Positions 1 to 64,000 of a DNA stretch of 64,000 nucleotides are shown here, piece by piece. Below the pieces are notes generated by a model that saw only the letters and a program-made list of their open reading frames with translations, did no database searches and was not told the origin of the DNA. Both the position numbers and the translations under genes were made by a program. The stretch lies in NCBI GenBank assembly GCA_004322045.1, contig SCRN01000036.1, positions 1-64,000 of the forward strand. Reading direction: 5' to 3'. The DNA comes from Paraburkholderia sp. (GTDB lineage Bacteria > Pseudomonadota > Gammaproteobacteria > Burkholderiales > Burkholderiaceae). Every line of letters begins with the position of its first letter. Position 1 is the stretch's first letter.

Positions 1-1
1 C

Positions 2-319
2 GCCGTACTGGCGATCGTCGCCGTCAGTGTGCTGGCGTCGATGTGGGCCGCGTCATTCTTCCTCTACGCCAGCCTGCGGTGGAATCCGCTGCATGCCGGT
101 CTATGGGGCTGGCCAGATGCTTTACTCGCGTGCCTGCACGGTCAGATGCCGAACGCCGGACGGCGTCTGGCTGGTGCGGCGCTGCTGGGCGTGCTGACTA
201 CGGTGGGCGGTCCGGCGATTGGCTTGTACACCCTGTGGGAAAGTACCGGACGGCGGCGCCTATATGGCAGTGCCCGTTTCGCCAGCGAAGCGGAAATCCG
301 CGCGGCGGGGTTGCTATGA
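2..319 (+). CDS. VirD4/TraG coupling protein, N-terminal membrane part (5' end outside window)
   Basis: The frame is open from the window edge, so the start lies upstream. Two hydrophobic segments are visible (about residues 1-25 and 55-75 of the visible part), followed by the motif GSARFASEAEIRAAGL. That motif precedes the ATPase domain in TraG/VirD4 coupling proteins. Here the frame stops at a TGA that overlaps the ATG of the next gene (ATGA), so the membrane anchor and the ATPase are separate reading frames. In the family the two parts form one inner-membrane protein that links the relaxosome to the type IV secretion channel. A true two-gene arrangement and an old single-base indel are both possible. 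Confidence 0.7.
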   Translation, partial: AVLAIVAVSVLASMWAASFFLYASLRWNPLHAGLWGWPDALLACLHGQMPNAGRRLAGAALLGVLTTVGGPAIGLYTLWESTGRRRLYGSARFASEAEIRAAGLL

Positions 320-2052
320 ACACGCCAACCAACATCAAGGCACCGGCCTTAGTCGTTGGTGTCTGGCGCGGGCGCTATCTGCGGTTTTACGGTCAGCAAT
401 TCGTGCTGCTGGCCGCCCCCGCGCGCTCAGGCAAGGGCGTCGGCATCGTGATCCCGAATCTTTTGACCTACCCCGATTCGGTCGTCGTGCTCGACATCAA
501 GCGCGAAAACTATGCGCTAACCTCGGGGTTCCGCCGCGCGCACGGTCAGGATGTCTATCTGTTCGACCCGTTCGCGGAGGATGCCCGAACCCACCGGTAT
601 AACCCGCTGTTGGCGATCTCGGACGGGCTCTTTCGCGTGGGTGACATCCTCGCTATCGGCTACGCGCTGTATCCGGCCGGCGGCCATGATGATTTCTGGA
701 AGGATCAGGCGCGCAACCTTTTTCTCGGCATCGCGCTCTTGCTCTGCGAGTGGCGCGACGCGCGAAGGGCTGGCAAGGGCGCGTCGATACCCGACTATCC
801 CGTCACCATAGGTGAGGTGCTGCGGCAGTCGTCGGGCAATGGCATGCCGGTGAAATCGTATCTGCAGCGCGCGCTGGTCCAGCATCGCGGGCTGCTGAGC
901 GGGTCCTGCGTCGATGCGCTCAATCGCTTCCTGTCGAACGACGACAAGGTGCTGGCGAGCATTCTCGCGACATTCCACGCACCGCTCACGATCTGGGCAA
1001 ACCCGATCGTCGATGCGGCAACCAGCGCCAACGACTTTGACTTGCGCGACGTGCGCCGGCGGCAGATGTCGATCTATGTCGGGATCACGCCGGACCACCT
1101 GTCCGAGGCGGCACTCGTTGTCAATCTGCTGTTCTCACAGCTCGTCAACCTGAACACGAAGCAGTTGCCCGAAGCGGATCCAACGCTGCGTTTTCAGTGT
1201 TTGCTGCTGCTCGATGAAATGACGGCGATCGGCAAGATCCATATCATCGCCCGCGCGGTTGCCTACATGGCCGGCTACAACCTGCGGCTGCTTTCCATTG
1301 TTCAATCGATCGCACAGTTGGAATCTGTCTACGGTCGGGCCGATGCACGTACGTTCATTACGAACCACGCGATGCAGATCCTTTACGCGCCTCGTGAGCA
1401 GAAGGACGCGAACGACTACTCGGAGATGCTCGGGACGTTCACCGAACAGTCGCGAAGCGTCAGCCGCCCAAGTGCGATGTTCGGTGGCCGAGGTGGCGCG
1501 AGCGAGAGCCTGTCGGAGCAGCGTCGCCCGCTGTTGCTACCACAGGAACTGAAAGAGCTCGGGCGGGAGAAGGAAATCATCGTCCTCGAGAACACCAAGC
1601 CGATCCTGGCCGACAAGATCTGCTACTGGCGCGATGCCGAGTTCGCCTCGCGCATAGTCGCCGCGCCGTCCGTCCCGGCATTGAATCTCGCTCGCTTTAC
1701 GGCTCAGGTGGAGCGGCGCCTGCGTGAGGTGCAGCCCGAGGACGTCGATTTCGAGGGCGCATGCGACATCCATTTGCCTGCCGAGTATCTGGAAATCCTG
1801 CAGGCGTGGGATCCACGCGATTTGCCGCCGAGCCTGTCGGACCTGACTGAAGACGAGGCCACCGCGTATGTCGAGCGGCATTTCATGCTGCTCGGTGTGC
1901 CGGCGGAACGCGTCACGCGAGCGACGAGGCGGCTTTCGGTTGCGGACCTTGATGTTGCCGAGTTGCGGCCTGTCCGATCGAGCCGAGCCAAGCGCGGATC
2001 GACGTCGCGCGGCGCGTCGAACGTGGTGCCGATCGAGGGAGCACGTCAATGA
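316..2052 (+). CDS. VirD4/TraG-type conjugal coupling ATPase domain
   Basis: A 578-residue protein starting at the ATG that overlaps the upstream stop. It carries the motif pair of type IV coupling proteins: a Walker A variant APARSGKG at about residues 34-41 and a Walker B segment CLLLLDEMTAIG near residue 295. It also has the family signature VVLDIKRENYALTSGF. By family knowledge it pumps the relaxase-DNA complex into the secretion channel at the inner membrane. The usual N-terminal anchor is missing from this frame and is encoded just upstream. The same frame is open back to position 43, but that part does not look like protein. The stop overlaps the next start (ATGA), so translation is coupled to the primase gene. 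Confidence 0.9.
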   Translation: MNTPTNIKAPALVVGVWRGRYLRFYGQQFVLLAAPARSGKGVGIVIPNLLTYPDSVVVLDIKRENYALTSGFRRAHGQDVYLFDPFAEDARTHRYNPLLAISDGLFRVGDILAIGYALYPAGGHDDFWKDQARNLFLGIALLLCEWRDARRAGKGASIPDYPVTIGEVLRQSSGNGMPVKSYLQRALVQHRGLLSGSCVDALNRFLSNDDKVLASILATFHAPLTIWANPIVDAATSANDFDLRDVRRRQMSIYVGITPDHLSEAALVVNLLFSQLVNLNTKQLPEADPTLRFQCLLLLDEMTAIGKIHIIARAVAYMAGYNLRLLSIVQSIAQLESVYGRADARTFITNHAMQILYAPREQKDANDYSEMLGTFTEQSRSVSRPSAMFGGRGGASESLSEQRRPLLLPQELKELGREKEIIVLENTKPILADKICYWRDAEFASRIVAAPSVPALNLARFTAQVERRLREVQPEDVDFEGACDIHLPAEYLEILQAWDPRDLPPSLSDLTEDEATAYVERHFMLLGVPAERVTRATRRLSVADLDVAELRPVRSSRAKRGSTSRGASNVVPIEGARQ

Positions 2053-3890
2053 GCCAGCCCTACGTGGACGAGACGGCGCGCGTGCGTGCTGCGCTGGCGG
2101 TGATCCCCGCAGACGACTATGGAACATGGGTCGACATGGCCTTTGCGCTCAAGAGCGGGTTGGGCGATGCCGGCTTTGAGATTTGGGACGAGTGGAGCCG
2201 TACCGCCGCCAACTATAACGAGCGCGCCGCCCGCACGACCTGGCGATCGGCGAAGCAGACGGGCGGCAAGACGCTCGCGTCGCTCTTTTGGCTGGCTCGG
2301 CAGCACGGCTTCGAGCTCAAACGCTCGGCGTATCCGGATCGGATGGCGACCGCACTGGCGCCGCGCCCCGACGTGCTCGAGCAGCGTTCGCGCGAAGAAG
2401 CGCGCCAGCGAGCCCGTCATGCGGCGGTGGCTCGCGAGGCCCAAGCGATCTGGGAGTGGGCGCGGCCGGTCGGTCCTGAACATCCCTATCTCGTGCGCAA
2501 GCACCTTGAGCCGGTGCCGACACTACGCGAGCTTGAAGCCCCCGAATTGCATGCGCTACTGGGCTATGTCCCAGCGAGCGAAGCGTGGCCGCTTACCGGA
2601 CGCGTGCTCGTCGTGCCGTTCTGGATCGGCGAGGCCATGTCGACGCTCGAGCTCATCGACGAGTACGGGCGCAAGTCATCGCTGGCCGGAGGGCTCAAGA
2701 AAGGCGGCTACTGGATTGCCGGGGCGCCCCCAAGCAAGGCAGAGCCCGCCAGTCCGATTCTGATCGGCGAAGGGATGGCGACGGTGCTCTCAGCGCATCG
2801 CGCGACGGGCTGGGTGGCGCTTGCGAGTCTGTCGAGCGCAACGTTGCCGCAGGTTGCGGCCATTGTGCGAGAGCGATTTCCCGATGTCGAGTTGGTGGTG
2901 CTGGGTGACCTTGGCCCAGGCGAAATCAAGGCGCGCGAGGCTGCGCAAGCGTCGCGTGCCTATCTGGCGCTGCCCGTATTCGCGAATGACGCGCGGATTG
3001 ACGACAAGGTGCCGACCGACTTCAACGACATGGCGGTGCTATCGAGCTTCTCGCGAGTGGGCGATCGTCTTCGAGAGATTGTGTATCGGCATAGCGAGCC
3101 GGTGCAGCCGGCGGCACATCTGGAAATTGGCGAGGTGCCGGGCGAACGGAGGGAGGAAGTGATGAGTAACGTGAAAGAAAAGCTGGTGACGGAAGCTCAG
3201 GAGCCTTCGCGGCGCCGCGCGTCGAAGCGCGGGGAGCCGAAGCAGGTAACGCCGCCGGAATCGCCCCCTCCGGCGGCGGCCCCAGTAACGACGGAGCCTG
3301 CTGCCACGGTGGCACCTGCCGGCGAACCTTCGGCGGCCACTGCGGTCACCTCGCGGCAATTCGCACCGACTCGCCCGCCGGTCGGCGAACCCCTGTTCGC
3401 CGTCGCGGATGTGCCGAACGAGGTCAGGGCGCTGGCCGAGCATCGTTTCGGCTCACCGCTGCGGATGGCGACGCCACGCGAGAACGGCGGACCGTACCGC
3501 GGCGAAGTCTTCAACACCGAGCACTACCTGATTCAGGAGGTTGCTACGCGCAGCGTAGTGTTCCATCCGAAGGCGCAGATGGAGTTCGTGTCGGAGCGAC
3601 TGCGATGGATGGATGAGAACGCGCGGCTGAACGGCTCGGAGTTGCAAGTCGGGTATGACGGCGACCACCCGAAAGTCTATCCGTGGGATCGTGCGCGCGA
3701 CCTGCTGGAACGTACTGTGGGGTCGCTCAAGAAATCCGCGCGGGAACTGAATTTCAGTCCGAACCTCGAGGTGATGCTCGATCAGTTGCAGACGCGATCG
3801 TGGGCTCGCATACGCGAGGCCCGTGCGGCGGCGCTTGAGCAGTCGAAGGAGCGGGCCGGGTCGCAGGATCCAAACGGGCCGGATCGGTAA
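2049..3890 (+). CDS. Plasmid-type primase with PriCT and Toprim regions
   Basis: A 613-residue protein. Residues 1-90 resemble the PriCT-2 helical module found with replicative primases. Residues about 230-320 look like a Toprim fold, with the acidic GEG motif in LIGEGMATVL near 237 and GDLGPGEIKA near 283. The usual second aspartate of the Toprim DxD is not obvious there, so catalytic competence is uncertain. An Ala/Pro-rich linker (about 385-445) leads to a conserved C-terminal domain containing YDGDHPKVYPWD. Such proteins prime complementary-strand synthesis after conjugative transfer. The ATG overlaps the coupling-protein stop. Its position between coupling protein and relaxase genes supports a transfer role. 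Confidence 0.8.
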   Translation: MSQPYVDETARVRAALAVIPADDYGTWVDMAFALKSGLGDAGFEIWDEWSRTAANYNERAARTTWRSAKQTGGKTLASLFWLARQHGFELKRSAYPDRMATALAPRPDVLEQRSREEARQRARHAAVAREAQAIWEWARPVGPEHPYLVRKHLEPVPTLRELEAPELHALLGYVPASEAWPLTGRVLVVPFWIGEAMSTLELIDEYGRKSSLAGGLKKGGYWIAGAPPSKAEPASPILIGEGMATVLSAHRATGWVALASLSSATLPQVAAIVRERFPDVELVVLGDLGPGEIKAREAAQASRAYLALPVFANDARIDDKVPTDFNDMAVLSSFSRVGDRLREIVYRHSEPVQPAAHLEIGEVPGERREEVMSNVKEKLVTEAQEPSRRRASKRGEPKQVTPPESPPPAAAPVTTEPAATVAPAGEPSAATAVTSRQFAPTRPPVGEPLFAVADVPNEVRALAEHRFGSPLRMATPRENGGPYRGEVFNTEHYLIQEVATRSVVFHPKAQMEFVSERLRWMDENARLNGSELQVGYDGDHPKVYPWDRARDLLERTVGSLKKSARELNFSPNLEVMLDQLQTRSWARIREARAAALEQSKERAGSQDPNGPDR

Positions 3891-3936
3891 CCGCCCGCGA
3901 GTCACCAATCGCGGCAAATCAGAACGGAGTCGCACA

Positions 3937-5448
3937 ATGACTGAAATCTCTTCCCCTGCCGATCCGGTCATCAACGTGATCGAGCAAGACATTTTCGGCC
4001 GCCCGAGTGTCGCAGGGCAGTCGAGTAGTGAAGGGCGTAACCATCGAATCGACGCGCAGGCGATGGATGCCCTGGCGTCCCGACGCCGTCGCGAGTTTGA
4101 TGCGGCTCGCGCACGACTACGCGACCAGGCGATCAGAGACGAAGGGCGAGGGCTAGACCCGGATTCACGCGCGGTCGCGGACGATCCGGCAGTAAACGGA
4201 GCGGCACGCGTACCCCTGGAGCAGGCGCCCGAGCGGGTGCACAAGCGCTATCTGCGCGTGGGCAACCAGTATTTTTTGAAGGATGCGCCCTATCAACTGG
4301 CATTCGAGGATCTGGGCCCCTACCTGATCACCGAGCACAATCGGCCAGACGTGGTGGAATCGATGGTCGACATGGCGGCTGCCAAGTCGTGGCGGCGCAT
4401 TCGCGTCTCGGGGCACGAAGCATTCCGCAGCGAGGTATGGTTGCAGGCTACGGTGCTCGGGATCGAGGTGAACGGCTATGAGCCGAAGGCGGCGGATCTC
4501 GCTCGCCTGGCCGATGCCCGGCAAGCGCGACTGAGCAACCGGATTGAGGCGGATGCTTCGATGGTTGCGGCCGGGACACCTGCGCGTGCCAATGAGAGCA
4601 ACGCGCCGGCGCCGGCGCCGGTGTCGGGGTCGCTCGCCGAAGCGGCGGCTGTCGCTGCTGGCGCTTCCGACGCATTGGCTTCAGGTGCCCCGTATCGGTA
4701 CCAGGCTCGAGAGCGTCCGGAAGCACGGTTGTCGGCTGCGAGTGACGAACCCGAAGCTGCACGCCGGTACACGGGGGAACTGCGAGAGCACGGTCACACG
4801 CCGTACCAGAACAATCCCGCCCGAAGCGGCTCGTACTACGTGGTATTTCGCGATACCGCGGGCACCGATCAGGTTGTCTGGGGTGTGGATCTCGAGCGCG
4901 CGGTTCAAGAGTCGCATGCCCAGCCGGGACAGCGCGTGATTCTGGAGAACCAGGGCCGGCGGCTGGTGACGGTCAAGGCGCCGATCTTCGATGATCAGGG
5001 CGTGGTGGTGGGTGAGGAAGAGAAGGACGTATACCGGAACATATGGCAGGTTGACGTTGTTGATCGGCACCGGTCGGCGGCCGCGTCCGAGGTGCGATCA
5101 GAACAGGCACCGGATGGTGCTGCGGCACCTAACGCTGCGACGCGTAGGGATAGACGTGAACAGCCACGCTCGACCGTGTCGGACGAAGACAAGGTGTTGC
5201 ATCTTGCGGTGCTGACTGGCGCTATGCGCGAACAGGGATTCAGTGCAAGGTCGATTTCGCGGGTGCGGCAGCGTGCCGAAGCCATGCTCGATGCGTTTGG
5301 CACGGAAGGCGTTTTGATACCGCGACCGCGGGTGTTTGACCCGAAGGCGCCGTCTGAACGTGAGCGCCGCGCGCGTCCAGCGCCGGACCGCTCGCGGACC
5401 CGCGAGCTCGAGCTCAAGCCTGCCGAACCGTCGCTACCGGCGCGATAA
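3937..5448 (+). CDS. LPD7-type large conjugation-associated protein
   Basis: The protein is 503 residues from the ATG at 3937; longer in-frame starts upstream would lie inside the primase gene. About residues 95-200 match the LPD7 (large polyvalent protein-associated) domain, with YLRVGNQYFLKDAPYQLAFE and repeated WRRIRVSGHEAFR-type sequence. A second region near 280-380 contains VVWGVDLERAVQ, a module often attached to relaxases or TraI-like proteins. Residues near 200-260 are low complexity and Ala/Pro-rich. In many elements these domains are fused to the relaxase; here they are a free protein encoded two genes upstream of it. A scaffold or accessory role in transfer is inferred from domain company only. 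Confidence 0.7.
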   Translation: MTEISSPADPVINVIEQDIFGRPSVAGQSSSEGRNHRIDAQAMDALASRRRREFDAARARLRDQAIRDEGRGLDPDSRAVADDPAVNGAARVPLEQAPERVHKRYLRVGNQYFLKDAPYQLAFEDLGPYLITEHNRPDVVESMVDMAAAKSWRRIRVSGHEAFRSEVWLQATVLGIEVNGYEPKAADLARLADARQARLSNRIEADASMVAAGTPARANESNAPAPAPVSGSLAEAAAVAAGASDALASGAPYRYQARERPEARLSAASDEPEAARRYTGELREHGHTPYQNNPARSGSYYVVFRDTAGTDQVVWGVDLERAVQESHAQPGQRVILENQGRRLVTVKAPIFDDQGVVVGEEEKDVYRNIWQVDVVDRHRSAAASEVRSEQAPDGAAAPNAATRRDRREQPRSTVSDEDKVLHLAVLTGAMREQGFSARSISRVRQRAEAMLDAFGTEGVLIPRPRVFDPKAPSERERRARPAPDRSRTRELELKPAEPSLPAR

Positions 5449-5462
5449 ACGGATTCCTGCGA

Positions 5463-5999
5463 ATGCGTCGCCGCGAACGATTGTGCGTCGAGCTGGCGGG
5501 AATGCGCCCGGATTGGGAGGCATGGTGCGTTCGCCGTGGGGTGACCGCCGGCGATGGCGTGCGACAGTTGATCACGGCCGCGCTGGATGCAGAAGAGAGT
5601 GGTAGCGTTGCGGCTGTCAGAACAGCGATGCAGCCGAATGCTGTCGATGAGCCGCGTACGCGTATCGAAGTCAGGTTGGCCCGCTCCGAACTTGAGGCAG
5701 TGGACAAGCGGGCTGCTGCCGCTGGCTTGAGCAGTAACCGCTGGATCGTGGCGCTCATCCGTGCGCAGTTGACGCGCGAGCCGCAGCTTGGACAAATCGA
5801 GATGAGGTTGCTGTCCGACTCGAATCAGCAGCTTGCTGCGGTCAGCCGCTGGCTCGCACCGCTTGCGCGTGACGTAGCGGCGGGACCTTCGACGCCCGAC
5901 AGGGAACCGAATATCGGGGCGGTTCGGCAACAGATCGACGCGCACCTGCGCGCCGTGGCGGCTGTAATTCGCGCCAATCTTGATCGATGGAGCCGGTGA
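5463..5999 (+). CDS. MobC-like relaxosome accessory protein
   Basis: A 178-residue basic protein lying immediately upstream of the relaxase. It contains RIEVRLARSELEAVDKRA and a helical stretch SSNRWIVALIRAQLT, a pattern typical of ribbon-helix-helix DNA-binding MobC/TraJ accessory proteins. Those proteins help open the origin of transfer and recruit the relaxase. The stop lies one base before the relaxase ATG at 6001, so the two are almost certainly co-translated. The assignment relies on size, composition, the RHH-like pattern and position rather than on a strong unique motif. Confidence 0.65.
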   Translation: MRRRERLCVELAGMRPDWEAWCVRRGVTAGDGVRQLITAALDAEESGSVAAVRTAMQPNAVDEPRTRIEVRLARSELEAVDKRAAAAGLSSNRWIVALIRAQLTREPQLGQIEMRLLSDSNQQLAAVSRWLAPLARDVAAGPSTPDREPNIGAVRQQIDAHLRAVAAVIRANLDRWSR

Positions 6000-6000
6000 T

Positions 6001-7014
6001 ATGGGTTATCCAAAGATTTACGTCGACGCCATGCTTCTGAACTGGGGCGATCGGTTGTTCCAGGAACCGTTTCGACACGCCCGCGCACAGCGGCTTTCCC
6101 GCGCTGGATTGCGCAGCAAAGCGGCGCGCATGCGCGAACAGTTGGCCCGAACGCTTCGGCGCGCCCCAGAAGTCATGGTGAAGATCACCAACAAGGCATC
6201 GAGTGCTCAGGGCATGGGCGCAGTGCGACGACACCTGCGTTATATCTCTCGCAATGGGCGGGTCGAGCTTGAAGACCAGAACGGAGACAGGATCGTAGGC
6301 GCGCAGGCGGTGCGCGATCTCGCGCGGACGTGGCAGTTGGGCGGATGGGGAATACCCGAGACCAGTCACCGTCGCGAGGTGTTCAATGTCCTTCTATCGA
6401 TGCCACCGGGAACCAACCGGCAAGCAGTGCGCGATGCTGCTCGGGATTTTGCGGCGCTCGAGTTCGGCGATGGGCGTGCGTATGTGTTCGCTGCACACGA
6501 TGACGAGGCCCATCCGCACGTGCATTTGAGCGTGCAAGTGAGGGGGCCGGATGGGCGCCGGCTCAATCCGCGCAAACAGGATTTGCGGCGCTGGCGCGAG
6601 CGATTTGCGGAACAGCTGCGCGAGCACGGTGTCGACGCAAACGCGACGCTCCGGCGCACGCGCGGCGTCACGCAACGATATCCCGGTCAGGGCGTCACGC
6701 ACATGCTCGCGCGCGGTGAAATCCCCATGTACTGGCGCGCCGTCGCAACTGAGGAAGAGCGGCAGGCGGGTTGGAAATCCCACGACGGCATATTTGCTGC
6801 ATGGCGGGAAGTGGCGCGCTCGATGGCGGCGTCGCCTGTCAGGGAAGATCGGGCTATGGCAGCCGGCATTGTGGACTTTGTGCGTGCCATGCCGGTGCAG
6901 CAGCATGTTTCCCTTCCTGAGCTTCGGCCCCAAACGGCACCGAATCGGGGAGATCCTGCCGTACCTGAGCGCGACCATCGGCATGGCGGCCCGGACTCGG
7001 GCGTCGAGCGCTGA
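6001..7014 (+). CDS. Relaxase / mobilization nuclease (His-triad type)
   Basis: A 337-residue protein starting at ATG 6001, two bases after the stop of the MobC-like gene; a TTG start at 5980 is less likely. The metal-binding motif of relaxases is clear as HDDEAHPHVHLSV at about residues 168-180. The upstream part contains VMVKITNKASSAQGM and a helical region with RHLRYISRNG, as in MOBP-like mobilization nucleases. The enzyme should nick and covalently bind the transferred strand at oriT. There is no helicase or primase fusion; the C-terminus is short and low-complexity. No oriT could be identified by eye nearby. Confidence 0.85.
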   Translation: MGYPKIYVDAMLLNWGDRLFQEPFRHARAQRLSRAGLRSKAARMREQLARTLRRAPEVMVKITNKASSAQGMGAVRRHLRYISRNGRVELEDQNGDRIVGAQAVRDLARTWQLGGWGIPETSHRREVFNVLLSMPPGTNRQAVRDAARDFAALEFGDGRAYVFAAHDDEAHPHVHLSVQVRGPDGRRLNPRKQDLRRWRERFAEQLREHGVDANATLRRTRGVTQRYPGQGVTHMLARGEIPMYWRAVATEEERQAGWKSHDGIFAAWREVARSMAASPVREDRAMAAGIVDFVRAMPVQQHVSLPELRPQTAPNRGDPAVPERDHRHGGPDSGVER

Positions 7015-7280
7015 TCCAGACGGAAACATGTACTGCGCAGATCAATGGGCCTCGGTGTCTTATCGCCCTCAAGGCGGTACGGCGCACGCGGTCGCGATGT
7101 CCTCGGCCGGGTAGTTCCTATGGCAGGGCATCCATCTTTGCTCACTGCGGATTGGCGCGCGACCGCGAGCGGCATCGCGGACATGCTGACTTCCGCACGG
7201 GCTGCGGCGAGGCGGAATATGCCGGCCTGTTCTTGCGTGCGTTCATCAGTGTTTGATGGAGGGGCTCAACCGCGAGACGT

Positions 7281-7709
7281 TCACGGATCGATGAGCCATG
7301 CAGGCGCGCCCCTGTACGTCGCAAAGAGCAGGAAAAGCAAGGCGATGACGAGAAGCGGTATGCCATAGAGCGCCACGGGGAAAAACAGCATGAGTTGGAG
7401 CGACGACACGCCGATGCCGTATACGACGTTCGTTTCGCGAACGTTTTCGTATATCAGCCTTGTGACGGCCGCGATGCCCAAGGCCACCAGGACAATTCCA
7501 CCATACGCCGGCGCGTGATGGAGTGGGGCGGTCGCCCACGCGTAATATCCCCACCAAACGAGATTGATCGCGATGGCTGCGAGCCAGAAGCCTCGCATAC
7601 TGAAAATGCTGCAGCCGAACTTGCGTCGGCAGTGGAGATTCAGCTGCTGGATTCCTTTGGCAACTACAAGCAGGATTCCCACGACGATGGCAAGTTTGAG
7701 CAAAACCAT
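7281..7709 (-). CDS. Small integral membrane protein, unknown function
   Basis: Not recognised as a named family. From the ATG at 7709 it is 142 residues, with four likely membrane helices: the N-terminal LKLAIVVGILLVVAKG, the segment WLAAIAINLVWWGYYAW, one near IVLVALGIAAVTRLIY, and a final very hydrophobic stretch. The start at 7709 is preferred because AAGGA lies about ten bases upstream; an in-frame start at 7787 would add a polar extension. It faces the end of the transfer module and is the last gene of a minus-strand group. Confidence 0.6.
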   Translation of the reverse strand: MVLLKLAIVVGILLVVAKGIQQLNLHCRRKFGCSIFSMRGFWLAAIAINLVWWGYYAWATAPLHHAPAYGGIVLVALGIAAVTRLIYENVRETNVVYGIGVSSLQLMLFFPVALYGIPLLVIALLFLLFATYRGAPAWLIDP

Positions 7710-8059
7710 GTGGTGTTCATCCTTCGATGAGAAGCGTGACTGCCGGTAATTCGGGAGGGGAGGATAACGCATCGCCGTTCGAGACAATTTTTTTCTGCCT
7801 CATATTCAATATAGCCGGTCGTGCCGTGAATGCAATGAACGGTCGCAGACTTCGCGTTATGCGATCGTAGGCGGCCGTCAAGAGTTAGTCGACGACTCTG
7901 TCGGACAGACTTCGGACTGCCGGTCCGCATCGGTATGCGGCCACATGAACGAGTGCGACGCCCTTTGCGCCGGCGCGCGGATCAGCGCGGTTGAAATGCG
8001 AGGAGCACGTGCTCGTCTGAAATCGCTGCCGCCGTTGTGCTTTCGGCAAAAAAGGGTCT
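7710..8059. other. Intergenic stretch, nothing recognised
   Basis: About 350 bases between the small membrane protein and the PAP2 phosphatase. Reading frames here are short and lack protein-like composition. An AT-rich patch around 7785-7815 could hold the promoter of the small membrane gene, but no convincing -35/-10 pair stands out. Confidence 0.4.
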
Positions 8060-8662
8060 TTATGGCCGCAACCAACCCCGACCTATCGGCCCAGCGAATA
8101 CCTTGCGGTACACTGCAATTAATGCCTGAGAGAAAACGTCGCCCCCAAGTCGCCACAGCGGTGCGCTGAGAACGTAGGTCAACCAGGCGATCATCGCCGC
8201 TCCGGCCATGTCAAACGGGAAGTGCACACCGACAAACACGCGCGCCCAGGCGATCGCGATATCGACAGCGAGGGCAAGCATGCCGAGCAGTCGCCTCCCG
8301 CTGTAGAAGAACGTAAAGGATATTGCCGAAAGCAGCGTAGCGTGATCGCTTGGAAACGACGAGTCAGGTGCGTGCGTCAAGAATGTGTGCCCCAGCCCGA
8401 TTGCGAATGGTCGAGGGTGATACCAAGCCATGCCAATCAACTGGTTGATGCCAAGTGCCACAAAGCCAACGAAAGCCGCATGAACAGCGATTCCTCGCCG
8501 ATTGTCTCCGCCTACCAGCCACATGCAGACAAGCATAATTGGAACTGCCCAGATCGCGTAGTTTGCAATGAACACGCTCGCAGCGATGAGCCAGTGCGGC
8601 GTGGCTGGCGTGGCGTTGATCTGAAGAAAAATGGCTTGATTAAATGCTTCGATTGTTTCCAT
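8060..8662 (-). CDS. PAP2-family phosphatase (undecaprenyl-diphosphatase-like)
   Basis: A 200-residue polytopic membrane protein with the three PAP2 signature regions: WYHPRPF (RP of motif 1), SFPSDHATLLSA (motif 2, catalytic His) and ARVFVGVHFPFDM (motif 3, His and Asp). Its size and motif spacing fit BcrC-type undecaprenyl pyrophosphate phosphatases, which recycle the cell-wall carrier lipid at the periplasmic face and can give bacitracin resistance. It is the first of three PAP2-like domains in the window and the only free-standing one. The MFS gene ends just upstream (8694), so the two may be co-transcribed. Substrate is inferred from the family. Confidence 0.85.
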   Translation of the reverse strand: METIEAFNQAIFLQINATPATPHWLIAASVFIANYAIWAVPIMLVCMWLVGGDNRRGIAVHAAFVGFVALGINQLIGMAWYHPRPFAIGLGHTFLTHAPDSSFPSDHATLLSAISFTFFYSGRRLLGMLALAVDIAIAWARVFVGVHFPFDMAGAAMIAWLTYVLSAPLWRLGGDVFSQALIAVYRKVFAGPIGRGWLRP

Positions 8663-8693
8663 TTCAGACTAATGTAGTGAAGATGTGGGTATG

Positions 8694-9899
8694 TCAGCGC
8701 GTGTGCTTTGTCAGGCTTGGCGCAAAGCCGCACATGGCCAGAGGAACGACCGCCAGCGCGGCCCCAACGTAAAACGTCGTCGATGCGCCGTGGCGATCCC
8801 AGAGCCAGCCGGCGATGACGCTCGCGAGTAGCATGCAGATGCCGCTCGCGAGATTAAAGACGCCAAACGCGCTCCCGCGCAGTGTCTGCGGTGCGGTTTC
8901 GGCCACCATCGCGGCGAGAATGCCCTGTGTGAAACCCATGTGCACGCCCCACAGGGCAACGCCGAGGAGCACCATGCCGATCGACGTGCTGGTGCCCAGT
9001 ACCAAATCTGCTGCGATCAGAAGAACCAGCCCGCAGGCGAGGAGAATTCTGCGATCGATGCGGTCTGACAGCGCACCTGCTGGATACGCGGAGAGCGAAT
9101 AGGCGAGGCTCATGACCACCATCACGCCGGGAATCCATGCGACGTTCAATCCTGTCTGCTTGGCGCGCAGCACGAGGAACGCTTCGCTGAAGCGAGTCAG
9201 CGTGAAAGCAGCACCGATCGCGACCACAAACCAGTAGCGGCCGGGGAATTCGGGCAGTGCTCGCCAGTGCAGCGGGGATCGGAAGCGGCGAGACGCGCCC
9301 GCATGGACCGGCTCTTCGATGCCAAAGAGGATCAAGCCGACCGCAATGAATGCAGGCACGACCGCAAACCACAGGACGGTGCGGATATGATCGGCGAACC
9401 AGAGCATCAATACGATGGCGACGAGCGGGCCGGCAAACGCACCGATTGTGTCCATCGACTGCCGAAGGCCGAAGCAGGCTCCGCGGATTTCCGGTGGAGC
9501 GATATCGGCGACGAGTGCATCACGCGGGGCGCCGCGGATACCCTTGCCGACGCGATCGAGCAGACGTGCGGTCACGACGATCGCGGGCGTGCTTGCAAGC
9601 GGGAAAAGCGGCTTGGTGAACGCGGCCAGCCCGTAGCCGAGCAACAGCAGCGCCTTGCGCTTGCCAAGCCAATCACTCACGGGGCCCGAGAAGATCTTGA
9701 CGATCATCGCAGTTGATTCGGCCGCTCCCTCGAGCAAACCGAGTGCCGTGACGCTCATGCCCATCGTGGTGACGAGAAAGATGGGCAACAACGCATGAAT
9801 CAGCTCGGACGACAGATCCATGAAGAGGCTGACAAGCCCAAGCATTCGGACCGCACGAGGGATAGGGACGCGGGCGCTGGCAGAGGTATCAGGTGTCAT
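8694..9899 (-). CDS. MFS transporter
   Basis: A 401-residue protein with about twelve hydrophobic segments and the loop motif SDWLGKRKALLLLGYG after helix 2, typical of the major facilitator superfamily. RLLDRVGKGIRGAPRDA in the next loop marks a subfamily of bacterial MFS proteins whose substrate is not established. It lies 31 bp upstream of the PAP2 phosphatase on the same strand. Export of a small molecule or metal complex is possible, but nothing in the sequence fixes the substrate. Confidence 0.85.
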   Translation of the reverse strand: MTPDTSASARVPIPRAVRMLGLVSLFMDLSSELIHALLPIFLVTTMGMSVTALGLLEGAAESTAMIVKIFSGPVSDWLGKRKALLLLGYGLAAFTKPLFPLASTPAIVVTARLLDRVGKGIRGAPRDALVADIAPPEIRGACFGLRQSMDTIGAFAGPLVAIVLMLWFADHIRTVLWFAVVPAFIAVGLILFGIEEPVHAGASRRFRSPLHWRALPEFPGRYWFVVAIGAAFTLTRFSEAFLVLRAKQTGLNVAWIPGVMVVMSLAYSLSAYPAGALSDRIDRRILLACGLVLLIAADLVLGTSTSIGMVLLGVALWGVHMGFTQGILAAMVAETAPQTLRGSAFGVFNLASGICMLLASVIAGWLWDRHGASTTFYVGAALAVVPLAMCGFAPSLTKHTR

Positions 9900-9976
9900 C
9901 GTTCGTTATCGAGAAAGAGAGGTGCTGCCACTGATCAATCGGCGAGACATGGCCTCATCGTCGGTCTGGAAGCCGC

Positions 9977-10011
9977 ATGTGATGCTGCAAGTGATGCTGC
10001 AAGTGATGCAA
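9977..10011. repeat. Short tandem repeat, unit gtgatgctgcaa
   Basis: Roughly two and a half copies of a 12-base unit (gtgatgctgcaa) stand in tandem in the 140-base gap between the MFS start and the Adhesin_E-like gene. It is too short to assign a role; it may be a slippage product or part of a regulatory region. Confidence 0.6.
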
Positions 10012-10042
10012 GCGTCGGTCGTCATACACCCAACTATTTTCC

Positions 10043-10462
10043 TCACCGATTGTCACTTTCTGCCCCACATACCGCCCTCGAAACAGCGTCAATCTTGCTC
10101 GAGCCAAGAATGGGCTCGAGTTTGCCCACGGAACCGCCGAACTGCGATAGCACCTTTCCGGAGGCATCGAGGAACTTGCCGCCCGCAATGCCATAGCGCG
10201 CGTTCTTGCAGTCCAGCACGAAAAGCGTCATGTCCGCCGTGTAGTGAACCTCAACATCCGTCTGGGGTGACGAATAGAGCGTCTTCGTCCAGACGCTGAT
10301 GAGACCATGCGCGTCCTTCTTCAAAGAGCCAGCATCCACGAAGACTTGGACATCGGGGCTTGCGGCCACGCGCACCCAGGCTGGCTGTGCGATTGCGTCG
10401 ATTGCGGTGATGAAGAGGATCGTCGCCAAGAAGAGGCCTCGTCGCTGCCTCGTCGCTGCCAC
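10043..10462 (-). CDS. Secreted Adhesin_E-like protein
   Basis: From a GTG at 10462 the product is 139 residues with an ideal signal peptide: a basic N-terminus (RQRRG), a hydrophobic core LFLATILFITAI, and a likely cleavage after AIAQ. The mature part (WVRVAASPDVQVFVDAGSLK, two later cysteines, conserved aromatic beta pattern) resembles the surface-adhesin protein E / Adhesin_E domain common in betaproteobacteria. The frame remains open upstream to about 10600 but that part is unlike protein. The start is uncertain; no clear ribosome site is seen. It is the last gene of the long minus-strand block, 138 bp after the DUF2127 gene. Confidence 0.6.
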   Translation of the reverse strand: MAATRQRRGLFLATILFITAIDAIAQPAWVRVAASPDVQVFVDAGSLKKDAHGLISVWTKTLYSSPQTDVEVHYTADMTLFVLDCKNARYGIAGGKFLDASGKVLSQFGGSVGKLEPILGSSKIDAVSRAVCGAESDNR

Positions 10463-10600
10463 GTCGCGACGAGGCGAACAATGCGCAGGGGGGGCACGCG
10501 GCGCGGGTCGAAGATCGCATCGAAGTCGTTCGTGTCTCGATATGTTGTCAGCGGACTCCCCGAATGGTGCTTGCCGAGAGCCGCACGAAACCGGATTCAA

Positions 10601-11110
10601 TCAAGAGCCTGCCGGGGCGATTCTCCGCTCGTTTCGGAGATATCGGTACTCGTGCCACGTGAGCGCGATAATGACGACGTCCAGGGCCGTGATGAGCAGC
10701 AACCATATTGAATGCGTGAAGGTGTATCGGTAAAGTTGGTAGACGATGAACGCACCGAATACGACTATTGAGACGGGGTAATACCAAAGTCTCTCTCGCA
10801 GTAGACCGACGATCAGCCACAGTTTGATCACGCCGTGTCCGAGCAGATAGACGGCCGCGAATTCCCGGGTGCCGATTGAAAGATGCTGTACCGTATGGAG
10901 GAGAAGGTTGGCCACGAGATCGTGCGGATCTTCGACGAACTCTTCCCTGGTGACCCAAAGCACGAGCGTCAGAAAAAGTTGCTGCGGAATGAAATAGGCA
11001 GCAACACCAGCGAGGATTTCCGAAAGCGCGAAAGCAGCCTTGAACCACAGGCTTACCTCGAAGACCAGATGGATCTTCTTTTCATCGAGAAATGTGTTCA
11101 AGCGAATCAC
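10601..11110 (-). CDS. DUF2127-family membrane protein
   Basis: A 169-residue protein from a GTG start with GGAG about eight bases upstream. The N-terminal IHLVFEVSLWFKAAFALSEI and the later LGHGVIKLWLIVGLLRERLW match the DUF2127 family, small proteins with about four transmembrane helices and unknown function. The charged first 14 residues are cytosolic. It follows the DedA-LssY gene by 41 bases in the same direction, so it is likely in the same transcript as the pump and ATPase genes. Confidence 0.75.
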   Translation of the reverse strand: MIRLNTFLDEKKIHLVFEVSLWFKAAFALSEILAGVAAYFIPQQLFLTLVLWVTREEFVEDPHDLVANLLLHTVQHLSIGTREFAAVYLLGHGVIKLWLIVGLLRERLWYYPVSIVVFGAFIVYQLYRYTFTHSIWLLLITALDVVIIALTWHEYRYLRNERRIAPAGS

Positions 11111-11151
11111 GAGGGTCTCTCCAATGGTTCATAGCGAGCGTTGCATCAGCC

Positions 11152-13200
11152 TCATTCATACCCCGGCGTGTCGGTGTTGGATGCGCCAGACGCTCCTGGT
11201 AGCACCAGCACCGCATCTCGAATCCGATTGTTTTCCGTTATCGAGCGGATCGCGGACCGGCCGCGTAGGTCGAGCAGCGTGACGATCGTCGCGGTGCTCG
11301 TGATGTTCTGCGTGGACGCCAGTATGGAAAGATGCGCGGGCCGAGACAGCGTTTCATGGTAGACGGCTCCGTACCAAAGCGGCTCCGCGCCTTGGGCGCT
11401 CTGAACGACGTAATGCGATGGCCAAAGGCGCAGCACAAACCTGCCGTCGGGCGAATCCGGTTCAGTACGTATGAACGTGAGCTGTGAGTTTTCCCCTCGC
11501 GAGTATTTCGGTAGCATGGGCAATTGAGTCGGCTGGGTCTGGGGCAGCAGCCAGCCCAATGCCGAGTGCACCGACCACGCGGGCGCTGCCAGCCAGCCAA
11601 TTTGCTGCAAGCGCTGCTCGATAGTCCCGGTGCTTGCTGGCCATTGCAGCGATAGTGGCTCTTCCTCGTCGCCGCTGATCTCTGTGCGTCTTGCCGGAAG
11701 CCGCTGCCAGCCGGTGTCCATCCACTCGCCGATCTTCAATGAAGTGACCGTCACCGTGGAAGGGGGCGATGACACCTCGATCGACTGGAGCCCCGCCGGA
11801 ACAGCCCACGATCCCGCGATGGCCAACGAGCCGATTACGACGAGGGCCACGCCCTTGGGGTGCATGTTGTCCCGGACATGCCAGAACGCATAAGCCCCAC
11901 CCAGTATGGCGAACCATGCCAACCCAAGCGCCCAGCCCCCCAGTAACCCGCTCAGCCAGGTTTTACCTAAGTAGAGGTCCGCAAGGCCGCCAACGACGAT
12001 CCAGAGCGCGATGGCAATTGCGACGGCGGTACGCCACGATATCGCTTGCCGACGCGAGATCGCCCACCCCAGAAACGCGTACACGAGAATGTTGAAAGCC
12101 GCCTGTCCATCCGGCAGTGGCGTATGCGGAGCGTTAGGGTGCCAGTCGAGGGGCAACGCACCTCCCGATTTTGCCCAATCGAAGGGTGACAGCACGACGG
12201 CTATTCCTACCAAAATGATCCACCAGACCGCCGTCTTCCAGCTTCGCCTCAGGACAAACCATACCAGCACGGCAGACGCCATCGCGAAACCGACGACGCG
12301 ACCATTCAACGCAGCGATGCTTGCCATCACCGCGTCGGCCGGCGTTGCATGCAGCGATTGCAGGAACGTATAAAGTGATGTATCAGCCCGCATCAGCGGA
12401 TCGTTGGCAATCACGTCCTGCAAGACGCCACCGAAGAGCCATACACTGGCAATAAGGAGCAAGGCGAATGCCGAAACGGTAGGGAACTCAGGATCGTCGA
12501 GTTTGATGACTCGTTGTACGCGGTCTCCGAACCGGGGGAAGCGACGCGCCATCACGAGCATCGCGTGCCGCGCGGTGTGCTTCGCGGCGGGAATCCCTCG
12601 CGTGATCGTCAGTCGAGCCAAGCGGACGACGAGGTAAAGCAGTACCACGAGAAGAATCAGCGCAGCGGCCAGGCGCGTGCTGACCGCTTCCGCCAAGGCG
12701 GCCGACGCGCCGAAGACGATACCGGGTATGAGATTGATCGGCGCCCAGATCACCGCTGAGACGACGTTGGCGGAGTAAAACCTCAACCGCCCCAGATGCG
12801 CGGTGCCGACCAGAAGCGGCACGATAGAACGCACCGGTGCGAAGAATCGGGCGAGCAAGAGGCTCCTGCCCCCGTGCCGCTTGACGAACTGCTCACCGCG
12901 CACCCAACGGACCTCATGCCCCTTCGCCTGGAACCATGAGCGGACCTTGCCGTGAAAGCGGCGGCCCAATTCGTAGCTCAGACCGTCACCCACGATTCCA
13001 CCCAGAGCGGACAACGCGATCGTCAGCCACCCGTCGAGCACCCCCGCACCGACGAGGGCGCCCGCGAAAAACATGACGATACTCGCCGGCACCATCGCGA
13101 TCGTACCCACAACTGCGATCGCTTCGGCAGCCGCGATGGCAAATACCACGGCCAATACGAGAAAGGGGTGGTTGCTGATCGATACAAGCCAGGTATGCAT
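11152..13200 (-). CDS. DedA (VTT) - degenerate PAP2 - LssY_C fusion protein
   Basis: A 682-residue membrane protein. The start at ATG 13200 is chosen because AAGGAG sits six bases before it. Residues about 10-200 are a DedA/VTT domain (ARFFAPVRSIVPLLVG is the family signature), a fold linked to lipid scrambling and proton-coupled membrane homeostasis. Residues about 235-440 align with a PAP2 domain but the catalytic residues are lost: KSGGALPLDW near 342 for KxxxxxxRP, LPDGQAA near 360 for PSxHA, and GLADLYLGKTWLSGLL near 403 for SRxYLGVHWVSDV. The remaining C-terminus resembles LssY_C. The upstream gene is the ATPase-PAP2-LssY fusion, whose PAP2 is intact. Function of the fusion is unknown. 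Confidence 0.85.
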   Translation of the reverse strand: MHTWLVSISNHPFLVLAVVFAIAAAEAIAVVGTIAMVPASIVMFFAGALVGAGVLDGWLTIALSALGGIVGDGLSYELGRRFHGKVRSWFQAKGHEVRWVRGEQFVKRHGGRSLLLARFFAPVRSIVPLLVGTAHLGRLRFYSANVVSAVIWAPINLIPGIVFGASAALAEAVSTRLAAALILLVVLLYLVVRLARLTITRGIPAAKHTARHAMLVMARRFPRFGDRVQRVIKLDDPEFPTVSAFALLLIASVWLFGGVLQDVIANDPLMRADTSLYTFLQSLHATPADAVMASIAALNGRVVGFAMASAVLVWFVLRRSWKTAVWWIILVGIAVVLSPFDWAKSGGALPLDWHPNAPHTPLPDGQAAFNILVYAFLGWAISRRQAISWRTAVAIAIALWIVVGGLADLYLGKTWLSGLLGGWALGLAWFAILGGAYAFWHVRDNMHPKGVALVVIGSLAIAGSWAVPAGLQSIEVSSPPSTVTVTSLKIGEWMDTGWQRLPARRTEISGDEEEPLSLQWPASTGTIEQRLQQIGWLAAPAWSVHSALGWLLPQTQPTQLPMLPKYSRGENSQLTFIRTEPDSPDGRFVLRLWPSHYVVQSAQGAEPLWYGAVYHETLSRPAHLSILASTQNITSTATIVTLLDLRGRSAIRSITENNRIRDAVLVLPGASGASNTDTPGYE

Positions 13201-13210
13201 GGACATCTCC

Positions 13211-16200
13211 TTATCCACACGTGCCGTTTGGTATGTATTGTGGCGTCCGATTACCCGCCGCATCAGGGAGTGTTACGGTGCAGAGGAGCCATACACGCCC
13301 ATCCCAGCGCTGGAAAGCAGCGCTGACCGGATCGTCCCGTGTAACGCCCTGCGCACCGGCGAATTGCCTCGCGAACGCGGCGGCCGGCACCGTGAAGTCC
13401 TCGTCGGGCGACTGAACCGAGAACGACCACGCGATTCCTGTCGTGGGAAGTTCGCGCGTCACCGTACCCGTCCAGATCGGAACGGTACCGTGCGTCGAGC
13501 CGGGCAGCGCCATCTCAGCGGCCGGCCAGAGCCGCAACACGAGCAGCGTGCCTCGCGCCCCGTCGGAAAAGCGGACGAACGCCATTGCGGGAACTGCGCC
13601 CTCGTGGAACTCAAGCGCAATGGCGGGTGCCGCCCGCACGCCGCGCGTTGCCGGCGCGGCAGGCCAGGCCAGGTTGCTGCGGGCCGCCTGCCACCCGTTC
13701 GCTTCCATCACGCGTTCGATCGTCCGCGCGGTGGCGGCCCACTGGACGTTGAACGGCTCATCGATTCTGCCGACCGCCGCCACGCGCCCGACCGGCAGCG
13801 TTTGCCACGCGCCCCCTCGCCACTGGGTAGCCGTCATCCGCTCGACCCGCTCGACCGGGCGGTAAAGCACGACGTCCACCGCGTGGCGTCGCACGATATG
13901 CAGCGTGGCGCCGGCCAGCAACGTCAACGCGACGAGCACCATCAGCCGCTTCGCGCCGATCGGCTCGATGGTCCGAAGCGAATAGCCGACGGCGAGCACG
14001 GTGACCCAGGCGAGCCCAAAGCTCAGGCCAGCGACAACATCGGAGACCCAATGCACCCCCAGATAGAGGCGCGACGCCGCAATGAGCGAGACGGCCACCG
14101 CGGTGACGAGCACGATGGCCGTTCGCTGCCGATGTCGCTGCCCGTCGCACAGCAGGAACGCGAGGAATCCGTACGTGACGATGGCGAGCGTCGCGTGACT
14201 GCTCGGGAACGAAAAGCTCTCGGCACCGCTCGCGAACGGGTTCGGGCGGACGCGATGCAGCGCCAGCTTCAGGAGCTTGACGATGACCTCCGCACCGCCC
14301 ACCGCGGCCAGCCAGTAGATCGCGGCGCGCCATCGCCGGTGCCACACGAACCACGACAGGACGACCAGCACGACGGGGACCACGACGGCGGCGTCGCCTA
14401 GCTCGGACATGGCGGTCATCCACGCGTCGAGCGGCGGTGTGCGGACGTGCTGCAGCGTGCGATAGACAATGAGGTCCGCCTGCATCAGTGGGTCCTTCGA
14501 CAGCACGTCTTCCAGCACGCCGAGGAACAGCCACGCGCTGCCGCCGAATATCAGCACCGATATGGGGATGAGCGCCTTGTGCCGACGCCACAACGCCAGC
14601 AAGGCGCGTGTCGCCGACAGGATCGGCGGTTCGGCAGGAAGCACCGGAGATTTCTGGATGGCGTCGGAACGTGACGTTACCCCACGCAGCGCGGAGCACG
14701 CCAATACGATCATGCCGATCGCCCCTAGCCAGATGCGCAGCGGAAGCGGTTCGAGCGCAAAGAAGGCGCGCAAGAGCGCCGTGCTTGCGACTACTACAAA
14801 GGATGCGGCCATCGCCGCAACGATGCCGACGCGCAGGCGGGTCAGCGGCCGCACCAGCAGAGCGACGATCCACAGCGCGATGCCGAACAGCGTCAACGTT
14901 GCCGCGCTGCGTGCCTGTTCGAGCGTGCCGTGCAGGTAGCTGAGCGTGACGGAATACGCGGCGAACGTCGCGATCGCCGCGAGGACGCCCGCCGGCACCG
15001 TGAAGCGCAGCACGCGCTCTACGAAGCCGCGGCGCGCGCGTTCCGCGGTCGGTTCGAGCGAGAGAAAGAACGCCGGGATGCCGATGGTAAGCGAACCGAC
15101 GAGCGTCAGGTGTCGCGGCAAGAATGGAAATGCGAGATCGGCGACGCCGATCGCAAACGCGAGCAGCATCACGTAGACGGTCTTGGTCACGACCAGGTTC
15201 GCGACCCGTTCGACGTTGCCGATCACGCGCCGGCCTTCGTTGACGATCGACGGCAGGCTCGCGAAGCGATTATCGGTCAGCACGGCCTGGGCCACCGCCG
15301 CCGCCGCGCCGCTGCCGCCCCCCATCGCGATGCCGATGTCGGACTCCTTGAGCGCGAGCAGGTCGTTCACGCCGTCGCCGATCATCGCGACCACATGGCC
15401 GCGGGCGCGCAGCGCCGTCACCATCGCCGCCTTCAGGGTTGGCGAGACGCGGCCGAACACGGTCTCTCGCTCCATCACGTCGCCGAGCTGGCTGGCGCTT
15501 TCCGGCAGCGTGCGCGCGTCAATGCCGGCTCCGGTGCCGGCGATGCCCGCGCGCTGCGCGACTTCGGCGGCCGTGTCCGGATGATCTCCGGAGATCACCT
15601 TGAGCGACACGCCCTGCGCGGCAAAGTAAGCGACGGTTGACTGCGCATCGGCACGGATGCGCTCCGCGAGCAGCACCAGCGCGACGGGTGTGATCGCATC
15701 GGGCAGCCCGTCCGCGACGAGGGCCGCGTCGGACCGTGCGAGCAGCAGCACCCTGCGGCCTTCGCGCGCATGGGCGGACACGGTCCGGCGCAGTTCGTCC
15801 GCGGCCGCCGTCCCGCCGAGCAGAACATCCGGCGCGCCCAGTAGCCACGTGCCATGGCCGTCAAACGACGCACTCGCCCATTTCCTGGCCGACGAGAACG
15901 GGACGGCATGGGTCGCATGCCATGCCGGCGATGCGTCGCAGCCCGCCGCAATCGCGCGCAGCGTCGCGTTCGGTGCGGGATCGCTCCGCACCAGCGCGCT
16001 GAGCGCATCGTGGGCATCGGCGTCGCCGTCAAGGCGTTCCAGGCGCTCCATGACAGGCTCCCCTTCCGTCAGCGTGCCGGTCTTGTCGAGACAGAGCACG
16101 TCCACACGCGCGAGGGTCTCGATGGCGGGCAGTTCCTGCATGAGGGCGCCACGTTGCGCCAGCCGTACCGCACCGATGGCGAGCGCCACGCTCGTCAGCA

Positions 16201-17017
16201 ATACCAGCCCTTCGGGCACCATGCCGGCGACCCCGCCCGCGGAATAGAGCAGCGCCTCATTGAGCGACGTGCCCCGCAGCAACTGGGTCGCCACCATCAA
16301 CGCCGACAGCGGCACGATCACCCAGCCGACGTAGCGCAGCATGCGATTAATGCCGGCGCTCAGTTCCGACTGCGGCGGCACGAAACGCCGTGCCTGCGCC
16401 GCGAGCTGGTGGGCCCAGGCGTCGCGTCCGACCCGCGTGGCCCGAACCCATCCCTGCCCGGCGACGACGAAGCTGCCCGACAGCAACTCGGATTCGGGCG
16501 TTTTGGTCTGCGGTTCGGATTCTCCCGTCAGCAGGGATTCATCGATCTCGAGCCCGTTCGCCGCGCACACGACGCCATCGACGACAATCTGGTCGCCTCG
16601 TTCGACGGCGATCAGGTCGTCCTTCACGATGTCGCCCAGCAAGACCTCGATCGTCTGCCCCTCGCGGCGTACTCGCGCATGCGGCTGGTGCAGCAGCGCG
16701 AGCCGGTCGAGCTGACGTTTCGCCCGCCACTCCTGAACGATCCCGATGAGCGAGTTCGTGATCAGCACGCCGCCAAAGAGCGCATCCTGCCAGGGGCCGA
16801 CGGCAAGCACCACGGCGCATAGCGTGCCTAAAAGCGCGTTGAAGCGCGTGAACATGTTGGCGCGCACGATCTCGCCAAGGCTGCGGCTCGTCTGCCGCCG
16901 GACGCGGTTGATCTCGCCGCGGCTTCGGCGTTCGGCCACCTCGGCCACGCTGAGGCCGTTCGGAAGATCCGCCATCGCCGGCTGCTCAGTCACTTGTCGT
17001 CTCTCGGTTCGACTCAC
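13211..17017 (-). CDS. CtpE-like P-type ATPase fused to PAP2 phosphatase and LssY_C domain
   Basis: A 1268-residue protein from a GTG that overlaps the RND stop (GTGA). Residues 1 to about 790 are a complete P-type ATPase: ESLLTGES (about 160), GMVPEGLVLLTSVALAIGAV (265-284), DKTGTLT (311-317) and MIGDGVNDLLALKESD (545-560). The MVPEGL helix-4 motif is that of CtpE-type, Ca2+-linked ATPases rather than the CPC motif of copper pumps. Residues about 800-1010 are a PAP2 phosphatase with all three motifs intact: K-x6-RP near 917, SFPSSHATL near 936 and ASRLYLGVHWVSDV near 981. Residues about 1040-1250 are an LssY_C-like domain. The fusion suggests cation transport coupled to hydrolysis of a lipid phosphate, but this is inference. 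Confidence 0.9.
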   Translation of the reverse strand: MSRTERRQVTEQPAMADLPNGLSVAEVAERRSRGEINRVRRQTSRSLGEIVRANMFTRFNALLGTLCAVVLAVGPWQDALFGGVLITNSLIGIVQEWRAKRQLDRLALLHQPHARVRREGQTIEVLLGDIVKDDLIAVERGDQIVVDGVVCAANGLEIDESLLTGESEPQTKTPESELLSGSFVVAGQGWVRATRVGRDAWAHQLAAQARRFVPPQSELSAGINRMLRYVGWVIVPLSALMVATQLLRGTSLNEALLYSAGGVAGMVPEGLVLLTSVALAIGAVRLAQRGALMQELPAIETLARVDVLCLDKTGTLTEGEPVMERLERLDGDADAHDALSALVRSDPAPNATLRAIAAGCDASPAWHATHAVPFSSARKWASASFDGHGTWLLGAPDVLLGGTAAADELRRTVSAHAREGRRVLLLARSDAALVADGLPDAITPVALVLLAERIRADAQSTVAYFAAQGVSLKVISGDHPDTAAEVAQRAGIAGTGAGIDARTLPESASQLGDVMERETVFGRVSPTLKAAMVTALRARGHVVAMIGDGVNDLLALKESDIGIAMGGGSGAAAAVAQAVLTDNRFASLPSIVNEGRRVIGNVERVANLVVTKTVYVMLLAFAIGVADLAFPFLPRHLTLVGSLTIGIPAFFLSLEPTAERARRGFVERVLRFTVPAGVLAAIATFAAYSVTLSYLHGTLEQARSAATLTLFGIALWIVALLVRPLTRLRVGIVAAMAASFVVVASTALLRAFFALEPLPLRIWLGAIGMIVLACSALRGVTSRSDAIQKSPVLPAEPPILSATRALLALWRRHKALIPISVLIFGGSAWLFLGVLEDVLSKDPLMQADLIVYRTLQHVRTPPLDAWMTAMSELGDAAVVVPVVLVVLSWFVWHRRWRAAIYWLAAVGGAEVIVKLLKLALHRVRPNPFASGAESFSFPSSHATLAIVTYGFLAFLLCDGQRHRQRTAIVLVTAVAVSLIAASRLYLGVHWVSDVVAGLSFGLAWVTVLAVGYSLRTIEPIGAKRLMVLVALTLLAGATLHIVRRHAVDVVLYRPVERVERMTATQWRGGAWQTLPVGRVAAVGRIDEPFNVQWAATARTIERVMEANGWQAARSNLAWPAAPATRGVRAAPAIALEFHEGAVPAMAFVRFSDGARGTLLVLRLWPAAEMALPGSTHGTVPIWTGTVTRELPTTGIAWSFSVQSPDEDFTVPAAAFARQFAGAQGVTRDDPVSAAFQRWDGRVWLLCTVTLPDAAGNRTPQYIPNGTCG

Positions 17018-20000
17018 GCAGGCGCGGGGCCGGGTTCTGCCAGCGTGTCGCGCTCAAAACGCCCGTAACGCAACGTCAGGGTCGGCAGCACGATCAGGTT
17101 GAGCGCGGTCGACGTGATCAGGCCGCCGAGAATGACGATTGCCATCGGCCCCTCGATTTCGTTACCTGCCGCTCCGCTCGTCAAGGCGAGCGGAGCCAGC
17201 GCGAGCGCGGTGACGAGCGCGGTCATCAGAATCGGCACCAGACGCTCGGATGCCCCGCGCACCGCCGTATCCATGTTCCACGTCAACTGATCGATATGCA
17301 CCAGGTGCTCATAGTGGCTGATCAGCATGATCGAGTTTCGCAGTGAGATGCCAAACAATGTGACGAAGCCCACCATACCACCGAGCGACAGGTTCGCCCC
17401 CGTCAGCACGACGCTCAGCACCCCGCCGACAAGTGCAAAGGGCAGGTTGACCATGACGAGCAACACGCCGCGGCGGCTTTTCATTGCGAGGAACAGCAGC
17501 AGCGCGATGCCGATCAGCGAAATCCCCCCGTATGCAAGCAAGTCGCGCTGCGATTGCGCACGCGCCTCGCTCTCTCCGCTGAAGACGGCGTAGGTGCCCG
17601 GCGGCATTTTGATCTCGCGGTTCACGCGCGCCTGGGCTTCATTGACGAAATCACTGGCCGGCCGGCTGCCGAGATTGACTGACACCGTTTGCACGCGCTG
17701 GCCGCCGTCGTGAGTGATCTGATAGCGGCCGGCGACCTGGCGGATCGTCGCAAGTGTGCTCAGCGGAACGGAAAACCCGTCTGCATTGCGCACCATGAGC
17801 TTCCCGATGTCGCCGACCGTCTTGCGCTGCGCCGGGTCGAGCACCACCGCGACGTCATAGGTGCGGCTGCCCTTGTAGATCTGCGATACCGTTGCGCCCG
17901 CATAGGCGGCCTGGAGCGTATCGAGCACTTCGACGGGCCGGAAGCCCCAGCGGCTCAACACGTCCGGCTTGAGCTTCACGTCGAGCTCGGGTATGCCGGG
18001 AGGCGAATCCACCCGCACGCTGGCAACGCCGTGGATCGTGCCGATCAGCTGAGCGATCTGCTGCGCCGTGCGATCGATGACGTCCAGATTGTTGCCGAAC
18101 ACTTTCACGACCACCGGGGCCGTCGTACCCGAAATGGTTTCGTCGATACGTTCCTCAAGAAACGTGTTGACCGACGTGCTCAGGCCCGGGAAGCGCGCCA
18201 GCGCCTGGCGAATCCGATAGAGCGCCCAGTTTTGGCCCGATGCGCCCATCGGCTTCAAATCGACCTCGAACTCGGAGAGCTGCACGCCGGTCGGATCGAC
18301 CACACCGTTCGCGCGGCCTGCGCGCTGCGCCACGAGACGCACGCCGGGCACCTGCATCAATGCCTTCGATACCTGCGTGCCGATCCGCATCGATTCCGCG
18401 AGCGATGTGCCGGGCTCGAGCCCCATGTGGACGATGTAATGGCCTTCGCGCAGTTGTGGAATGAAATTCCCGCTCAAGAACGGCAACGACGCGAGCGCAG
18501 CGACACACATTAGTGCCACCATCACCATGACCCCCTTCACATGCTGCTCGACCTTCGTCAGCAGCGCGATATAACGCGCCTTCAGGCGCGCAACGAGACG
18601 TGGTTCATGCTCGGGCAAAGGCCCTCTCGCCAGCAGTGCGAGCGCCATTGCCGGCGTGAGCGTCAATGCGACCCCGAGCGACGCGAGCACGGCCAGTATG
18701 TAGGCAATGCCGAGTGGCGCGAAGAGCCGCCCGCCGACGCCCGAGAGCGTGAGCACGGGCAGGAAGATCAGCATCACGATGAAAGTGGCGAACACCACGG
18801 CGCTACGGACTTCGAGTGAAGCACGCAGCACGACGCGAAACGCGGGCAGCGGCTGAGCCGACTTGCGGTTCTCCCGCAAGCGGCGAAAAATGTTCTCGAC
18901 GTCGATGATCGCATCGTCCACCACCTCGCCGAGCGCGATCGCGAGGCCGCCCAAGGTCATTGTGTTCAGACTCACGCCGAACTTGGTCAGCACGATGATC
19001 GCAACCAGCAGCGATAGGGGAATCGCCACGGCCGAAATCACCGCGGTGCGCACGTTGAGCAGGAACAGGAACAGCACTGCAATCACAAGCACTGCGCCCA
19101 CGAGCAGCGCGTTGCGCAAGTGACCGACCGCCGCGTCGATGAAATTGGCGGGCCGGAAGACGTTCGCGGTCACGTCGACACCTTGCCGTGCGAGCGCCGG
19201 CTTGAGTCCGACGAGCGCATTTTCGATGTCATTCGTCACGGCCAACGTGTTGGTGCCATACTGGCTTTCCAGCACGACCATCACGCCGGGCTTGCCCATG
19301 ATCGAAGCCGCTCCGACAGGCGGTGCACTGCCCCACGCCACGTTCGCGACATCGCCGAGACGAACCGCCGCCCCGTTGCTCGAACGGAGTACGACGCCAG
19401 CCAGTTTCTCCGGCGTAGCGATCTGGCCATCGGCATTGACGGCGATGCGCTGATTCGTGTTCTCGATGAATCCGGCGCCACGCACCCCAGTGGCTTGACG
19501 GGCTGCGGCAATCACGTCCTGAATCGACAGTCCATAGCGCATCAACTTCGCGGGGTCGACCTGGATCTGCATTTGGGGCGTCTCGCCACCGAACACGATG
19601 ACATCGGCCACGCCGGGAACGCTCAGCAACTGCGGCTTGACGGTCCAATTTGCGATGTCGTAGAGGTCCGCGAGCGAGCGCGTCTTCGACGTGAGGCCGA
19701 TGATGCGCACGACGCTCGTCGTGGTAGTGAGCGGCAAAAGCCGCGGCGGCTTGACGCCCGCAGGCAGCGTGGCCGCGAGCCCATTGATGCGCTCGGTGAC
19801 GAGCTGCCGCACCTGCATCACGTTTGCATGGTCATCGAAGACGAGCGTGATCGCTGAGAGGCCCTGCATTGACCTCGACCGCATTGACTGCAGACCGACC
19901 ATGCCGCCGAGGGCGTTTTCGAGCGGCTGCGTAACGAGCGTTTCTACCTGCTCGCTGGTCATACCCGGCGCTCCGGTCTGCACGATGCTCATCGGCGGTG

Positions 20001-20127
20001 CGAATTCGGGAAAGACATCGAGCTTGGCACGTGTCAGCGTAAAGAGCCCGTAGCCGGCCGCGATAACGGCCAGCGCGTAGATGACGCCGCGAAAGCGCAG
20101 CGAAAAGCGGATGATCGCGTTGAGCAT
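17014..20127 (-). CDS. Heavy-metal-efflux-type RND transporter permease
   Basis: A 1037-residue RND inner-membrane pump. The N-terminal LDVFPEFAPPMSIVQT and the helix-4 motif GLAIALGEVVDDAIIDVENI place it in the HME (CzcA/CusA-like) branch. The DD pair there (GEVVDDAIIDVEN) differs from both the CzcA-type and the CusA-type motifs, so the metal cannot be read from the motif. The methionine cluster of CusA is not evident by eye. It forms a tripartite pump with the adaptor and outer-membrane factor encoded upstream; the stop overlaps the start of the P-type ATPase fusion, so their translation is coupled. Confidence 0.93.
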   Translation of the reverse strand: MLNAIIRFSLRFRGVIYALAVIAAGYGLFTLTRAKLDVFPEFAPPMSIVQTGAPGMTSEQVETLVTQPLENALGGMVGLQSMRSRSMQGLSAITLVFDDHANVMQVRQLVTERINGLAATLPAGVKPPRLLPLTTTTSVVRIIGLTSKTRSLADLYDIANWTVKPQLLSVPGVADVIVFGGETPQMQIQVDPAKLMRYGLSIQDVIAAARQATGVRGAGFIENTNQRIAVNADGQIATPEKLAGVVLRSSNGAAVRLGDVANVAWGSAPPVGAASIMGKPGVMVVLESQYGTNTLAVTNDIENALVGLKPALARQGVDVTANVFRPANFIDAAVGHLRNALLVGAVLVIAVLFLFLLNVRTAVISAVAIPLSLLVAIIVLTKFGVSLNTMTLGGLAIALGEVVDDAIIDVENIFRRLRENRKSAQPLPAFRVVLRASLEVRSAVVFATFIVMLIFLPVLTLSGVGGRLFAPLGIAYILAVLASLGVALTLTPAMALALLARGPLPEHEPRLVARLKARYIALLTKVEQHVKGVMVMVALMCVAALASLPFLSGNFIPQLREGHYIVHMGLEPGTSLAESMRIGTQVSKALMQVPGVRLVAQRAGRANGVVDPTGVQLSEFEVDLKPMGASGQNWALYRIRQALARFPGLSTSVNTFLEERIDETISGTTAPVVVKVFGNNLDVIDRTAQQIAQLIGTIHGVASVRVDSPPGIPELDVKLKPDVLSRWGFRPVEVLDTLQAAYAGATVSQIYKGSRTYDVAVVLDPAQRKTVGDIGKLMVRNADGFSVPLSTLATIRQVAGRYQITHDGGQRVQTVSVNLGSRPASDFVNEAQARVNREIKMPPGTYAVFSGESEARAQSQRDLLAYGGISLIGIALLLFLAMKSRRGVLLVMVNLPFALVGGVLSVVLTGANLSLGGMVGFVTLFGISLRNSIMLISHYEHLVHIDQLTWNMDTAVRGASERLVPILMTALVTALALAPLALTSGAAGNEIEGPMAIVILGGLITSTALNLIVLPTLTLRYGRFERDTLAEPGPAPA

Positions 20128-20168
20128 GGGACGTGAGGTCGTGTTGATCTGGGCAGGCGAGGCACGGG

Positions 20169-21233
20169 TCAGTCGTCACACTCGGGCGGATCCTTGCAGG
20201 CCGTGGCAATGCCTTGCGGCTTGAGTTCTTCGGAGAGCAGCAATTGCGCACCCTGCGTCACGATCTGGTCGTCGGCGTGGAACCCGGACGTGACCGTGAA
20301 CCCGTGATCGCCCTCGTCACCGGCAGGCACGAAGTGCCGCGTAAAGCGGTTGGAAGCCGTCCGCACATAGGCCCACGTCTGTCCGCCGTACCACACCACG
20401 GCCCGTTCGGGGATCAGTAGGCCGGACACGGCCTGGCTCGACGTCGGCACGCGCGCGCTGGTGCGCAAATTCGCAGGCAGTGCATCGTCGGCGACGTAAA
20501 GCCAAGGGCTGCCCTGCACGGCCGGATCGGCGAGAGGCGAGGCGGAAAGCTTTTGAGCCGGCACCGAGCGGCCATCGGGCGTATCGATCGCGATACGCGC
20601 AGGCGGCACCACGCCGAAGCTCGCAGGTAACGTGACGCGCAGCACGACAGCCTGGCCGGACTCGAGGCGCTGGAACAGCGTCGAGGCCGGTGTTGCTGCG
20701 GCATTCGCGAGTGTGTCGCCGAACTGCTGCCGCATCGCGGCATTCAGCCCGTTCAGCGTGGCATTGGCCGATTGCAGTTTCGCTTCGTCGGCTTTCATGG
20801 CCGACTGCGCATCCTGCAGGCTCTTTTGCGAAATATTGCGGTCGTCGGCGAACAGTGCATGGCTGCGTTGGTACTGCGCCCGCGAACTGGCCGCCTGCGC
20901 GGTGAACGTGCCAACGTCCGCGCGAGCGCTAGCCAGGCGGTTGTGCAAATCGAAGAGCGGCTGCAGATCGATGACCGTGGCATAGGCACTAACGTCGGGC
21001 TGGCTCGCGACGGCCCTGAGCGGCGCAACCTCGATGTGGCTGGCGCGTTGCTCCTCGGCGCCGATGACGACCACCGTTTCGCCGTTTACTGTCTGTACGG
21101 CGGGGGGCGGGGCCGATTGCGCCGCCGCGGTTGCCGAGGCACTTGAGTCCTGGAACGTCTGATAGATGTACCAGCCAGCGCCTGATGCCAAGGCCAGCGA
21201 TACGACGGAGAGAAGGATCAGTCGGAGTTTCAT
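20169..21233 (-). CDS. RND periplasmic adaptor (membrane fusion protein)
   Basis: A 354-residue protein with an N-terminal membrane anchor or signal (LILLSVVSLALASGAGWYIY) and an Ala/Pro-rich linker. A long helical hairpin follows (AQAASSRAQYQRSHALFADD and neighbours, about 95-160), then beta-barrel and membrane-proximal domains. The family order is kept, including the conserved late segment GFHADDQIVTQGAQLLLSEE. It bridges the RND pump and the outer-membrane channel. The start codon overlaps the stop of the outer-membrane factor gene (ATGA). The C-terminus ends with a Cys-x5-Cys pair (CKDPPEC), unusual for adaptors, which could bind metal or form a disulfide. Confidence 0.9.
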   Translation of the reverse strand: MKLRLILLSVVSLALASGAGWYIYQTFQDSSASATAAAQSAPPPAVQTVNGETVVVIGAEEQRASHIEVAPLRAVASQPDVSAYATVIDLQPLFDLHNRLASARADVGTFTAQAASSRAQYQRSHALFADDRNISQKSLQDAQSAMKADEAKLQSANATLNGLNAAMRQQFGDTLANAAATPASTLFQRLESGQAVVLRVTLPASFGVVPPARIAIDTPDGRSVPAQKLSASPLADPAVQGSPWLYVADDALPANLRTSARVPTSSQAVSGLLIPERAVVWYGGQTWAYVRTASNRFTRHFVPAGDEGDHGFTVTSGFHADDQIVTQGAQLLLSEELKPQGIATACKDPPECDD

Positions 21234-22630
21234 CGTGGCGTCTCTTCACTGAGGGTATCGCTCACCGCCTCGTGACCGAGGGGTTGCTGCATCGCATCTT
21301 CGAGTGCGCCGGCGGCTTGCTGGACCGCGACCGCGGCGTCGAGATGAAGGGTTTCGCTGGTCTGATAGTCAGCCTTCGCCTGCGTGTAAGTCAGACGGTC
21401 TGCATCGCCGTTGGCGAAAGCTGCGGCCTGGCTGTCGAGTTGTCTGCGGGCACTCACGAGATGTGCGTCGGACAGACGTAGTGCTTCAACGCTCGACTGG
21501 TAGCGCGCCAGCGCGTGTGCGAGATCGCCGAGGATCTTGTCCTGCAGCGCGCCGGTACGGGCTGCCGCTTCCTTGCGCCTGGCCTCGGCTGCATGGATGC
21601 CGCCTTGATTCTGGTTGAAGATCGGCAACGTGATGCCGGCCAGCCCGAACGCGATCTTGTGCGTGCCCGTGTCATACGTGTAGCCGGGCCCGAGGTGGAT
21701 GTTCGGATATTGCTTTGCAACCTCGAGCTGGAGCGCCGATTCGGCCGCGGCGTAATCGGCGAGCGACGCGAGCAGATCGGCGCGATGGAAGATCGCCGCG
21801 CGCTGCGCATCCGCGGCCGGCGGCGCAGGGGAAATCGCACCGAAGGCGGAGAGATCGATCGCGACGCCGTCGAGCGCGGCGACAGGCACGCCGATGGCAG
21901 CAGCGAGTTGTGCATGCGAATCCTGTTCGGCACTGCGCGCCGCAGCCAGATCGCTTTGAGCCTGGGTGTCGGCCAGGATGGCGGAATCGACGTCGGGCCG
22001 CGAGAACTGGCCCACCGCCAGACGCTTGCGGCTCATCTCGGCAATTTGCCGCTCGGCTTCGGCCTTGGTCGACAGGAATGCGATGCGCTTTCGGGCGGCG
22101 TAGAGGGCGAGCATCGCATCCCGGACTTGCGCACGAACCTTCCACGCCTCATTGACGAGGCTCAGCCGCGCGGCTTCCGACAAGTGCGTGGCCTGATCGG
22201 CGCGATATCCACGCTTATGCGCTGTCTCGATCGGAATATCGAGCGCCGGGCCCAACGTGATCGGAGATCCCGGTCCGGGGTTGGGTGTGGAATACTGAAA
22301 CGGCAACTGCAGAACCGGGTTGGGGATCGTGTCGGCGACATCGATGCCGGCCTTGGCGGTGTCCCATTGGGCGCGCGCGACGTCGAGGGCGGGATTGTAG
22401 TAGAAGGCTGCCAGCGTGAGCATTTCGCGACTCCAGTGCGCGGGTGGCCACGGTGCGACATCGTGTCTTGTTTCGCGCACGACGAAGGCGTGCAACTCCT
22501 TGCTCGCAAGCGAGCGCTGCTCGAATTGACGGGCAAGCTGGGCTGGGGCGATCGGCTGGGGGTGATAGGTCGTACAGCCGGCCAGCCCGACGAAGGTAAT
22601 CAATAACGCTCGGCGCATTCTGGCATCCAT
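21230..22630 (-). CDS. TolC-family outer membrane efflux lipoprotein
   Basis: A 466-residue protein with a lipoprotein signal peptide (lipobox LAGC near residue 18) and the repeated long-helix pattern of TolC/CusC-type outer membrane factors, for example ALDVARAQWDTAKAGIDVAD and PNPVLQLPF. It supplies the outer-membrane exit duct for the pump encoded by the next two genes. An ATG four codons downstream (22618) is an equally possible start. It is 69 bp downstream of the histidine kinase gene on the same strand. Confidence 0.9.
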   Translation of the reverse strand: MDARMRRALLITFVGLAGCTTYHPQPIAPAQLARQFEQRSLASKELHAFVVRETRHDVAPWPPAHWSREMLTLAAFYYNPALDVARAQWDTAKAGIDVADTIPNPVLQLPFQYSTPNPGPGSPITLGPALDIPIETAHKRGYRADQATHLSEAARLSLVNEAWKVRAQVRDAMLALYAARKRIAFLSTKAEAERQIAEMSRKRLAVGQFSRPDVDSAILADTQAQSDLAAARSAEQDSHAQLAAAIGVPVAALDGVAIDLSAFGAISPAPPAADAQRAAIFHRADLLASLADYAAAESALQLEVAKQYPNIHLGPGYTYDTGTHKIAFGLAGITLPIFNQNQGGIHAAEARRKEAAARTGALQDKILGDLAHALARYQSSVEALRLSDAHLVSARRQLDSQAAAFANGDADRLTYTQAKADYQTSETLHLDAAVAVQQAAGALEDAMQQPLGHEAVSDTLSEETPR

Positions 22631-22699
22631 CGGTCGTTCTGCCGCCCACCAGGGGCAGCTTCCGACGCGGATGCTACGCCACCGCTTGTGAAGTTTTCG

Positions 22700-24013
22700 T
22701 CAATAAGGTGCCAGACCATCGCGAAACCCGACTGCTTCGGGCTTCGCGGACGGCAAACGCAACGAAACGCGGGTGCCGCGATCGGGCTCGCTCGCGAGTT
22801 CGATCGACCAGCCGTATCGATCGCAGATCTTTTTGACGATCGACAGACCAATACCGATGCCGCACTTCTCGGTTTGTTGCCCGTCCGCCTGGTAGAACCG
22901 ATCAAAAACGTATGGCAGCGCCTGCGTCGGAATACCGGGTCCGGTGTCCTCGATACGCAGCCACCCGTCTGAGTAGGAAAAATGCACATGTCCACGGTCG
23001 GTATGCCGCACAGCGTTGTCGATGAGGTTGGATAGCACGACCGCAAGCGCGGAACGGTTCACTACGACGTGAAGATTGCGATTCACGTCAATGACGGCCT
23101 CGAGCCTCTTTTTCGCAACGCGATCGGCAAAAGGCATCAGCGCACTTTCAATCAGATTTGCCACAGCCACCGGTTCGACATCGTGCGCGGAATCTTCTCT
23201 GGCGAGCATCAGCAATGCGTTCGTGAGTTCACGCATAGTGTCGGCCGCGCACTCGATCTGCTGGAGCCGCGTGCGCGACTTCCCGCTGATCGCGGCATCC
23301 TGCGCAAGCAGTTCGCAACTCGTCTTGATTGTCGTGAGGGGCGTGCGCAGTTCGTGGCTCACATTGCCAGTAAACTCCTTCTCCCGCTCGATCATGTCGG
23401 CCATGCGCCGATGGTAGTCGTTGAAGGCCTCGACCAGTCCTACGAGTTCCGTTTCATCGTACTTGCCGGGTTGGATCGACGGCGATTCTCCGAACCTGAG
23501 CATCTTCACTTGGCGTGCGAGACCGGCTACCTGCCGCACCAGCAGGCCCGACAGACCGAAGGAGAGCCAAATCGTGAGCAGCGCAAAGACGCCCGTGCCG
23601 GCCATCAAGGCATTGATGACTCCCTTGAAATGGCGCTCGTAGGCGCTGAAGTTGTAGACGCGATACAAGCGCGTCATACCGAAGGGTACGATCGCGACGT
23701 GGATCTCCCGTCCGTTGATGATAATCTGATGCGTCCCGACCGGCAGATCCGTGGCCGATGCCGGTAGAACAATTGGCGGACGGTCTGAGGTCGACACGTA
23801 GCCGTTCATACGTTGGTCGAACGGAGGCAGTAAAGCCGGATTGGCTTCGTAGCTCCTGAGCACATTGGCCATATCGTCGTGGATCAGCGCCACGATCAGT
23901 TTCTCTTCCTGTGCTTCGGCCAGCGTTCTTACGCCTAGCGCCTGGGCGAGCAGCAGAGCGATGGTCAGCACGGAGAACACAAGCGTGACCTTTAGACGAG
24001 GGCTACGCCCCAT
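22700..24013 (-). CDS. Sensor histidine kinase
   Basis: A 437-residue kinase from ATG 24013; the frame is open further upstream but that part overlaps the response regulator. It has two membrane helices flanking a periplasmic sensor of about 140 residues (28-165), a HAMP-like linker, the phospho-acceptor motif NVSHELRTPL, an N box NLIDNAVRHT, and G boxes DTGPGIP and GIGIGLSIV. It pairs with the response regulator whose end it overlaps by eleven bases. The position upstream of the efflux genes implies that it reports the pump substrate or envelope stress, but the signal is not known. Confidence 0.92.
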   Translation of the reverse strand: MGRSPRLKVTLVFSVLTIALLLAQALGVRTLAEAQEEKLIVALIHDDMANVLRSYEANPALLPPFDQRMNGYVSTSDRPPIVLPASATDLPVGTHQIIINGREIHVAIVPFGMTRLYRVYNFSAYERHFKGVINALMAGTGVFALLTIWLSFGLSGLLVRQVAGLARQVKMLRFGESPSIQPGKYDETELVGLVEAFNDYHRRMADMIEREKEFTGNVSHELRTPLTTIKTSCELLAQDAAISGKSRTRLQQIECAADTMRELTNALLMLAREDSAHDVEPVAVANLIESALMPFADRVAKKRLEAVIDVNRNLHVVVNRSALAVVLSNLIDNAVRHTDRGHVHFSYSDGWLRIEDTGPGIPTQALPYVFDRFYQADGQQTEKCGIGIGLSIVKKICDRYGWSIELASEPDRGTRVSLRLPSAKPEAVGFRDGLAPY

Positions 24014-24692
24014 TACGACCACTCCCAACGAGTCGATAGCCGACACCATGGACCGTCTCGATGAGGTCTGTTTGCCCTGGAGCGGTGAGTGCGCGGCGCA
24101 GGGTGTAGACATGCGCGCGCAGCGTGTCGCTGTCGGGGAGTTCTTCGCCCCAGACTTCAGTTTCGAGTTCGGCGCGACTGAACATGCGGTTCGGTGACTG
24201 CATCAGAACACGCAGCAACTGCAAACATTTTGGCGGGAGCTTGACGGGGCGACCGGCGCGTTCGACTGTCATCGTCGACAGGTTGAGGAACACATCTGCA
24301 AACCGAAGATCCATGGGCGCAACGCGGCCCCGGTAGCGCTTGATCAGGGCGCTGAGCCGCGCGCCAACCTCCTTCAGAGAAAACGGTTTGACCAGATAGT
24401 CATCGGCGCCGTGCACAAAGCCCTCGAGTTTGTCGTCGAGCGCGTCTCGGGCGGTCAGCATCAGCACCGGCGTGTCCCGGCGCGCTTCACCGCGCAGCTT
24501 ACGACAGAGCATCAGTCCGTCCATGCCGGGCAATGACAGATCAAGCAGGATCGCATCCCACGAGTCGGCGAGAGCCATCTGTAGGCCCGTCCTACCATTG
24601 GAAGCGACATCGACCTCGTAGCCGCTCTCCTCCAGATAGTCGTAAAGGTTCGCGGCGATCGCCGCATCGTCCTCGACAATGAGCACCTTCAT
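24003..24692 (-). CDS. OmpR-family response regulator
   Basis: A 229-residue regulator. The receiver domain has the acidic pair in VEDDAAIAANL, the phospho-accepting Asp in ILLDLSLPGMDGL (near residue 51), the Thr/Ala switch in MLTARDALDD and the Lys in YLVKPF. The C-terminal winged helix has RAELETEVWGEE and LRAHVYTLRRAL, typical of OmpR/PhoB. It overlaps both neighbours: its start overlaps the stop of the upstream kinase (ATGA) and its end overlaps the start of the next kinase. Confidence 0.93.
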   Translation of the reverse strand: MKVLIVEDDAAIAANLYDYLEESGYEVDVASNGRTGLQMALADSWDAILLDLSLPGMDGLMLCRKLRGEARRDTPVLMLTARDALDDKLEGFVHGADDYLVKPFSLKEVGARLSALIKRYRGRVAPMDLRFADVFLNLSTMTVERAGRPVKLPPKCLQLLRVLMQSPNRMFSRAELETEVWGEELPDSDTLRAHVYTLRRALTAPGQTDLIETVHGVGYRLVGSGRNGA

Positions 24693-26056
24693 ACAGTATC
24701 GTTGGTTAGTCTTCCGTTGACGCCGTCAGGTTGTGTTGCTGGGAACCGCAATTGGACCGTCAGGCCCTGCTGATCGCGGCCATTCTCGAGCGAGATTCTC
24801 GCCCGATGCTGCTCGGCGATGCGCTGAACAATTGACAGACCCAGCCCGCTCCCCGACGCCGCATGGTCGCTGCCGCGGTAGAAGCGCTCCCACACTCGTG
24901 CCCGCTCTGCCTCGGGTATCCCCGGACCCGTATCGCAGACTTCAAGCATTGCACAGCTACCTTCCTGGCGCACGATGATGTCGACGCGCGCATGCGCGCC
25001 CGCATAACGAATCGCATTGTCGACCAGGTTATTCAGCAAGATGCGCAGGTTATCGGCATTGCCGGTGACTGTCACTCGGGACGTCCCGACAAAACCCAGG
25101 TCGATCTGATTCGCTAGAGCAATCCGCGCCCGGTCGCTCACGACTGACCGGGCCAGGGCGGTCAGATCGACGTCATCCGATATTGGAGCTTGCGAATCGG
25201 GCGAGAGCCGCGCGAGCGTCAGAAGCTGTTCAGCCAGGTGCGCGAGGCGTGCTGCCCCGGTCCGGATCTGCGCGACGATGGTTTCGCGTTCCTCCGCGCT
25301 CGTAGCCCGCGGCAGCAGCTCTGCCTGGAGTCCGAGCCCCATGATCGGTGTGCGCAGTTCATGCGCCGCGTCAGCAATGAAATGTTTTTGCGTTGTGAAC
25401 GCCTCATCGAGCCGCTGCAGCAGGTCATTGAGCGCCTCGACAAGGGGCTTCACTTCCCCCGGTACGGCCTCCGTGTCGATCGACTGCATATTGTTGGCAT
25501 CGCGCCGTTTCAGGCTCGCAACGACTTCGCGCAGCGGCCGCAGGCCGTAGCCGATGCCGAACCACAGGAAAAGTGCGAGCACCGGTATCAGCGAAAGCAC
25601 TGGCCAGAACAGGTGCACTGCGATTTCCGCCACGGCTTCCCAGCGTGCCTGCTGGACCTGGGCAACACGGACAAGCATGTCTCCATTGCGGGAAACGTAT
25701 GTATGCCAAAGCTGGCCGTTGACAGTCACATCGGCGAGGCCGGGGCCGCGTGGTGGTGGAATCACCGAATCGGGATCGCTGCTGAACACCGGCGTAGAAC
25801 CGCGCCAGACCTGGACTAGCACACCGTGCGATTGCTGGCCTGAGAGCCGGTCCTCGTCCTTCCCATGCACCCCTTTCAACGACAGCCGGCCGTCGGCATC
25901 GACCACGACGTGTCGCGCAATCGCTTTCAACTGATCATTGAGTAAATCGTCGAGTTCGGCGAGCGCGCCCCAATAGGTGGCAGCACTGGCCAGGATGCCA
26001 GTCAGCAACGTGGCGGGCAATAGCCACAGCAGCAGACGGCGGCGCAGCGATGTCAC
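24689..26056 (-). CDS. QseC-like sensor histidine kinase
   Basis: A 455-residue kinase from a GTG at 26056 that overlaps the stop of the upstream regulator (GTGA). Upstream in-frame sequence is out-of-frame shadow of that regulator. An N-terminal membrane helix (LLLWLLPATLLTGILASAA), a 130-residue periplasmic region, a second helix (LFWPVLSLIPVLALFLWFGI) and a HAMP region precede the H box DAAHELRTPIMGLG. The N box is NNLVDNAIRYAG, and the G boxes are DTGPGIPEAE and GSGLGLSIV. The architecture is that of QseC/TctE-type kinases. It is the second kinase of the tandem two-component block. Confidence 0.92.
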   Translation of the reverse strand: MTSLRRRLLLWLLPATLLTGILASAATYWGALAELDDLLNDQLKAIARHVVVDADGRLSLKGVHGKDEDRLSGQQSHGVLVQVWRGSTPVFSSDPDSVIPPPRGPGLADVTVNGQLWHTYVSRNGDMLVRVAQVQQARWEAVAEIAVHLFWPVLSLIPVLALFLWFGIGYGLRPLREVVASLKRRDANNMQSIDTEAVPGEVKPLVEALNDLLQRLDEAFTTQKHFIADAAHELRTPIMGLGLQAELLPRATSAEERETIVAQIRTGAARLAHLAEQLLTLARLSPDSQAPISDDVDLTALARSVVSDRARIALANQIDLGFVGTSRVTVTGNADNLRILLNNLVDNAIRYAGAHARVDIIVRQEGSCAMLEVCDTGPGIPEAERARVWERFYRGSDHAASGSGLGLSIVQRIAEQHRARISLENGRDQQGLTVQLRFPATQPDGVNGRLTNDTV

Positions 26057-26715
26057 GCGATCTCCCCGATCTGGTAACCCACGCCGCGCACGTTGCGGAT
26101 TGCGTCGGCACCCAGCTTGCGGCGCAGGTTGTGGACGTGGACCTGGACGGCATTGCTCTCGATTTCCTCGTTCCAGCCGTAAAGGCGCTCCTCGAGCTGC
26201 TCCCGGGTGACGATGATGCCCGGATCGTGCATCAACTCGTGCAGCAGCGCGAACTCGCGTGCCGTCACGGATACCTCTTCGTCGCGCAACCAAACACGGT
26301 GCAGGGCCGGATCGAGCCGGAGCGCACCTACCTGCAGCGCCGTCTGGGCACGGCCTGCCTGCCGCCGATTCACGACGCGGATGCGCGCGAGCAACTCCTC
26401 GAGCGCGAACGGTTTGACGAGGTAGTCGTCGGCTCCGCTGTCCAGGCCTGCGACGCGATCGGGGACCGCGTCGCGGGCAGTAATGATGATCACAGGCGTC
26501 GCGTCGTTGCCTCGACGCAATCTCGAGAGCAGCGTCAGTCCATCCTGCCTGGGCAAGCCCAGATCGAGCAACACGAGGCCATAGGATGTCGTGCGCAGCG
26601 CGAGTGAGGCGGCCTCGCCATCCTGGGCCCAGTCGACGGCGAAGCCCTCCCGGCGCAGTCCGTGCCGCAGTCCGTCGCCGATCAGCGCATCGTCTTCAAC
26701 CAGCAGGATCCGCAT
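26053..26715 (-). CDS. QseB/TctD-like OmpR-family response regulator
   Basis: A 220-residue regulator from ATG 26715. Receiver motifs are VEDDALIGDGL, LVLLDLGLPRQDGL (phospho-Asp near 51) and YLVKPFALEELLAR. The DNA-binding winged helix includes REQLEERLYGWNEEIESNAV and VHNLRRKLGAD, close to the QseB/TctD subgroup. It is the first regulator of the four-gene overlapping chain RR-HK-RR-HK and begins 34 bases after the end of the DUF4148 gene. It is the best candidate to bind the direct-repeat box at 27153-27169, by position and box type. Confidence 0.93.
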   Translation of the reverse strand: MRILLVEDDALIGDGLRHGLRREGFAVDWAQDGEAASLALRTTSYGLVLLDLGLPRQDGLTLLSRLRRGNDATPVIIITARDAVPDRVAGLDSGADDYLVKPFALEELLARIRVVNRRQAGRAQTALQVGALRLDPALHRVWLRDEEVSVTAREFALLHELMHDPGIIVTREQLEERLYGWNEEIESNAVQVHVHNLRRKLGADAIRNVRGVGYQIGEIA

Positions 26716-26749
26716 GCCCTGTTCCGTTTTTCCGGTCTCTAAGCGTCGT

Positions 26750-27070
26750 TCAGTGGTGACTGTACAACGAGTTCCAGTCGGCGGCCGGGACACGTAAACC
26801 AGACTGCGACGCACCACCTGGCGTCCCGCCAACGCCTGTGCTCGCGGCCCCAGTCGCCTCACTTTTGGCAGCGACGCGAGCCTCGGCCGCCTGGATGTCA
26901 GCGGGGTACATGTTGTCTTTTCTTGCCGGGTTGTAGCCGGCCCGTTCGAGCTGGGTCAACTCGTGGCGCACCTGCGCACGAGTCAGCGGTACGTTGGAAG
27001 GTTGAGCAAAAGAGATGGCCGGCGCGACGACCACGGCGGCAAGGACGATGGATTTAACAGTGGATTTCAT
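26750..27070 (-). CDS. DUF4148 small secreted protein
   Basis: A 106-residue exported protein from ATG 27070, with GGAGG seven bases upstream. The signal peptide is MKSTVKSIVLAAVVV and cleavage is likely after ISFAQ. The mature part has the DUF4148 signature LTRAQVRHELTQLERAGYNP followed by YPADIQAAEARVAA. This family is largely restricted to Burkholderiaceae and its function is not known. It is the first gene of the long minus-strand block and probably shares the promoter with the two-component genes. Confidence 0.88.
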   Translation of the reverse strand: MKSTVKSIVLAAVVVAPAISFAQPSNVPLTRAQVRHELTQLERAGYNPARKDNMYPADIQAAEARVAAKSEATGAASTGVGGTPGGASQSGLRVPAADWNSLYSHH

Positions 27071-27152
27071 GATTAGACCTCCAGATAGTTGGGGCATACC
27101 GCTGCGGGCACAGGGCTGTCCGCAACTAGTAAAGACATGTTGACGAGCCAGA

Positions 27153-27169
27153 CTTAAGGAACAGTTAAC
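27153..27169 (-). promoter_or_regulatory. Putative response-regulator box (TTAAC-N6-TTAAG)
   Basis: On the minus strand the sequence reads GTTAACTGTTCCTTAAG, two TTAA half-sites in direct orientation 11 bases apart, the spacing usual for OmpR-family dimers. It lies about 83 bases upstream of the DUF4148 start, the head of the two-component/efflux block. Autoregulation by the first regulator is the simplest reading. A TACTAG-like -10 lies downstream but no sharp -35 was seen. Confidence 0.4.
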
Positions 27170-27555
27170 GCTGGAGGGTTCCGGCCGACGGCCGCGCATC
27201 GGGCATCCGTTGACGCGAGCAAAGAACGCTACGCCGCCGCCAATGCCAGCTGATCGAGGAACGGCCGTATCGGATGAGTTTGTTTGCCCGAGCGGGGCCG
27301 TATCTGGAGCGCCAGCAGACGCCGCAATAGCCGGCCCACCAGGCCCAAGATCACCCGGCGTCGTTCTGCGCCACGTCTATGGCCACGGTTAGATAGGGCA
27401 GGGGATGGCCGGTTGCTGCGCCGGTGAGCGCTACAGCACATGTAGACAAGAAGAGTGCACGCGTCACGGAGAAGGCTGCAGGCGTGATCAGAGAGAATCA
27501 ACCCGCAGCCGCGAGCGCTAGGGCGAGCACCCAGGGGCGCAGCGGCACGTCGTTT
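27170..27555. other. Intergenic region, no gene recognised
   Basis: Between the regulatory box and the end of the ABC permease gene no frame has protein-like composition or a ribosome site. It may contain the terminator of the ABC operon, but no clear hairpin with a T-run was found; the permease stop itself lies in a short T-rich patch at 27553-27558. Confidence 0.4.
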
Positions 27556-30210
27556 TTATAGCTCGCGCATACGTTGCACAGCAGGAACGCGCGTCTCGCG
27601 AAGCGCACCGGTCACGGCCAGCATGACCGTCAGCAGCGCAACGCCAAAGTGGGTGACCAGATAGAGCCACGGCACGCTCGGCAGTTCCGGAGGCGGATCG
27701 AAAACACCGATCAGGAGCTTAACCAGCATCCAGGCGAGCATGAACCCGGCAAGCGTTCCAACGGCGGATCCCGCGACAAAAAGCAGACATGCCTCGCTCC
27801 AGAGAAAGGCGCCGAGCTGGCGAGGCTTTGCGCCGAGCGCCGACAGAACGGCGAACGTGCGCCGTCGATCGGCGAGTCCCACCGACAGGATGAGTCCTGT
27901 GGCGCCGGCAGTCAGCAAGATCGCGAAGCCCAATTCCAGGCGCGTCAACCCGCCGAGATCGACCGAGGTGAGACTGGATCCGATAACGTGTTGGGTTTGG
28001 TCGAGATCAGTAACCTTGACACCTTGCAGTCCAGCGACCACGTTTCGCGCTTCGGCGGCCACGCTCGCGGGAGGTCTGGACGTCTTGAGGAGCACGACTT
28101 CGGCACCACTTGCGTTGGTCTGCCGAGCCACGTAGCGCGCATTGGCCACCAGGAACGAATCGCGTGGTGCGGTGGGGAATTCGCGAACCACACCGACGAA
28201 CCGGAACGGGACAACGCGATACTGCTGATCCTTGGCGTTCTGCAGCCGCAGGTTAAGGGTATCACCGACGTGCAGTTGAAAGTCTTTGACGGTTTCCTCC
28301 GAGACGAGAATCCCGTCAGGCGTGCGCGCAAGCCGAGCCAGCGCTTGCCGCGCGGTTTCACCCGAGAAGAACGCGTCGGACATGCTGGTTGCCTCGCCGA
28401 TGTGCTCCGGATCAATTCCGTACAGGTCCTGCAGATCGGTGCCGACATACGCCAGCCGGTGCTGCATCGGTTGCGCGGCACTCACGCCGGGCAAGGAGGA
28501 CAGCGCGTCAAGCTTCGCCGAGGCGGGCGACGCCGGCGTGCCGGTGATAGTCACGTCGGCACCGTTCGTCAGTTGGGCATCGATGAGCGCCTGCGCATTG
28601 TAGGTGGTGTTGAAAATCGCGGTTGAGGTTGCGAACGTAAAGGCCAGTGCCACGAGGGCGATGCCTTGCGTCATCCGTTTCCGCTGTCGGCTTAGGGCCG
28701 CCGCCACCACGCCGGCGAGCCGGCCTGCGATCGGCCCCAGCCACCTGGCCAGGCGCGCGCGCCCTCGCTTGAGGCCGCCCAGGCAGAGCCTGACCGTCAG
28801 CAATCCAAGCCCGAGCCACAGCAGAAGCGGTGCGAGAAACACCGGGTAGTCCACCGATGCGGACGGTACCCCCTCCGGCGCGAGCACGACCTGGTACCCG
28901 GTACTCCAGGTGCGCCAGAAAATGAGGGCCGACAACGCGATCAGAATGAAATCGAGCCCAGCTCGGCGCCAGAGCGATGCGCGCTCGTGGCCGACGATCA
29001 TGCGTGCCGCCGCGACCGTCGTTTGCCGGGCATCGATCCACGCCGTCACGAGGACGGCGGCGGAAGCCAGCACGACGCCCGCCAACGCCGCGGCCGCGAC
29101 CCAGCCGGCCGTGGACGCAGCAAACAGGCCGGAGCCGAGCGCCAGGTGTGTCAACGCAACAGCGAGCACGATTCCACCCGCAATGCCGGCCGCGCCGATG
29201 CATGCTGCTTCGACGGCGGCCAGCATTACGATTTGCGCGAGCGACGCGCCACGGATTCGCAACAGGGCTTGATCGCGTCGACGCCGCCCGGATCCGGAGG
29301 CTATCACGGCGATGGTCAGCATGGCGGCAAGCGTGGCACCCGGCGCACCGAGAAAGAGAAACAACACTTTTGCATACAGCGCGTCGCTGCGCACGGCGTC
29401 CAGCCGCGCGGCCAGATTGTCGGCGACGATGCCGCTGCCCGCGATGCGCGCCTCCAGGTTTCTCGCGGCACGCTGCGCCGCCGTGAAGGCGACCTGCGGG
29501 TCGCTCGGAAGACGGCCGTGCGCCAATCGGACGTGCAACTGCATGCGCACCGAATCCGGCCGGATCGCCTGCTGTGGATCGAATAGTCGATGCCAAGCAT
29601 CGATCGGCATGATCAGGACATTGTCCGGCGGCGCTTGCGGTGCTGCCCCGGGCGGCACGCCCACGGCCTGGAACAGCGAGTCGGCGTACGGCAGGTCGAC
29701 GATGCCCGCCACCGTGACGTCCACCGGCGCAAGGCCGGGGCGGTGAATCGTGACCGTGTCGCCGACGCTCAAGTGCAGGTTCGCTGCGGTTTGTTGCGCG
29801 ACGAGCACGCCCTCCAGGCTTCCGAGCAGGGACCGGAACTCGCGGGGATACGTCCGGATATAGTCCCCGGCGATGCCGAGAACCCTGCCTTTGCCGGTGG
29901 TTTGCACCGTTGCCCCCGTGTGAGCGACGAAACCGTCGACATCGGCGTAGCCGACCTCCTGCAGGTGAGTCGCGCTTGCAGTTTTGCCGACGGAGGCAAC
30001 GACCGATTGGACGGGCGTGCCCGGGGTAACCTGAATCTGCCAGTCGACCGGCACGCCCGTCACGGCACGATGCGTCATCGTTGCGGTGCTTTGTGCAAGA
30101 AAGGCGCCGAGTGACGCGAGCATGGCCACGGTGACCGTAACACCCGCCGCAGCCCCGGCCAGCCGGGCCTTTCGGGTGCGCAGAAGTCCCAACAGCCAGA
30201 GCTTGATCAT
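27556..30210 (-). CDS. FtsX/MacB-type ABC transporter permease
   Basis: An 884-residue permease. An N-terminal helix is followed by a large extracytoplasmic region (about 40-270) and a three-helix FtsX domain near 290-420. More helices and a second extracytoplasmic region (about 520-750) precede a final FtsX domain (750-870). This duplicated arrangement is typical of large MacB-like or LolC-like permeases that move lipids or lipoproteins or act as mechanotransmitters. The start overlaps the stop of the upstream ATPase gene (ATGA). Two ATPases are encoded directly upstream, yet only one permease, itself duplicated. Confidence 0.88.
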   Translation of the reverse strand: MIKLWLLGLLRTRKARLAGAAAGVTVTVAMLASLGAFLAQSTATMTHRAVTGVPVDWQIQVTPGTPVQSVVASVGKTASATHLQEVGYADVDGFVAHTGATVQTTGKGRVLGIAGDYIRTYPREFRSLLGSLEGVLVAQQTAANLHLSVGDTVTIHRPGLAPVDVTVAGIVDLPYADSLFQAVGVPPGAAPQAPPDNVLIMPIDAWHRLFDPQQAIRPDSVRMQLHVRLAHGRLPSDPQVAFTAAQRAARNLEARIAGSGIVADNLAARLDAVRSDALYAKVLFLFLGAPGATLAAMLTIAVIASGSGRRRRDQALLRIRGASLAQIVMLAAVEAACIGAAGIAGGIVLAVALTHLALGSGLFAASTAGWVAAAALAGVVLASAAVLVTAWIDARQTTVAAARMIVGHERASLWRRAGLDFILIALSALIFWRTWSTGYQVVLAPEGVPSASVDYPVFLAPLLLWLGLGLLTVRLCLGGLKRGRARLARWLGPIAGRLAGVVAAALSRQRKRMTQGIALVALAFTFATSTAIFNTTYNAQALIDAQLTNGADVTITGTPASPASAKLDALSSLPGVSAAQPMQHRLAYVGTDLQDLYGIDPEHIGEATSMSDAFFSGETARQALARLARTPDGILVSEETVKDFQLHVGDTLNLRLQNAKDQQYRVVPFRFVGVVREFPTAPRDSFLVANARYVARQTNASGAEVVLLKTSRPPASVAAEARNVVAGLQGVKVTDLDQTQHVIGSSLTSVDLGGLTRLELGFAILLTAGATGLILSVGLADRRRTFAVLSALGAKPRQLGAFLWSEACLLFVAGSAVGTLAGFMLAWMLVKLLIGVFDPPPELPSVPWLYLVTHFGVALLTVMLAVTGALRETRVPAVQRMREL

Positions 30211-30884
30211 GATGTCCTCGTCGCGACGACGGTTTCAGTGAGTCTGCCATGCTCCATTCGCCAGACCCGCTCCATGCGACCGGCAACAGCGGGGTCGTGC
30301 GTGGCGACGACGAGCGCAATGTCGGTCTCCCCCAGGTGCGCAAACAGCGCGTCGAGCAGCGCCTGGCCGGTCGCTTGATCAAGCTGGCCGGTTGGTTCGT
30401 CGGCGAGAATCACCCTCGGCGTGCCGGCGATGGCCCGCGCCATCGCAACCCGCTGCATCTGGCCGCCCGACAACTCCTCCGGCATTTTGTGGGCGAGTGC
30501 GTCCAATCCAAAGGTGGCAAGCGCATCCGCCACACGCTTGTCGATATCGCGGGCACTGTCCATCATGAGAAGCGGCACCGCCACGTTCTCGCTGACCGTC
30601 AACGGCTCCAGCAAGCTGGGAGCTTGAAACACCATGGCGATCTTCTCCGGCCGGAGCGAGTCGGCTCCCCCCAATGCGGGCCATTCGATCTTACCGCTCG
30701 TCGGGGTGTCGAGCCCGGCCATGAGATGCAGCAAGGTCGATTTGCCGCAACCGGACGGGCCGACCAGTGCGACGCGCTCGCCCGGTTGCAGGCGGAATGT
30801 CGCGGAAACAACCGCGGCGATCGATACTTCTCCCTGCACGTAACGTCGGCCGACCGCTTGGGCATCAATCAGGATGTCAGTCAT
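30207..30884 (-). CDS. ABC transporter ATPase (MacB/LolD-like), copy 1
   Basis: A 225-residue ATPase from ATG 30884; an ATG at 30899 would add five residues. It has Walker A GPSGCGKST, Q-loop VFQAPSLLEPLTV, signature LSGGQMQRVAMARA, Walker B VILADEPTGQLD and switch His in VATHDPAVAG. The sequence is of the LolD/MacB type that energises FtsX permeases. It overlaps the preceding ATPase gene by eight bases and the following permease by four. Together with the second ATPase it may form a heterodimer serving the duplicated permease. Confidence 0.92.
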   Translation of the reverse strand: MTDILIDAQAVGRRYVQGEVSIAAVVSATFRLQPGERVALVGPSGCGKSTLLHLMAGLDTPTSGKIEWPALGGADSLRPEKIAMVFQAPSLLEPLTVSENVAVPLLMMDSARDIDKRVADALATFGLDALAHKMPEELSGGQMQRVAMARAIAGTPRVILADEPTGQLDQATGQALLDALFAHLGETDIALVVATHDPAVAGRMERVWRMEHGRLTETVVATRTS

Positions 30885-31587
30885 GGATGAGCCGTCCATC
30901 TCGAATGCGCAAGAGCCGGTGAGCCTGGGCCGCGAGCGCGGAGCTGTGAGTGGCGATCAGGACGGCCGCGCCGCCTCGGCACCGGTCCAGCAGATGCGCG
31001 AGGATCGCCGCTTCCGTCGCCGCGTCCACTTCCGCCGTGGGTTCGTCCGCCAGCAGGACGTGCGGATTGGCCGACAGAGCCACGGCCAGTCCGGCTCGGG
31101 CGGCTTCGCCGCCGGACAGTTGCGACGGCCGGGCATGGCGTCTCGGCGCAAGCCCGACCGTGTCCAGAAGCCCGTCGATGGTCTTCGGTTCAATTTGCCC
31201 GGCCAACGACATCTGGAATTTCATATTGGCCTCCACCGTCAGATGATCGAACAGATTTTCCGATTGCATCAGGATGCCGATATGCCGCGCCCGCAAAGCG
31301 GCACGAACGGCCTCAGGGCGACGGGACATACGCAGACCCATGACTTCGACATGCCCGCCGTCCGGTTCATCCAAACCGGCGAGACAAGCCAGCAAAGTTG
31401 ATTTGCCGCTGCCCGACGGGCCTGTCAGGGCAACAAATTCTCCCGCGTGAATCTGCAGCGAGACGCCTCTCAGTGCGGCGGTTTCGTCCTCGCCCGCATG
31501 GTAGAAGCGATAGAGTTCAAACGCTTCCAATGGCCGCGCTTCAGCGCCACCGGAAGGAGTTCGAGATGAGTTTCCATTGATCGACAT
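30877..31587 (-). CDS. ABC transporter ATPase (MacB/LolD-like), copy 2
   Basis: A 236-residue ATPase from ATG 31587, which has GGAG about ten bases upstream. Walker A is GPSGSGKST and the Q-loop is GILMQSENLFDHLTV. The signature is LSGGEAARAGLAVAL, a variant where the usual Q after GG is E. Walker B is VLLADEPTAEVD and the switch His is in IATHSSALAA. It overlaps the end of the upstream secreted-protein gene by 47 bases and the start of the next ATPase. The differing signature and divergence from copy 1 suggest a heterodimer with one specialised site. Confidence 0.9.
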   Translation of the reverse strand: MSINGNSSRTPSGGAEARPLEAFELYRFYHAGEDETAALRGVSLQIHAGEFVALTGPSGSGKSTLLACLAGLDEPDGGHVEVMGLRMSRRPEAVRAALRARHIGILMQSENLFDHLTVEANMKFQMSLAGQIEPKTIDGLLDTVGLAPRRHARPSQLSGGEAARAGLAVALSANPHVLLADEPTAEVDAATEAAILAHLLDRCRGGAAVLIATHSSALAAQAHRLLRIRDGRLIHD

Positions 31588-32134
31588 TGTCGGCTCCGAG
31601 CGGTGCGGACAGATCCACCGTGGCGAGCCTGCCGCTCCGGTAGATAAGATAGCGGTCGCTTCTAAGGCGTAGTTGCTTGTTGGTGACCGGATTCGGTTCG
31701 GAGTTCGACGTATAGACAATCAGAAACGCCGAGCTGGCTTGCAGGGTCATCTGCCTGACGCTCTCGATCTTGACCGCGCGGCCATCCTTGACCAGATCCG
31801 CGACGTACCCGCTTTTGACGGCCGCGATCGTCGGTGCCTGGACAGCGGGTGCAACCGTGACATCCACTGCGTTGTACTTGTCCGCGAATCGTGCGCCATC
31901 CGCCCGCTCGGTGCGGGCCCAGCCCTCGGGCACCTTGAGCGAGAACCTCAATGGCGAAGAATAATTCACGAACACTTGCGTGTCGGGAATGTCGCCCGCC
32001 GGATTTACTTCTGGCACGACGGCGATTTCCTTCGCGATGGCTGACGATGTCGTCCACGCCGCTCCGATTAGGCTCGACAGCGCTACAAGCGTTGCAGCGG
32101 CGACGCTCGAGCGCCATGTGACTCTGGTCCTCAT
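31541..32134 (-). CDS. Exported PsbP-like fold protein, unknown function
   Basis: A 197-residue protein from ATG 32134 with AAAGGA upstream. A signal peptide (basic start, core AAATLVALSSLIGAAW) precedes a mature region whose pattern SPLRFSLKVPEGWARTE and later SSAFLIVYTSN resembles PsbP/Mog1-like alpha/beta proteins, which are often lipoproteins or periplasmic accessory factors. No lipobox Cys is seen. It is encoded immediately upstream of the ABC ATPases and overlaps the first, so it is probably a periplasmic component of that transporter system. The fold assignment is by eye only. Confidence 0.6.
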   Translation of the reverse strand: MRTRVTWRSSVAAATLVALSSLIGAAWTTSSAIAKEIAVVPEVNPAGDIPDTQVFVNYSSPLRFSLKVPEGWARTERADGARFADKYNAVDVTVAPAVQAPTIAAVKSGYVADLVKDGRAVKIESVRQMTLQASSAFLIVYTSNSEPNPVTNKQLRLRSDRYLIYRSGRLATVDLSAPLGADNVDQWKLISNSFRWR

Positions 32135-32252
32135 GGCAGTTCCTTTGGAAAGGCCGGCAAGCGCTCGTACGTCAGCGCTCGCGCGATGTCTTTGGCACAT
32201 GCGGGTTGGCATCGACGGTTCTGGACTCCACGCTCACGAACGATAGCGCCAA

Positions 32253-32687
32253 TCACTGCGGCCACAGGAACAGCAATCGTTCGTGTTGGCCCGGCGTGAC
32301 GTTCGCGGCCCGCTGCTGAGACACGCCGTTGCGCTCAGTGCTGACGGCGTACCGTCCTTGAGGCAATTTCACGAGCATGAATGGCCCGTCGGACGTGGCA
32401 TTGAGCACGGTCTTGTTCGTGTGATCCTTGATGATCACTTTGACGTCCGACACATACTCATTTTTTGTCGCAGCATGACGCGCGAATTCCAGTTCGAGCG
32501 GATAGTGGGTGACGAGTTGCTTGATTGCCGCGACCTCATCCATTCCGATGCCGCCGCTGACGTATGTTGTGCTGCCTTGCACGTGCTCGTGGGGAGAGCC
32601 AGTCTGCGCACGTGCCGGAATAAGTGTCGCGATTCCAAGACCGGCAATGACTACAACGACCATAGATGCGAGAGAACGATGTTTCAT
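32253..32687 (-). CDS. Small secreted protein with a carboxypeptidase-regulatory-like beta domain
   Basis: A 144-residue exported protein. The signal peptide has the core LASMVVVVIAGLGIATLI with cleavage near ARAQ. The mature domain contains YVSGGIGMDEVAAIKQLV and a compact beta pattern (MLVKLPQGRYAVSTERNGV) like transthyretin or carboxypeptidase-regulatory folds that bind ligands at the envelope. It heads the ABC gene group; 118 bases separate it from the PsbP-like gene. A GCAGACCTCC block next to the start (complement) gives a good ribosome site. Function unknown. Confidence 0.7.
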   Translation of the reverse strand: MKHRSLASMVVVVIAGLGIATLIPARAQTGSPHEHVQGSTTYVSGGIGMDEVAAIKQLVTHYPLELEFARHAATKNEYVSDVKVIIKDHTNKTVLNATSDGPFMLVKLPQGRYAVSTERNGVSQQRAANVTPGQHERLLFLWPQ

Positions 32688-32787
32688 GGCAGACCTCCTG
32701 CAGTTGAACGGGCGTGGCCGAGTCAGGTCGCGATTTCAAATGGCGTACGGCCTGACTTGTGCCGACGTTTGTTACCCGTGACCTATA

Positions 32788-33019
32788 TCAATCCTCCTTC
32801 CGCTCCTCCTCCTTGGTCTCGTTTTTCTCATGCTTCGGGTTCTCGTATTTTTCTTCGGCCGCTTCCCGCAGTTTGCTTTCCTTGATGGAATGCTGGGCAG
32901 GCGTGGCACCTGCCGGCGTGTGCTCACGCAAAGCGCCCCTTTCGGTCCGGTGGTGGTGAGATAAGGACAGACGTCGCTACCGCGGCGTACGCGACGACGA
33001 GCGGTTTTCCATGGGCCAT
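32788..33019 (-). pseudogene. Remnant of a small exported, highly charged protein (frameshifted)
   Basis: On the minus strand, ATG 33019 opens a frame reading MAHGKPLVVAYAAVATSVLI, like a short signal peptide, which stops after 31 codons. A second frame overlapping its end gives a coherent charged tail: REHTPAGATPAQHSIKE followed by KLREAAEEKYENPKHEK and an acidic/basic end, stopping at 32788. Joining the two needs a single-base shift near 32940. The tail is too ordered in composition to be chance. No close family is recognised. No strong ribosome site is seen, consistent with decay. Confidence 0.45.
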
Positions 33020-33055
33020 AGCAGTTTTACTCTATCTGTGAGCCGTATCGTCGGC

Positions 33056-33069
33056 TTGACTTAGGTCAG
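33056..33069. promoter_or_regulatory. FNR/ANR-like palindrome, imperfect
   Basis: TTGACTTAGGTCAG: one half-site TTGAC and a second GTCAG (one mismatch to GTCAA), 4-base spacer. It lies 37 bases upstream of the charged-protein remnant on the minus strand. Weaker than the boxes in the right third of the window. Confidence 0.35.
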
Positions 33070-33276
33070 AGCTTCTCGAATTGGGGACTCTCAGCGTTCG
33101 CACTCGAGTGGCCACCGGGTATTGGTTGCCAGGAGAAATTCACGGTGCCTGCCGGAACTTGCGCGCGCGCCGGATCGCTTCATTGAGTCCGGCCCCGCCC
33201 ATCACAATCCATGCGAGTTGGAGCCGGATATTACTCAAACAAACAGTCCGCGAAGGAGCGCCTGCGATCGGGATGC

Positions 33277-33681
33277 CTACTCTTCCTCGTTTTCCTCATG
33301 GTCGGCCGCATCCACATGCAGGACGGCGCCGTTGCCGGCATCGATCTTCACATCCTTGACCGCATTGCTGGCCGTCTTGATCTCCACGCCATACACCAGA
33401 TTGCCGTTTTCGTTATCGAGTCCCACCTCGAGCACTGTTCCGGGAACGTGCGCGAGCGCGGCCGAGCTCGCGCGCGTAGCATCGATCTTCGCCAAAGCGG
33501 CAAGTCGCGTCGCCTCGTCTTTTTCTCCGCCAGCTTGGTCCGGCACACGGATGCTTGACCGGTAGGACAGAGACGGGCTGTCGCCGCTGCTTTCAGCGTA
33601 TGCGGCACCCAGCAAGCCGGCACCGACCGCCACTGCACCCAAAGCCGCGATAATTTTGACGCCATTCTGCTTCCAGAGCAT
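33277..33681 (-). CDS. PepSY-domain periplasmic protein
   Basis: A 134-residue exported protein from ATG 33681, with GCAGGAG eight bases upstream. Signal sequence core: KIIAALGAVAVGAGLLGAAY, cleavage near AYAES. The C-terminal region (VLEVGLDNENGNLVYGVEI followed by DVKIDAGNGAVLHV) is a PepSY domain, a small fold thought to modulate proteases or sense periplasmic conditions. It is encoded 140 bp downstream of the kinase of the third two-component system, a common pairing in Burkholderiaceae, where the PepSY protein is often a target or modulator of that system. Confidence 0.85.
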   Translation of the reverse strand: MLWKQNGVKIIAALGAVAVGAGLLGAAYAESSGDSPSLSYRSSIRVPDQAGGEKDEATRLAALAKIDATRASSAALAHVPGTVLEVGLDNENGNLVYGVEIKTASNAVKDVKIDAGNGAVLHVDAADHEENEEE

Positions 33682-33821
33682 TATCTGCACTCCTGCATAA
33701 ATTCAAGTTGGACGACGAGATTTTCTGGGTCTTTCGGACGATGCATGGTGTTCGATATCGACCGATCGTACCCGTCAGAGCAATGGTGGCACGGCATCGT
33801 TGCCCGGATCTTTCCCGGACG

Positions 33822-35273
33822 TTACTCTTTGGTAATGATCGGCGGCCCACCAACAGGGGAAGGTGAATCAGCGAAAGGGGTGGCGGGAAACACAAGCGTG
33901 AAAGTGGAGCCGGCGCCGGGCGTGCTTGCCGCGTGAACACGGCCGCGGTGCGCCTCGACGATCGCTTTCACGAGGCTCAGCCCCAGTCCCAAGCCACGTT
34001 CCGAGCGGCTGCGATCGCCGCGATACAGCCGCTCCCAGATTTTCAAGAGCTCGTCGGGCGTCATTCCGATCCCGGTGTCCGAGACGCGAATGACGACCTG
34101 GCGCGGCTCGCTCACGGCGCTCACTTCGACCCGCCCGCCCGCCGGTGTGTACTTGATGGCATTATCGAGTAGATTCGCGATGACTTGACGCAGTCGATTT
34201 CGGTCAGCAGTCAGCCTGATCGGCGTGGGCTTGGCGAGCGATAGAGCGATGCCCTTGTCTTCGGCAACGTAGCGGTAAAGATCAATGGTATCGGCCAATA
34301 ATGCCGGGACATCCACAAGCGCGCGCTGTAATTTCAGCGCCCCGGTTTCGGCCTCGGAGATATCCATCAGCGTGTTGAGCATTTGCAGGAGCTGATCCGA
34401 CTCCTCCACGCAATCCGCCAGCGCTTCACGGTAGCGTTCGGGCCGCTCGTCCGAGCGCAGCGCGATTTCCGCGACGCCGCGGATGCGCGCCACCGGTGTG
34501 CGCAGATCATGCGCGACGTTATCGAGCGCGTCGCGCATGCCTTGAACCAGGGCCTCGATTCTGTCCAGCATGCCGTTGAACAGCGTCCCAAGCTCGTTCA
34601 GTTCGTCATTGGCCGGACGAACTGCCACGCGAGCATCCATCGCTCCGGACTTGATGGCGCGGACAGTATTGACGAGTTGGCGAATCGGCCGCAACGACTG
34701 CCGTGCGAGAAATGCGCCGCCGACGACTCCAATCAGCACCATCGGCAGCATCACGCCGGCGACGATCCAGCCAAAACTCTCCAGCACGCTGTCGCGTTCC
34801 TCCGTACTCTTTCCTACTTGCAGCAGCCCGCCGTTCGCCAGACGCATAGAGGCAATCTCCAGGACTGCCTCGTCATCCTTGGCTGGCAACCGGGTCAAGG
34901 TGCCAGCCTTCGTCGGAGGCACGCCTTCCAGCCGGCCCACCTCGAACTCCGCCCACTGGTCGGGAATTTCAGTGAAGATCGTGACATTGCGCGGCCCCGC
35001 AATGCGAATGAAGAACGGTTTGCCGTGCCGCAGCTTCGCCTCGAGCGTGAGTTCCTTCTTGACGCCCGCGAGATTCGTGGCCTGATACTGTGCAGCCAGT
35101 TGATGGAGCCGCTGTTCGATGCTGTTGCGATCGTGCGCACGCAGAGTCGAGGCCAATAGAACGTATGCAAGCGCGAACAGCAGGGCCGTGCTGGTGATGA
35201 AGTAGGCCGAATACCAGAGCGCGAGCCGGAAGCTGATTGTCTTCCTGAGGGGATTAGCCGCCCTTGATGGCAT
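33822..35273 (-). CDS. Sensor histidine kinase of heavy-metal/envelope type
   Basis: A 483-residue kinase overlapping the end of its regulator gene by 20 bases. Two membrane helices (LALWYSAYFITSTALLFALA and a second near 185) bracket a periplasmic domain of about 140 residues. Then come a HAMP domain, the phospho-acceptor motif DNVAHDLRTPVARIRG, N box NLLDNAIKYT and G boxes DTGIGM and GLGLGLSLV. The HDLRTP variant of the H box is typical of a group of metal- and envelope-stress kinases. It probably signals through the regulator encoded just upstream. Confidence 0.92.
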   Translation of the reverse strand: MPSRAANPLRKTISFRLALWYSAYFITSTALLFALAYVLLASTLRAHDRNSIEQRLHQLAAQYQATNLAGVKKELTLEAKLRHGKPFFIRIAGPRNVTIFTEIPDQWAEFEVGRLEGVPPTKAGTLTRLPAKDDEAVLEIASMRLANGGLLQVGKSTEERDSVLESFGWIVAGVMLPMVLIGVVGGAFLARQSLRPIRQLVNTVRAIKSGAMDARVAVRPANDELNELGTLFNGMLDRIEALVQGMRDALDNVAHDLRTPVARIRGVAEIALRSDERPERYREALADCVEESDQLLQMLNTLMDISEAETGALKLQRALVDVPALLADTIDLYRYVAEDKGIALSLAKPTPIRLTADRNRLRQVIANLLDNAIKYTPAGGRVEVSAVSEPRQVVIRVSDTGIGMTPDELLKIWERLYRGDRSRSERGLGLGLSLVKAIVEAHRGRVHAASTPGAGSTFTLVFPATPFADSPSPVGGPPIITKE

Positions 35274-35928
35274 ACCCGATTCCTCGCACGGTATGGATCA
35301 TCTTTACGGGGAAATTTCTGTCAATCTTGCTGCGCAGACGGCACACCAGGACATCGACGACGTTGGTCTGCGTGTCGAAGTGGTAGTCCCACACGTGCTC
35401 GAGGATCATCGTCTTCGAGACCGGACGATTCGCGTTGCGCATCAGGTACTCGAGCAGTGAAAACTCACGCTGCTGGAGCTCGATTCGTTGGCCAGCCCGT
35501 TCTACCTCCCGCGTGAGCAGGTTCATCGTCAGAGCCCCAACGCTAAGATGCATCGGTTCAGCGCCGCCGCTCGACCGCCTGATCAGCGCGTGCACGCGAG
35601 CCAGCAACTCGGCCAAAGCAAAAGGTTTGACCAGGTAATCGTCGCCGCCGGCCTGAAGGCCTCTCACGCGGTCATCGACGGAGCGCTTGGCGCTGAGGAT
35701 GATGACAGGCGTGGCAAGCTTGTTGCGCCGAAGCGCGTCGATGAGCGACAGACCGTCCATTCGCGGCAGCATGACGTCCACGACGGCCGCGTCATAGGAC
35801 GTCGCAAGTGCTTGCTCAAGCCCGCACACCCCGTCTTCCGCATAGTCGACGACGAAGCCCGCCTGTCGAAGGGCCTTTGTCACAAACAAGCCGATTTTTC
35901 TATCATCCTCGACGACGAGCACACGCAT
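35254..35928 (-). CDS. OmpR-family response regulator
   Basis: A 224-residue regulator. Receiver motifs: VEDDRKIGLFVTKAL, AAVVDVMLPRMDGL (phospho-Asp near 51) and YLVKPFALAELLAR. Winged-helix region: EHVWDYHFDTQTNVVDVLVC and LRSKIDRNF, the CusR/PcoR/CzcR-like subgroup that often controls metal efflux. It forms a pair with the following kinase. The third two-component system of the window, transcribed away from the COG4705-type gene at 36466, whose upstream region carries a matching direct-repeat box. Confidence 0.93.
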   Translation of the reverse strand: MRVLVVEDDRKIGLFVTKALRQAGFVVDYAEDGVCGLEQALATSYDAAVVDVMLPRMDGLSLIDALRRNKLATPVIILSAKRSVDDRVRGLQAGGDDYLVKPFALAELLARVHALIRRSSGGAEPMHLSVGALTMNLLTREVERAGQRIELQQREFSLLEYLMRNANRPVSKTMILEHVWDYHFDTQTNVVDVLVCRLRSKIDRNFPVKMIHTVRGIGYAIKGG

Positions 35929-36404
35929 GGCATTGCACCTCTCCCAATGATTGCTTTGATTACTTCCGAGAATCGCACCTACGGTGTCCTTCGATCGATG
36001 GTAGCCGAATGGCGCGGTCTAGGCGATCTCGATCCCGCCGAGACGCTCACCCGCGCACTGCCGCAACAAGTGGTCGTGTTTGCCGGTGTTACGTCGCGAA
36101 CAATTCGGCCATGACGATGCAGTACCTCTTGGCCCACCTGCGCCGCGACGTCGGGCGCCAGCCCTCGATGATGTCGCCGATCAGAAAGATCGGTATTTGC
36201 GTCGTGATGCCGCAGGAATTCCAGCAGCAGTTCAGGTTGAGCAGCCTCGTTTGCTCCAGGTGCAGATCCAAAAGGAATAATGCTGCCACGCGTCTTGGCC
36301 GGGTAGGTCCCGCCCCGGCCGGCGTGTCATGTGGGGGCGGTCGTCCAGCACACACGTCGTTTGTCCGCGCCGGGGCTCGCTGTCCCACGGAAGCGTTTCA
36401 CCAT
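35929..36404. other. Divergent intergenic region, possible decayed coding sequence
   Basis: Between the regulator and the box at 36405. On the minus strand around 36130-36300 a short stretch reads LFLLDLHLEQTRLLNL and later IPIFLIGD, reminiscent of the receiver-like N-terminal domain of basic amino-acid decarboxylases, but it is too short and interrupted to call. The region should also contain the promoters of the regulator and of the plus-strand membrane gene. Confidence 0.3.
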
Positions 36405-36419
36405 AAGGTTCTGGTAAGC
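36405..36419 (+). promoter_or_regulatory. Putative response-regulator box (TAAG-N7-TAAG)
   Basis: TAAGGTTCTGGTAAG is a direct repeat of TAAG with 11-base periodicity, the form bound by QseB/CzcR-like OmpR regulators. It stands 47 bases upstream of the COG4705-type gene start and near the divergent regulator gene. A regulator of this type is encoded next door (35254-35928). Confidence 0.45.
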
Positions 36420-36465
36420 GAAACGCCTTTAGGCTGGCAACTGCCTTCCGTTCAGACGGGTCAAC

Positions 36466-37077
36466 ATGATATCCAACTCTGATTCCAACAAAGTCGCAAC
36501 CATCACGATAACGTTCTGGGTCCTGAAAACTGTCGTAACGACCGTCGGCGACCTCGTAGGCGACGCGCTCTCCATCGCATTTGGTCTCGGTTACTTGCTC
36601 GCGCTGGTCGTTGCACTTGGTGCAACCGCGGCGCTACTTTCAGGGCAGCTTCGTATCGAGCGCCACCGCCCTATGCTGTTTTGGGCCTTAATTCTGAGCA
36701 CGGCTGCCGTTGGCGCTGAAATTTCAGACAGTTTTGATCGATTCTTGCACTTTGGAACCGCGACCGGGGCAGGACTATTCCTAGTTTGTTTGCTGGCGAC
36801 TCTGGCGATCTGGCGCGTTCGCTGCGGCAGAATCGGTTTCTACCCAATATCGAGGCGCGAGGATGAAGTCTTCTACTGGGTGTCGGTCATTCTAGCGAAC
36901 TGTCTTGGCTCGGTGCTCGGTGACTTGATTGGTGACAAATTCGGCTTCGGAACCTTCGGTAACATCGGAGTCAACGCTGGTGTGCTTGTCCTTCTCGCCG
37001 TATTGAATGGCAAAACTCGCATCTGTAAGGGCTCGTTGTTTTGGGTCGCTTTCGTGTTCACGCGAATCCCGTTATGA
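36466..37077 (+). CDS. COG4705-type membrane protein, C-terminally truncated
   Basis: A 203-residue polytopic protein with an internal repeat: TVVTTVGDLVGDALSIAFGLG near residue 25 and NCLGSVLGDLIGDKFGFGTFG near 145. The same kind of segment usually recurs a third time in this family of uncharacterised membrane proteins. Here the frame ends with FWVAFVFTRIPL and a stop, exactly where relatives continue with another GD-rich repeat (inference from memory of the family). The last codons after the break look random, suggesting truncation by rearrangement at about 37060. Often controlled by neighbouring two-component systems. Confidence 0.7.
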   Translation: MISNSDSNKVATITITFWVLKTVVTTVGDLVGDALSIAFGLGYLLALVVALGATAALLSGQLRIERHRPMLFWALILSTAAVGAEISDSFDRFLHFGTATGAGLFLVCLLATLAIWRVRCGRIGFYPISRREDEVFYWVSVILANCLGSVLGDLIGDKFGFGTFGNIGVNAGVLVLLAVLNGKTRICKGSLFWVAFVFTRIPL

Positions 37078-37691
37078 CATCGACCCGCAGCAGTGCCGAC
37101 AGGGACGTAGAGGCGCCCAGGAATGGCCTGATTGGGCCGTAAGTACTTCATGCTAAGTAGTTGGGGAGGAAAGGGCCCGTCCTGCGGGGAGGCCGTCGGA
37201 AAGCAAGTCCGAACACGATCTTCGTCGGCCTTGCTACCCGGGAGATCCGACGACTGGCTAGATGGCGCCGATGGCGTCGGGCGGGACACTCGAACAAGGC
37301 GAAAGGCTCGAGCGAAAGCGCTGCATGACCTGACATACCCGTGGTTTTGGGCGTGCGCATTGCGCCAGCCATGCTCATGCGCCTCCTCGAGGCGAATAAC
37401 GCGAAGGAGTTCATGATGAAATCACTAGCCGAAATGCCGAGTGCGCGCCGGATCGTACCGTATCTATCCATATAGTCCTTGCTCGCCGCCTCCTCCGACC
37501 GCACGTCGCCGGGCGGCCCAACCAATCGTTCGACGTCCGCCGATGACATCTAGCGTCCCGATAGCCACCTTGGCGGCTGGGGCGCCGCGTTCGGCAGCGC
37601 CGGATCGCGTGGATGCAGTGAGGCTTCGCCGCGGAAAACGACTTGACGGTGAGCGCCTACGGGCAGGATCGCATCGCCGAATAAGCGCGCT
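37078..37691. other. Intergenic region after a truncated gene; mostly non-coding
   Basis: About 610 bases following the break in the COG4705-type gene. It contains one very short frame with a strong ribosome site (37413-37475) but otherwise only unordered reading frames. The composition and the flanking truncation suggest a scar of past rearrangement; no insertion-sequence ends were recognised. Confidence 0.45.
37413..37475 (+). CDS. Possible 20-residue peptide or gene remnant with strong ribosome site
   Basis: A near-ideal GAAGGAG lies three bases before ATG-ATG at 37413. The frame reads MMKSLAEMPSARRIVPYLSI and then TAG; beyond it the frame continues SLLAASSDRTSPGG to a second TAG. The preceding ribosome site argues that it once was the start of a real gene, or that it is a leader peptide. 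No homology is recognised. Confidence 0.3.
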   Translation: MMKSLAEMPSARRIVPYLSI

Positions 37692-38750
37692 TCATTGCGC
37701 GAACACTTCGATGCATCCGTTGGGACAAGCCTTATCGCCCGCCGCCACCGGCAAGAAGAACTCACCGGCATCGCCGGCGACGGAGTGGGCCGTCTTTCCG
37801 CTCGGCAAATTTCCGAGCCACCGCTTGAGCCCGGCATCGATGATGCCAATGACCGGGCCACCTGGATTGGCCACCGCCGCCAGCGCGTAACGCCCACTTG
37901 CCTCGTCGTACCAGACCTCGTCCGAACCACCCACCTGCCCGAACGTCTTGACGATCTTCCCAGTCTTCGCATCGAGCAACAGCGAATGCGCGGGGAAGCC
38001 CGCGCTCACCGCATCGTCGCTGCAGCCGACCAACATCTCGCTCGCAGGGCCCATCGCGAGTCCGGCCGGCATGCATTGAGCGAGCTCGTCCAACCCGATC
38101 AGCGCGCCCTTACGCGGATCGACGACGCCGACAGCGCCTTTCGCCGGCTGTCCGTGGAGTTCGGGAATCGCCACGAACACATTGCCGCTTTCCGGATCCC
38201 ACACCGGTTGCTCGAGCCCATCAGTCGCACGTTTCAATACGATTTTCGATTGCACCGAATAGGGCGGTTTCGACGAGATCACGGTCAAGAACGGCGGATT
38301 GTCGGCGTTGTTCGTCGCGACGATCAGATGGTCGCGCGGGTCGTAGGCGAGTTCGTCGACGCGTTTGACGCCGCCCGTCGAAACCAGCGCGACGACCCGA
38401 TGGGTGACAAGACTGATGATCTGGATGCGGCTATTGCCATCGCCTGCCCACAACTGCCTATGGTCGACGAATACGATACCGTTCGGTCCCGCTTGATCGC
38501 CCTTGGCGCCGGCAAATCCACCGACGCGCGCGAGGAATCGGCGATGACGCGTGTCGAACAGATCAATCGACTCGTTCGACCGGTCGGCGAGCGCGTACAC
38601 GCCTCCTTGCGCATAGCCTATATCGAAGCTCCTCAACGGCACGCCCGGCACGCCGATGCGATCGACCACGCGGACAGGCTCCGCGGCATGCACCGCAGCG
38701 CATAGCGCAAAGGAAAGCGTAACGAATGTCTTGGTGGCGAGTTTCAACAT
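37692..38750 (-). CDS. Secreted YncE-like beta-propeller protein
   Basis: A 352-residue exported protein from ATG 38750. The signal peptide has the core TFVTLSFALCAAVHA with cleavage after HAAE. The mature part is made of repeated four-strand blades (SIDLFDTRHRRFLARVGGF, RIQIISLVTHRVVALV, GVIDAGLKRWLGNLP-type segments), as in YncE/YVTN propellers. It contains few cysteines (near 245, 260 and a C-terminal ACPNGC). Its gene is the last of the minus-strand group headed by the RND pump, 38 bp beyond the permease stop. A surface or periplasmic binding function is inferred. Confidence 0.8.
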   Translation of the reverse strand: MLKLATKTFVTLSFALCAAVHAAEPVRVVDRIGVPGVPLRSFDIGYAQGGVYALADRSNESIDLFDTRHRRFLARVGGFAGAKGDQAGPNGIVFVDHRQLWAGDGNSRIQIISLVTHRVVALVSTGGVKRVDELAYDPRDHLIVATNNADNPPFLTVISSKPPYSVQSKIVLKRATDGLEQPVWDPESGNVFVAIPELHGQPAKGAVGVVDPRKGALIGLDELAQCMPAGLAMGPASEMLVGCSDDAVSAGFPAHSLLLDAKTGKIVKTFGQVGGSDEVWYDEASGRYALAAVANPGGPVIGIIDAGLKRWLGNLPSGKTAHSVAGDAGEFFLPVAAGDKACPNGCIEVFAQ

Positions 38751-38788
38751 CGTTTCATCCGTGAGTGACGAATTCAATCAAGCGTGCC

Positions 38789-41700
38789 TCAGGCCGCCGC
38801 GGCGTGGTCTCGCCGGCGAACCGTCAAGCCGATGATGATCGGCATCGCCAGCAGCACGAGTGGAAGCTGCACCAGGGCGCCCGCGATGATCGCGATCGCG
38901 AGCGGTTGCAGCATCTGGTCGCCCGATCCGCTGATGGCAGCGCCCAATGGCACGAGCGCGAGAATCATGGCGAGCGTGCTCATGGTGATGGGGCGCAGGC
39001 GATTGAGCGCGGCTTCTCGGAGTGCTTGCCGCGGCTCCATCGTTTCTCGCAGCAACTGATACTCGGATACGAGGAAGATCGCCATTTCCGTTGCGATGCC
39101 GATGATCATCACCATCCCCATCATGGCGGTGATGTTCAATTCGACTCCGGTTGCCCACAGGCCGATGAAAACCGCTCCGATCGAAAAGAGCGATGTGCCC
39201 ATGATGATGAGCGGCACGAGCCATTGCCGGTATAGGAAGAGCAACAAGATGATTTCCGCCGCCACTGCCGCCGCGAACACTTTGATCATGCCTCGCACGG
39301 CCATCTGCTGCTGCTTGTAGGCGCCGCCAAACGTATAGGTGACGCCGTCAGGCACCAAGCCTGGCTTGTCCAATACCGATCTGACTGCGGCGATCGTCGA
39401 GCCAAGGTCGTGCGACCCGCTGATTTGAGCCGTCACGGCGACGATTTGCCGGAGGTTGTCGCGCGTCAATTGCGGTTGTCCGGAAACGAAACGCGTCGTG
39501 GCAACTGTGCCCAGCGAAAAGATCTGCCCGTTCGGCGAGCGAATCGGCAACTGCGCGAGGCTATCGCGATAGATCGGGTCATGCGGCGCACTGAGCCAAA
39601 GCCGAACACCGACGTCTTGAACGGTGCCGAGATAACGCGTCACCACGGCGCCATGCAGGTAGTGATAGACCTGCTCTTTCACATCGGCCGGCGTCATGCC
39701 CTTGAGCGCCGCGGCGGCCGGATCGACGTGAATTTCGAGTGCGTCGCCGGCGGGCACCACGCCATTGTTGACGGACGCGGGCTCGACGCCTGGCACCTTG
39801 GAGATGGCGTCCGCCACCTTCGTCGCGACGTCGCCGAGAACGTCGGGGTTTTTCGCGCTCAGTTGAATCACCACGGGTTGGCGACGGCCTACCATGTCGC
39901 CGATCATGTCGCTCATCAACTGGTGCGTATCGAAGTCGATCCCGGGAACGTGCTGCGTCACCTGGCTCGATATGCCGTCCATCACCTTCCAGATGTTCGG
40001 CCGCTTCGAGGCATCCACGAGGTGAACGAAGAAGTCGCCCTGGTAGGTCTCGGTCAGGTCGCCACCGAGGCCGGCACCGGTGCGACGCGAATAGGTGTCG
40101 ACGTAAGGATTGTGCTTGAGAATCGCCTCGACCTGCTGCAACTCGCGGTTCGTCTCGCCAAGGGACGTACCCGGTGCGGTTTCGTAATCGAGGACGAAGC
40201 CGCCCTCGTCCATGCGAGGTAGAAAGCCCGTACCTACGTGGTGGTAGGCAAAGTAGCCGGCACCGGCCAGCACGACGAGACCTGGCAAGATCAGCCACGG
40301 CGCCCGGAACATCGCATCGAGCCAACGCGCATGGGTACGCCGCATCCACGTATCCTTTCCGTGGCCCGGATCGGTCCACGCCGAAAAATCGATCATCGCT
40401 CTCGCGAGTAACGGTGCGGCGAAGGCGGTCAAAAGGAACGAAATGATCAGCGACGAGGCCATCGTCAGCGACAGAAACTTAAAGAAGGCCCCGGTCACCC
40501 CCGATAAAAATGCCAAGGGCACGAAGATGATCGTGGTGGCGAGCGTCGAGCCGAACAGGGGCGACAAAAACTCCCGAGCGGCATGCAGCACGCCCGCATT
40601 CGGGTCTTCCTGATCGGGGTGCCCGGCGCGCCGCGCGATGTGTTCGATCATGACGATGACGTCGTCGATCAGCAGACCGATCGCGGCGGCAATGCCGCCC
40701 AACGTCATGATGTTCAGTGTCATGCCGAGCAGCGAGAGAATCAGAACGCTGCACAGCACCGACATCGGCACGACGATCATGGCAACCGCAGTCACGCGCC
40801 AGTTGCGCAAGAAGGCAAACAATACCCCCGCGGCAAACACGAGCCCGATCGCGATCGCCTCTTCCAATGCGGCGATCGACGATCGAACCAGCTGAGTCTG
40901 GTCGTACCACTTGTACAAATGAATCGCACTGGGTTGCGTCTTCATGAAGGCGTCGAGCCGCTGATTCACGAGCTTGGCCAAACTCAGCGAATCGGCGCGG
41001 TCTTGCTGATAGACGTCGAACGTGACCGCCGAATGCCCATTGTTGTTCACGAGGAGCCACTGCGGCGCCGAACCCATCTTGATCCGGGCGATCTGCGAGA
41101 GCGCAACGACACCCCCTTTCCCGGTGCGGACGGTCGCCTGGCGCACCGAGTCGAGCGAGGTGAACGCGTTGTTGTCGACGGTTAAATAGAGCAGGTCATT
41201 GTCTTCGAGCCGTCCCACGGCCGCCACCGTATTCGTGGCCGACAGCGCTTGCGCGACATCCGCAATCGTGAGCCCGTAGGCTTGCAGAGTCTCCGGTGCA
41301 ATGGACACCTCGACTTCGGGCGTTTCGCCACCGAGCACGCCGACACGCCGGATGCCGGGAATGCCCGTCAACATCGGCAGAATCTGATAGCGCGCCATCT
41401 GCCGCAAATCGGAAAGCGGCGTCTTGTCCGATTGCAGCGCATACGAAACGAACGGCATGATGACGTTCGGGCTCATCTGAAGCGCGCTATAGGTGACACC
41501 TTGCGGGAGGTCCGTCATCTTTTGAGCGAACGCCGCATCGACGCTCAGCAGCGCCCGCGTCATATCCGAACCCCAGGGGAAATCCACGAAGATTTCGGCC
41601 GAGCCGCGCGATGTCGTCGACGAGACGTCCACGGCGCCCGGCACCGCACGCGCCGCGGCTTCGAGCGGCTCGGTTACATCGACCAGCATTTGCTTGGCCG

Positions 41701-41863
41701 GCATACTGCCGGCGTCCACCTCGATCCGAATACGCGGAAAGCTGGTGAGCGGAAACAAGCCCACGGGCAGGCTGATCGCGGCATAGATGCCGGCCAGCGT
41801 CAAGACGAACGCCACCGCCAATACGGGAAGGCGATAGCGATGGAGCCATCCGGCGAAGGTCAT
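38789..41863 (-). CDS. RND efflux permease (second system)
   Basis: A 1024-residue RND pump. Its helix-4 motif is GGIAAAIGLLIDDVIVMIEH and the periplasmic porter region includes LPVGLFPLTSFPRIRIEVDA near the N-terminus. The sequence is distinct from the HME pump at 17014. The acidic pair DD is kept for proton relay. It is a branch of RND proteins found with small adaptors and YncE-like proteins; the substrate is not fixed by motif. Its start overlaps the adaptor stop (ATGA), so it is translated together with the adaptor. Confidence 0.92.
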   Translation of the reverse strand: MTFAGWLHRYRLPVLAVAFVLTLAGIYAAISLPVGLFPLTSFPRIRIEVDAGSMPAKQMLVDVTEPLEAAARAVPGAVDVSSTTSRGSAEIFVDFPWGSDMTRALLSVDAAFAQKMTDLPQGVTYSALQMSPNVIMPFVSYALQSDKTPLSDLRQMARYQILPMLTGIPGIRRVGVLGGETPEVEVSIAPETLQAYGLTIADVAQALSATNTVAAVGRLEDNDLLYLTVDNNAFTSLDSVRQATVRTGKGGVVALSQIARIKMGSAPQWLLVNNNGHSAVTFDVYQQDRADSLSLAKLVNQRLDAFMKTQPSAIHLYKWYDQTQLVRSSIAALEEAIAIGLVFAAGVLFAFLRNWRVTAVAMIVVPMSVLCSVLILSLLGMTLNIMTLGGIAAAIGLLIDDVIVMIEHIARRAGHPDQEDPNAGVLHAAREFLSPLFGSTLATTIIFVPLAFLSGVTGAFFKFLSLTMASSLIISFLLTAFAAPLLARAMIDFSAWTDPGHGKDTWMRRTHARWLDAMFRAPWLILPGLVVLAGAGYFAYHHVGTGFLPRMDEGGFVLDYETAPGTSLGETNRELQQVEAILKHNPYVDTYSRRTGAGLGGDLTETYQGDFFVHLVDASKRPNIWKVMDGISSQVTQHVPGIDFDTHQLMSDMIGDMVGRRQPVVIQLSAKNPDVLGDVATKVADAISKVPGVEPASVNNGVVPAGDALEIHVDPAAAALKGMTPADVKEQVYHYLHGAVVTRYLGTVQDVGVRLWLSAPHDPIYRDSLAQLPIRSPNGQIFSLGTVATTRFVSGQPQLTRDNLRQIVAVTAQISGSHDLGSTIAAVRSVLDKPGLVPDGVTYTFGGAYKQQQMAVRGMIKVFAAAVAAEIILLLFLYRQWLVPLIIMGTSLFSIGAVFIGLWATGVELNITAMMGMVMIIGIATEMAIFLVSEYQLLRETMEPRQALREAALNRLRPITMSTLAMILALVPLGAAISGSGDQMLQPLAIAIIAGALVQLPLVLLAMPIIIGLTVRRRDHAAAA

Positions 41864-42909
41864 TGTTCCCCCTTCCCGTCCTGCGTCGCGACGCGCATGC
41901 GCATGCCGTCGTCGAGTTGATAGTTGCCCGACAGCACAAGAGGCTCGCCAGGATTCAGACCCGAGCCGCGGATCACGTCCTTGTCCGCCTGCATGCCCAC
42001 CACGTTCACCTTGACCTTGCGGGCTTTCATGTTCTTGGACTGCACGACATACGGTTCGCCGTGATCGTCCACGAGAATCGCCGCGTGCGGCACGACGTAG
42101 CCTTGCGTTTCGCCCACGGTGATGGCGGCGCCAGCGGCTTCGCCAGGGAGAAAGCGGCCGGGCGGCAAAGCGATCTCGACCGGGACGAGGCCGGTACTCG
42201 GATCGATCATCGAGCCGCGTTGCACGACCGTGCCGCTCCAGCTCTGCGCTTCTCCGACGGCGGTCACGCGAGCGGTATTGCCCGCGCTGACCAACATGGC
42301 TTGGGCCGGCGCGACGCCGACTTTGAGGATCGTTTTCTCGGGACTCGCGAGTTCCAGCAGCGACGCGCCCTCGGCCGCCAGCATCCCCGGTGATGCCGAC
42401 AGATGCATTACGACGGCCCGAAACGGGGCACGCAACACTTGCGCGCCGCCTGCGCCCTGCGCCTTGAGCGCCGCCAGATTCGCCGTAGCGTCAGCCTCGC
42501 TCTTTTGCGCATCGGCCAACTGCTGGGCGGTGGCGAGGTGCTGCGCGAACATCTGCTGGGTGCGCGCGGCCAGTTGCCGGGCCACGCGCAGCGCCGATTG
42601 GGCTTGCGCGAAGGCGGCTGCCGTTTGCGGTGCCGGCGCGAGCCTCAACATGGGCGCGCCCGCGGCAATCTCCTCGCCTTCTCTGACATAGACGGCCTGC
42701 ACCATCGCCGACGCCGTCGCCATCACCGTCCGGCTCGCCGCCTTCGACGGTTGGACGAAGCCGTAGGCTTGGACCGTGCTCGGCAAGCTGCCTTGCCGAA
42801 GGGCGACCTGCGTGACGAGCACGCTCGGCTCGCCGGCATCGGGCTGCGCGCAGGCATAGCTCGACCAAAGGGCGATCGCCATCGCCCCGAACATCCATTG
42901 CTTCTTCAT
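41860..42909 (-). CDS. RND periplasmic adaptor (second system)
   Basis: A 349-residue protein with a signal peptide (MFGAMAIALWSSYACAQ) and the usual adaptor layout: biotinyl-lipoyl half-motifs near VYVREGEEIAAGAPMLRL, a helical hairpin (residues about 85-150), a beta-barrel region, and the membrane-proximal end GSGLNPGEPLVLSGNYQLDD. It completes the second tripartite pump with the RND permease (overlapping downstream) and the outer-membrane factor (3 bp upstream). Confidence 0.9.
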   Translation of the reverse strand: MKKQWMFGAMAIALWSSYACAQPDAGEPSVLVTQVALRQGSLPSTVQAYGFVQPSKAASRTVMATASAMVQAVYVREGEEIAAGAPMLRLAPAPQTAAAFAQAQSALRVARQLAARTQQMFAQHLATAQQLADAQKSEADATANLAALKAQGAGGAQVLRAPFRAVVMHLSASPGMLAAEGASLLELASPEKTILKVGVAPAQAMLVSAGNTARVTAVGEAQSWSGTVVQRGSMIDPSTGLVPVEIALPPGRFLPGEAAGAAITVGETQGYVVPHAAILVDDHGEPYVVQSKNMKARKVKVNVVGMQADKDVIRGSGLNPGEPLVLSGNYQLDDGMRMRVATQDGKGEQ

Positions 42910-42912
42910 GAT

Positions 42913-44280
42913 TTACCTCGAGGAATCGAGCGGAGCCATGCGGGTTTGGGGAAGCCCCAAGCCAAGTTCCAATGCCAATGCGATGCGAGCCTGAGCCAAG
43001 CCGCGTTCAAGATCGATGACGTCGAGACGACGCTGCAGCGCAGTCGTTTCGTAGTCCGTCAACGTACGTTGATCGACATTGTTTTGTTCGTAGGCAGCTT
43101 TGGCCGCGTCGGCCTGCGATTCGGCCGTCGCCGCGCTTCCTTTGGCCTGGGCGAGATACTGGGCAACACGCACACTGCGCGCTTGGAGCGAGAGGACGGT
43201 CGATACGCTATCGTCCAGGCGGCTCTGGTACTGCTCGTGAAGCAATCGCCGCGTCGCGCGCGTCTTGGCGACTTGCCCTTGGTTGCGGTCGAATATCGGC
43301 AGATCGAAAGTCGCGGTGGGCCCGGCCGACCTGACATCCGACGTATCGGCGTTCCAGGCTCCGCCGAGGACGAAGGCGGGGAATTGGCCAAGAATCGCCG
43401 CGCGCACGTTCTCATCGGCCGAGCGATAACCGAGCTGCAGGGCGACGAGGTCCGGACGCCGAGCCGGCACGCTCGCGATCAGCGCCTTCAGATTGTCCGG
43501 CACGCTGGGCACCACGGGCTGCGCGATAGCGAACGTCACGCCGGGCTTCAATCCGAGCAGCGCGTCCAGGTCCTGCCAATTCTTGAGCTGATCGAGCTGC
43601 ATCGTCGCGAGCGTATGCTCCGCGGATGCTTTCGACGCTTGCAACGGCCCCAGTTCCGATAGGCTCATGGAGCCCGCGTCGACGGCGCGGCGAATATCCG
43701 CTTCTTCGCGCGACAACGAAGCAAGTTCGGCTGCGCTGAGCGCAATGGAGCGCTCGCCCCAATAAAGATCGACGGCCAAAAGACGCGCCTTTTGAGCAAC
43801 TTGCCACTCGTTCCAAAGCAATTGCGCGTTAACTTCGGAAACGTGCGCCTTCGCGGCCGAGACACGGCTTCGATACGTAACCAGCGACGCAACGTTTTGA
43901 GCCAGCGAAGCGGTAAACGCGCCGGTAGTGCCGGGGCCCCCTAGCAATGCGGCGTAGCTTAGGCTGACGGAAGGATTCGGCAGCATGGCGCTCTGGGTCA
44001 GATCGGCCTTGGCCAAGTCGGACTCGCCGCGTTCCGTTCGGAGCTGGGGATCGTTCAGTATGGCCAGCAGCCCGATTTGATCGACGCTCAGCGGCTGGTC
44101 GACATCGATACGCACGGGATTCGCCCGGGGCGTCGGCGCGGGCAACGTGTGCTTCAGGTTGCCGACGCGGTCAGCCAGTTGTGCGTGGTCGGCTAACGGA
44201 AGGGCGCGATACGTTGCGCATCCGCCAAGCGCCAGGGCGGCGGTCAGCGCGCCCGATACGAGCAAGATTTTTCTCGACAT
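42913..44280 (-). CDS. TolC-family outer membrane efflux lipoprotein (second system)
   Basis: A 455-residue protein from ATG 44280, with lipobox LGGC near residue 17. Two duplicated halves carry long amphipathic helices, for example ESDLAKADLTQSAMLPNPSV and TATFDLPIFDRNQGQVAKT (PIF-NxG motif of outer-membrane factors). It is the exit duct for the pump encoded by the two following genes. Upstream in-frame sequence to 44406 is not protein-like. The three genes are spaced by 3 bases and an overlap, a tight operon. Confidence 0.9.
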   Translation of the reverse strand: MSRKILLVSGALTAALALGGCATYRALPLADHAQLADRVGNLKHTLPAPTPRANPVRIDVDQPLSVDQIGLLAILNDPQLRTERGESDLAKADLTQSAMLPNPSVSLSYAALLGGPGTTGAFTASLAQNVASLVTYRSRVSAAKAHVSEVNAQLLWNEWQVAQKARLLAVDLYWGERSIALSAAELASLSREEADIRRAVDAGSMSLSELGPLQASKASAEHTLATMQLDQLKNWQDLDALLGLKPGVTFAIAQPVVPSVPDNLKALIASVPARRPDLVALQLGYRSADENVRAAILGQFPAFVLGGAWNADTSDVRSAGPTATFDLPIFDRNQGQVAKTRATRRLLHEQYQSRLDDSVSTVLSLQARSVRVAQYLAQAKGSAATAESQADAAKAAYEQNNVDQRTLTDYETTALQRRLDVIDLERGLAQARIALALELGLGLPQTRMAPLDSSR

Positions 44281-44484
44281 GTCATCACACGCCGGCGTTT
44301 CGGCGCGCTTGCTAAACCACGATGGAGACGATGCGGGCGGTACGGCTACGCGTACCGTCCGCGAATGGACAGGGTTTACTCGGCGAGAGCCCCGCACGCA
44401 CGGCACGCCGAATAAGCCGTGAGCTTACGGTCGCACCGCTTAAGGAAGCCTTATGCGCGAGAGCGAAGAGCCGAGTCGCCGCTT

Positions 44485-44664
44485 ATGCAAAGCGTACGAG
44501 TAGCGTTGGCGAACGATTTCGGACGTCTGCGCCTCGGCCTGGACGCAAGTGAGGCAAACCCGCTGATCGCGCTTTTGCGCCTGTGGCACTGCGTGCAATC
44601 ATTGGACGCGGGGATTTCTCGACAAATCAAGGACCCCGAGCAGGCTATCGGCGCTACGCTGTAG
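44485..44664 (+). CDS. Possible small protein, unsupported by ribosome site
   Basis: A 59-residue frame with plausible composition (VRVALANDFGRLRLGLDASE, then LRLWHCVQSLDAGISRQIKD) and high third-position GC, but no ribosome site and no recognised family. It lies in the 560-base gap between the outer-membrane factor and the 104-residue gene. Could equally be chance. Confidence 0.25.
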   Translation: MQSVRVALANDFGRLRLGLDASEANPLIALLRLWHCVQSLDAGISRQIKDPEQAIGATL

Positions 44665-44842
44665 CTCCGGCGCGCGGTGTTCGAGCGTTGGCCAATTCCA
44701 CCGACCGAAGCAAGAACTCGCACGTTTCCTTATGGCTAGCTTAAGGGCGACGCACGTTACAAAAATTATCTTGTTAAAGCCCTCCGATGGCACGCCGATA
44801 AGATAGATGCCAAGAACTGGCAAAACCTACTTGGAGTACATC

Positions 44843-45157
44843 ATGGCTATATCCGCAATCTCCGCTCAGCCGGCCGGCCTCGGTACAGTTGCCGCGGGTG
44901 CGCAGGCGCAACACCCTCAGGGCGCCGCCCAAACGAGCACCACGCAAGCTACATCGTCGAACCCCACTTCATCGTCTGCGCAAACGGCCAAACCGGCCGC
45001 ATCGTATTCGGTTTCCATCAGCAGCGCAGCGCGCGCTGCACTCATCGAGGCAACGGAGACTTCCGTACAAACGGCCCAGGAAGCACGTCGGGGCGACATC
45101 CAAGCGCAGCACCTTCTTGCCAAGAAAAATGCACAAAAGGCGGCTCTGCGCTCGTAG
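44843..45157 (+). CDS. Small Ala/Ser/Gln-rich protein, unknown
   Basis: A 104-residue protein from ATG 44843, preceded by TTGGAG seven bases upstream. Residues 1-70 are low complexity (many Ala, Gln, Ser, Thr), and 60-104 form a probable helix with SYSVSISSAARAALIEATE and a basic end. Similar small proteins occur as orphans in Burkholderiaceae. No signal peptide or membrane segment is visible. Function not recognised. It stands alone, with gaps on both sides. Confidence 0.6.
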   Translation: MAISAISAQPAGLGTVAAGAQAQHPQGAAQTSTTQATSSNPTSSSAQTAKPAASYSVSISSAARAALIEATETSVQTAQEARRGDIQAQHLLAKKNAQKAALRS

Positions 45158-45367
45158 CGCGATTTGCTTTTCTATGCTCCGTGCGACGGGCCGACGGCCT
45201 TTTCGCGCGGCGACATCAAGGGGCGAACGCGGTGCTTGGTCGCGCTATCGCTGTTACCACAGCAGTGCGGGTGGCCACGCCGTCTGAAGGCGCGATCCGC
45301 GTCTTTTGCTTCCAGTCCGGCGAAGCCTCGTTCGTGCAGAAGCGGACATCCCGCAAGGTATAGGGGG

Positions 45368-45700
45368 CTAACAGCCCCCGTGACGGTGATGAATATGGGT
45401 AGCTGCGAAGCGCTGCGGATCACTATTGAACTCCGAACGGGATTCTTCCGTTTCGAAGTAGTAAGTTCTCCCATCGAAGATCGTGCTCAGGGCATGAGCA
45501 CGGTCAACGGGATGTCCGTTCACCGGATCGCGTTCCGGCCCGTCTTCATGAACGTGGCGTTCCTCGGGCGACGAGTGACGGCCGCCCATGCCACACCCCA
45601 TCCCGCCGCCCATTCCACCGCCTGCAGCGCGACGACGCAAGAAAAAGAGGACCCCAACCGCCAGCAGTATCCACCACCAGTTTTGCGAAAACCATTGCAT
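45368..45700 (-). CDS. YHS-domain membrane-anchored protein (metal-related)
   Basis: A 110-residue protein from ATG 45700 with GGGGAG upstream. An N-terminal membrane helix (WWWILLAVGVLFFL) is followed by a Gly/Met-rich linker with repeated GMGGGM and then a YHS-type domain: VNGHPVDRAHA, TIFDGRTYYFETEESRSEF and a C-terminal HIHHRHGGC rich in His and Cys. YHS domains occur with copper ATPases; the His-rich tail suggests metal binding. It is transcribed divergently from LemA, and two FNR-like boxes lie in the shared region. Confidence 0.75.
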   Translation of the reverse strand: MQWFSQNWWWILLAVGVLFFLRRRAAGGGMGGGMGCGMGGRHSSPEERHVHEDGPERDPVNGHPVDRAHALSTIFDGRTYYFETEESRSEFNSDPQRFAATHIHHRHGGC

Positions 45701-45826
45701 GACACTACTCCCCAGAGTTCGCCCCCGGTACGCTCTAGTCGCTATGTCGCCTTTATATGATCGACGGGTGGACTGACAACCGGACGGGCATCAGAGACCA
45801 CGTTAGCGAAGCGCTGAATGCGCACG

Positions 45827-45840
45827 TTGATCGAAATCAA
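45827..45840. promoter_or_regulatory. FNR/ANR box, perfect palindrome
   Basis: TTGATCGAAATCAA matches the consensus TTGAT-N4-ATCAA without mismatch. It is 127 bases upstream of the YHS-protein start (minus) and 232 upstream of LemA. It could drive either gene by activation under low oxygen. Confidence 0.6.
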
Positions 45841-45915
45841 GTGCGGGGAGGCAGCGATGCATCAACAGCCAAAGGGGACCCGATATTCCACCCGTACCGG
45901 TCATCCGCGCGGTGT

Positions 45916-45929
45916 TTGAGTTGGGTCAA
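45916..45929. promoter_or_regulatory. FNR/ANR box, near-perfect
   Basis: TTGAGTTGGGTCAA: half-sites TTGAG and GTCAA with a 4-base spacer. It is 143 bases upstream of LemA and is the closer of the two boxes to that gene. Confidence 0.5.
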
Positions 45930-46072
45930 ATGCTGAGCCACGGAACCCTTCATGATCGAATCACATTATTCGTGAACATTGTTCGTAATGGTTGCGGCAC
46001 ACGGCGTCCCGTCGATGGCGATAACGCGCAGGCCAGGAACACTCCCTGGACGACCAACTCTCGAGAAACAGA

Positions 46073-46705
46073 ATGAAGACTATCTGGCGTTTCGTCGTTG
46101 TGCTATTGCTCCTGAGTCTCGCCGGCTGCGGCTATAACAGGTTGCAGTCCCAGGACGAACAGATCAAGGCGAGCTGGTCGGAAGTTGTCAACCAGTACCA
46201 GCGCCGCGCGGATCTGGTGCCGAACCTGGTCAATACGGTGAAGGGCTACGCGAGTCAGGAGCGTCAGGTCTTCCAGCAGGTGACCGAAGCCCGCTCGCGT
46301 GTCGGCTCGATTCAGGTGACGCCGGAGACGCTGAACAATCCCGAGGAGTTCGCAAAGTTTCAGGCGGCGCAGCGCCAGCTGGGTGCTTCGCTTTCAAGGC
46401 TGCTGGTGGTTTCTGAAAGCTATCCGCAACTGAAGTCCGATGCGAACTTTCGCGACCTGCAGGCCCAGCTGGAGGGTACCGAAAATCGTATCGCGGTAGC
46501 GCGAAACCGGTACATCAAGGCGGTGCAGGAGTACAACACGACAATACGATCATTTCCTTCCAATCTCACCGCCCAAGCACTTGGGTATAGGGAAAAACCC
46601 AACTTTTCGGTCGCAAACGAGGCGGAAATTGCTCGGCCACCTCGCGTCGACTTTGGTCCGACGCCCGGCCAAGCGGGAGCGTCTGCGGGGCGGAGCACAA
46701 ATTGA
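46073..46705 (+). CDS. LemA family protein
   Basis: A 210-residue protein with a short N-terminal membrane/lipoprotein segment (FVVVLLLLSLAGCG, lipobox-like LAGC) followed by the typical LemA helical bundle: WSEVVNQYQRRADLVPNLVN, FQAAQRQLGASLSRLL and SFPSNLTAQALGY near the end. LemA proteins form curved helical-bundle envelope scaffolds often encoded beside TPM proteins. The stop overlaps the TTG start of the next gene. The following TPM protein is its standard partner. Confidence 0.9.
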   Translation: MKTIWRFVVVLLLLSLAGCGYNRLQSQDEQIKASWSEVVNQYQRRADLVPNLVNTVKGYASQERQVFQQVTEARSRVGSIQVTPETLNNPEEFAKFQAAQRQLGASLSRLLVVSESYPQLKSDANFRDLQAQLEGTENRIAVARNRYIKAVQEYNTTIRSFPSNLTAQALGYREKPNFSVANEAEIARPPRVDFGPTPGQAGASAGRSTN

Positions 46706-47559
46706 AAGTTTTCGGGCGCTTGTTCGCGCTGATCGTCACACTCGCGTTGCTCGGGTCGGCAGGTGCGGCCGGAGAGGTCGCAGTACCGACGCTGACGGCC
46801 CGCGTAACGGACCAGACAGCCACACTCACGCCTGACCAGATTGAATCAATCGGCCAAACACTGGAAGCATTCGAAGCCAGAAAGGGCACCCAGATCGCAG
46901 TGCTGATCGTGCCGACCACCGAGCCGGAAACGATCGAGCAATACTCGCTGCGTGTCGTCGAGCAATGGAAGCTCGGTCGTAGACAGGTCGATGACGGGGC
47001 GTTGCTCATTGTGGCGAAGAACGATCGGACGTTGCGGATCGAGGTCGGTTACGGGCTGGAAGGAGCGCTCAATGACGCCATCAGCAACCGGATCATTCGC
47101 GAAACCATAATTCCACGATTCCGTGAGAACGATTTCTATGGCGGCATTGCAGCGGGCGTCGACCAGATGATTCGGGTTGCCGACGGTGAACCATTGCCGC
47201 CCCCGCAGACCCGCACGCGCGGTGGCTCTCCGGACGTCTGGAAGCTCGCCCCGGTGATTTTCATGCTCGCAGTCGCGCTTGCGGGTGTCCTGCGCTCTGC
47301 CTTCGGTAGATTGCCCGGTGCAGTGATCGCGGGTGGCGGAGCGGCCCTGATTGCATGGCTGCTGGCCACCGGGATCGCCGCAGTTGCGGCTGCTGGCTTG
47401 ATCGCTTTCCTGTTCACGCTCTTCGGCACTGGCATGGGCGCATACGTCGGGACGTATGGTATCGGGCACCATCGCGGCGGCTTCGGCAGAGGAGGGCGCG
47501 GAGGGTTTGGCGGTGGCGGCGGCAGCTTCGGCGGCGGCGGCGCATCGGGCAGGTGGTGA
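46702..47559 (+). CDS. TPM-domain membrane protein (YgcG-like)
   Basis: A 285-residue protein from a TTG start that overlaps the LemA stop. The signal peptide has the core LFALIVTLALLGSAGAA. The TPM domain spans about residues 25-165 (ATLTPDQIESIGQTLEAFEA, DDGALLIVAKNDRTLRIEVG, GLEGALNDAISNRIIRETI). Two membrane helices follow (about 190-250), and the tail is a glycine/serine run typical of YgcG-like proteins. The family works with LemA at the envelope; TPM domains have been proposed to have phosphatase activity in other settings. The use of TTG suggests low, coupled translation. Confidence 0.85.
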   Translation: MKVFGRLFALIVTLALLGSAGAAGEVAVPTLTARVTDQTATLTPDQIESIGQTLEAFEARKGTQIAVLIVPTTEPETIEQYSLRVVEQWKLGRRQVDDGALLIVAKNDRTLRIEVGYGLEGALNDAISNRIIRETIIPRFRENDFYGGIAAGVDQMIRVADGEPLPPPQTRTRGGSPDVWKLAPVIFMLAVALAGVLRSAFGRLPGAVIAGGGAALIAWLLATGIAAVAAAGLIAFLFTLFGTGMGAYVGTYGIGHHRGGFGRGGRGGFGGGGGSFGGGGASGRW

Positions 47560-47561
47560 GC

Positions 47562-48059
47562 ATGGGCATCAGGCGAATCATCAGGCACCTGCTTACGACC
47601 CATTGGATGGTCAGGCGAGCGTTTTCGCCAGGTGCCCGCGCTGCAATCGGGCAGGCGATCAAGGCCTGCGAAGCCGGGCACGCCGGCGCAGTCTGCTTTG
47701 CAGTCGAAGGTGCGCTGCACAGCGCGGCGCTCTTGCGCGGGCAGTCCGCGCGGGAACGCGCGATCGAAGTGTTCTCGCAATTGCGTGTCTGGGATACCGG
47801 GCATAACAACGGCGTGCTGATCTACGTGCTGCTTGCCGACCGCGCTGTTGAAATCGTCGCGGACCGGGGCGTCCACGAGAAGGTCGGGGAAACCGGGTGG
47901 CAGGCAATCTGCGCCGCGATGGAGACCGCGTTTCGTCAAGGCGCCTATCGCGACGGCGCGGTGAAAGGAATTCAGGCAGTGGCCCAACACCTGACGATCC
48001 ACTATCCGGCAATCGGACCGAGCCGCGACGAACTGCCTGACGCACCAGTGATTCTCTAA
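47562..48059 (+). CDS. Second TPM-domain protein, cytosolic or anchored by a short helix
   Basis: A 165-residue protein starting two bases after the first TPM gene. It has no signal peptide; the domain covers the whole chain (GARAAIGQAIKACEAGHAGA, RERAIEVFSQLRVWDTGHNN, AVEIVADRGVHEKVGETGWQ, QGAYRDGAVKGIQAVAQHL). Two tandem TPM genes, one membrane-anchored and one soluble, follow LemA. The soluble protein could act as a partner or regulator of the anchored one. Confidence 0.8.
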   Translation: MGIRRIIRHLLTTHWMVRRAFSPGARAAIGQAIKACEAGHAGAVCFAVEGALHSAALLRGQSARERAIEVFSQLRVWDTGHNNGVLIYVLLADRAVEIVADRGVHEKVGETGWQAICAAMETAFRQGAYRDGAVKGIQAVAQHLTIHYPAIGPSRDELPDAPVIL

Positions 48060-48242
48060 CCCGCCGCATGTAGCCGCCCCCAGCCCCAGCAGTATCCGTA
48101 ATGGTCACGAAGGGCTGCATGGCACAGCGTTCCCATCTGGCCTCCGTTTCGTTCTCCTTCGATCGCGACAGCAATCTGTGGGTAGCGCATCACGTGGCGG
48201 TTCGGGCCGACTGTGTGCGCTACGGCCCCGGATCCACGGTGC

Positions 48243-48256
48243 TTGATATGGGTCAA
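48243..48256. promoter_or_regulatory. FNR/ANR box upstream of the DUF2933 gene
   Basis: TTGATATGGGTCAA: half-site TTGAT, then GTCAA, 4-base spacer. Centre 88 bases upstream of ATG 48338, leaving room for a class II promoter. The gene cluster from DUF2933 to FtsH is the likely target. Confidence 0.6.
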
Positions 48257-48337
48257 CAGTGACGTTTCGACTGCGCGTAACCTGCGATAGACGAAACCGG
48301 AGGGACTGGCGTCCCGCAGCAACCTGGGGAGACCCGA

Positions 48338-48622
48338 ATGGAATCAGGAAACCACGATCATAAGGCGGGTGGCTTCGGGCTGTCGCGTGCGAACATCGTG
48401 CTGATCGCGTTCATCGCAATCGGCGGCTTTTATTTGGTGACGGAACATCGCGCGCATCTCCTGGGCTGGTTACCCTTTCTGCTTATCCTTTCGTGTCCCC
48501 TGATGCACCTGTTCATGCATCACGGGCACGAGCATGGAGATTCCGGCGAGACTACGAACAGGGACGAAGCGGAGCAGAACCAAGCGGATCAGAACCGGGA
48601 TACCGGTACCCATCATCACTGA
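48338..48622 (+). CDS. DUF2933 family small membrane protein
   Basis: A 94-residue protein with GGGGAG about six bases before ATG 48338. The sequence has two hydrophobic segments (LSRANIVLIAFIAIGGFYLV and WLPFLLILSCPLMHLFM) and a His-rich C-terminus (HHGHEHGDSG, later GTHHH), matching DUF2933. The His-rich tail suggests metal binding. The family commonly stands before ICMT-like methyltransferase and FtsH genes in stress and copper islands, as here. Confidence 0.85.
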   Translation: MESGNHDHKAGGFGLSRANIVLIAFIAIGGFYLVTEHRAHLLGWLPFLLILSCPLMHLFMHHGHEHGDSGETTNRDEAEQNQADQNRDTGTHHH

Positions 48623-48646
48623 CAGTGTTCGCCCCTGGAGCCCCAC

Positions 48647-49321
48647 ATGCACGACAATACTCCCGCCTACGGCCTGTGGTTGCTGGTTATCGTCAACTCG
48701 GCCTTTTTCATCTTCTTTGCCTTTACCTTCTTCAAGCCGAAGACCAAACGGGACTGGCGCTCGCTCGGCGCGTTCTCAGCCTTCATCGTAGCGTTGTTTA
48801 CCGAGATGTATGGGTTTCCGCTGACGATTTACCTGCTGTCGGGCTGGTTGCAGACGCGCTATCCGCACGTCGACTGGTTCTCGCACGACGCGGGGCACCT
48901 GCTCGAAGAACTGTTCGGCTGGCGAGCCAACCCGCACTTTGGTCCGTTTCACCTGCTGAGCTTTGCATTCATCGGTGGCGGCTTCTGGCTCATTTCAGCC
49001 GGCTGGCAGGTGCTGTATCGTGCACAACGCAGTCATGTCGTCGCCACGACCGGTACCTATGCCTGGATGCGCCACCCGCAGTATGTCGGTTTCGTGCTCG
49101 TCATGTTTGGCTTCCTGCTGCAATGGCCGACGCTGCTCACGCTCGCCATGTTTCCCGTGCTCGTCTTCATGTACACGCGGCTCGCGCGAGCTGAAGAACG
49201 GGAATCCATCGCCGAGTTTGGTGACGCTTACCGCCGCTATATGGACGAGGTGCCGGCTTTCATCCCCCGGTTCGGCGCGCATCACGATGGCCCCACACAT
49301 GGTCCGGCCAGGCGGAATTGA
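48647..49321 (+). CDS. Isoprenylcysteine carboxyl methyltransferase-like membrane protein
   Basis: A 224-residue polytopic protein. The hallmark is in the C-terminal half: VVATTGTYAWMRHPQYVGF, followed by FPVLVFMYTRLARAEERES and FGDAYRRYMDEVPAFIP. Those residues form the SAM- and substrate-binding region of the ICMT/PEMT superfamily. The bacterial members in such islands are of unknown substrate (possibly lipid or quinone methylation). It lies 24 bp after DUF2933 and its stop overlaps the region immediately before FtsH, so it is in the same operon. Confidence 0.85.
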   Translation: MHDNTPAYGLWLLVIVNSAFFIFFAFTFFKPKTKRDWRSLGAFSAFIVALFTEMYGFPLTIYLLSGWLQTRYPHVDWFSHDAGHLLEELFGWRANPHFGPFHLLSFAFIGGGFWLISAGWQVLYRAQRSHVVATTGTYAWMRHPQYVGFVLVMFGFLLQWPTLLTLAMFPVLVFMYTRLARAEERESIAEFGDAYRRYMDEVPAFIPRFGAHHDGPTHGPARRN

Positions 49322-49335
49322 AGAGGAGCCGGATC

Positions 49336-51237
49336 ATGGAATTCAAACGCGAACACCAAATCAATCTCATCTACGTTCTCGCCGCAATGATCGGGGTCCT
49401 GGTAATCCAGAGCCTGATATCTCAACCCGATCACATACGGACGATCCCATACAGCGAGTTCCAGCAGCTCGCGAGCCAGGGCAAGGTGACAGACCTCGTT
49501 GTTGGCCCTATCCGGATCACGGGGACCTTCAAGGACGCGCCCAAGGGCACACCGCAACACTTTTCGACGCTGCGGGTCGATCCCGCGCTTGCACAGTCGT
49601 TATCCAGCGAGAAGCTGACGTTCTCCGGCGAACCGGAGCCGGGTATCTGGCCGACCATACTCGGCTGGTTGATGCCCACGATTGGCTTTGTGCTCGTCTG
49701 GATGTTCCTGATCCGTCCGATGTCGATGGGACAGGGCGCTGACGGCATGATGTCGATCGGCAAGAGCAGGGCGAAGATCTACGTTGAGAAGGACACCAGA
49801 GTTACCTTCGCAGACGTCGCCGGTGTGGATGAGGCAAAGGAAGAGCTCAGGGAGGTCGTATCGTTTCTCAAGGATCCCCGCAGCTACGGCCGGCTGGGTG
49901 CGCGTGTCCCGAAAGGCGTGCTGCTGGTTGGCCCGCCGGGCACTGGAAAAACGTTGCTGGCGCGGGCCGTCGCGGGCGAGGCGGGAGTGGCGTTCTTCTC
50001 GATTTCCGGCTCCGAGTTTGTCGAGATGTTCGTTGGTGTCGGAGCCGCACGCGTACGTGATCTGTTCGAGCAGGCACGCAAACATGCGCCTGCTATCGTG
50101 TTTATCGACGAACTGGACTCTCTCGGCCGAGCGCGCGGGACCATGTTTCCGGGCGGTGGTGGTCACGACGAGAAGGAACAGACGCTCAACCAGTTACTGG
50201 CCGAACTCGACGGATTCGATCCGTCCATCGGCGTCGTGCTGCTAGCGGCGACCAACCGGCCCGAAATTCTCGACCCCGCACTGCTGCGGGCAGGCCGGTT
50301 TGACCGGCAGGTGCTTGTCGACCGGCCGGACAAGAAGGGCCGTGCAGAAGTTCTGGAAGTCCACCTGAAGAAGATCAAGCTCGCGTCCGGCGTGTCCGTC
50401 GCAGAAATCGCCGCGCTTACGCCCGGTTTCTCAGGCGCCGATCTGGCCAACTTGGTCAACGAGGCGGCGATCCTGGCTACCCGCCGCAACGCCAACAGCG
50501 TTTCACTGGAGGACTTCACGCAGGCCATCGAGCGGATCGTGGCCGGCCTCGAGAAACGTAATCGGTTGCTGAACCCTCACGAACGCGAGGTGGTGGCGCA
50601 CCACGAAATGGGACACGCGCTGGTCGCGATGGCACTGCCCGGCGTTGACCCGGTCCAGAAAATATCGATCATCCCGCGGGGCATTGCCGCCCTTGGCTAC
50701 ACGATGCAGCGCCCGATCGAGGATCGCTTCCTAATGGACCGGGTCGAACTGATGAACCGCATGACCGTGCTGCTTGGCGGACGGGCGGCGGAACGGCTGG
50801 TTTTCGAGGAAGTATCAACGGGGGCGGCCGACGATCTCGCCAAAGCGACAGGCATCGCGCGCAGCATGGTGGTGCGTTTCGGCATGGATCCCAAGCTTGG
50901 GCAGGTCGCGTACGAGCCGGAGACCAGTTCAGCGCTCGGCATGTCAACCGGCTCGGAATGGCGACTGCGCCAGTATGGCGAACAGACGGCAACGGCCATT
51001 GACATAGCCGTGCGCGAGCTGATCGACACTGCATTCCAGCGGGCCTCGTCTGTCCTGCAGGGGAACCGTGAACTGCTTAGTGAGGCGGCACAGGATCTGC
51101 TCTCGAAAGAGACCCTGTCTGGCGACGATCTGCAGGCGCTCGCGGAGAGGCTGGGCGGCAAAGGGGCCGTCGTAACAGCACCTCCGTTCGGCACGACTGA
51201 CGTTGTCGAAGCCGGCAGCGGTGCGACCGCTGGATGA
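49336..51237 (+). CDS. ftsH: Accessory FtsH-type membrane metalloprotease
   Basis: A 633-residue protein from ATG 49336, with AGGAG seven bases upstream. Two membrane helices (about 10-30 and 108-128) bracket a periplasmic part. The AAA domain has Walker A GPPGTGKT (about 199-206), Walker [14 protein letters not shown], and second-region motif [20 protein letters not shown]. The peptidase site is HHEMGH near 422, a HExxH zinc motif. A full-length but diverged FtsH at an island locus is a hallmark of accessory proteases that protect envelope proteins in heat, oxidative or low-oxygen stress. Not the housekeeping copy, judged by context. Confidence 0.93.
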
Positions 51238-51259
51238 CCGGGGCAAAGGGGGCAATCCG

Positions 51260-51709
51260 ATGAAAGCGCTCATCTTCCTGATTGCCTTGCTGGCAACCGC
51301 AGTTGCCGCTGGTCAGGGCGATGCCGGCCAGCACCTGTTGATCGGCGATACCGATGTGTACTACGGTCTTACCCCATCGGCAGCGCTGGGTGCTCACCCC
51401 GCGTCTCACCCAGAGGCATCGATGCACGGCGGAGTGCGAGGCAACAGGTACACGTATCACCTCGTTGTCGCGCTTTTCGATCATGTGACACAGAAGCGCA
51501 TTTCGGACGCCAGGGTGACCGCAGCGGTCCAGGAGATTGGCTTGAGCGAAACGCGCCGCAAGCTCGAGCCGATGCGCACCGGGGACATGATCAGCTATGG
51601 AGCGTACCTTGATCTGGGTGGCACCGGCCCCTATCGTGTCAAGCTCGAGGTGCGCCGGCCGGACCGGCCCGGAATAGTCTCGGGCCAGTTCGAATACCGG
51701 TCGGAGTAG
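51260..51709 (+). CDS. Small secreted protein, unknown
   Basis: A 149-residue exported protein from ATG 51260. Signal peptide core: LIFLIALLATAVAAG. The mature part is beta-rich (HLLIGDTDVYYGLTPSA, YTYHLVVALFDHVTQKRISD, YGAYLDLGGTGPYRVKLEVR) and contains several His and Tyr, like copper- or ligand-binding Ig-like periplasmic domains. No specific family is recognised. It follows FtsH by 22 bases on the same strand and may be an envelope partner of the protease cluster. Confidence 0.6.
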   Translation: MKALIFLIALLATAVAAGQGDAGQHLLIGDTDVYYGLTPSAALGAHPASHPEASMHGGVRGNRYTYHLVVALFDHVTQKRISDARVTAAVQEIGLSETRRKLEPMRTGDMISYGAYLDLGGTGPYRVKLEVRRPDRPGIVSGQFEYRSE

Positions 51710-51895
51710 ATCGCCGGCGCGGTGACTGACTGTACGACGGCAGCACAAGTGTGCGCATGGCACGGGGCGCAGCGGTTCGCCTCGCGCCAGCGCTGGTAGC
51801 GTGACTGGGGAGAACGGGCCTTGAGCAGGCAGCAGAGCCGAAACGGCGGACCATCTTCTGATCGCGGCATCGAGACGGCGCGGAGGCGACCGCTC

Positions 51896-53221
51896 ATGAC
51901 CGTAAGGCCCGCCGTGCGGACACTGCAATGGCAGGTATTTTGCCCCCTGCTGCTCGCCATGTTCTCGATTGCCGTGGGGTATGGCTTTCTGTTGCCGATT
52001 CTGCCGCGAGTACTTGCACGGATTGTGGCAACGGCGGATCCCGCAACGTTGTCGCGGCACACCGGTCTGCTCACCGGGACCTATACGTTGTCGCTATTCC
52101 TGTTTGCGCCGCTGTGGGGGCGCTTTGCCGACCGGCATGGACAACGTCTTGCGATGCTTGTGGGTTTGACCGGCTTCGCCGCGACACTCGCGCTGTTTGC
52201 AGCCGTAAACAGCCTTCCGTTTCTGTACCTCGAACGCGCGCTCGGTGGGCTGTTTGCCTCGTCGATCGCCCCTGCGGTCTATGCCTTCGTTGGCGAGTAC
52301 GCCCCGTCGAAAGAATGGCGCGCCCGCCGTTTCGCGCTGCTCAACATTGCAGGCGCGAGCGGGTTTCTGGTCGGGCCGATGCTGGGCAGCCTGACAATGC
52401 ATCTTGCGCACGCCGACACACCACGGATCGGCGAGCCACTGGCATGCTGGCCACCTTTTGTCATGGCATCCGCGCTTGCCTTTTCGGTCGCGCTGAGCGT
52501 CTGGGCCCTGGTGCCGGGAACACGCGAGGACCGGTCAGACCGGCCTGACGCAGGGAGTCAGCCGGAGGGGCGCACCGCGCTGCCGCGTCTTCTTGCAATT
52601 TCATTCGTGACGGCCGCAGCTGTTGGGGAATTCGAGGTCGGGCTGTCACTGCGCGGCACGCAGAAGCTGGGTCTGAGCATCGGGGAGATTGGATTCATGT
52701 TCACGGAATGCAGTCTTGTCATGCTGGCGGTTCAATCCGCTGTATTTTCCCCACTGGTGAAACCCGAACTGACCCGCTGGTTTTTGACACCCGCGTTGCT
52801 TGTCCTTGCGGCCGGGCTTGCAGCCGTGCCGCTTGCTACGGGCCGCCTGACCACGGCAGGTGCGGTCGCGGTGGTGGCGGGCAGCGCCGGAATCGTTTCG
52901 CCAATTGCGACGTACTGGATCTCGCTCGCTGCGGGTGAGCGGCAGGGTGCCGCGCTCGGATGGCAGACTTCGGCTGCAAGTCTCGGCCAAGCAGCCGGAT
53001 CGGCAGGCGGCGGGCTACTGTTCGGGATCCCGACCATACCCGACGCGCCCTCCATGCTGACCGCGATTGTTGTGCTCGCTGGCCTTGTCGCGAGCGTGCG
53101 TGTTCCGCATCTTCTTGCGAAGGCGGTATCAACAGGGTGCGGCGATCTGAGCGACGATTCACTGGAAGCCCAAGGTTCCGGCGACGTCCGGCGGACGAGG
53201 TCAGGCAAACAGACGGAGTAG
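51896..53221 (+). CDS. MFS transporter
   Basis: A 441-residue transporter from ATG 51896, with GGAGG nine bases upstream; the frame continues upstream to 51821 but without a good ribosome site. It has about twelve hydrophobic segments and the loop RFADRHGQRLAMLVGLTGF after helix 2. The C-terminal tail (residues about 415-441) is charged and probably non-functional. Substrate not known. It is separated from the previous gene by 186 bases and is followed by a decayed region. Confidence 0.85.
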   Translation: MTVRPAVRTLQWQVFCPLLLAMFSIAVGYGFLLPILPRVLARIVATADPATLSRHTGLLTGTYTLSLFLFAPLWGRFADRHGQRLAMLVGLTGFAATLALFAAVNSLPFLYLERALGGLFASSIAPAVYAFVGEYAPSKEWRARRFALLNIAGASGFLVGPMLGSLTMHLAHADTPRIGEPLACWPPFVMASALAFSVALSVWALVPGTREDRSDRPDAGSQPEGRTALPRLLAISFVTAAAVGEFEVGLSLRGTQKLGLSIGEIGFMFTECSLVMLAVQSAVFSPLVKPELTRWFLTPALLVLAAGLAAVPLATGRLTTAGAVAVVAGSAGIVSPIATYWISLAAGERQGAALGWQTSAASLGQAAGSAGGGLLFGIPTIPDAPSMLTAIVVLAGLVASVRVPHLLAKAVSTGCGDLSDDSLEAQGSGDVRRTRSGKQTE

Positions 53222-53267
53222 GTATGCCGATGCGGCCCAGGCGGAACGAACCTCATGGCTCTTTAGC

Positions 53268-53600
53268 GTGGAGGCCGCAGGCCGTCGGAATCCAATGCCG
53301 GTCGGCATCTGTGTTCAGATATTCTGGCCGATGATCGCAGCAGCTCAGCTGGTCGAACAGGACGCCGAACTGTACGCGAAGAATCTCGCGTTTGTCGAGG
53401 AGGAAGAAAAGCTAAATCCTGAACTCAGGCCCAGGCTTGCGACGTCCAACCACGCATTACCCGATCTGCGGACGTGATGCTGCGGGACTACTCGGCTCCT
53501 GGCGCGACCGGCATTCCGACCGTCGTCGACGCGCCATACGCGGGGGCGCGTGATCGAGGCGCAAGTCATCCCGCTTCTGATTCCCGTGTCCATGTGGGGG
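53268..53600 (+). pseudogene. Decayed fragment resembling PHA/PHB synthase or depolymerase
   Basis: Frame 1 (from about 53330) gives QLVEQDAELYAKNLAFVEEE followed by LNPELRPRLATSNHALPDLR and stops at 53475. A second frame then gives VMLRDYSAPGATGIPTVVDA and PYAGA before breaking again near 53540. The RDYS and VVDAPYAG segments resemble the N-terminal part of polyhydroxyalkanoate synthase/depolymerase-related hydrolases by eye. At least two shifts separate the pieces, so the gene is broken. The identity is tentative. Confidence 0.4.
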
Positions 53601-53799
53601 ATTGAGTGACGACCACCGGCGGGCCGAAAAATGGCAGGAACGTCCGTGCGCATCGGCTTTCGGGCCGCTCCCTTGTCACTGGCTTCGTTTGCTCGGTCAG
53701 CGATTTATGTTTGTCCTTGCGGCGAGCACGCTCATCCATCGCCACCACGGCTAGTCCTGCGGCGCGCTCGAACGATCCGCCGTCCATCGAGCTACAAAA
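53601..53799. other. Short intergenic gap, nothing recognised
   Basis: About 200 bases between the decayed fragment and the end of the DUF305 gene. No frame is convincing; it may contain the converging termination signals of the plus- and minus-strand groups. Confidence 0.3.
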
Positions 53800-54198
53800 T
53801 CATTTGCTAGCGTGTTTAGACTGCCACTTCTTCATGTACGCAATTTCTTCATTTTGTGCCTTGATGATGCTGTTGGCCAGTCGCTTCATGTCGGGGTCCT
53901 TACCGTACTTCAGCTCCACCTTCGCCATATCGATGGCGCCCTCATGATGGGGAATCATGTGGGCGACGAAGTCCTTGTCGGTGTTGCCACTGAACGGTGG
54001 GGCGCTCATCTCATTCATCATCTTCTTATCCGCTTCCTTGAATAGAGGTGTTGATGGACTTGAGCCGCTATCTGCCGAACTGGACATATTCATTCCGGGT
54101 ATGGATGCATCCTGCTGGGCATTCGCGGGACGAGTGACGATGGTCAATGTTGCACCTGCGCAGACAAGCACGACTCGAAGGACAGAAAGACTATTCAT
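53800..54198 (-). CDS. DUF305 copper-related exported protein
   Basis: A 132-residue protein from ATG 54198, with AGGAG seven bases upstream. The signal peptide has core LRVVLVCAGATLTIV with cleavage near ANAQQ. The mature chain contains NTDKDFVAHMIPHHEGAIDM near residue 80 and LANSIIKAQNEEIAYMKKW, a clear DUF305 motif; members bind copper through the HxxxHH-like cluster. The Met-rich start (GMNMSS) agrees with metal binding. It follows the permease gene 23 bp downstream. Confidence 0.9.
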   Translation of the reverse strand: MNSLSVLRVVLVCAGATLTIVTRPANAQQDASIPGMNMSSSADSGSSPSTPLFKEADKKMMNEMSAPPFSGNTDKDFVAHMIPHHEGAIDMAKVELKYGKDPDMKRLANSIIKAQNEEIAYMKKWQSKHASK

Positions 54199-54221
54199 TT
54201 TCAATCTCCTGTTGGGGAAGG

Positions 54222-55430
54222 TTATTCTGAGTGGCCATGAGGCTGATGGTCTGAATCGACATGGGATGCACGATGCGCAGGCTCACCGTGGTCGTGCTCA
54301 CCGTCTTCCATCATCCGCATCATTTCTGGGCCGCCTGTTCTGAAGAACACGACCGTCAAGACGACGAAGACAGCACCAAACACGATGTTCAGTACGGTCG
54401 TGTAGTTGAAGGTGATCGTTGCGTCCACAACGGCCGTATGTCGTTCTTGAGGGATCCATCCGAACAGCTGGAACAGTGCTTCGACCACAAGTGCCGAGGA
54501 GACCATCGCGAGGTAAAAGGTCACGGCAAGCAACACCGCCATCCTACCGCCGTAGTATTTCCGATAGATGTTGAGTATGGGAAGGATGATGAGATCGCCA
54601 AAGATGAAAGAAGCAACACCGCCGAAACTGATGCCACCGTTCCACAGCACTGCAGCGAGCGGCACGTTCCCGACGGAGCAGGTGAACGACGCGACTGCAA
54701 TCAGGGGGCCGACAAATGCACCCCAAATCATCGCGGCCGTCGGATGACTGACGAGGAAGAATTGCTGCCAGAAGCTATCGGGCACCCAAGCGCCGAGCGC
54801 TCCGGCGATGAGCAGCCCGATGCCTATGTCGCGCCTCAGCATCGACCAGTTCATCACGTAACTGTGGCTGATTGCTATCCACCCATCCTTGGATGAGAGA
54901 CGTTGCTTCCAGAGGCCGTGCCGTCCACCCATCGACATGGCCGCATGACCTTCCATGCTGCCGGCGATGCCCTTGTTCGCCTGCTCGATAGCTTCGTTCT
55001 TCAGCGAGTCCTTGAGAACGAACCGGAAGAGCAACACCAGGACGAAAATCATGATTGGGCCACCGACGAACTCGGCAGCTGCGAACTGCCAGGCAATCAG
55101 CACCCACATCAGCATGCCAAGTTCGAGCACGAGGTTCGTCGCCGCGAACTGGAATGCAATTGCGGAGGTGAAGTCGCCCCCCTTGCGCACGATAGAGCGG
55201 GCCATGGCGACAGCGGCATAGGAGCAGGAGGAGGATGCAGCCCCGAGCAGGCTGGCGACCGTCAGTGAGCGAGGTGACGCGTCAGGTAGAAGCTTAGACA
55301 TCTCTGACTTCGAGACAGCGACTTCAATCACGGCGGAGAACAGGAAGCCGAGACTCAATCCCCAGAATATCTGCCACAACATCGTGAAGGTCATCCAGAA
55401 CGCGCGACCGAGGGCAATGACAATTTGCAT
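54222..55430 (-). CDS. YraQ/ArsP-type permease (DUF318)
   Basis: A 402-residue membrane protein from ATG 55430, with AGGAGG five bases upstream. About ten helices; SSSCSYAAVAMARSIVRKGG near 60 and FTCSVGNVPLAAVLWNGGIS near 260 are the duplicated Ser/Cys/Asn motif of the permease family including YraQ and ArsP. These transport organo-arsenicals or unknown small molecules. The C-terminus is His-rich (DGEHDHGEPAHRASH). The start codon is one base from the stop of the broken YVTN gene upstream, so the permease was once translated with it. Confidence 0.88.
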   Translation of the reverse strand: MQIVIALGRAFWMTFTMLWQIFWGLSLGFLFSAVIEVAVSKSEMSKLLPDASPRSLTVASLLGAASSSCSYAAVAMARSIVRKGGDFTSAIAFQFAATNLVLELGMLMWVLIAWQFAAAEFVGGPIMIFVLVLLFRFVLKDSLKNEAIEQANKGIAGSMEGHAAMSMGGRHGLWKQRLSSKDGWIAISHSYVMNWSMLRRDIGIGLLIAGALGAWVPDSFWQQFFLVSHPTAAMIWGAFVGPLIAVASFTCSVGNVPLAAVLWNGGISFGGVASFIFGDLIILPILNIYRKYYGGRMAVLLAVTFYLAMVSSALVVEALFQLFGWIPQERHTAVVDATITFNYTTVLNIVFGAVFVVLTVVFFRTGGPEMMRMMEDGEHDHGEPAHRASHVDSDHQPHGHSE

Positions 55431-55431
55431 C

Positions 55432-56130
55432 TCAACCTCCTGCATGAATACCTCCATACCAGCAGTACGTGGTAATAGCAAAAATGCCGTGCGGCGATTT
55501 CACGACGTTGATGGTGTTAACGAGTTTCAGCGTTTGCGTATCGATGACCTCGACGTAACGGGTGAACCCGAACGTCACCTACAGGTATCTCTCGTCGGGC
55601 GTCGGTTCCATGCCGTCGCGGCCGGGCAGCCGATAAGTGATGGTCCCGAGCGAGCGGAGTTTATGCGCGCCCTTGTCCGTATGAATGATCGTCACGATTT
55701 TGCTTGCCCACCAGTCGATGAGGGCAGCCTCAGCATCGATCATGCCCGCCACCAGGTAAGTTGCCGCCCAGCGTGAGCCAAAGGCCAGCGGGCGCTGTTC
55801 CGATCGGCATCTTCCACAGCGCGGTCGGGCTCGAGAGGTCAATCGCCGCTACATCACCTGCGACCTGCAGCGTCACGAAGACGATTTTGCTGTTAGCAGG
55901 AAAAATCACGTGACTGGGCATCGTTGGCAGCCGCACACGTTTGGCACGCGCGAAGTTCCTGCCGTCGAAGTGGTAGATTTTCACCTGGTCGAGCCGCAGG
56001 CCGTCGTTTGATGAACCGTTTCCTGTCGTACGAAAAGCCGAGCTGGTATTGGTCCTCGATCTCCGGCATCCACCACTGAATCTTGCCACCTCTTGGGCCA
56101 AGAATGACGAGTTGGTTGGACACGGAGTTC
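55432..56130 (-). pseudogene. YVTN-type beta-propeller protein, broken by two frameshifts and a TAG
   Basis: Three frames together give one propeller: SNQLVILGPRGGKIQWWMPE (56030-56126), then PSHVIFPANSKIVFVTLQVA and AAIDLSSPTALWKMPIGTAP (55770-55930), then YLVAGMIDAEAALIDWWASK (55680-55760). The last frame hits TAG at 55579-55581 in ERYL-stop-VTFGFTRYVEV, then continues intact to a stop at 55432. The breaks near 56015 and 55765 are single-base frameshifts. The family gives exported YncE-like proteins. It was the first gene of the permease/DUF305 operon and is now dead. Confidence 0.65.
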
Positions 56131-56546
56131 GCATGACATATCCTTAACCGCGAATGACGTCGACGCTTTCGCGATGCAGATCCATGATCGATTCCACGAT
56201 AGCAAGTTTGAGACGGCAAGTCGGGCCGCTCCAGCCGTGACGCGTCGTCCCGATACAACCGTTCGAAAATCCGGTCGATTTGTTGCGGCACAATCGCATT
56301 TCCATGATTAGGGGTCGATGCCAATAGATAGGCACATGCTGGCCTCGCAGCGCGTCATTGGGTAGACGTCGTTAATCGATCGCGTATAAACGGTCATCCG
56401 GCCGATTGCTGCTGCCATGGTGACCGCGACCGGACGATCTTTTCCGCAATTGCGGGAGCATGCGATCGGTCCCCACGGTCGGGAAGTGCCGGCCTTTGAC
56501 CGGTGCGCGCATCGGCTGTGTACTGTGAAGGAGGCCGTGCAAGCGA
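56131..56546. other. Region upstream of the broken propeller gene, no intact gene
   Basis: About 416 bases. Possible traces of the propeller's N-terminal end are mixed with shadow frames; none forms a continuous product or has a ribosome site. It also lies just downstream of the ABC1 kinase stop. Confidence 0.35.
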
Positions 56547-58247
56547 TTAAAATTTGCCCGATCGCAGGATGACGATGGCCCACGCGAGCCCCATCGCGCC
56601 GGCGACGACAAATCCCGCAAGTCCCAGTAGCGATAGACCGGCATAATGCGGGCCGCTATGCAGCGTTGTGACGATCGAGGATCCGATCACCACGCTCGCG
56701 ATGATCAGACTCAAGCTGAGCCGGTTGCTTGCACGGTCGAGGTGCGCCTCCAGCCCCTGCAACCGGTTGTGTTCGACGTGAAGCGTTGCCTTGCCGCTGC
56801 CCAGTACGTCAACTGCACGGTTCAGAATATCGGGAAGGCTGGCGGCAATGCGATGCAGCGAGCGCAACGTACGGAACCCACCGGCAAATTGACTGGCGGG
56901 GTTCCATCCTTGCAGCAGCCGGCGGCCGAGCAGGCGAGGTGCGTAGTCATGCAGGGAGGTGAGCGTATTGAAGCCTGGATCAATAGCGAGCGCCTGCGAT
57001 TCGACCAGCATGAACGCCTTCGAGACCAGCAGGAATGGGCGGGGTAAGCGGATCTCGTGCCGTTGGCTGAGCAGCGCGAACTGACGCACGATTTCGCCGA
57101 ACGAGTAGCCTTTTCCCGCTACCTCGTAGTACGCGTTGAGTGCCTCTGAGACATCGCGGGTAAAGTCCTCGCGGTCAATCTGTTCGGCGGCCACGCCCAT
57201 TTCGAAGTACGCGTCCACCGGCCAAGAAGCATCGGCCGAGCTGACCGCCAGAATGAGCTACGCAAGCGCCTCCTGGTCGTGCGCCGACAGCTCTCCCATG
57301 ATGCCGAAATCGTGGAAGCAGAGCCGGCTATCGGCGAGGATGAACACGTTGCCGGGATGCGGGTCACCGTGGAAGAAGCCGTGCTCAAAGACCTGTTTCA
57401 GGAACGACGCCATCAGCGTCGCAGCAAGCCGTTGTCGCTTCGCGGGGTCGGCTGGCGGCTGCTGTGCGAGCTTGTGGCCAAGGCTGCGTTCCATCGTCAA
57501 GACGCGGCGGGTGGTGAGCTCCCAGTAGATGCGCGGCACGTATACGCCAGAGTCGTCCTTGAAGTTTTCGCGCAGCCGGTCACCGTTGCGCCCTTCAATC
57601 TGGTAGTCCAGCTCATCGGAGATGAGCCTCGCGAACTCTTCGACGAGTTCTGATGGGCCAAACCGGCGACTCTCCGGGATATGCTTTTCCAGTTGACGGG
57701 CGAGAAGCCGCATGATGCCGACGTCCGCGTGAATGACGGGCTCGATGCCGGGACGCTGAACTTTGACGACGACGCTCGCGCCATCCTGGAGGCAAGCCGA
57801 GTGAACCTGTCCGATCGATGCGGCCGCAAGCGGCATCTCATCAAATGTCGGAAACAGTTCGTGAACGGGGCTGCCCAGTTCGCGCTCGATGATCGCGCGG
57901 GCCTGCGTCCCCGGAAACCCGCCAACGTTGTCCTGGAGCCTTTGCAACTCGCTGATCCAGGTTTCGGGCAGCAGGTCGCGCCGGAGGCTAAGAAGCTGGC
58001 CGAACTTGACGAACGCAGGTCCGAGCCGCTCGAGCATTTCACGAAACCGCTCCGCATCATGATTGCCCGCCTCTACGGCTTCGGATGTCGTATCGATTGC
58101 CTGGCCGCCGACCCGCAGCCGTGCCACATAATGCGACCAGCCGGCGCTGGCGATCGCCTGCAGGATCTGTACGAGTCGCGGGAACCGGGCCGAGACGGGC
58201 TGGCCAACAGGTTCGTCATCTTGACTGGAATCGGCCGTGGAGGTCAC
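56547..58247 (-). pseudogene. ABC1/UbiB-family kinase interrupted by an in-frame TAG
   Basis: A 566-codon frame from GTG 58247, with AAAGGAG seven bases upstream, to 56547, broken only by TAG at 57258-57260. Before it: FVKFGQLLSLRRDLLPETW, AAASIGQVHSA, FFHGDPHPGNVFI and HDFGIMGEL (the last two are the ATP/Mg motifs). After it the same frame continues LILAVSSADASWPVDAYFEM to two C-terminal membrane helices near 56570-56680. CAG to TAG is the simplest origin. UbiB-type proteins are atypical kinases/ATPases of ubiquinone or lipid metabolism at the membrane. The first 329 residues form nearly the full kinase core, so a truncated protein may still be made. Confidence 0.75.
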
Positions 58248-58456
58248 CCGTTTTCTCCTTTACCATAGCGCGCTCGAAGATCGAGAGAACCATAACAGCG
58301 GGGGTAGCAGACATTGTGACGACGCCTCGGCTTGCTGCTAAATCTCGAGCGCTGTGCTCACTGGCAGGCACTTTGCTCCCGCATACGCCGTTGCAAGCAC
58401 CAAGCAGTGAAACGGCTTGCGGAGTCGGTGCCTAGTGCATTGTCGGTTTGCTCGAC

Positions 58457-58591
58457 TTACTTATGTTTCCTGCGACGGCGCACGAACAGACCACGACCAA
58501 TGCGCCGCAAATCAAACTCATGATGGAGAAATACCAGGACGCCCATCGCAGCCAGTCCAACCCACACGAGATGATTCAACATCCAGGTCAT
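58457..58591 (-). CDS. 44-residue single-helix membrane protein
   Basis: A short gene, missed by length cut-offs, with TTGGAGG five bases before ATG 58591. The product reads MTWMLNHLVWVGLAAMGVLV, FLHHEFDLRRIG and then an Arg/Lys-rich end (VRRRRKHK). One transmembrane helix with a cytosolic basic tail, like small regulators of membrane enzymes. It lies 210 bp upstream of the ABC1 kinase start on the same strand and downstream of an FNR-type box (58796-58809). No family recognised. Confidence 0.6.
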   Translation of the reverse strand: MTWMLNHLVWVGLAAMGVLVFLHHEFDLRRIGRGLFVRRRRKHK

Positions 58592-59016
58592 CGCGGCCTC
58601 CAACGGAATGTCGTTGCCGAAACTCACGCGCGTTCTATGGTTCTATGAGCGATGCGTTAGCCAACGTCCTGTGCAACGGTGGTCTATTGTTTCCGCAAGC
58701 ATGCCTCCTGTCTGCCTATCGCACGTGCTGTAATTCGTGCCTAGACGCGCGTCAGTTTGCTGCTATCACACTATTGCCCCAGCGACGCCCGTCGCTTGAC
58801 CGGGATCAATGGATGCAATTGTTGGTTGAAAGGTGCTCTCACCCATGAAGCAGCAAGGGTTCGCCGCGAGATTCGGCCCCCCAATTGTCCGCCGAATTGC
58901 GAGCCTTCGAGGGCATCGGCGGCGCCCGTTGGGCTTGCGGTCGCCTGCCATTTCCGTAGGCGGATCACGCGGTGACGCGGAAGCTGGGCGTCGCGGTGGC
59001 ACCACTAAAACCACAG
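58592..59016. other. Intergenic region with an FNR box
   Basis: About 425 bases containing only the box at 58796-58809 and shadow frames. It separates the 44-residue gene from the 73-residue gene; both are on the minus strand. Confidence 0.45.
58796..58809. promoter_or_regulatory. FNR/ANR box
   Basis: TTGACCGGGATCAA: half-sites TTGAC and ATCAA, 4-base spacer, matching the relaxed consensus. About 205 bases upstream of the small membrane gene (58591) and ABC1 kinase group. Confidence 0.55.
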
Positions 59017-59238
59017 TCACCCAGTGCGCCGGGGTCCGGTTGGCCAGTCGATGAACGCGAGCAGCCATAGACCAATCAGGTTCAGCAGCGGAACCAGGGC
59101 CAGGATTGACCAGAATGGCGACAGGCCAATCCGCATCAGAATGCGCCCGATGGGGTAGAGCAGCACGACCGCCATCACAACGTAGACGATCCAGTGTGCC
59201 AGTCCATATCCGGCCATGCCGGTCCAGTGATACATCAT
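59017..59238 (-). CDS. 73-residue membrane protein, unknown
   Basis: A small protein from ATG 59238 with GAGGTGC upstream. Two hydrophobic segments: LAHWIVYVVMAVVLLYPIGR and FWSILALVPLLNLIGLWLLA. The N-terminus is His-containing (MMYHWTGMAGYG). Similar short proteins often accompany CopA/cupredoxin genes in betaproteobacteria. It is 51 bp downstream of the cupredoxin gene and in the same direction, so it is likely part of the copper operon. Confidence 0.7.
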   Translation of the reverse strand: MMYHWTGMAGYGLAHWIVYVVMAVVLLYPIGRILMRIGLSPFWSILALVPLLNLIGLWLLAFIDWPTGPRRTG

Positions 59239-59289
59239 GATGCACCTCGCGGGAGGAAATCAGGTTTCGCCTTCCTGCGTCGTATCGGC

Positions 59290-59667
59290 CTATTCGACGA
59301 CGAGGCGTCCGCGGAACATGCCCATGGGGCAGGCGAAGGCGTATTCGCCGGGCTTTTCGGGCATCAATTCCACCGATACGAGCTTGCCGGTCGGCAGGTC
59401 TGCACTCTTGTTGAAGTCGGCGAAGATGACCTTGTCCGAGCAGCCGGCAGTTTCCTCTCGCCGGAAGGTCAACCGCACTGGCTTGCCATGCTGGACGACG
59501 ATCGTGTCCGGCGTGTAGCCGCCTTTGACGAGAATCATCGCCTCCTGGTAGCCGCTGCCTGTCTGCGCCGCCTGCGTTCCCCTCGAGCGTTTCAGCCAGA
59601 AGAACCAGACAATAAAGGCGACCAGAGCCAGTCCGAGAAGAAGCACGATCCAGCGATCGGGTGTCAT
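59290..59667 (-). CDS. Cupredoxin-domain protein, membrane anchored
   Basis: A 125-residue protein. An N-terminal membrane helix ([18 protein letters not shown]) precedes a cupredoxin domain (about 40-125) with [31 protein letters not shown] and a terminal CPMGMFRG. The Cys and Met residues around FACPMGM suit copper binding as in EfeO/cupredoxin-like periplasmic domains. The start overlaps the CopA stop (ATGA), so they are translated together: the protein may take up or buffer copper exported by CopA. Confidence 0.85.
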
Positions 59668-62219
59668 GGCGCGATCCTCCGTGGCTTGAAGAAGCGCAGG
59701 CGATTGGCGTTAGTCACGACGGTGACGGAACTGAACGCCATCGCGGCGGCAGCGATGATGGGCGACAGCAGGATGCCGAGGAAGGGATAGAGCACCCCCA
59801 TGGCCACGGGCAAGCCAAGCCCGTTGTAGCCGAACGCACCGAGCAGGTTCTGGCGCACGTTGCGCATGGTTGCGCGGCTGATCTCGATGGCGGTCGCGAT
59901 GCCGGTCAGGCTTCCCTTGATCAGCGTGATATCGCTTGCCTCGATTGCCACATCCGTGCCGGTGCCGATCGCAAAGCCGACATCGGCCTGGGCAAGGGCT
60001 GGTGCGTCATTGATGCCGTCGCCCACCATACCCACTTTCTTGCCCTCAAGCTGCAGCTTCCGGACTTCGTGCGCCTTGTCGTCGGGAAGCACTTCGGAAA
60101 GCACCCGCTCGATGCCCACCTGTCGCGCGATCGCGTCTGCGGTACGCCGGTTGTCGCCCGTCAGCATGACCACTTCGATACCGAGATGCCGAAGTGTCTC
60201 GATGGCAGCCTTCGAATCGGGCTTGACGGTGTCGGCTACCGCAACAAGGCCGGCCGCCTGCGCGTCGATTGCCACGTACATCGGCGTTTTCCCTTCGGAA
60301 GCGAGCCGTTCCCAGGCTGCATCGAGGGCTTGAATCGCAATCCCCCGATCGCGCATGAGCTTCGCGTTTCCAAGCAGCACCTCATGACCGTCGATTCGGC
60401 CGCTCACCCCGTGGCCTGGAATCGCTGCAAAGCCATCCGTTGGCGCAAGCGTGGCGCCTCTTGCCTGCGCTCCCTTGACGATCGCTTCGCCAAGCGGGTG
60501 CTCCGATCCCTGCTCGAGCGACGCGGCCAGCCCGAGGACGTCGTTTTCGCTGCGCGCGCCCGCCACGAGGACGTCAGTCAGTGCGGGTTCGCCCCGCGTG
60601 ATCGTTCCGGTCTTGTCCAGAACGATGGCGTCGAGCCGTTGTGCGCTTTGCAGCGCGTCACCCGAGCGGATCAGGATGCCGTTTTCGGCGCCCTTACCAA
60701 TGCCGACCGTCAGCGACGTCGGCGTCGCGAGGCCGAGTGCACACGGGCAGGCGATGATCAGCGTCGTCACGAACACGATGGTCGCATACACGAAGCGGGG
60801 TTCGGGGCCGACGATGTACCAGACAACAAAGGCAAGCACAGCGAGGATCATCACTGCCGGGACGAAGTAACCAGATACGGCGTCCACGACGCGCTGGATC
60901 GGCGCCTTCGAGCTCTGCGCGTCCTTGACCATGCGCACAATGTTCGCCAGCGCCGTATCCTTGCCGACCTTGGTTGCCCGGAACTGGAAGCTACCCGTCT
61001 TGTTGAGCGTCGCGCCGATGACTTCGTCGCCTACGCGCTTCTCTACCGGCATCGATTCCCCGGTAATCATCGATTCGTCGACCGCGCTCGCGCCGTCCGT
61101 CACATCGCCATCAACGGGAATCTTCTCTCCGGGCCGCACGATGACGGTATCACCCACCAGTACCTCTTCCACCGGCAGGTCGACTTCCTTCCCGTCACGT
61201 ATTACCCGCGCATTTTTCGCCTGCAGGCCGATCAGCTTCCTGATCGCTTCCGAGGTGCGGCCCTTCGCCTTGAGTTCCAGCGCAAGACCCAGCACGACCA
61301 GCGCGGTTACCACGTCGCTGACGTCCCAGAACACCTCGGCGAGCGACATGCGCGGAAATAGCCCCGGCCACGCTACCGCGACAATCGAGTAGAGAAAGGC
61401 CGCACTGATGCCGATCGCAATCAGCGTGTGCATGTTGGCAGAGCGATGCTTGAGTGCGTCCCACATGCCGCTGTAGAACTGGGAGCCGGACCAGAACATG
61501 ACCGGCAGGCTGAGCACGCCCAGCAATGCCCATACGACACGCCGGGTGTCACCGCCGGCCGGCATCCACTCGCGCAGCGCTGGAATCAGCTCAGGGTAAC
61601 TCAGACCCATGACCGGTATTGAGATCGCAGCGGCGAACCAGAACTTGCGCATGAGCGTGTGGTATTCATCGCGTTGCACCGCGTCCTCCGGACTGGCTTC
61701 GGCCTCCTCCGTCGTTTTTGGCGCTTTGGGTTCGGCGACGCGATATCCTGCCGATTCGATCGATTGCCGCAAGTCCGCAAACGATGTCTTTTCCGGCAGG
61801 TACTCGACATCCGCGGCACCCGGCGCCAGGCTGGCGCGTGCCGAAACGACCCCGGGCGTCGTCTGGAGTGCAAGCTCAACGCGTGTCACGCAGGAGCTGC
61901 AGTGCATGTGCCGGATCGGAATCCGCGCCTTGGCCGTCCCAGCGGTATAGCCGGCCATACGGATTGCTTGGAGCAGATCAATGACCCGGGCCCGCGCGGG
62001 ATCGAAATGGATGCTGGCGAGACGACTGGCGAGATTGACCTGCGCGCTATGCACCCCGGCGAGGGCGCCAAGCGCCTTCTCGATTGCAGTGGGACAGTGA
62101 GGGCACGTCATCCCACCGATGGAGAGCTCGATGTGCTCCAGCTTGTGACCCGTTGCGGGCATCAGGTTCTCACGATGGGCGACTGGAATCGGCGTTACGG
62201 TTGCGAGTTTCTCATTCAT
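59664..62219 (-). CDS. copA: Copper-translocating P1B-type ATPase (CopA)
   Basis: An 851-residue ATPase. Two heavy-metal-binding domains: GGMTCPHC near residue 36 and a variant HMHCSSC near 104. The translocation motif is CPC in [20 protein letters not shown] (near 488), phosphorylation at [11 protein letters not shown] (near 532), hinge [18 protein letters not shown] and C-terminal [15 protein letters not shown]. These show a monovalent copper (or silver) exporter at the inner membrane. Overlaps the cupredoxin gene. A separate YHS-domain gene is upstream (62380-62568). The copper regulator (CueR/CopR) was not found in the window. Confidence 0.95.
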
Positions 62220-62379
62220 GGAGTCCTCACTCGTCCTTCGCTCGTTGGCCCCGGTCTTCGACCAGAGCTTGCCTGATGGTGGAATCCCGTGCCGGGAGCC
62301 TGAAGTATTTCTCGAGCCGTAGAGGCACCGTCAGGGGCGTAACGCGTTGAAAATTGACCAGCCCCCTGTAAGGGCATCG

Positions 62380-62568
62380 TTAGCATCCGTGACGCCGGGC
62401 ATGCTCGGGGGAAGAGCCTCGCGGCGTCACGTATTGATCGGGGTTCGCCAAGAATTTCTCGTGGCACGACGTGGAGCAGAAGTGGTAGGTCCGCTCAAGA
62501 ACGACCTCCGTTGCTGCCGCCTTTTCGGTATCGATCTGCATGCCGCAGACCGGATCAGTGGTTTCCAT
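62380..62568 (-). CDS. Small YHS-domain protein
   Basis: A 62-residue protein from ATG 62568 with AAAGGAG upstream. The YHS motif is complete: DPVCGMQIDTEKA followed by TYHFCSTSCHEKFLANPDQY. Cys and His residues should bind metal, as in the small YHS proteins next to CopA. C-terminal tail is basic (EHARRHGC). It lies 160 bp upstream of CopA in the same direction; the FNR-like box at 62665-62678 is in its upstream region. Confidence 0.85.
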   Translation of the reverse strand: METTDPVCGMQIDTEKAAATEVVLERTYHFCSTSCHEKFLANPDQYVTPRGSSPEHARRHGC

Positions 62569-62664
62569 CTTTGCTCGCTCCTTTCGGTTCAGTCAATTCC
62601 CCTTTGAAGCCGGGGGACATACAAGTGACCTCACCCACTGTGGCGCCAACGCGGGTCCGACTGT

Positions 62665-62678
62665 TTGATCTGGATTAA
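62665..62678. promoter_or_regulatory. FNR/ANR-like box, one mismatch
   Basis: TTGATCTGGATTAA: TTGAT half-site, second half ATTAA with one mismatch to ATCAA. 97 bases upstream of the YHS/CopA group start (62568). Confidence 0.4.
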
Positions 62679-63074
62679 CCTTTCGCGCCAAGCCGGCGAG
62701 AACGAACGCACAGCAAGGCATCGGGGATACGACCCGTCGCGATCGCACCACTCACGCCCGCTACCTGAATCTAGTCGCCAGCCTGTATCGATTCGACACG
62801 CACGCTTCGTGGAACTGGCTGCTTCGCCCGTCCAGACAACCACATGCCTCTCCGCTTCGACTCGTGGCGCCGTCGCGATGCCGCGCCCCGATTCCCGACT
62901 TGGCAGCGCGACGGCGCCGCGGGACGTTGCGGGGGCGACCAGGGCTATTGGGAAAACGTCTGGGCGGGGGGCCGAGGGGCGCAGGCAAGCGCGGCGCGAA
63001 ATGCCCCATCAATGCCTCAATGCCGTTCACGTCACGTGACAGCGACCAGTACTGAACGTGCCCGCAGAGGGCGA

Positions 63075-63088
63075 TTGACGTGGATCAA
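63075..63088. promoter_or_regulatory. FNR/ANR box
   Basis: TTGACGTGGATCAA: TTGAC and ATCAA with 4-base spacer. It stands upstream of the plus-strand ICMT remnant (63225) and so probably once served that gene. Confidence 0.55.
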
Positions 63089-63224
63089 GAATCGGCAGCG
63101 CCAGCAGAGCAGTGTGGAAACCTCATCGGCGACGCATGGCCGTCAGACGGCCGCGATGCTAGGCCGTCGGGCATGAAAGATCGATCTGGCTCGCCGTGCG
63201 TACTCTCCCGGACGGGACGGCGTT

Positions 63225-63549
63225 GGGTACGCGTTGCTCCTTGTTAGCGTCGGAACGTTCATTCGGGGCTGGCGGGAGCTGTACCTGGCGCACTGGGAAA
63301 ACAGGCTCGCGGCCGAAGGGATGTACGCAATGGTCAGACACCCCCCGGTACACGGGCCCGTTCATTGCCCTGTTTGGGGACGGCGTCATGCACTGACCAA
63401 CGGTATTTTCGGTAACGCTATTTCCTCTCATCCTCGTCGCCTATACCTTGCTGGCGTACGGGGAGGAGAAGCAGATGCTCGTACGGTTTTGTGCACAATA
63501 TCGTACGTATGGGGCTCTGGTCCCCATGTTCTGGCCACGCCTGCGGTGA
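63225..63549 (+). pseudogene. Second ICMT-like methyltransferase, split over three frames
   Basis: Frame A: FIRGWRELYLAHWENRLAAE, then GMYAMVRHP. Frame B: YTGPFIALFGDGVMH and a stop. Frame C: FPLILVAYTLLAYGEEKQML, then VRFCAQYRTYGALVPMFWPR, stopping at 63549. In order these are the C-terminal half of an isoprenylcysteine methyltransferase, including the RHP(Q)YTG site. Two single-base shifts break it, near 63350 and 63420. The intact relative at 48647 has the same motif RHPQYVGF. The 5' half is not found in the window. Confidence 0.65.
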
Positions 63550-63651
63550 CGGAGTGGTCAGGGGTATAGCTGCTTCGCGAGATCGCGCAGTGGCGCTGAA
63601 GCCGGTCAGTCGGCTGGCGGAGTGCGGGCAGTGGATCGTGGGAGACTTTTC

Positions 63652-64000
63652 ATGCACGTAATTGTCGGGGGACTCGGCATTGCACTCGCGGCAATCGCCA
63701 TCGCGGACGCCATTCAAACGGTGATCGTGGCGCGGCATGCGCGCAAACTACCCGCCATCACAAGACTGTTCTACCGGCTTACCTGGCCGCCTTTCGTAGC
63801 ATGTGCCTGGTTCATCCCGTCGGGCTGGCGGCGCCACAAATACCTTGGCATCTATGGTCCCGTTTCCCTGTTGCTGCTGTTGGGGCTCTGGGCGGTTAGC
63901 CTAATCGTGGCCTTTGCCATGCTCCAGTGGGCGCTTGGACTGCAGCGCGACGGCATCCCGCGCGGCTTTTCCGGTGATGTGTACTTCAGCGCGGCGAGTT
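63652..64000 (+). CDS. Potassium-channel-family protein, 3' end outside window
   Basis: Starts at ATG 63652 with GGGAG about eight bases upstream; the frame is open to the window edge. N-terminal helix: HVIVGGLGIALAAIAIADAI; a second at GPVSLLLLLGLWAVSLIVAF; the last visible residues, FSGDVYFSAAS, are where the pore helix of two-TM ion channels (TLGYGD-type filter) begins. The filter itself lies beyond the edge. Such channels often occur in stress islands with universal stress proteins. Confidence 0.6.
   Translation, partial: MHVIVGGLGIALAAIAIADAIQTVIVARHARKLPAITRLFYRLTWPPFVACAWFIPSGWRRHKYLGIYGPVSLLLLLGLWAVSLIVAFAMLQWALGLQRDGIPRGFSGDVYFSAAS

Follow-up and report, generated by a model that had tools for sequence, protein, structure and literature searches.

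The window, by which we mean the whole stretch of 64,000 nucleotides that was analysed (Paraburkholderia sp., assembly GCA_004322045.1, contig SCRN01000036.1), carries an operon in which a P-type ATPase, a PAP2 phosphatase and an LssY_C domain are encoded by one gene. The features of the locus are as follows.

8060..8662, minus strand: stand-alone PAP2 phosphatase, like the YbjG-type undecaprenyl-diphosphate phosphatase (below the NCBIfam cut-off)
8694..9899, minus strand: MFS transporter
10043..10600, minus strand: surface-adhesin E family protein
10601..11110, minus strand: DUF2127 membrane protein
11152..13263, minus strand: DedA (VTT)-PAP2-like-LssY_C neighbour gene, its PAP2 part lacking the catalytic motifs
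13211..17017, minus strand: P6-type P-type ATPase-PAP2-LssY_C fusion of 1268 codons, or 1260 amino acids if counted from the probable start at residue 9
13214..13837, minus strand: LssY_C part of the fusion, predicted periplasmic, residues 1061 to 1268 (Pfam, model, helix count and charges)
13838..14632, minus strand: residues 796 to 1060 of the fusion, comprising a linker and a PAP2 part with a seventh helix (Pfam, motifs, model, fold match 5jki, tree)
14633..16993, minus strand: P6 ATPase part, residues 9 to about 795 (Pfam, motifs, alignment, tree, 1200-residue model)
17014..20127, minus strand: RND permease, CusA/CzcA-like (nearest solved structure ZneA)
20169..21233, minus strand: periplasmic adaptor (MFP) of the RND pump (TIGR01730 below cut-off; a plasmid homologue is annotated 'metal transporter')
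21230..22630, minus strand: TolC-type outer-membrane factor (Pfam)
22700..24112, minus strand: sensor histidine kinase (Pfam)
24003..24692, minus strand: response regulator (identified from where it lies and from a nucleotide alignment to the response regulator annotated in pB1701)

The three-part fusion is a real single protein-coding frame. It has no internal stop, and the GTG start codon at 17017 overlaps the stop codon of the RND gene as GTGA, in agreement with the initial annotation, which had placed an RND pump next to it. A second GTG, at residue 9 and about 20 bases past the RND stop, is the start of three of the five other genes with this architecture (tri-fusions); of the remaining two, one starts at residue 15, and in the other the open frame continues upstream. 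Because the starts of the other tri-fusions fall mostly at residue 9, the protein probably has 1260 residues. The frame had been described, with no strand stated, as carrying a full set of ATPase motifs followed by a PAP2 domain with three catalytic motifs and by LssY_C, and on the minus strand all of these are found. The ATPase motifs TGES, PEGL, DKTGT and GDGVND lie at residues 164, 268, 311 and 547. The motif set of PAP2 phosphatases is KX6RP, PSGH and SRX5HX3D in the accessible text of PMC4790310; its counterparts in the fusion lie at 917, 938 and 982, the second being the variant PSSH. Pfam matches above the cut-offs comprise E1-E2_ATPase (134.5 bits), Hydrolase (63.4) and PAP2 (60.4). 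LssY_C (PF14067) scores 24.2 bits, just below the cut-off of 25, and it reaches 28.3 and 30.5 bits in the homologues from pB1701 and genome G355.

Five further distinct genes with the same domain order, 64-88% identical, were found in sampled Burkholderiaceae including one plasmid; the hosts of these tri-fusions are 4 of the 398 sampled genomes of the family and one Burkholderia contaminans plasmid, which fits the restricted distribution that the initial annotation had named as support. Seven genes in other families are ATPase-PAP2 bi-fusions that end before LssY_C. The fusion genes thus number 13, including six tri-fusions with that of the window, where two candidates were scored per genome and copy counts are lower bounds. 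While the order given in the initial annotation stands, the core unit has to be corrected to ATPase-PAP2, since LssY_C is absent from 7 of the 13 genes. Among the 80 loci listed from a scan of genome contigs, no frame matches both halves of the fusion. Among the 5000 plasmid records listed, one covers at least 80% of the query, and none of the 124 matching phage records covers more than 80%. PADLOC gave no match, leaving a role as a defence system without support.

In five pairs of homologues dN/dS lies between 0.15 and 0.39 in each third of the fusion, which indicates that purifying selection acts on all three thirds, LssY_C being the fastest-changing. An assembly or frameshift artefact that merged separate genes, named beforehand as a possible refutation, was not found and is rejected on the strength of the five other distinct genes of the same order and the purifying selection in every third. 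Three of the 13 copies (G355, G609 and G695) carry altered PAP2 motifs, although the ATPase motifs checked in them are intact, and strict coupling through PAP2 catalysis is therefore not general. We found no description of the tri-domain protein in literature searches that covered the three domains together, DedA with LssY and PAP2, and P-type ATPase-PAP2 fusion proteins with RND, and in which the listed LssY matches were judged by title; nor did abundant described fusions of this order, which had also been named beforehand as a possible refutation, appear in the literature searched. The accessible text of the 2023 review of these ATPases (PMC10654040) contains no mention of fused, fusion or PAP2.

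Motifs and phylogeny place the ATPase part in the CtpE or 'P6' kind, the branch to which it had been assigned at the outset. The accessible text of the same review sets P6 ATPases apart by PEGL in TM4 and by Ile replacing the TM6 Asp (PMC10654040), and the fusion has PEGL in TM4 and Ile at residue 645, the position of the TM6 Asp of Ca2+ efflux pumps. Among 97 rows of a P6 set picked by locus number, the TM6 Asp occurs in none, TM5 carries Lys or Arg in 96, and the TM4 Glu is kept in 46, a count that includes all 12 of the aligned fused copies; PEGL therefore does not define the wider clade. In a quick tree, from which mycobacterial CtpE is absent, 47 rows form a clade apart from 5 P2-like rows (SH-aLRT 100). 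The 12 fused ATPases form one clade in this tree (SH-aLRT 99), and several separate origins of the ATPase-PAP2 fusion are accordingly unsupported. The accessible text on CtpE, the characterised P6 ATPase, reports that it is a Ca2+ importer (PMC5615198, PMC10654040) and is needed for cell-surface integrity (PMC5615198). P6 ATPases are described there as new and poorly understood, the one studied member seeming to pump Ca2+ backwards (PMC10654040). CtpE and other P6 ATPases share with the fusion both signature features, and P6 rows share its clade as against P2 pumps in the quick tree, but CtpE is described as having 791 residues and ten helices and no PAP2, whereas in the fusion PAP2 and LssY_C follow. 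P6 ATPases without PAP2 are widespread.

The PAP2 part is modelled with a PAP2 fold, and the model matches a solved phosphatidylglycerolphosphate phosphatase (5jki); structure matches of the PAP2-LssY_C model fell on the PAP2 part. The PAP2 active site and LssY_C are predicted to face the periplasm. The nearest PAP2 relatives are stand-alone Burkholderiaceae genes, which form one clade with the fused PAP2 parts (98/99 support); they adjoin RND operons or P-type ATPase genes and differ from the fusion in having neither ATPase nor LssY_C. Relatives in the tree are mostly stand-alone genes, including L130, which is tagged REM by length. Within one larger clade that also holds stand-alone genes, the PAP2 parts of tri-fusions and those of bi-fusions each form a clade of their own, and the tree supports no particular branching order among the three groups. 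A remnant in genome G178, which consists only of the last ATPase helices and PAP2, is nested among stand-alone PAP2 genes, and this suggests that the stand-alone PAP2 of that line lost its ATPase.

An RND permease gene lies directly upstream of the fusion gene in 13 of 13 cases. Of the neighbours named beforehand as support, RND and two-component genes, the former is thus present in every case, and the latter were seen in the operon of the window. The permease of the window, for which CusA is also among the nearest solved structures, scores 699.3 bits against the CusA/CzcA model TIGR00914, below its cut-off of 701.45, and the RND genes next to four of the bi-fusions share no more than 27-29% identity with it; a metal substrate is therefore not secured there. 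The operon is also found without the fusion gene, which shows that the RND pump can do without the fusion. For comparison, an RND gene is present in the flanks of 1 of 91 loci with unfused P-type ATPases, mostly P6, although many of the hosts have no outer membrane and the flanks are short at some of the loci.

Two further known arrangements resemble the fusion. PbrA and PbrB, as described for lead resistance in Cupriavidus metallidurans, likewise bring together a P-type ATPase and a membrane undecaprenyl-pyrophosphate phosphatase in a metal-resistance setting. However, they are two separate proteins rather than one chain, their regulator is the MerR-type PbrR whereas the operon of the window has two-component genes, and the RND pump and LssY_C are extra in the fusion system. 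PbrA, described as a Zn/Cd/Pb pump, has CPC in TM4; this motif was not found in TM4 of the fusion ATPase, which is of the PEGL type. The second arrangement is the 'bifunctional DedA family/phosphatase PAP2 family protein' (VTT-PAP2-LssY_C), which occurs in the same operons with the same body but bears a VTT head in place of the ATPase, and whose copy in the window lacks PAP2 motifs. The bodies are collinear, and most of fusion residues 815-1250 is 36-40% identical to the nearer DedA-headed relatives. VTT proteins include undecaprenyl phosphate transporters. An origin of the fusion from its DedA-PAP2-LssY_C neighbour, by exchange of the head, can be rejected because the PAP2 part of this neighbour falls on a distant branch.

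Each copy examined adjoins an efflux pump gene, which points to pumping and phosphate release as joint activities, probably directed against toxic metals. As the likeliest reading, we tentatively propose that the fusion serves a metal-efflux operon as its inner-membrane pump and brings its own source of phosphate, in the manner of PbrA and PbrB, whose separate pump and phosphatase are a described way to lead resistance. The P6 part would move a divalent cation over the inner membrane, and the periplasm-facing PAP2 site would take phosphate off undecaprenyl pyrophosphate or off a lipid phosphate related to it. Some of the cation could then be trapped in the periplasm by the phosphate freed beside the pump, a reaction that would also regenerate the carrier lipid; the RND pump would remove the remaining cation, and LssY_C may place the enzyme near the exporter. 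Counting against metal export are the opposite direction reported for CtpE, Ca2+ import, the PEGL in place of the CPC of soft-metal pumps, the altered PAP2 motifs of G355, G609 and G695, and the occurrence of the operon without the fusion. We know of no metal-dependent expression or phenotype of the fusion.

The direction reported for CtpE, its link to surface integrity, the P6 signature residues and the TM4 Glu of every aligned fused copy would instead fit envelope maintenance, in which the pump imports Ca2+ or another hard cation and the PAP2 part, with the DedA and PAP2 neighbours, recycles undecaprenyl phosphate and phospholipids upon metal or other envelope damage, the two being joined for shared location rather than to trap cations with phosphate. 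Lipid-carrier genes are indeed abundant in the operon (DedA-PAP2-LssY_C and the YbjG-like PAP2). A hard-cation importer is nevertheless an odd partner in an exporter operon with metal-resistance surroundings, and the near absence of RND genes beside unfused loci, a weak control, also speaks against envelope maintenance, which we regard as possible but somewhat doubtful. It is unlikely that the PAP2 is a loose passenger, a spare lipid phosphatase fixed by joint transcription while the domains act alone. The altered PAP2 motifs, the LssY_C that is absent from 7 of 13 genes and changes fastest, the G178 remnant and the mostly stand-alone PAP2 relatives agree with this, but the junction is kept in 13 genes spanning 52-100% identity, with every third under purifying selection.

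Closer integration with lipid metabolism appears improbable. The P6 ATPase might be built into an undecaprenyl-lipid machine, powering return of the carrier after its own PAP2 has dephosphorylated it, or tightly coupling cation transport to that dephosphorylation; within such a machine, P6-PAP2-LssY_C might be the ATP-driven counterpart of DedA-PAP2-LssY_C that feeds the RND exporter. We consider it very improbable that the P6 module itself moves lipid, with the ATPase spending ATP to bring the carrier, once dephosphorylated, back to the cytoplasmic leaflet. DedA and P6 as alternative heads on one collinear body would be consistent with lipid transport, as would the match of the neighbour's VTT part to UptA models, which lies below the cut-off. 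However, the TM4 PEGL is of the cation-pump type, a DedA module is already present wherever one operon holds both genes, and, among the P6 ATPases that occur without PAP2, the single member studied transports Ca2+.

These fusions offer a concrete handle on the function of P6 pumps: in each of the 13, pump and lipid phosphatase form one chain encoded next to an exporter gene, and with so clear a partner direction and substrate become testable. The Lys or Arg in TM5 is likewise a testable candidate for their odd transport behaviour. If the reading modelled on PbrA and PbrB is true, metal export and phosphate trapping would be built into one molecule.

In the window, a P6-type (CtpE-type) P-type ATPase, a PAP2 domain and an LssY_C domain share a single frame:

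13211-17017, minus strand: P6 ATPase-PAP2-LssY_C fusion (P0001), open frame of 1268 codons

Pfam analysis placed E1-E2_ATPase, Hydrolase and PAP2 above their cut-offs in the fused protein; LssY_C scored 24.2 bits against a cut-off of 25, which it exceeded in two homologues. The ATPase motifs TGES, PEGL, DKTGT and GDGVND were found, as were all three PAP2 motifs. The GTG start overlaps the RND stop codon, and a length of 1260 amino acids is likelier because three of the five other proteins of this three-part order (tri-fusions) begin at residue 9; either start is compatible with the suggested co-translation with the RND gene.

P6 pumps are set apart, in the review PMC10654040, by PEGL in TM4 and an Ile in place of the TM6 Asp, and the ATPase part has both features. 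Among 97 P6 rows picked by locus number, none carries Asp at the TM6 place, and 96 have a basic TM5 residue at P0001 position 612 (62 Lys, 34 Arg), a candidate signature of P6 pumps. The TM4 Glu, present in 46 of the 97 rows, is retained in all 12 aligned fused copies. The closest solved structures are SPCA1 and the Listeria Ca2+-ATPase by sequence, and the latter by fold.

An identical copy of the gene occurs in G001, a genome of a different species of the genus. Further tri-fusions are found in the window's own genome (contig C52, 88% identity), on G001 contig C59 (83%), in genomes G390 (68%) and G355 (64%), and on Burkholderia contaminans plasmid pB1701 (69% over 1264 positions), where the annotation reads only 'HAD-IC family P-type ATPase'. 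The ends of the G390 protein are uncertain, since its last residues and upstream frame end deviate. Of 398 genomes sampled from the family, 4 carry tri-fusions, as does one plasmid record among the 5000 matches listed. Bi-fusions, which lack LssY_C, are 52-58% identical to the window gene and were found in 5/399 genomes of the order (G516, G441, G667, G609, G695), in 1/369 of the class (G1108) and in four of 67 genomes of one family, where G1516 was added and the other three had been counted before. The phylum sample of 398 genomes yielded no fusion besides that of the window's own genome.

From end to end, the window matches part of G001 contig C5 at 99.97-100% identity, apart from one insertion of ~2.6 kb in G001. 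At the window start lie:

43-3890: conjugative coupling protein (TraG-like) and primase genes

Together, these genes and the near-identity across species point to a mobile element. Both genomes hold a second, diverged operon copy.

A quick tree groups the 12 fused ATPases in a single clade with SH-aLRT 99, divided into tri- and bi-fusions. The PAP2 tree recovers the same groups, each supported, within a larger clade (98/99) to which seven PAP2 genes that stand alone and a remnant also belong. This remnant (genome G178, locus L187, 2307-3596) comprises 429 residues, with the last ATPase helices and an intact PAP2; the 19 kb fetched for this locus contain no RND gene. Each third of the fusion has a dN/dS of 0.15-0.39 in the five pairs compared; LssY_C changes fastest between close copies. 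The fusion appears to have a single origin and to be maintained by selection.

An RND permease gene lies directly upstream of the fused gene, on the same strand, in 13/13 cases; in a weak control, an RND gene was found in the fetched flanks of 1/91 loci with unfused P-type ATPases. Identity to the window's RND protein is 81-96% for tri-fusion partners (some compared over fragments), 58% beside the G516 and G441 bi-fusions and 27-29% beside four bi-fusions of one family. The G355 RND appears as two overlapping frames, and the partner of the G1108 bi-fusion matches another window gene:

38789-41863: second RND permease, sharing 49% identity with the RND partner of the G1108 bi-fusion

The operon also occurs without the fusion: in B. 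contaminans ZCC it lacks both the fusion and the DedA-PAP2-LssY_C gene, and in B. cenocepacia pBCEN1232 it has the latter only. An RND operon can therefore carry the fusion or do without it. IS256 copies flank a pstS gene close to the B. cenocepacia operon (L140, 19742-20794). The tri-fusion operons of C52 and G355 show no DedA-PAP2-LssY_C gene directly 3' of the fusion.

In the window, the DedA-PAP2-LssY_C neighbour (11152-13263) has a PAP2 domain without motif residues (no PSGH, no SRX5HX3D), as do its homologues at loci L137, L119 and L028 and, in part, L140; a degraded PAP2 stands beside the intact one of the fusion. Among fused copies, PAP2 motifs are altered in G355, G609 and G695; the G609 bi-fusion (L183, 10572-13724) has altered residues in all three and intact ATPase motifs. 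Stand-alone PAP2 relatives have an RND operon at 4/6 genome loci, and 2/7 lie next to a P-type ATPase gene of the CPC or TPC type, one of them downstream in the same orientation; locus L193 has neither. At L190 (12643-14931) a TPC-motif P-type ATPase with a C-terminal hemerythrin domain is convergent with a stand-alone PAP2 gene. A Rhizobium lusitanum plasmid (L198, 4644-9110) carries ChrB, MFS, PAP2 and DedA/PAP2 genes in series, another metal-linked setting of PAP2/DedA lipid genes.

The P6, PAP2 and LssY_C families are each already known. The literature searched gave no description of the P6-PAP2 order, with or without LssY_C, and this combination in one chain appears to be new.

PMC4790310 describes the pump PbrA and the C55-PP phosphatase PbrB, which jointly precipitate lead in the periplasm. 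The best-supported reading, still tentative and somewhat short of an even chance, is that one chain would likewise pump metal and supply phosphate. Pump and phosphatase are paired in both systems, in one chain here. The RND partners, whose nearest solved relatives are ZneA and CusA, the metal genes surrounding the operons of pB1701 and ZCC, and the RND operons or P-type ATPase genes beside stand-alone PAP2 relatives were counted in its favor. Against it were counted the direction reported for CtpE (Ca2+ uptake, in PMC5615198 and PMC10654040), the altered PAP2 motifs, and PEGL in place of the CPC of soft-metal pumps. DKTGT and PEGL, the ATPase motifs checked, are retained in 13/13 fused genes, which argues that the pump is the constrained part of the fusion and that the phosphatase is useful but dispensable.
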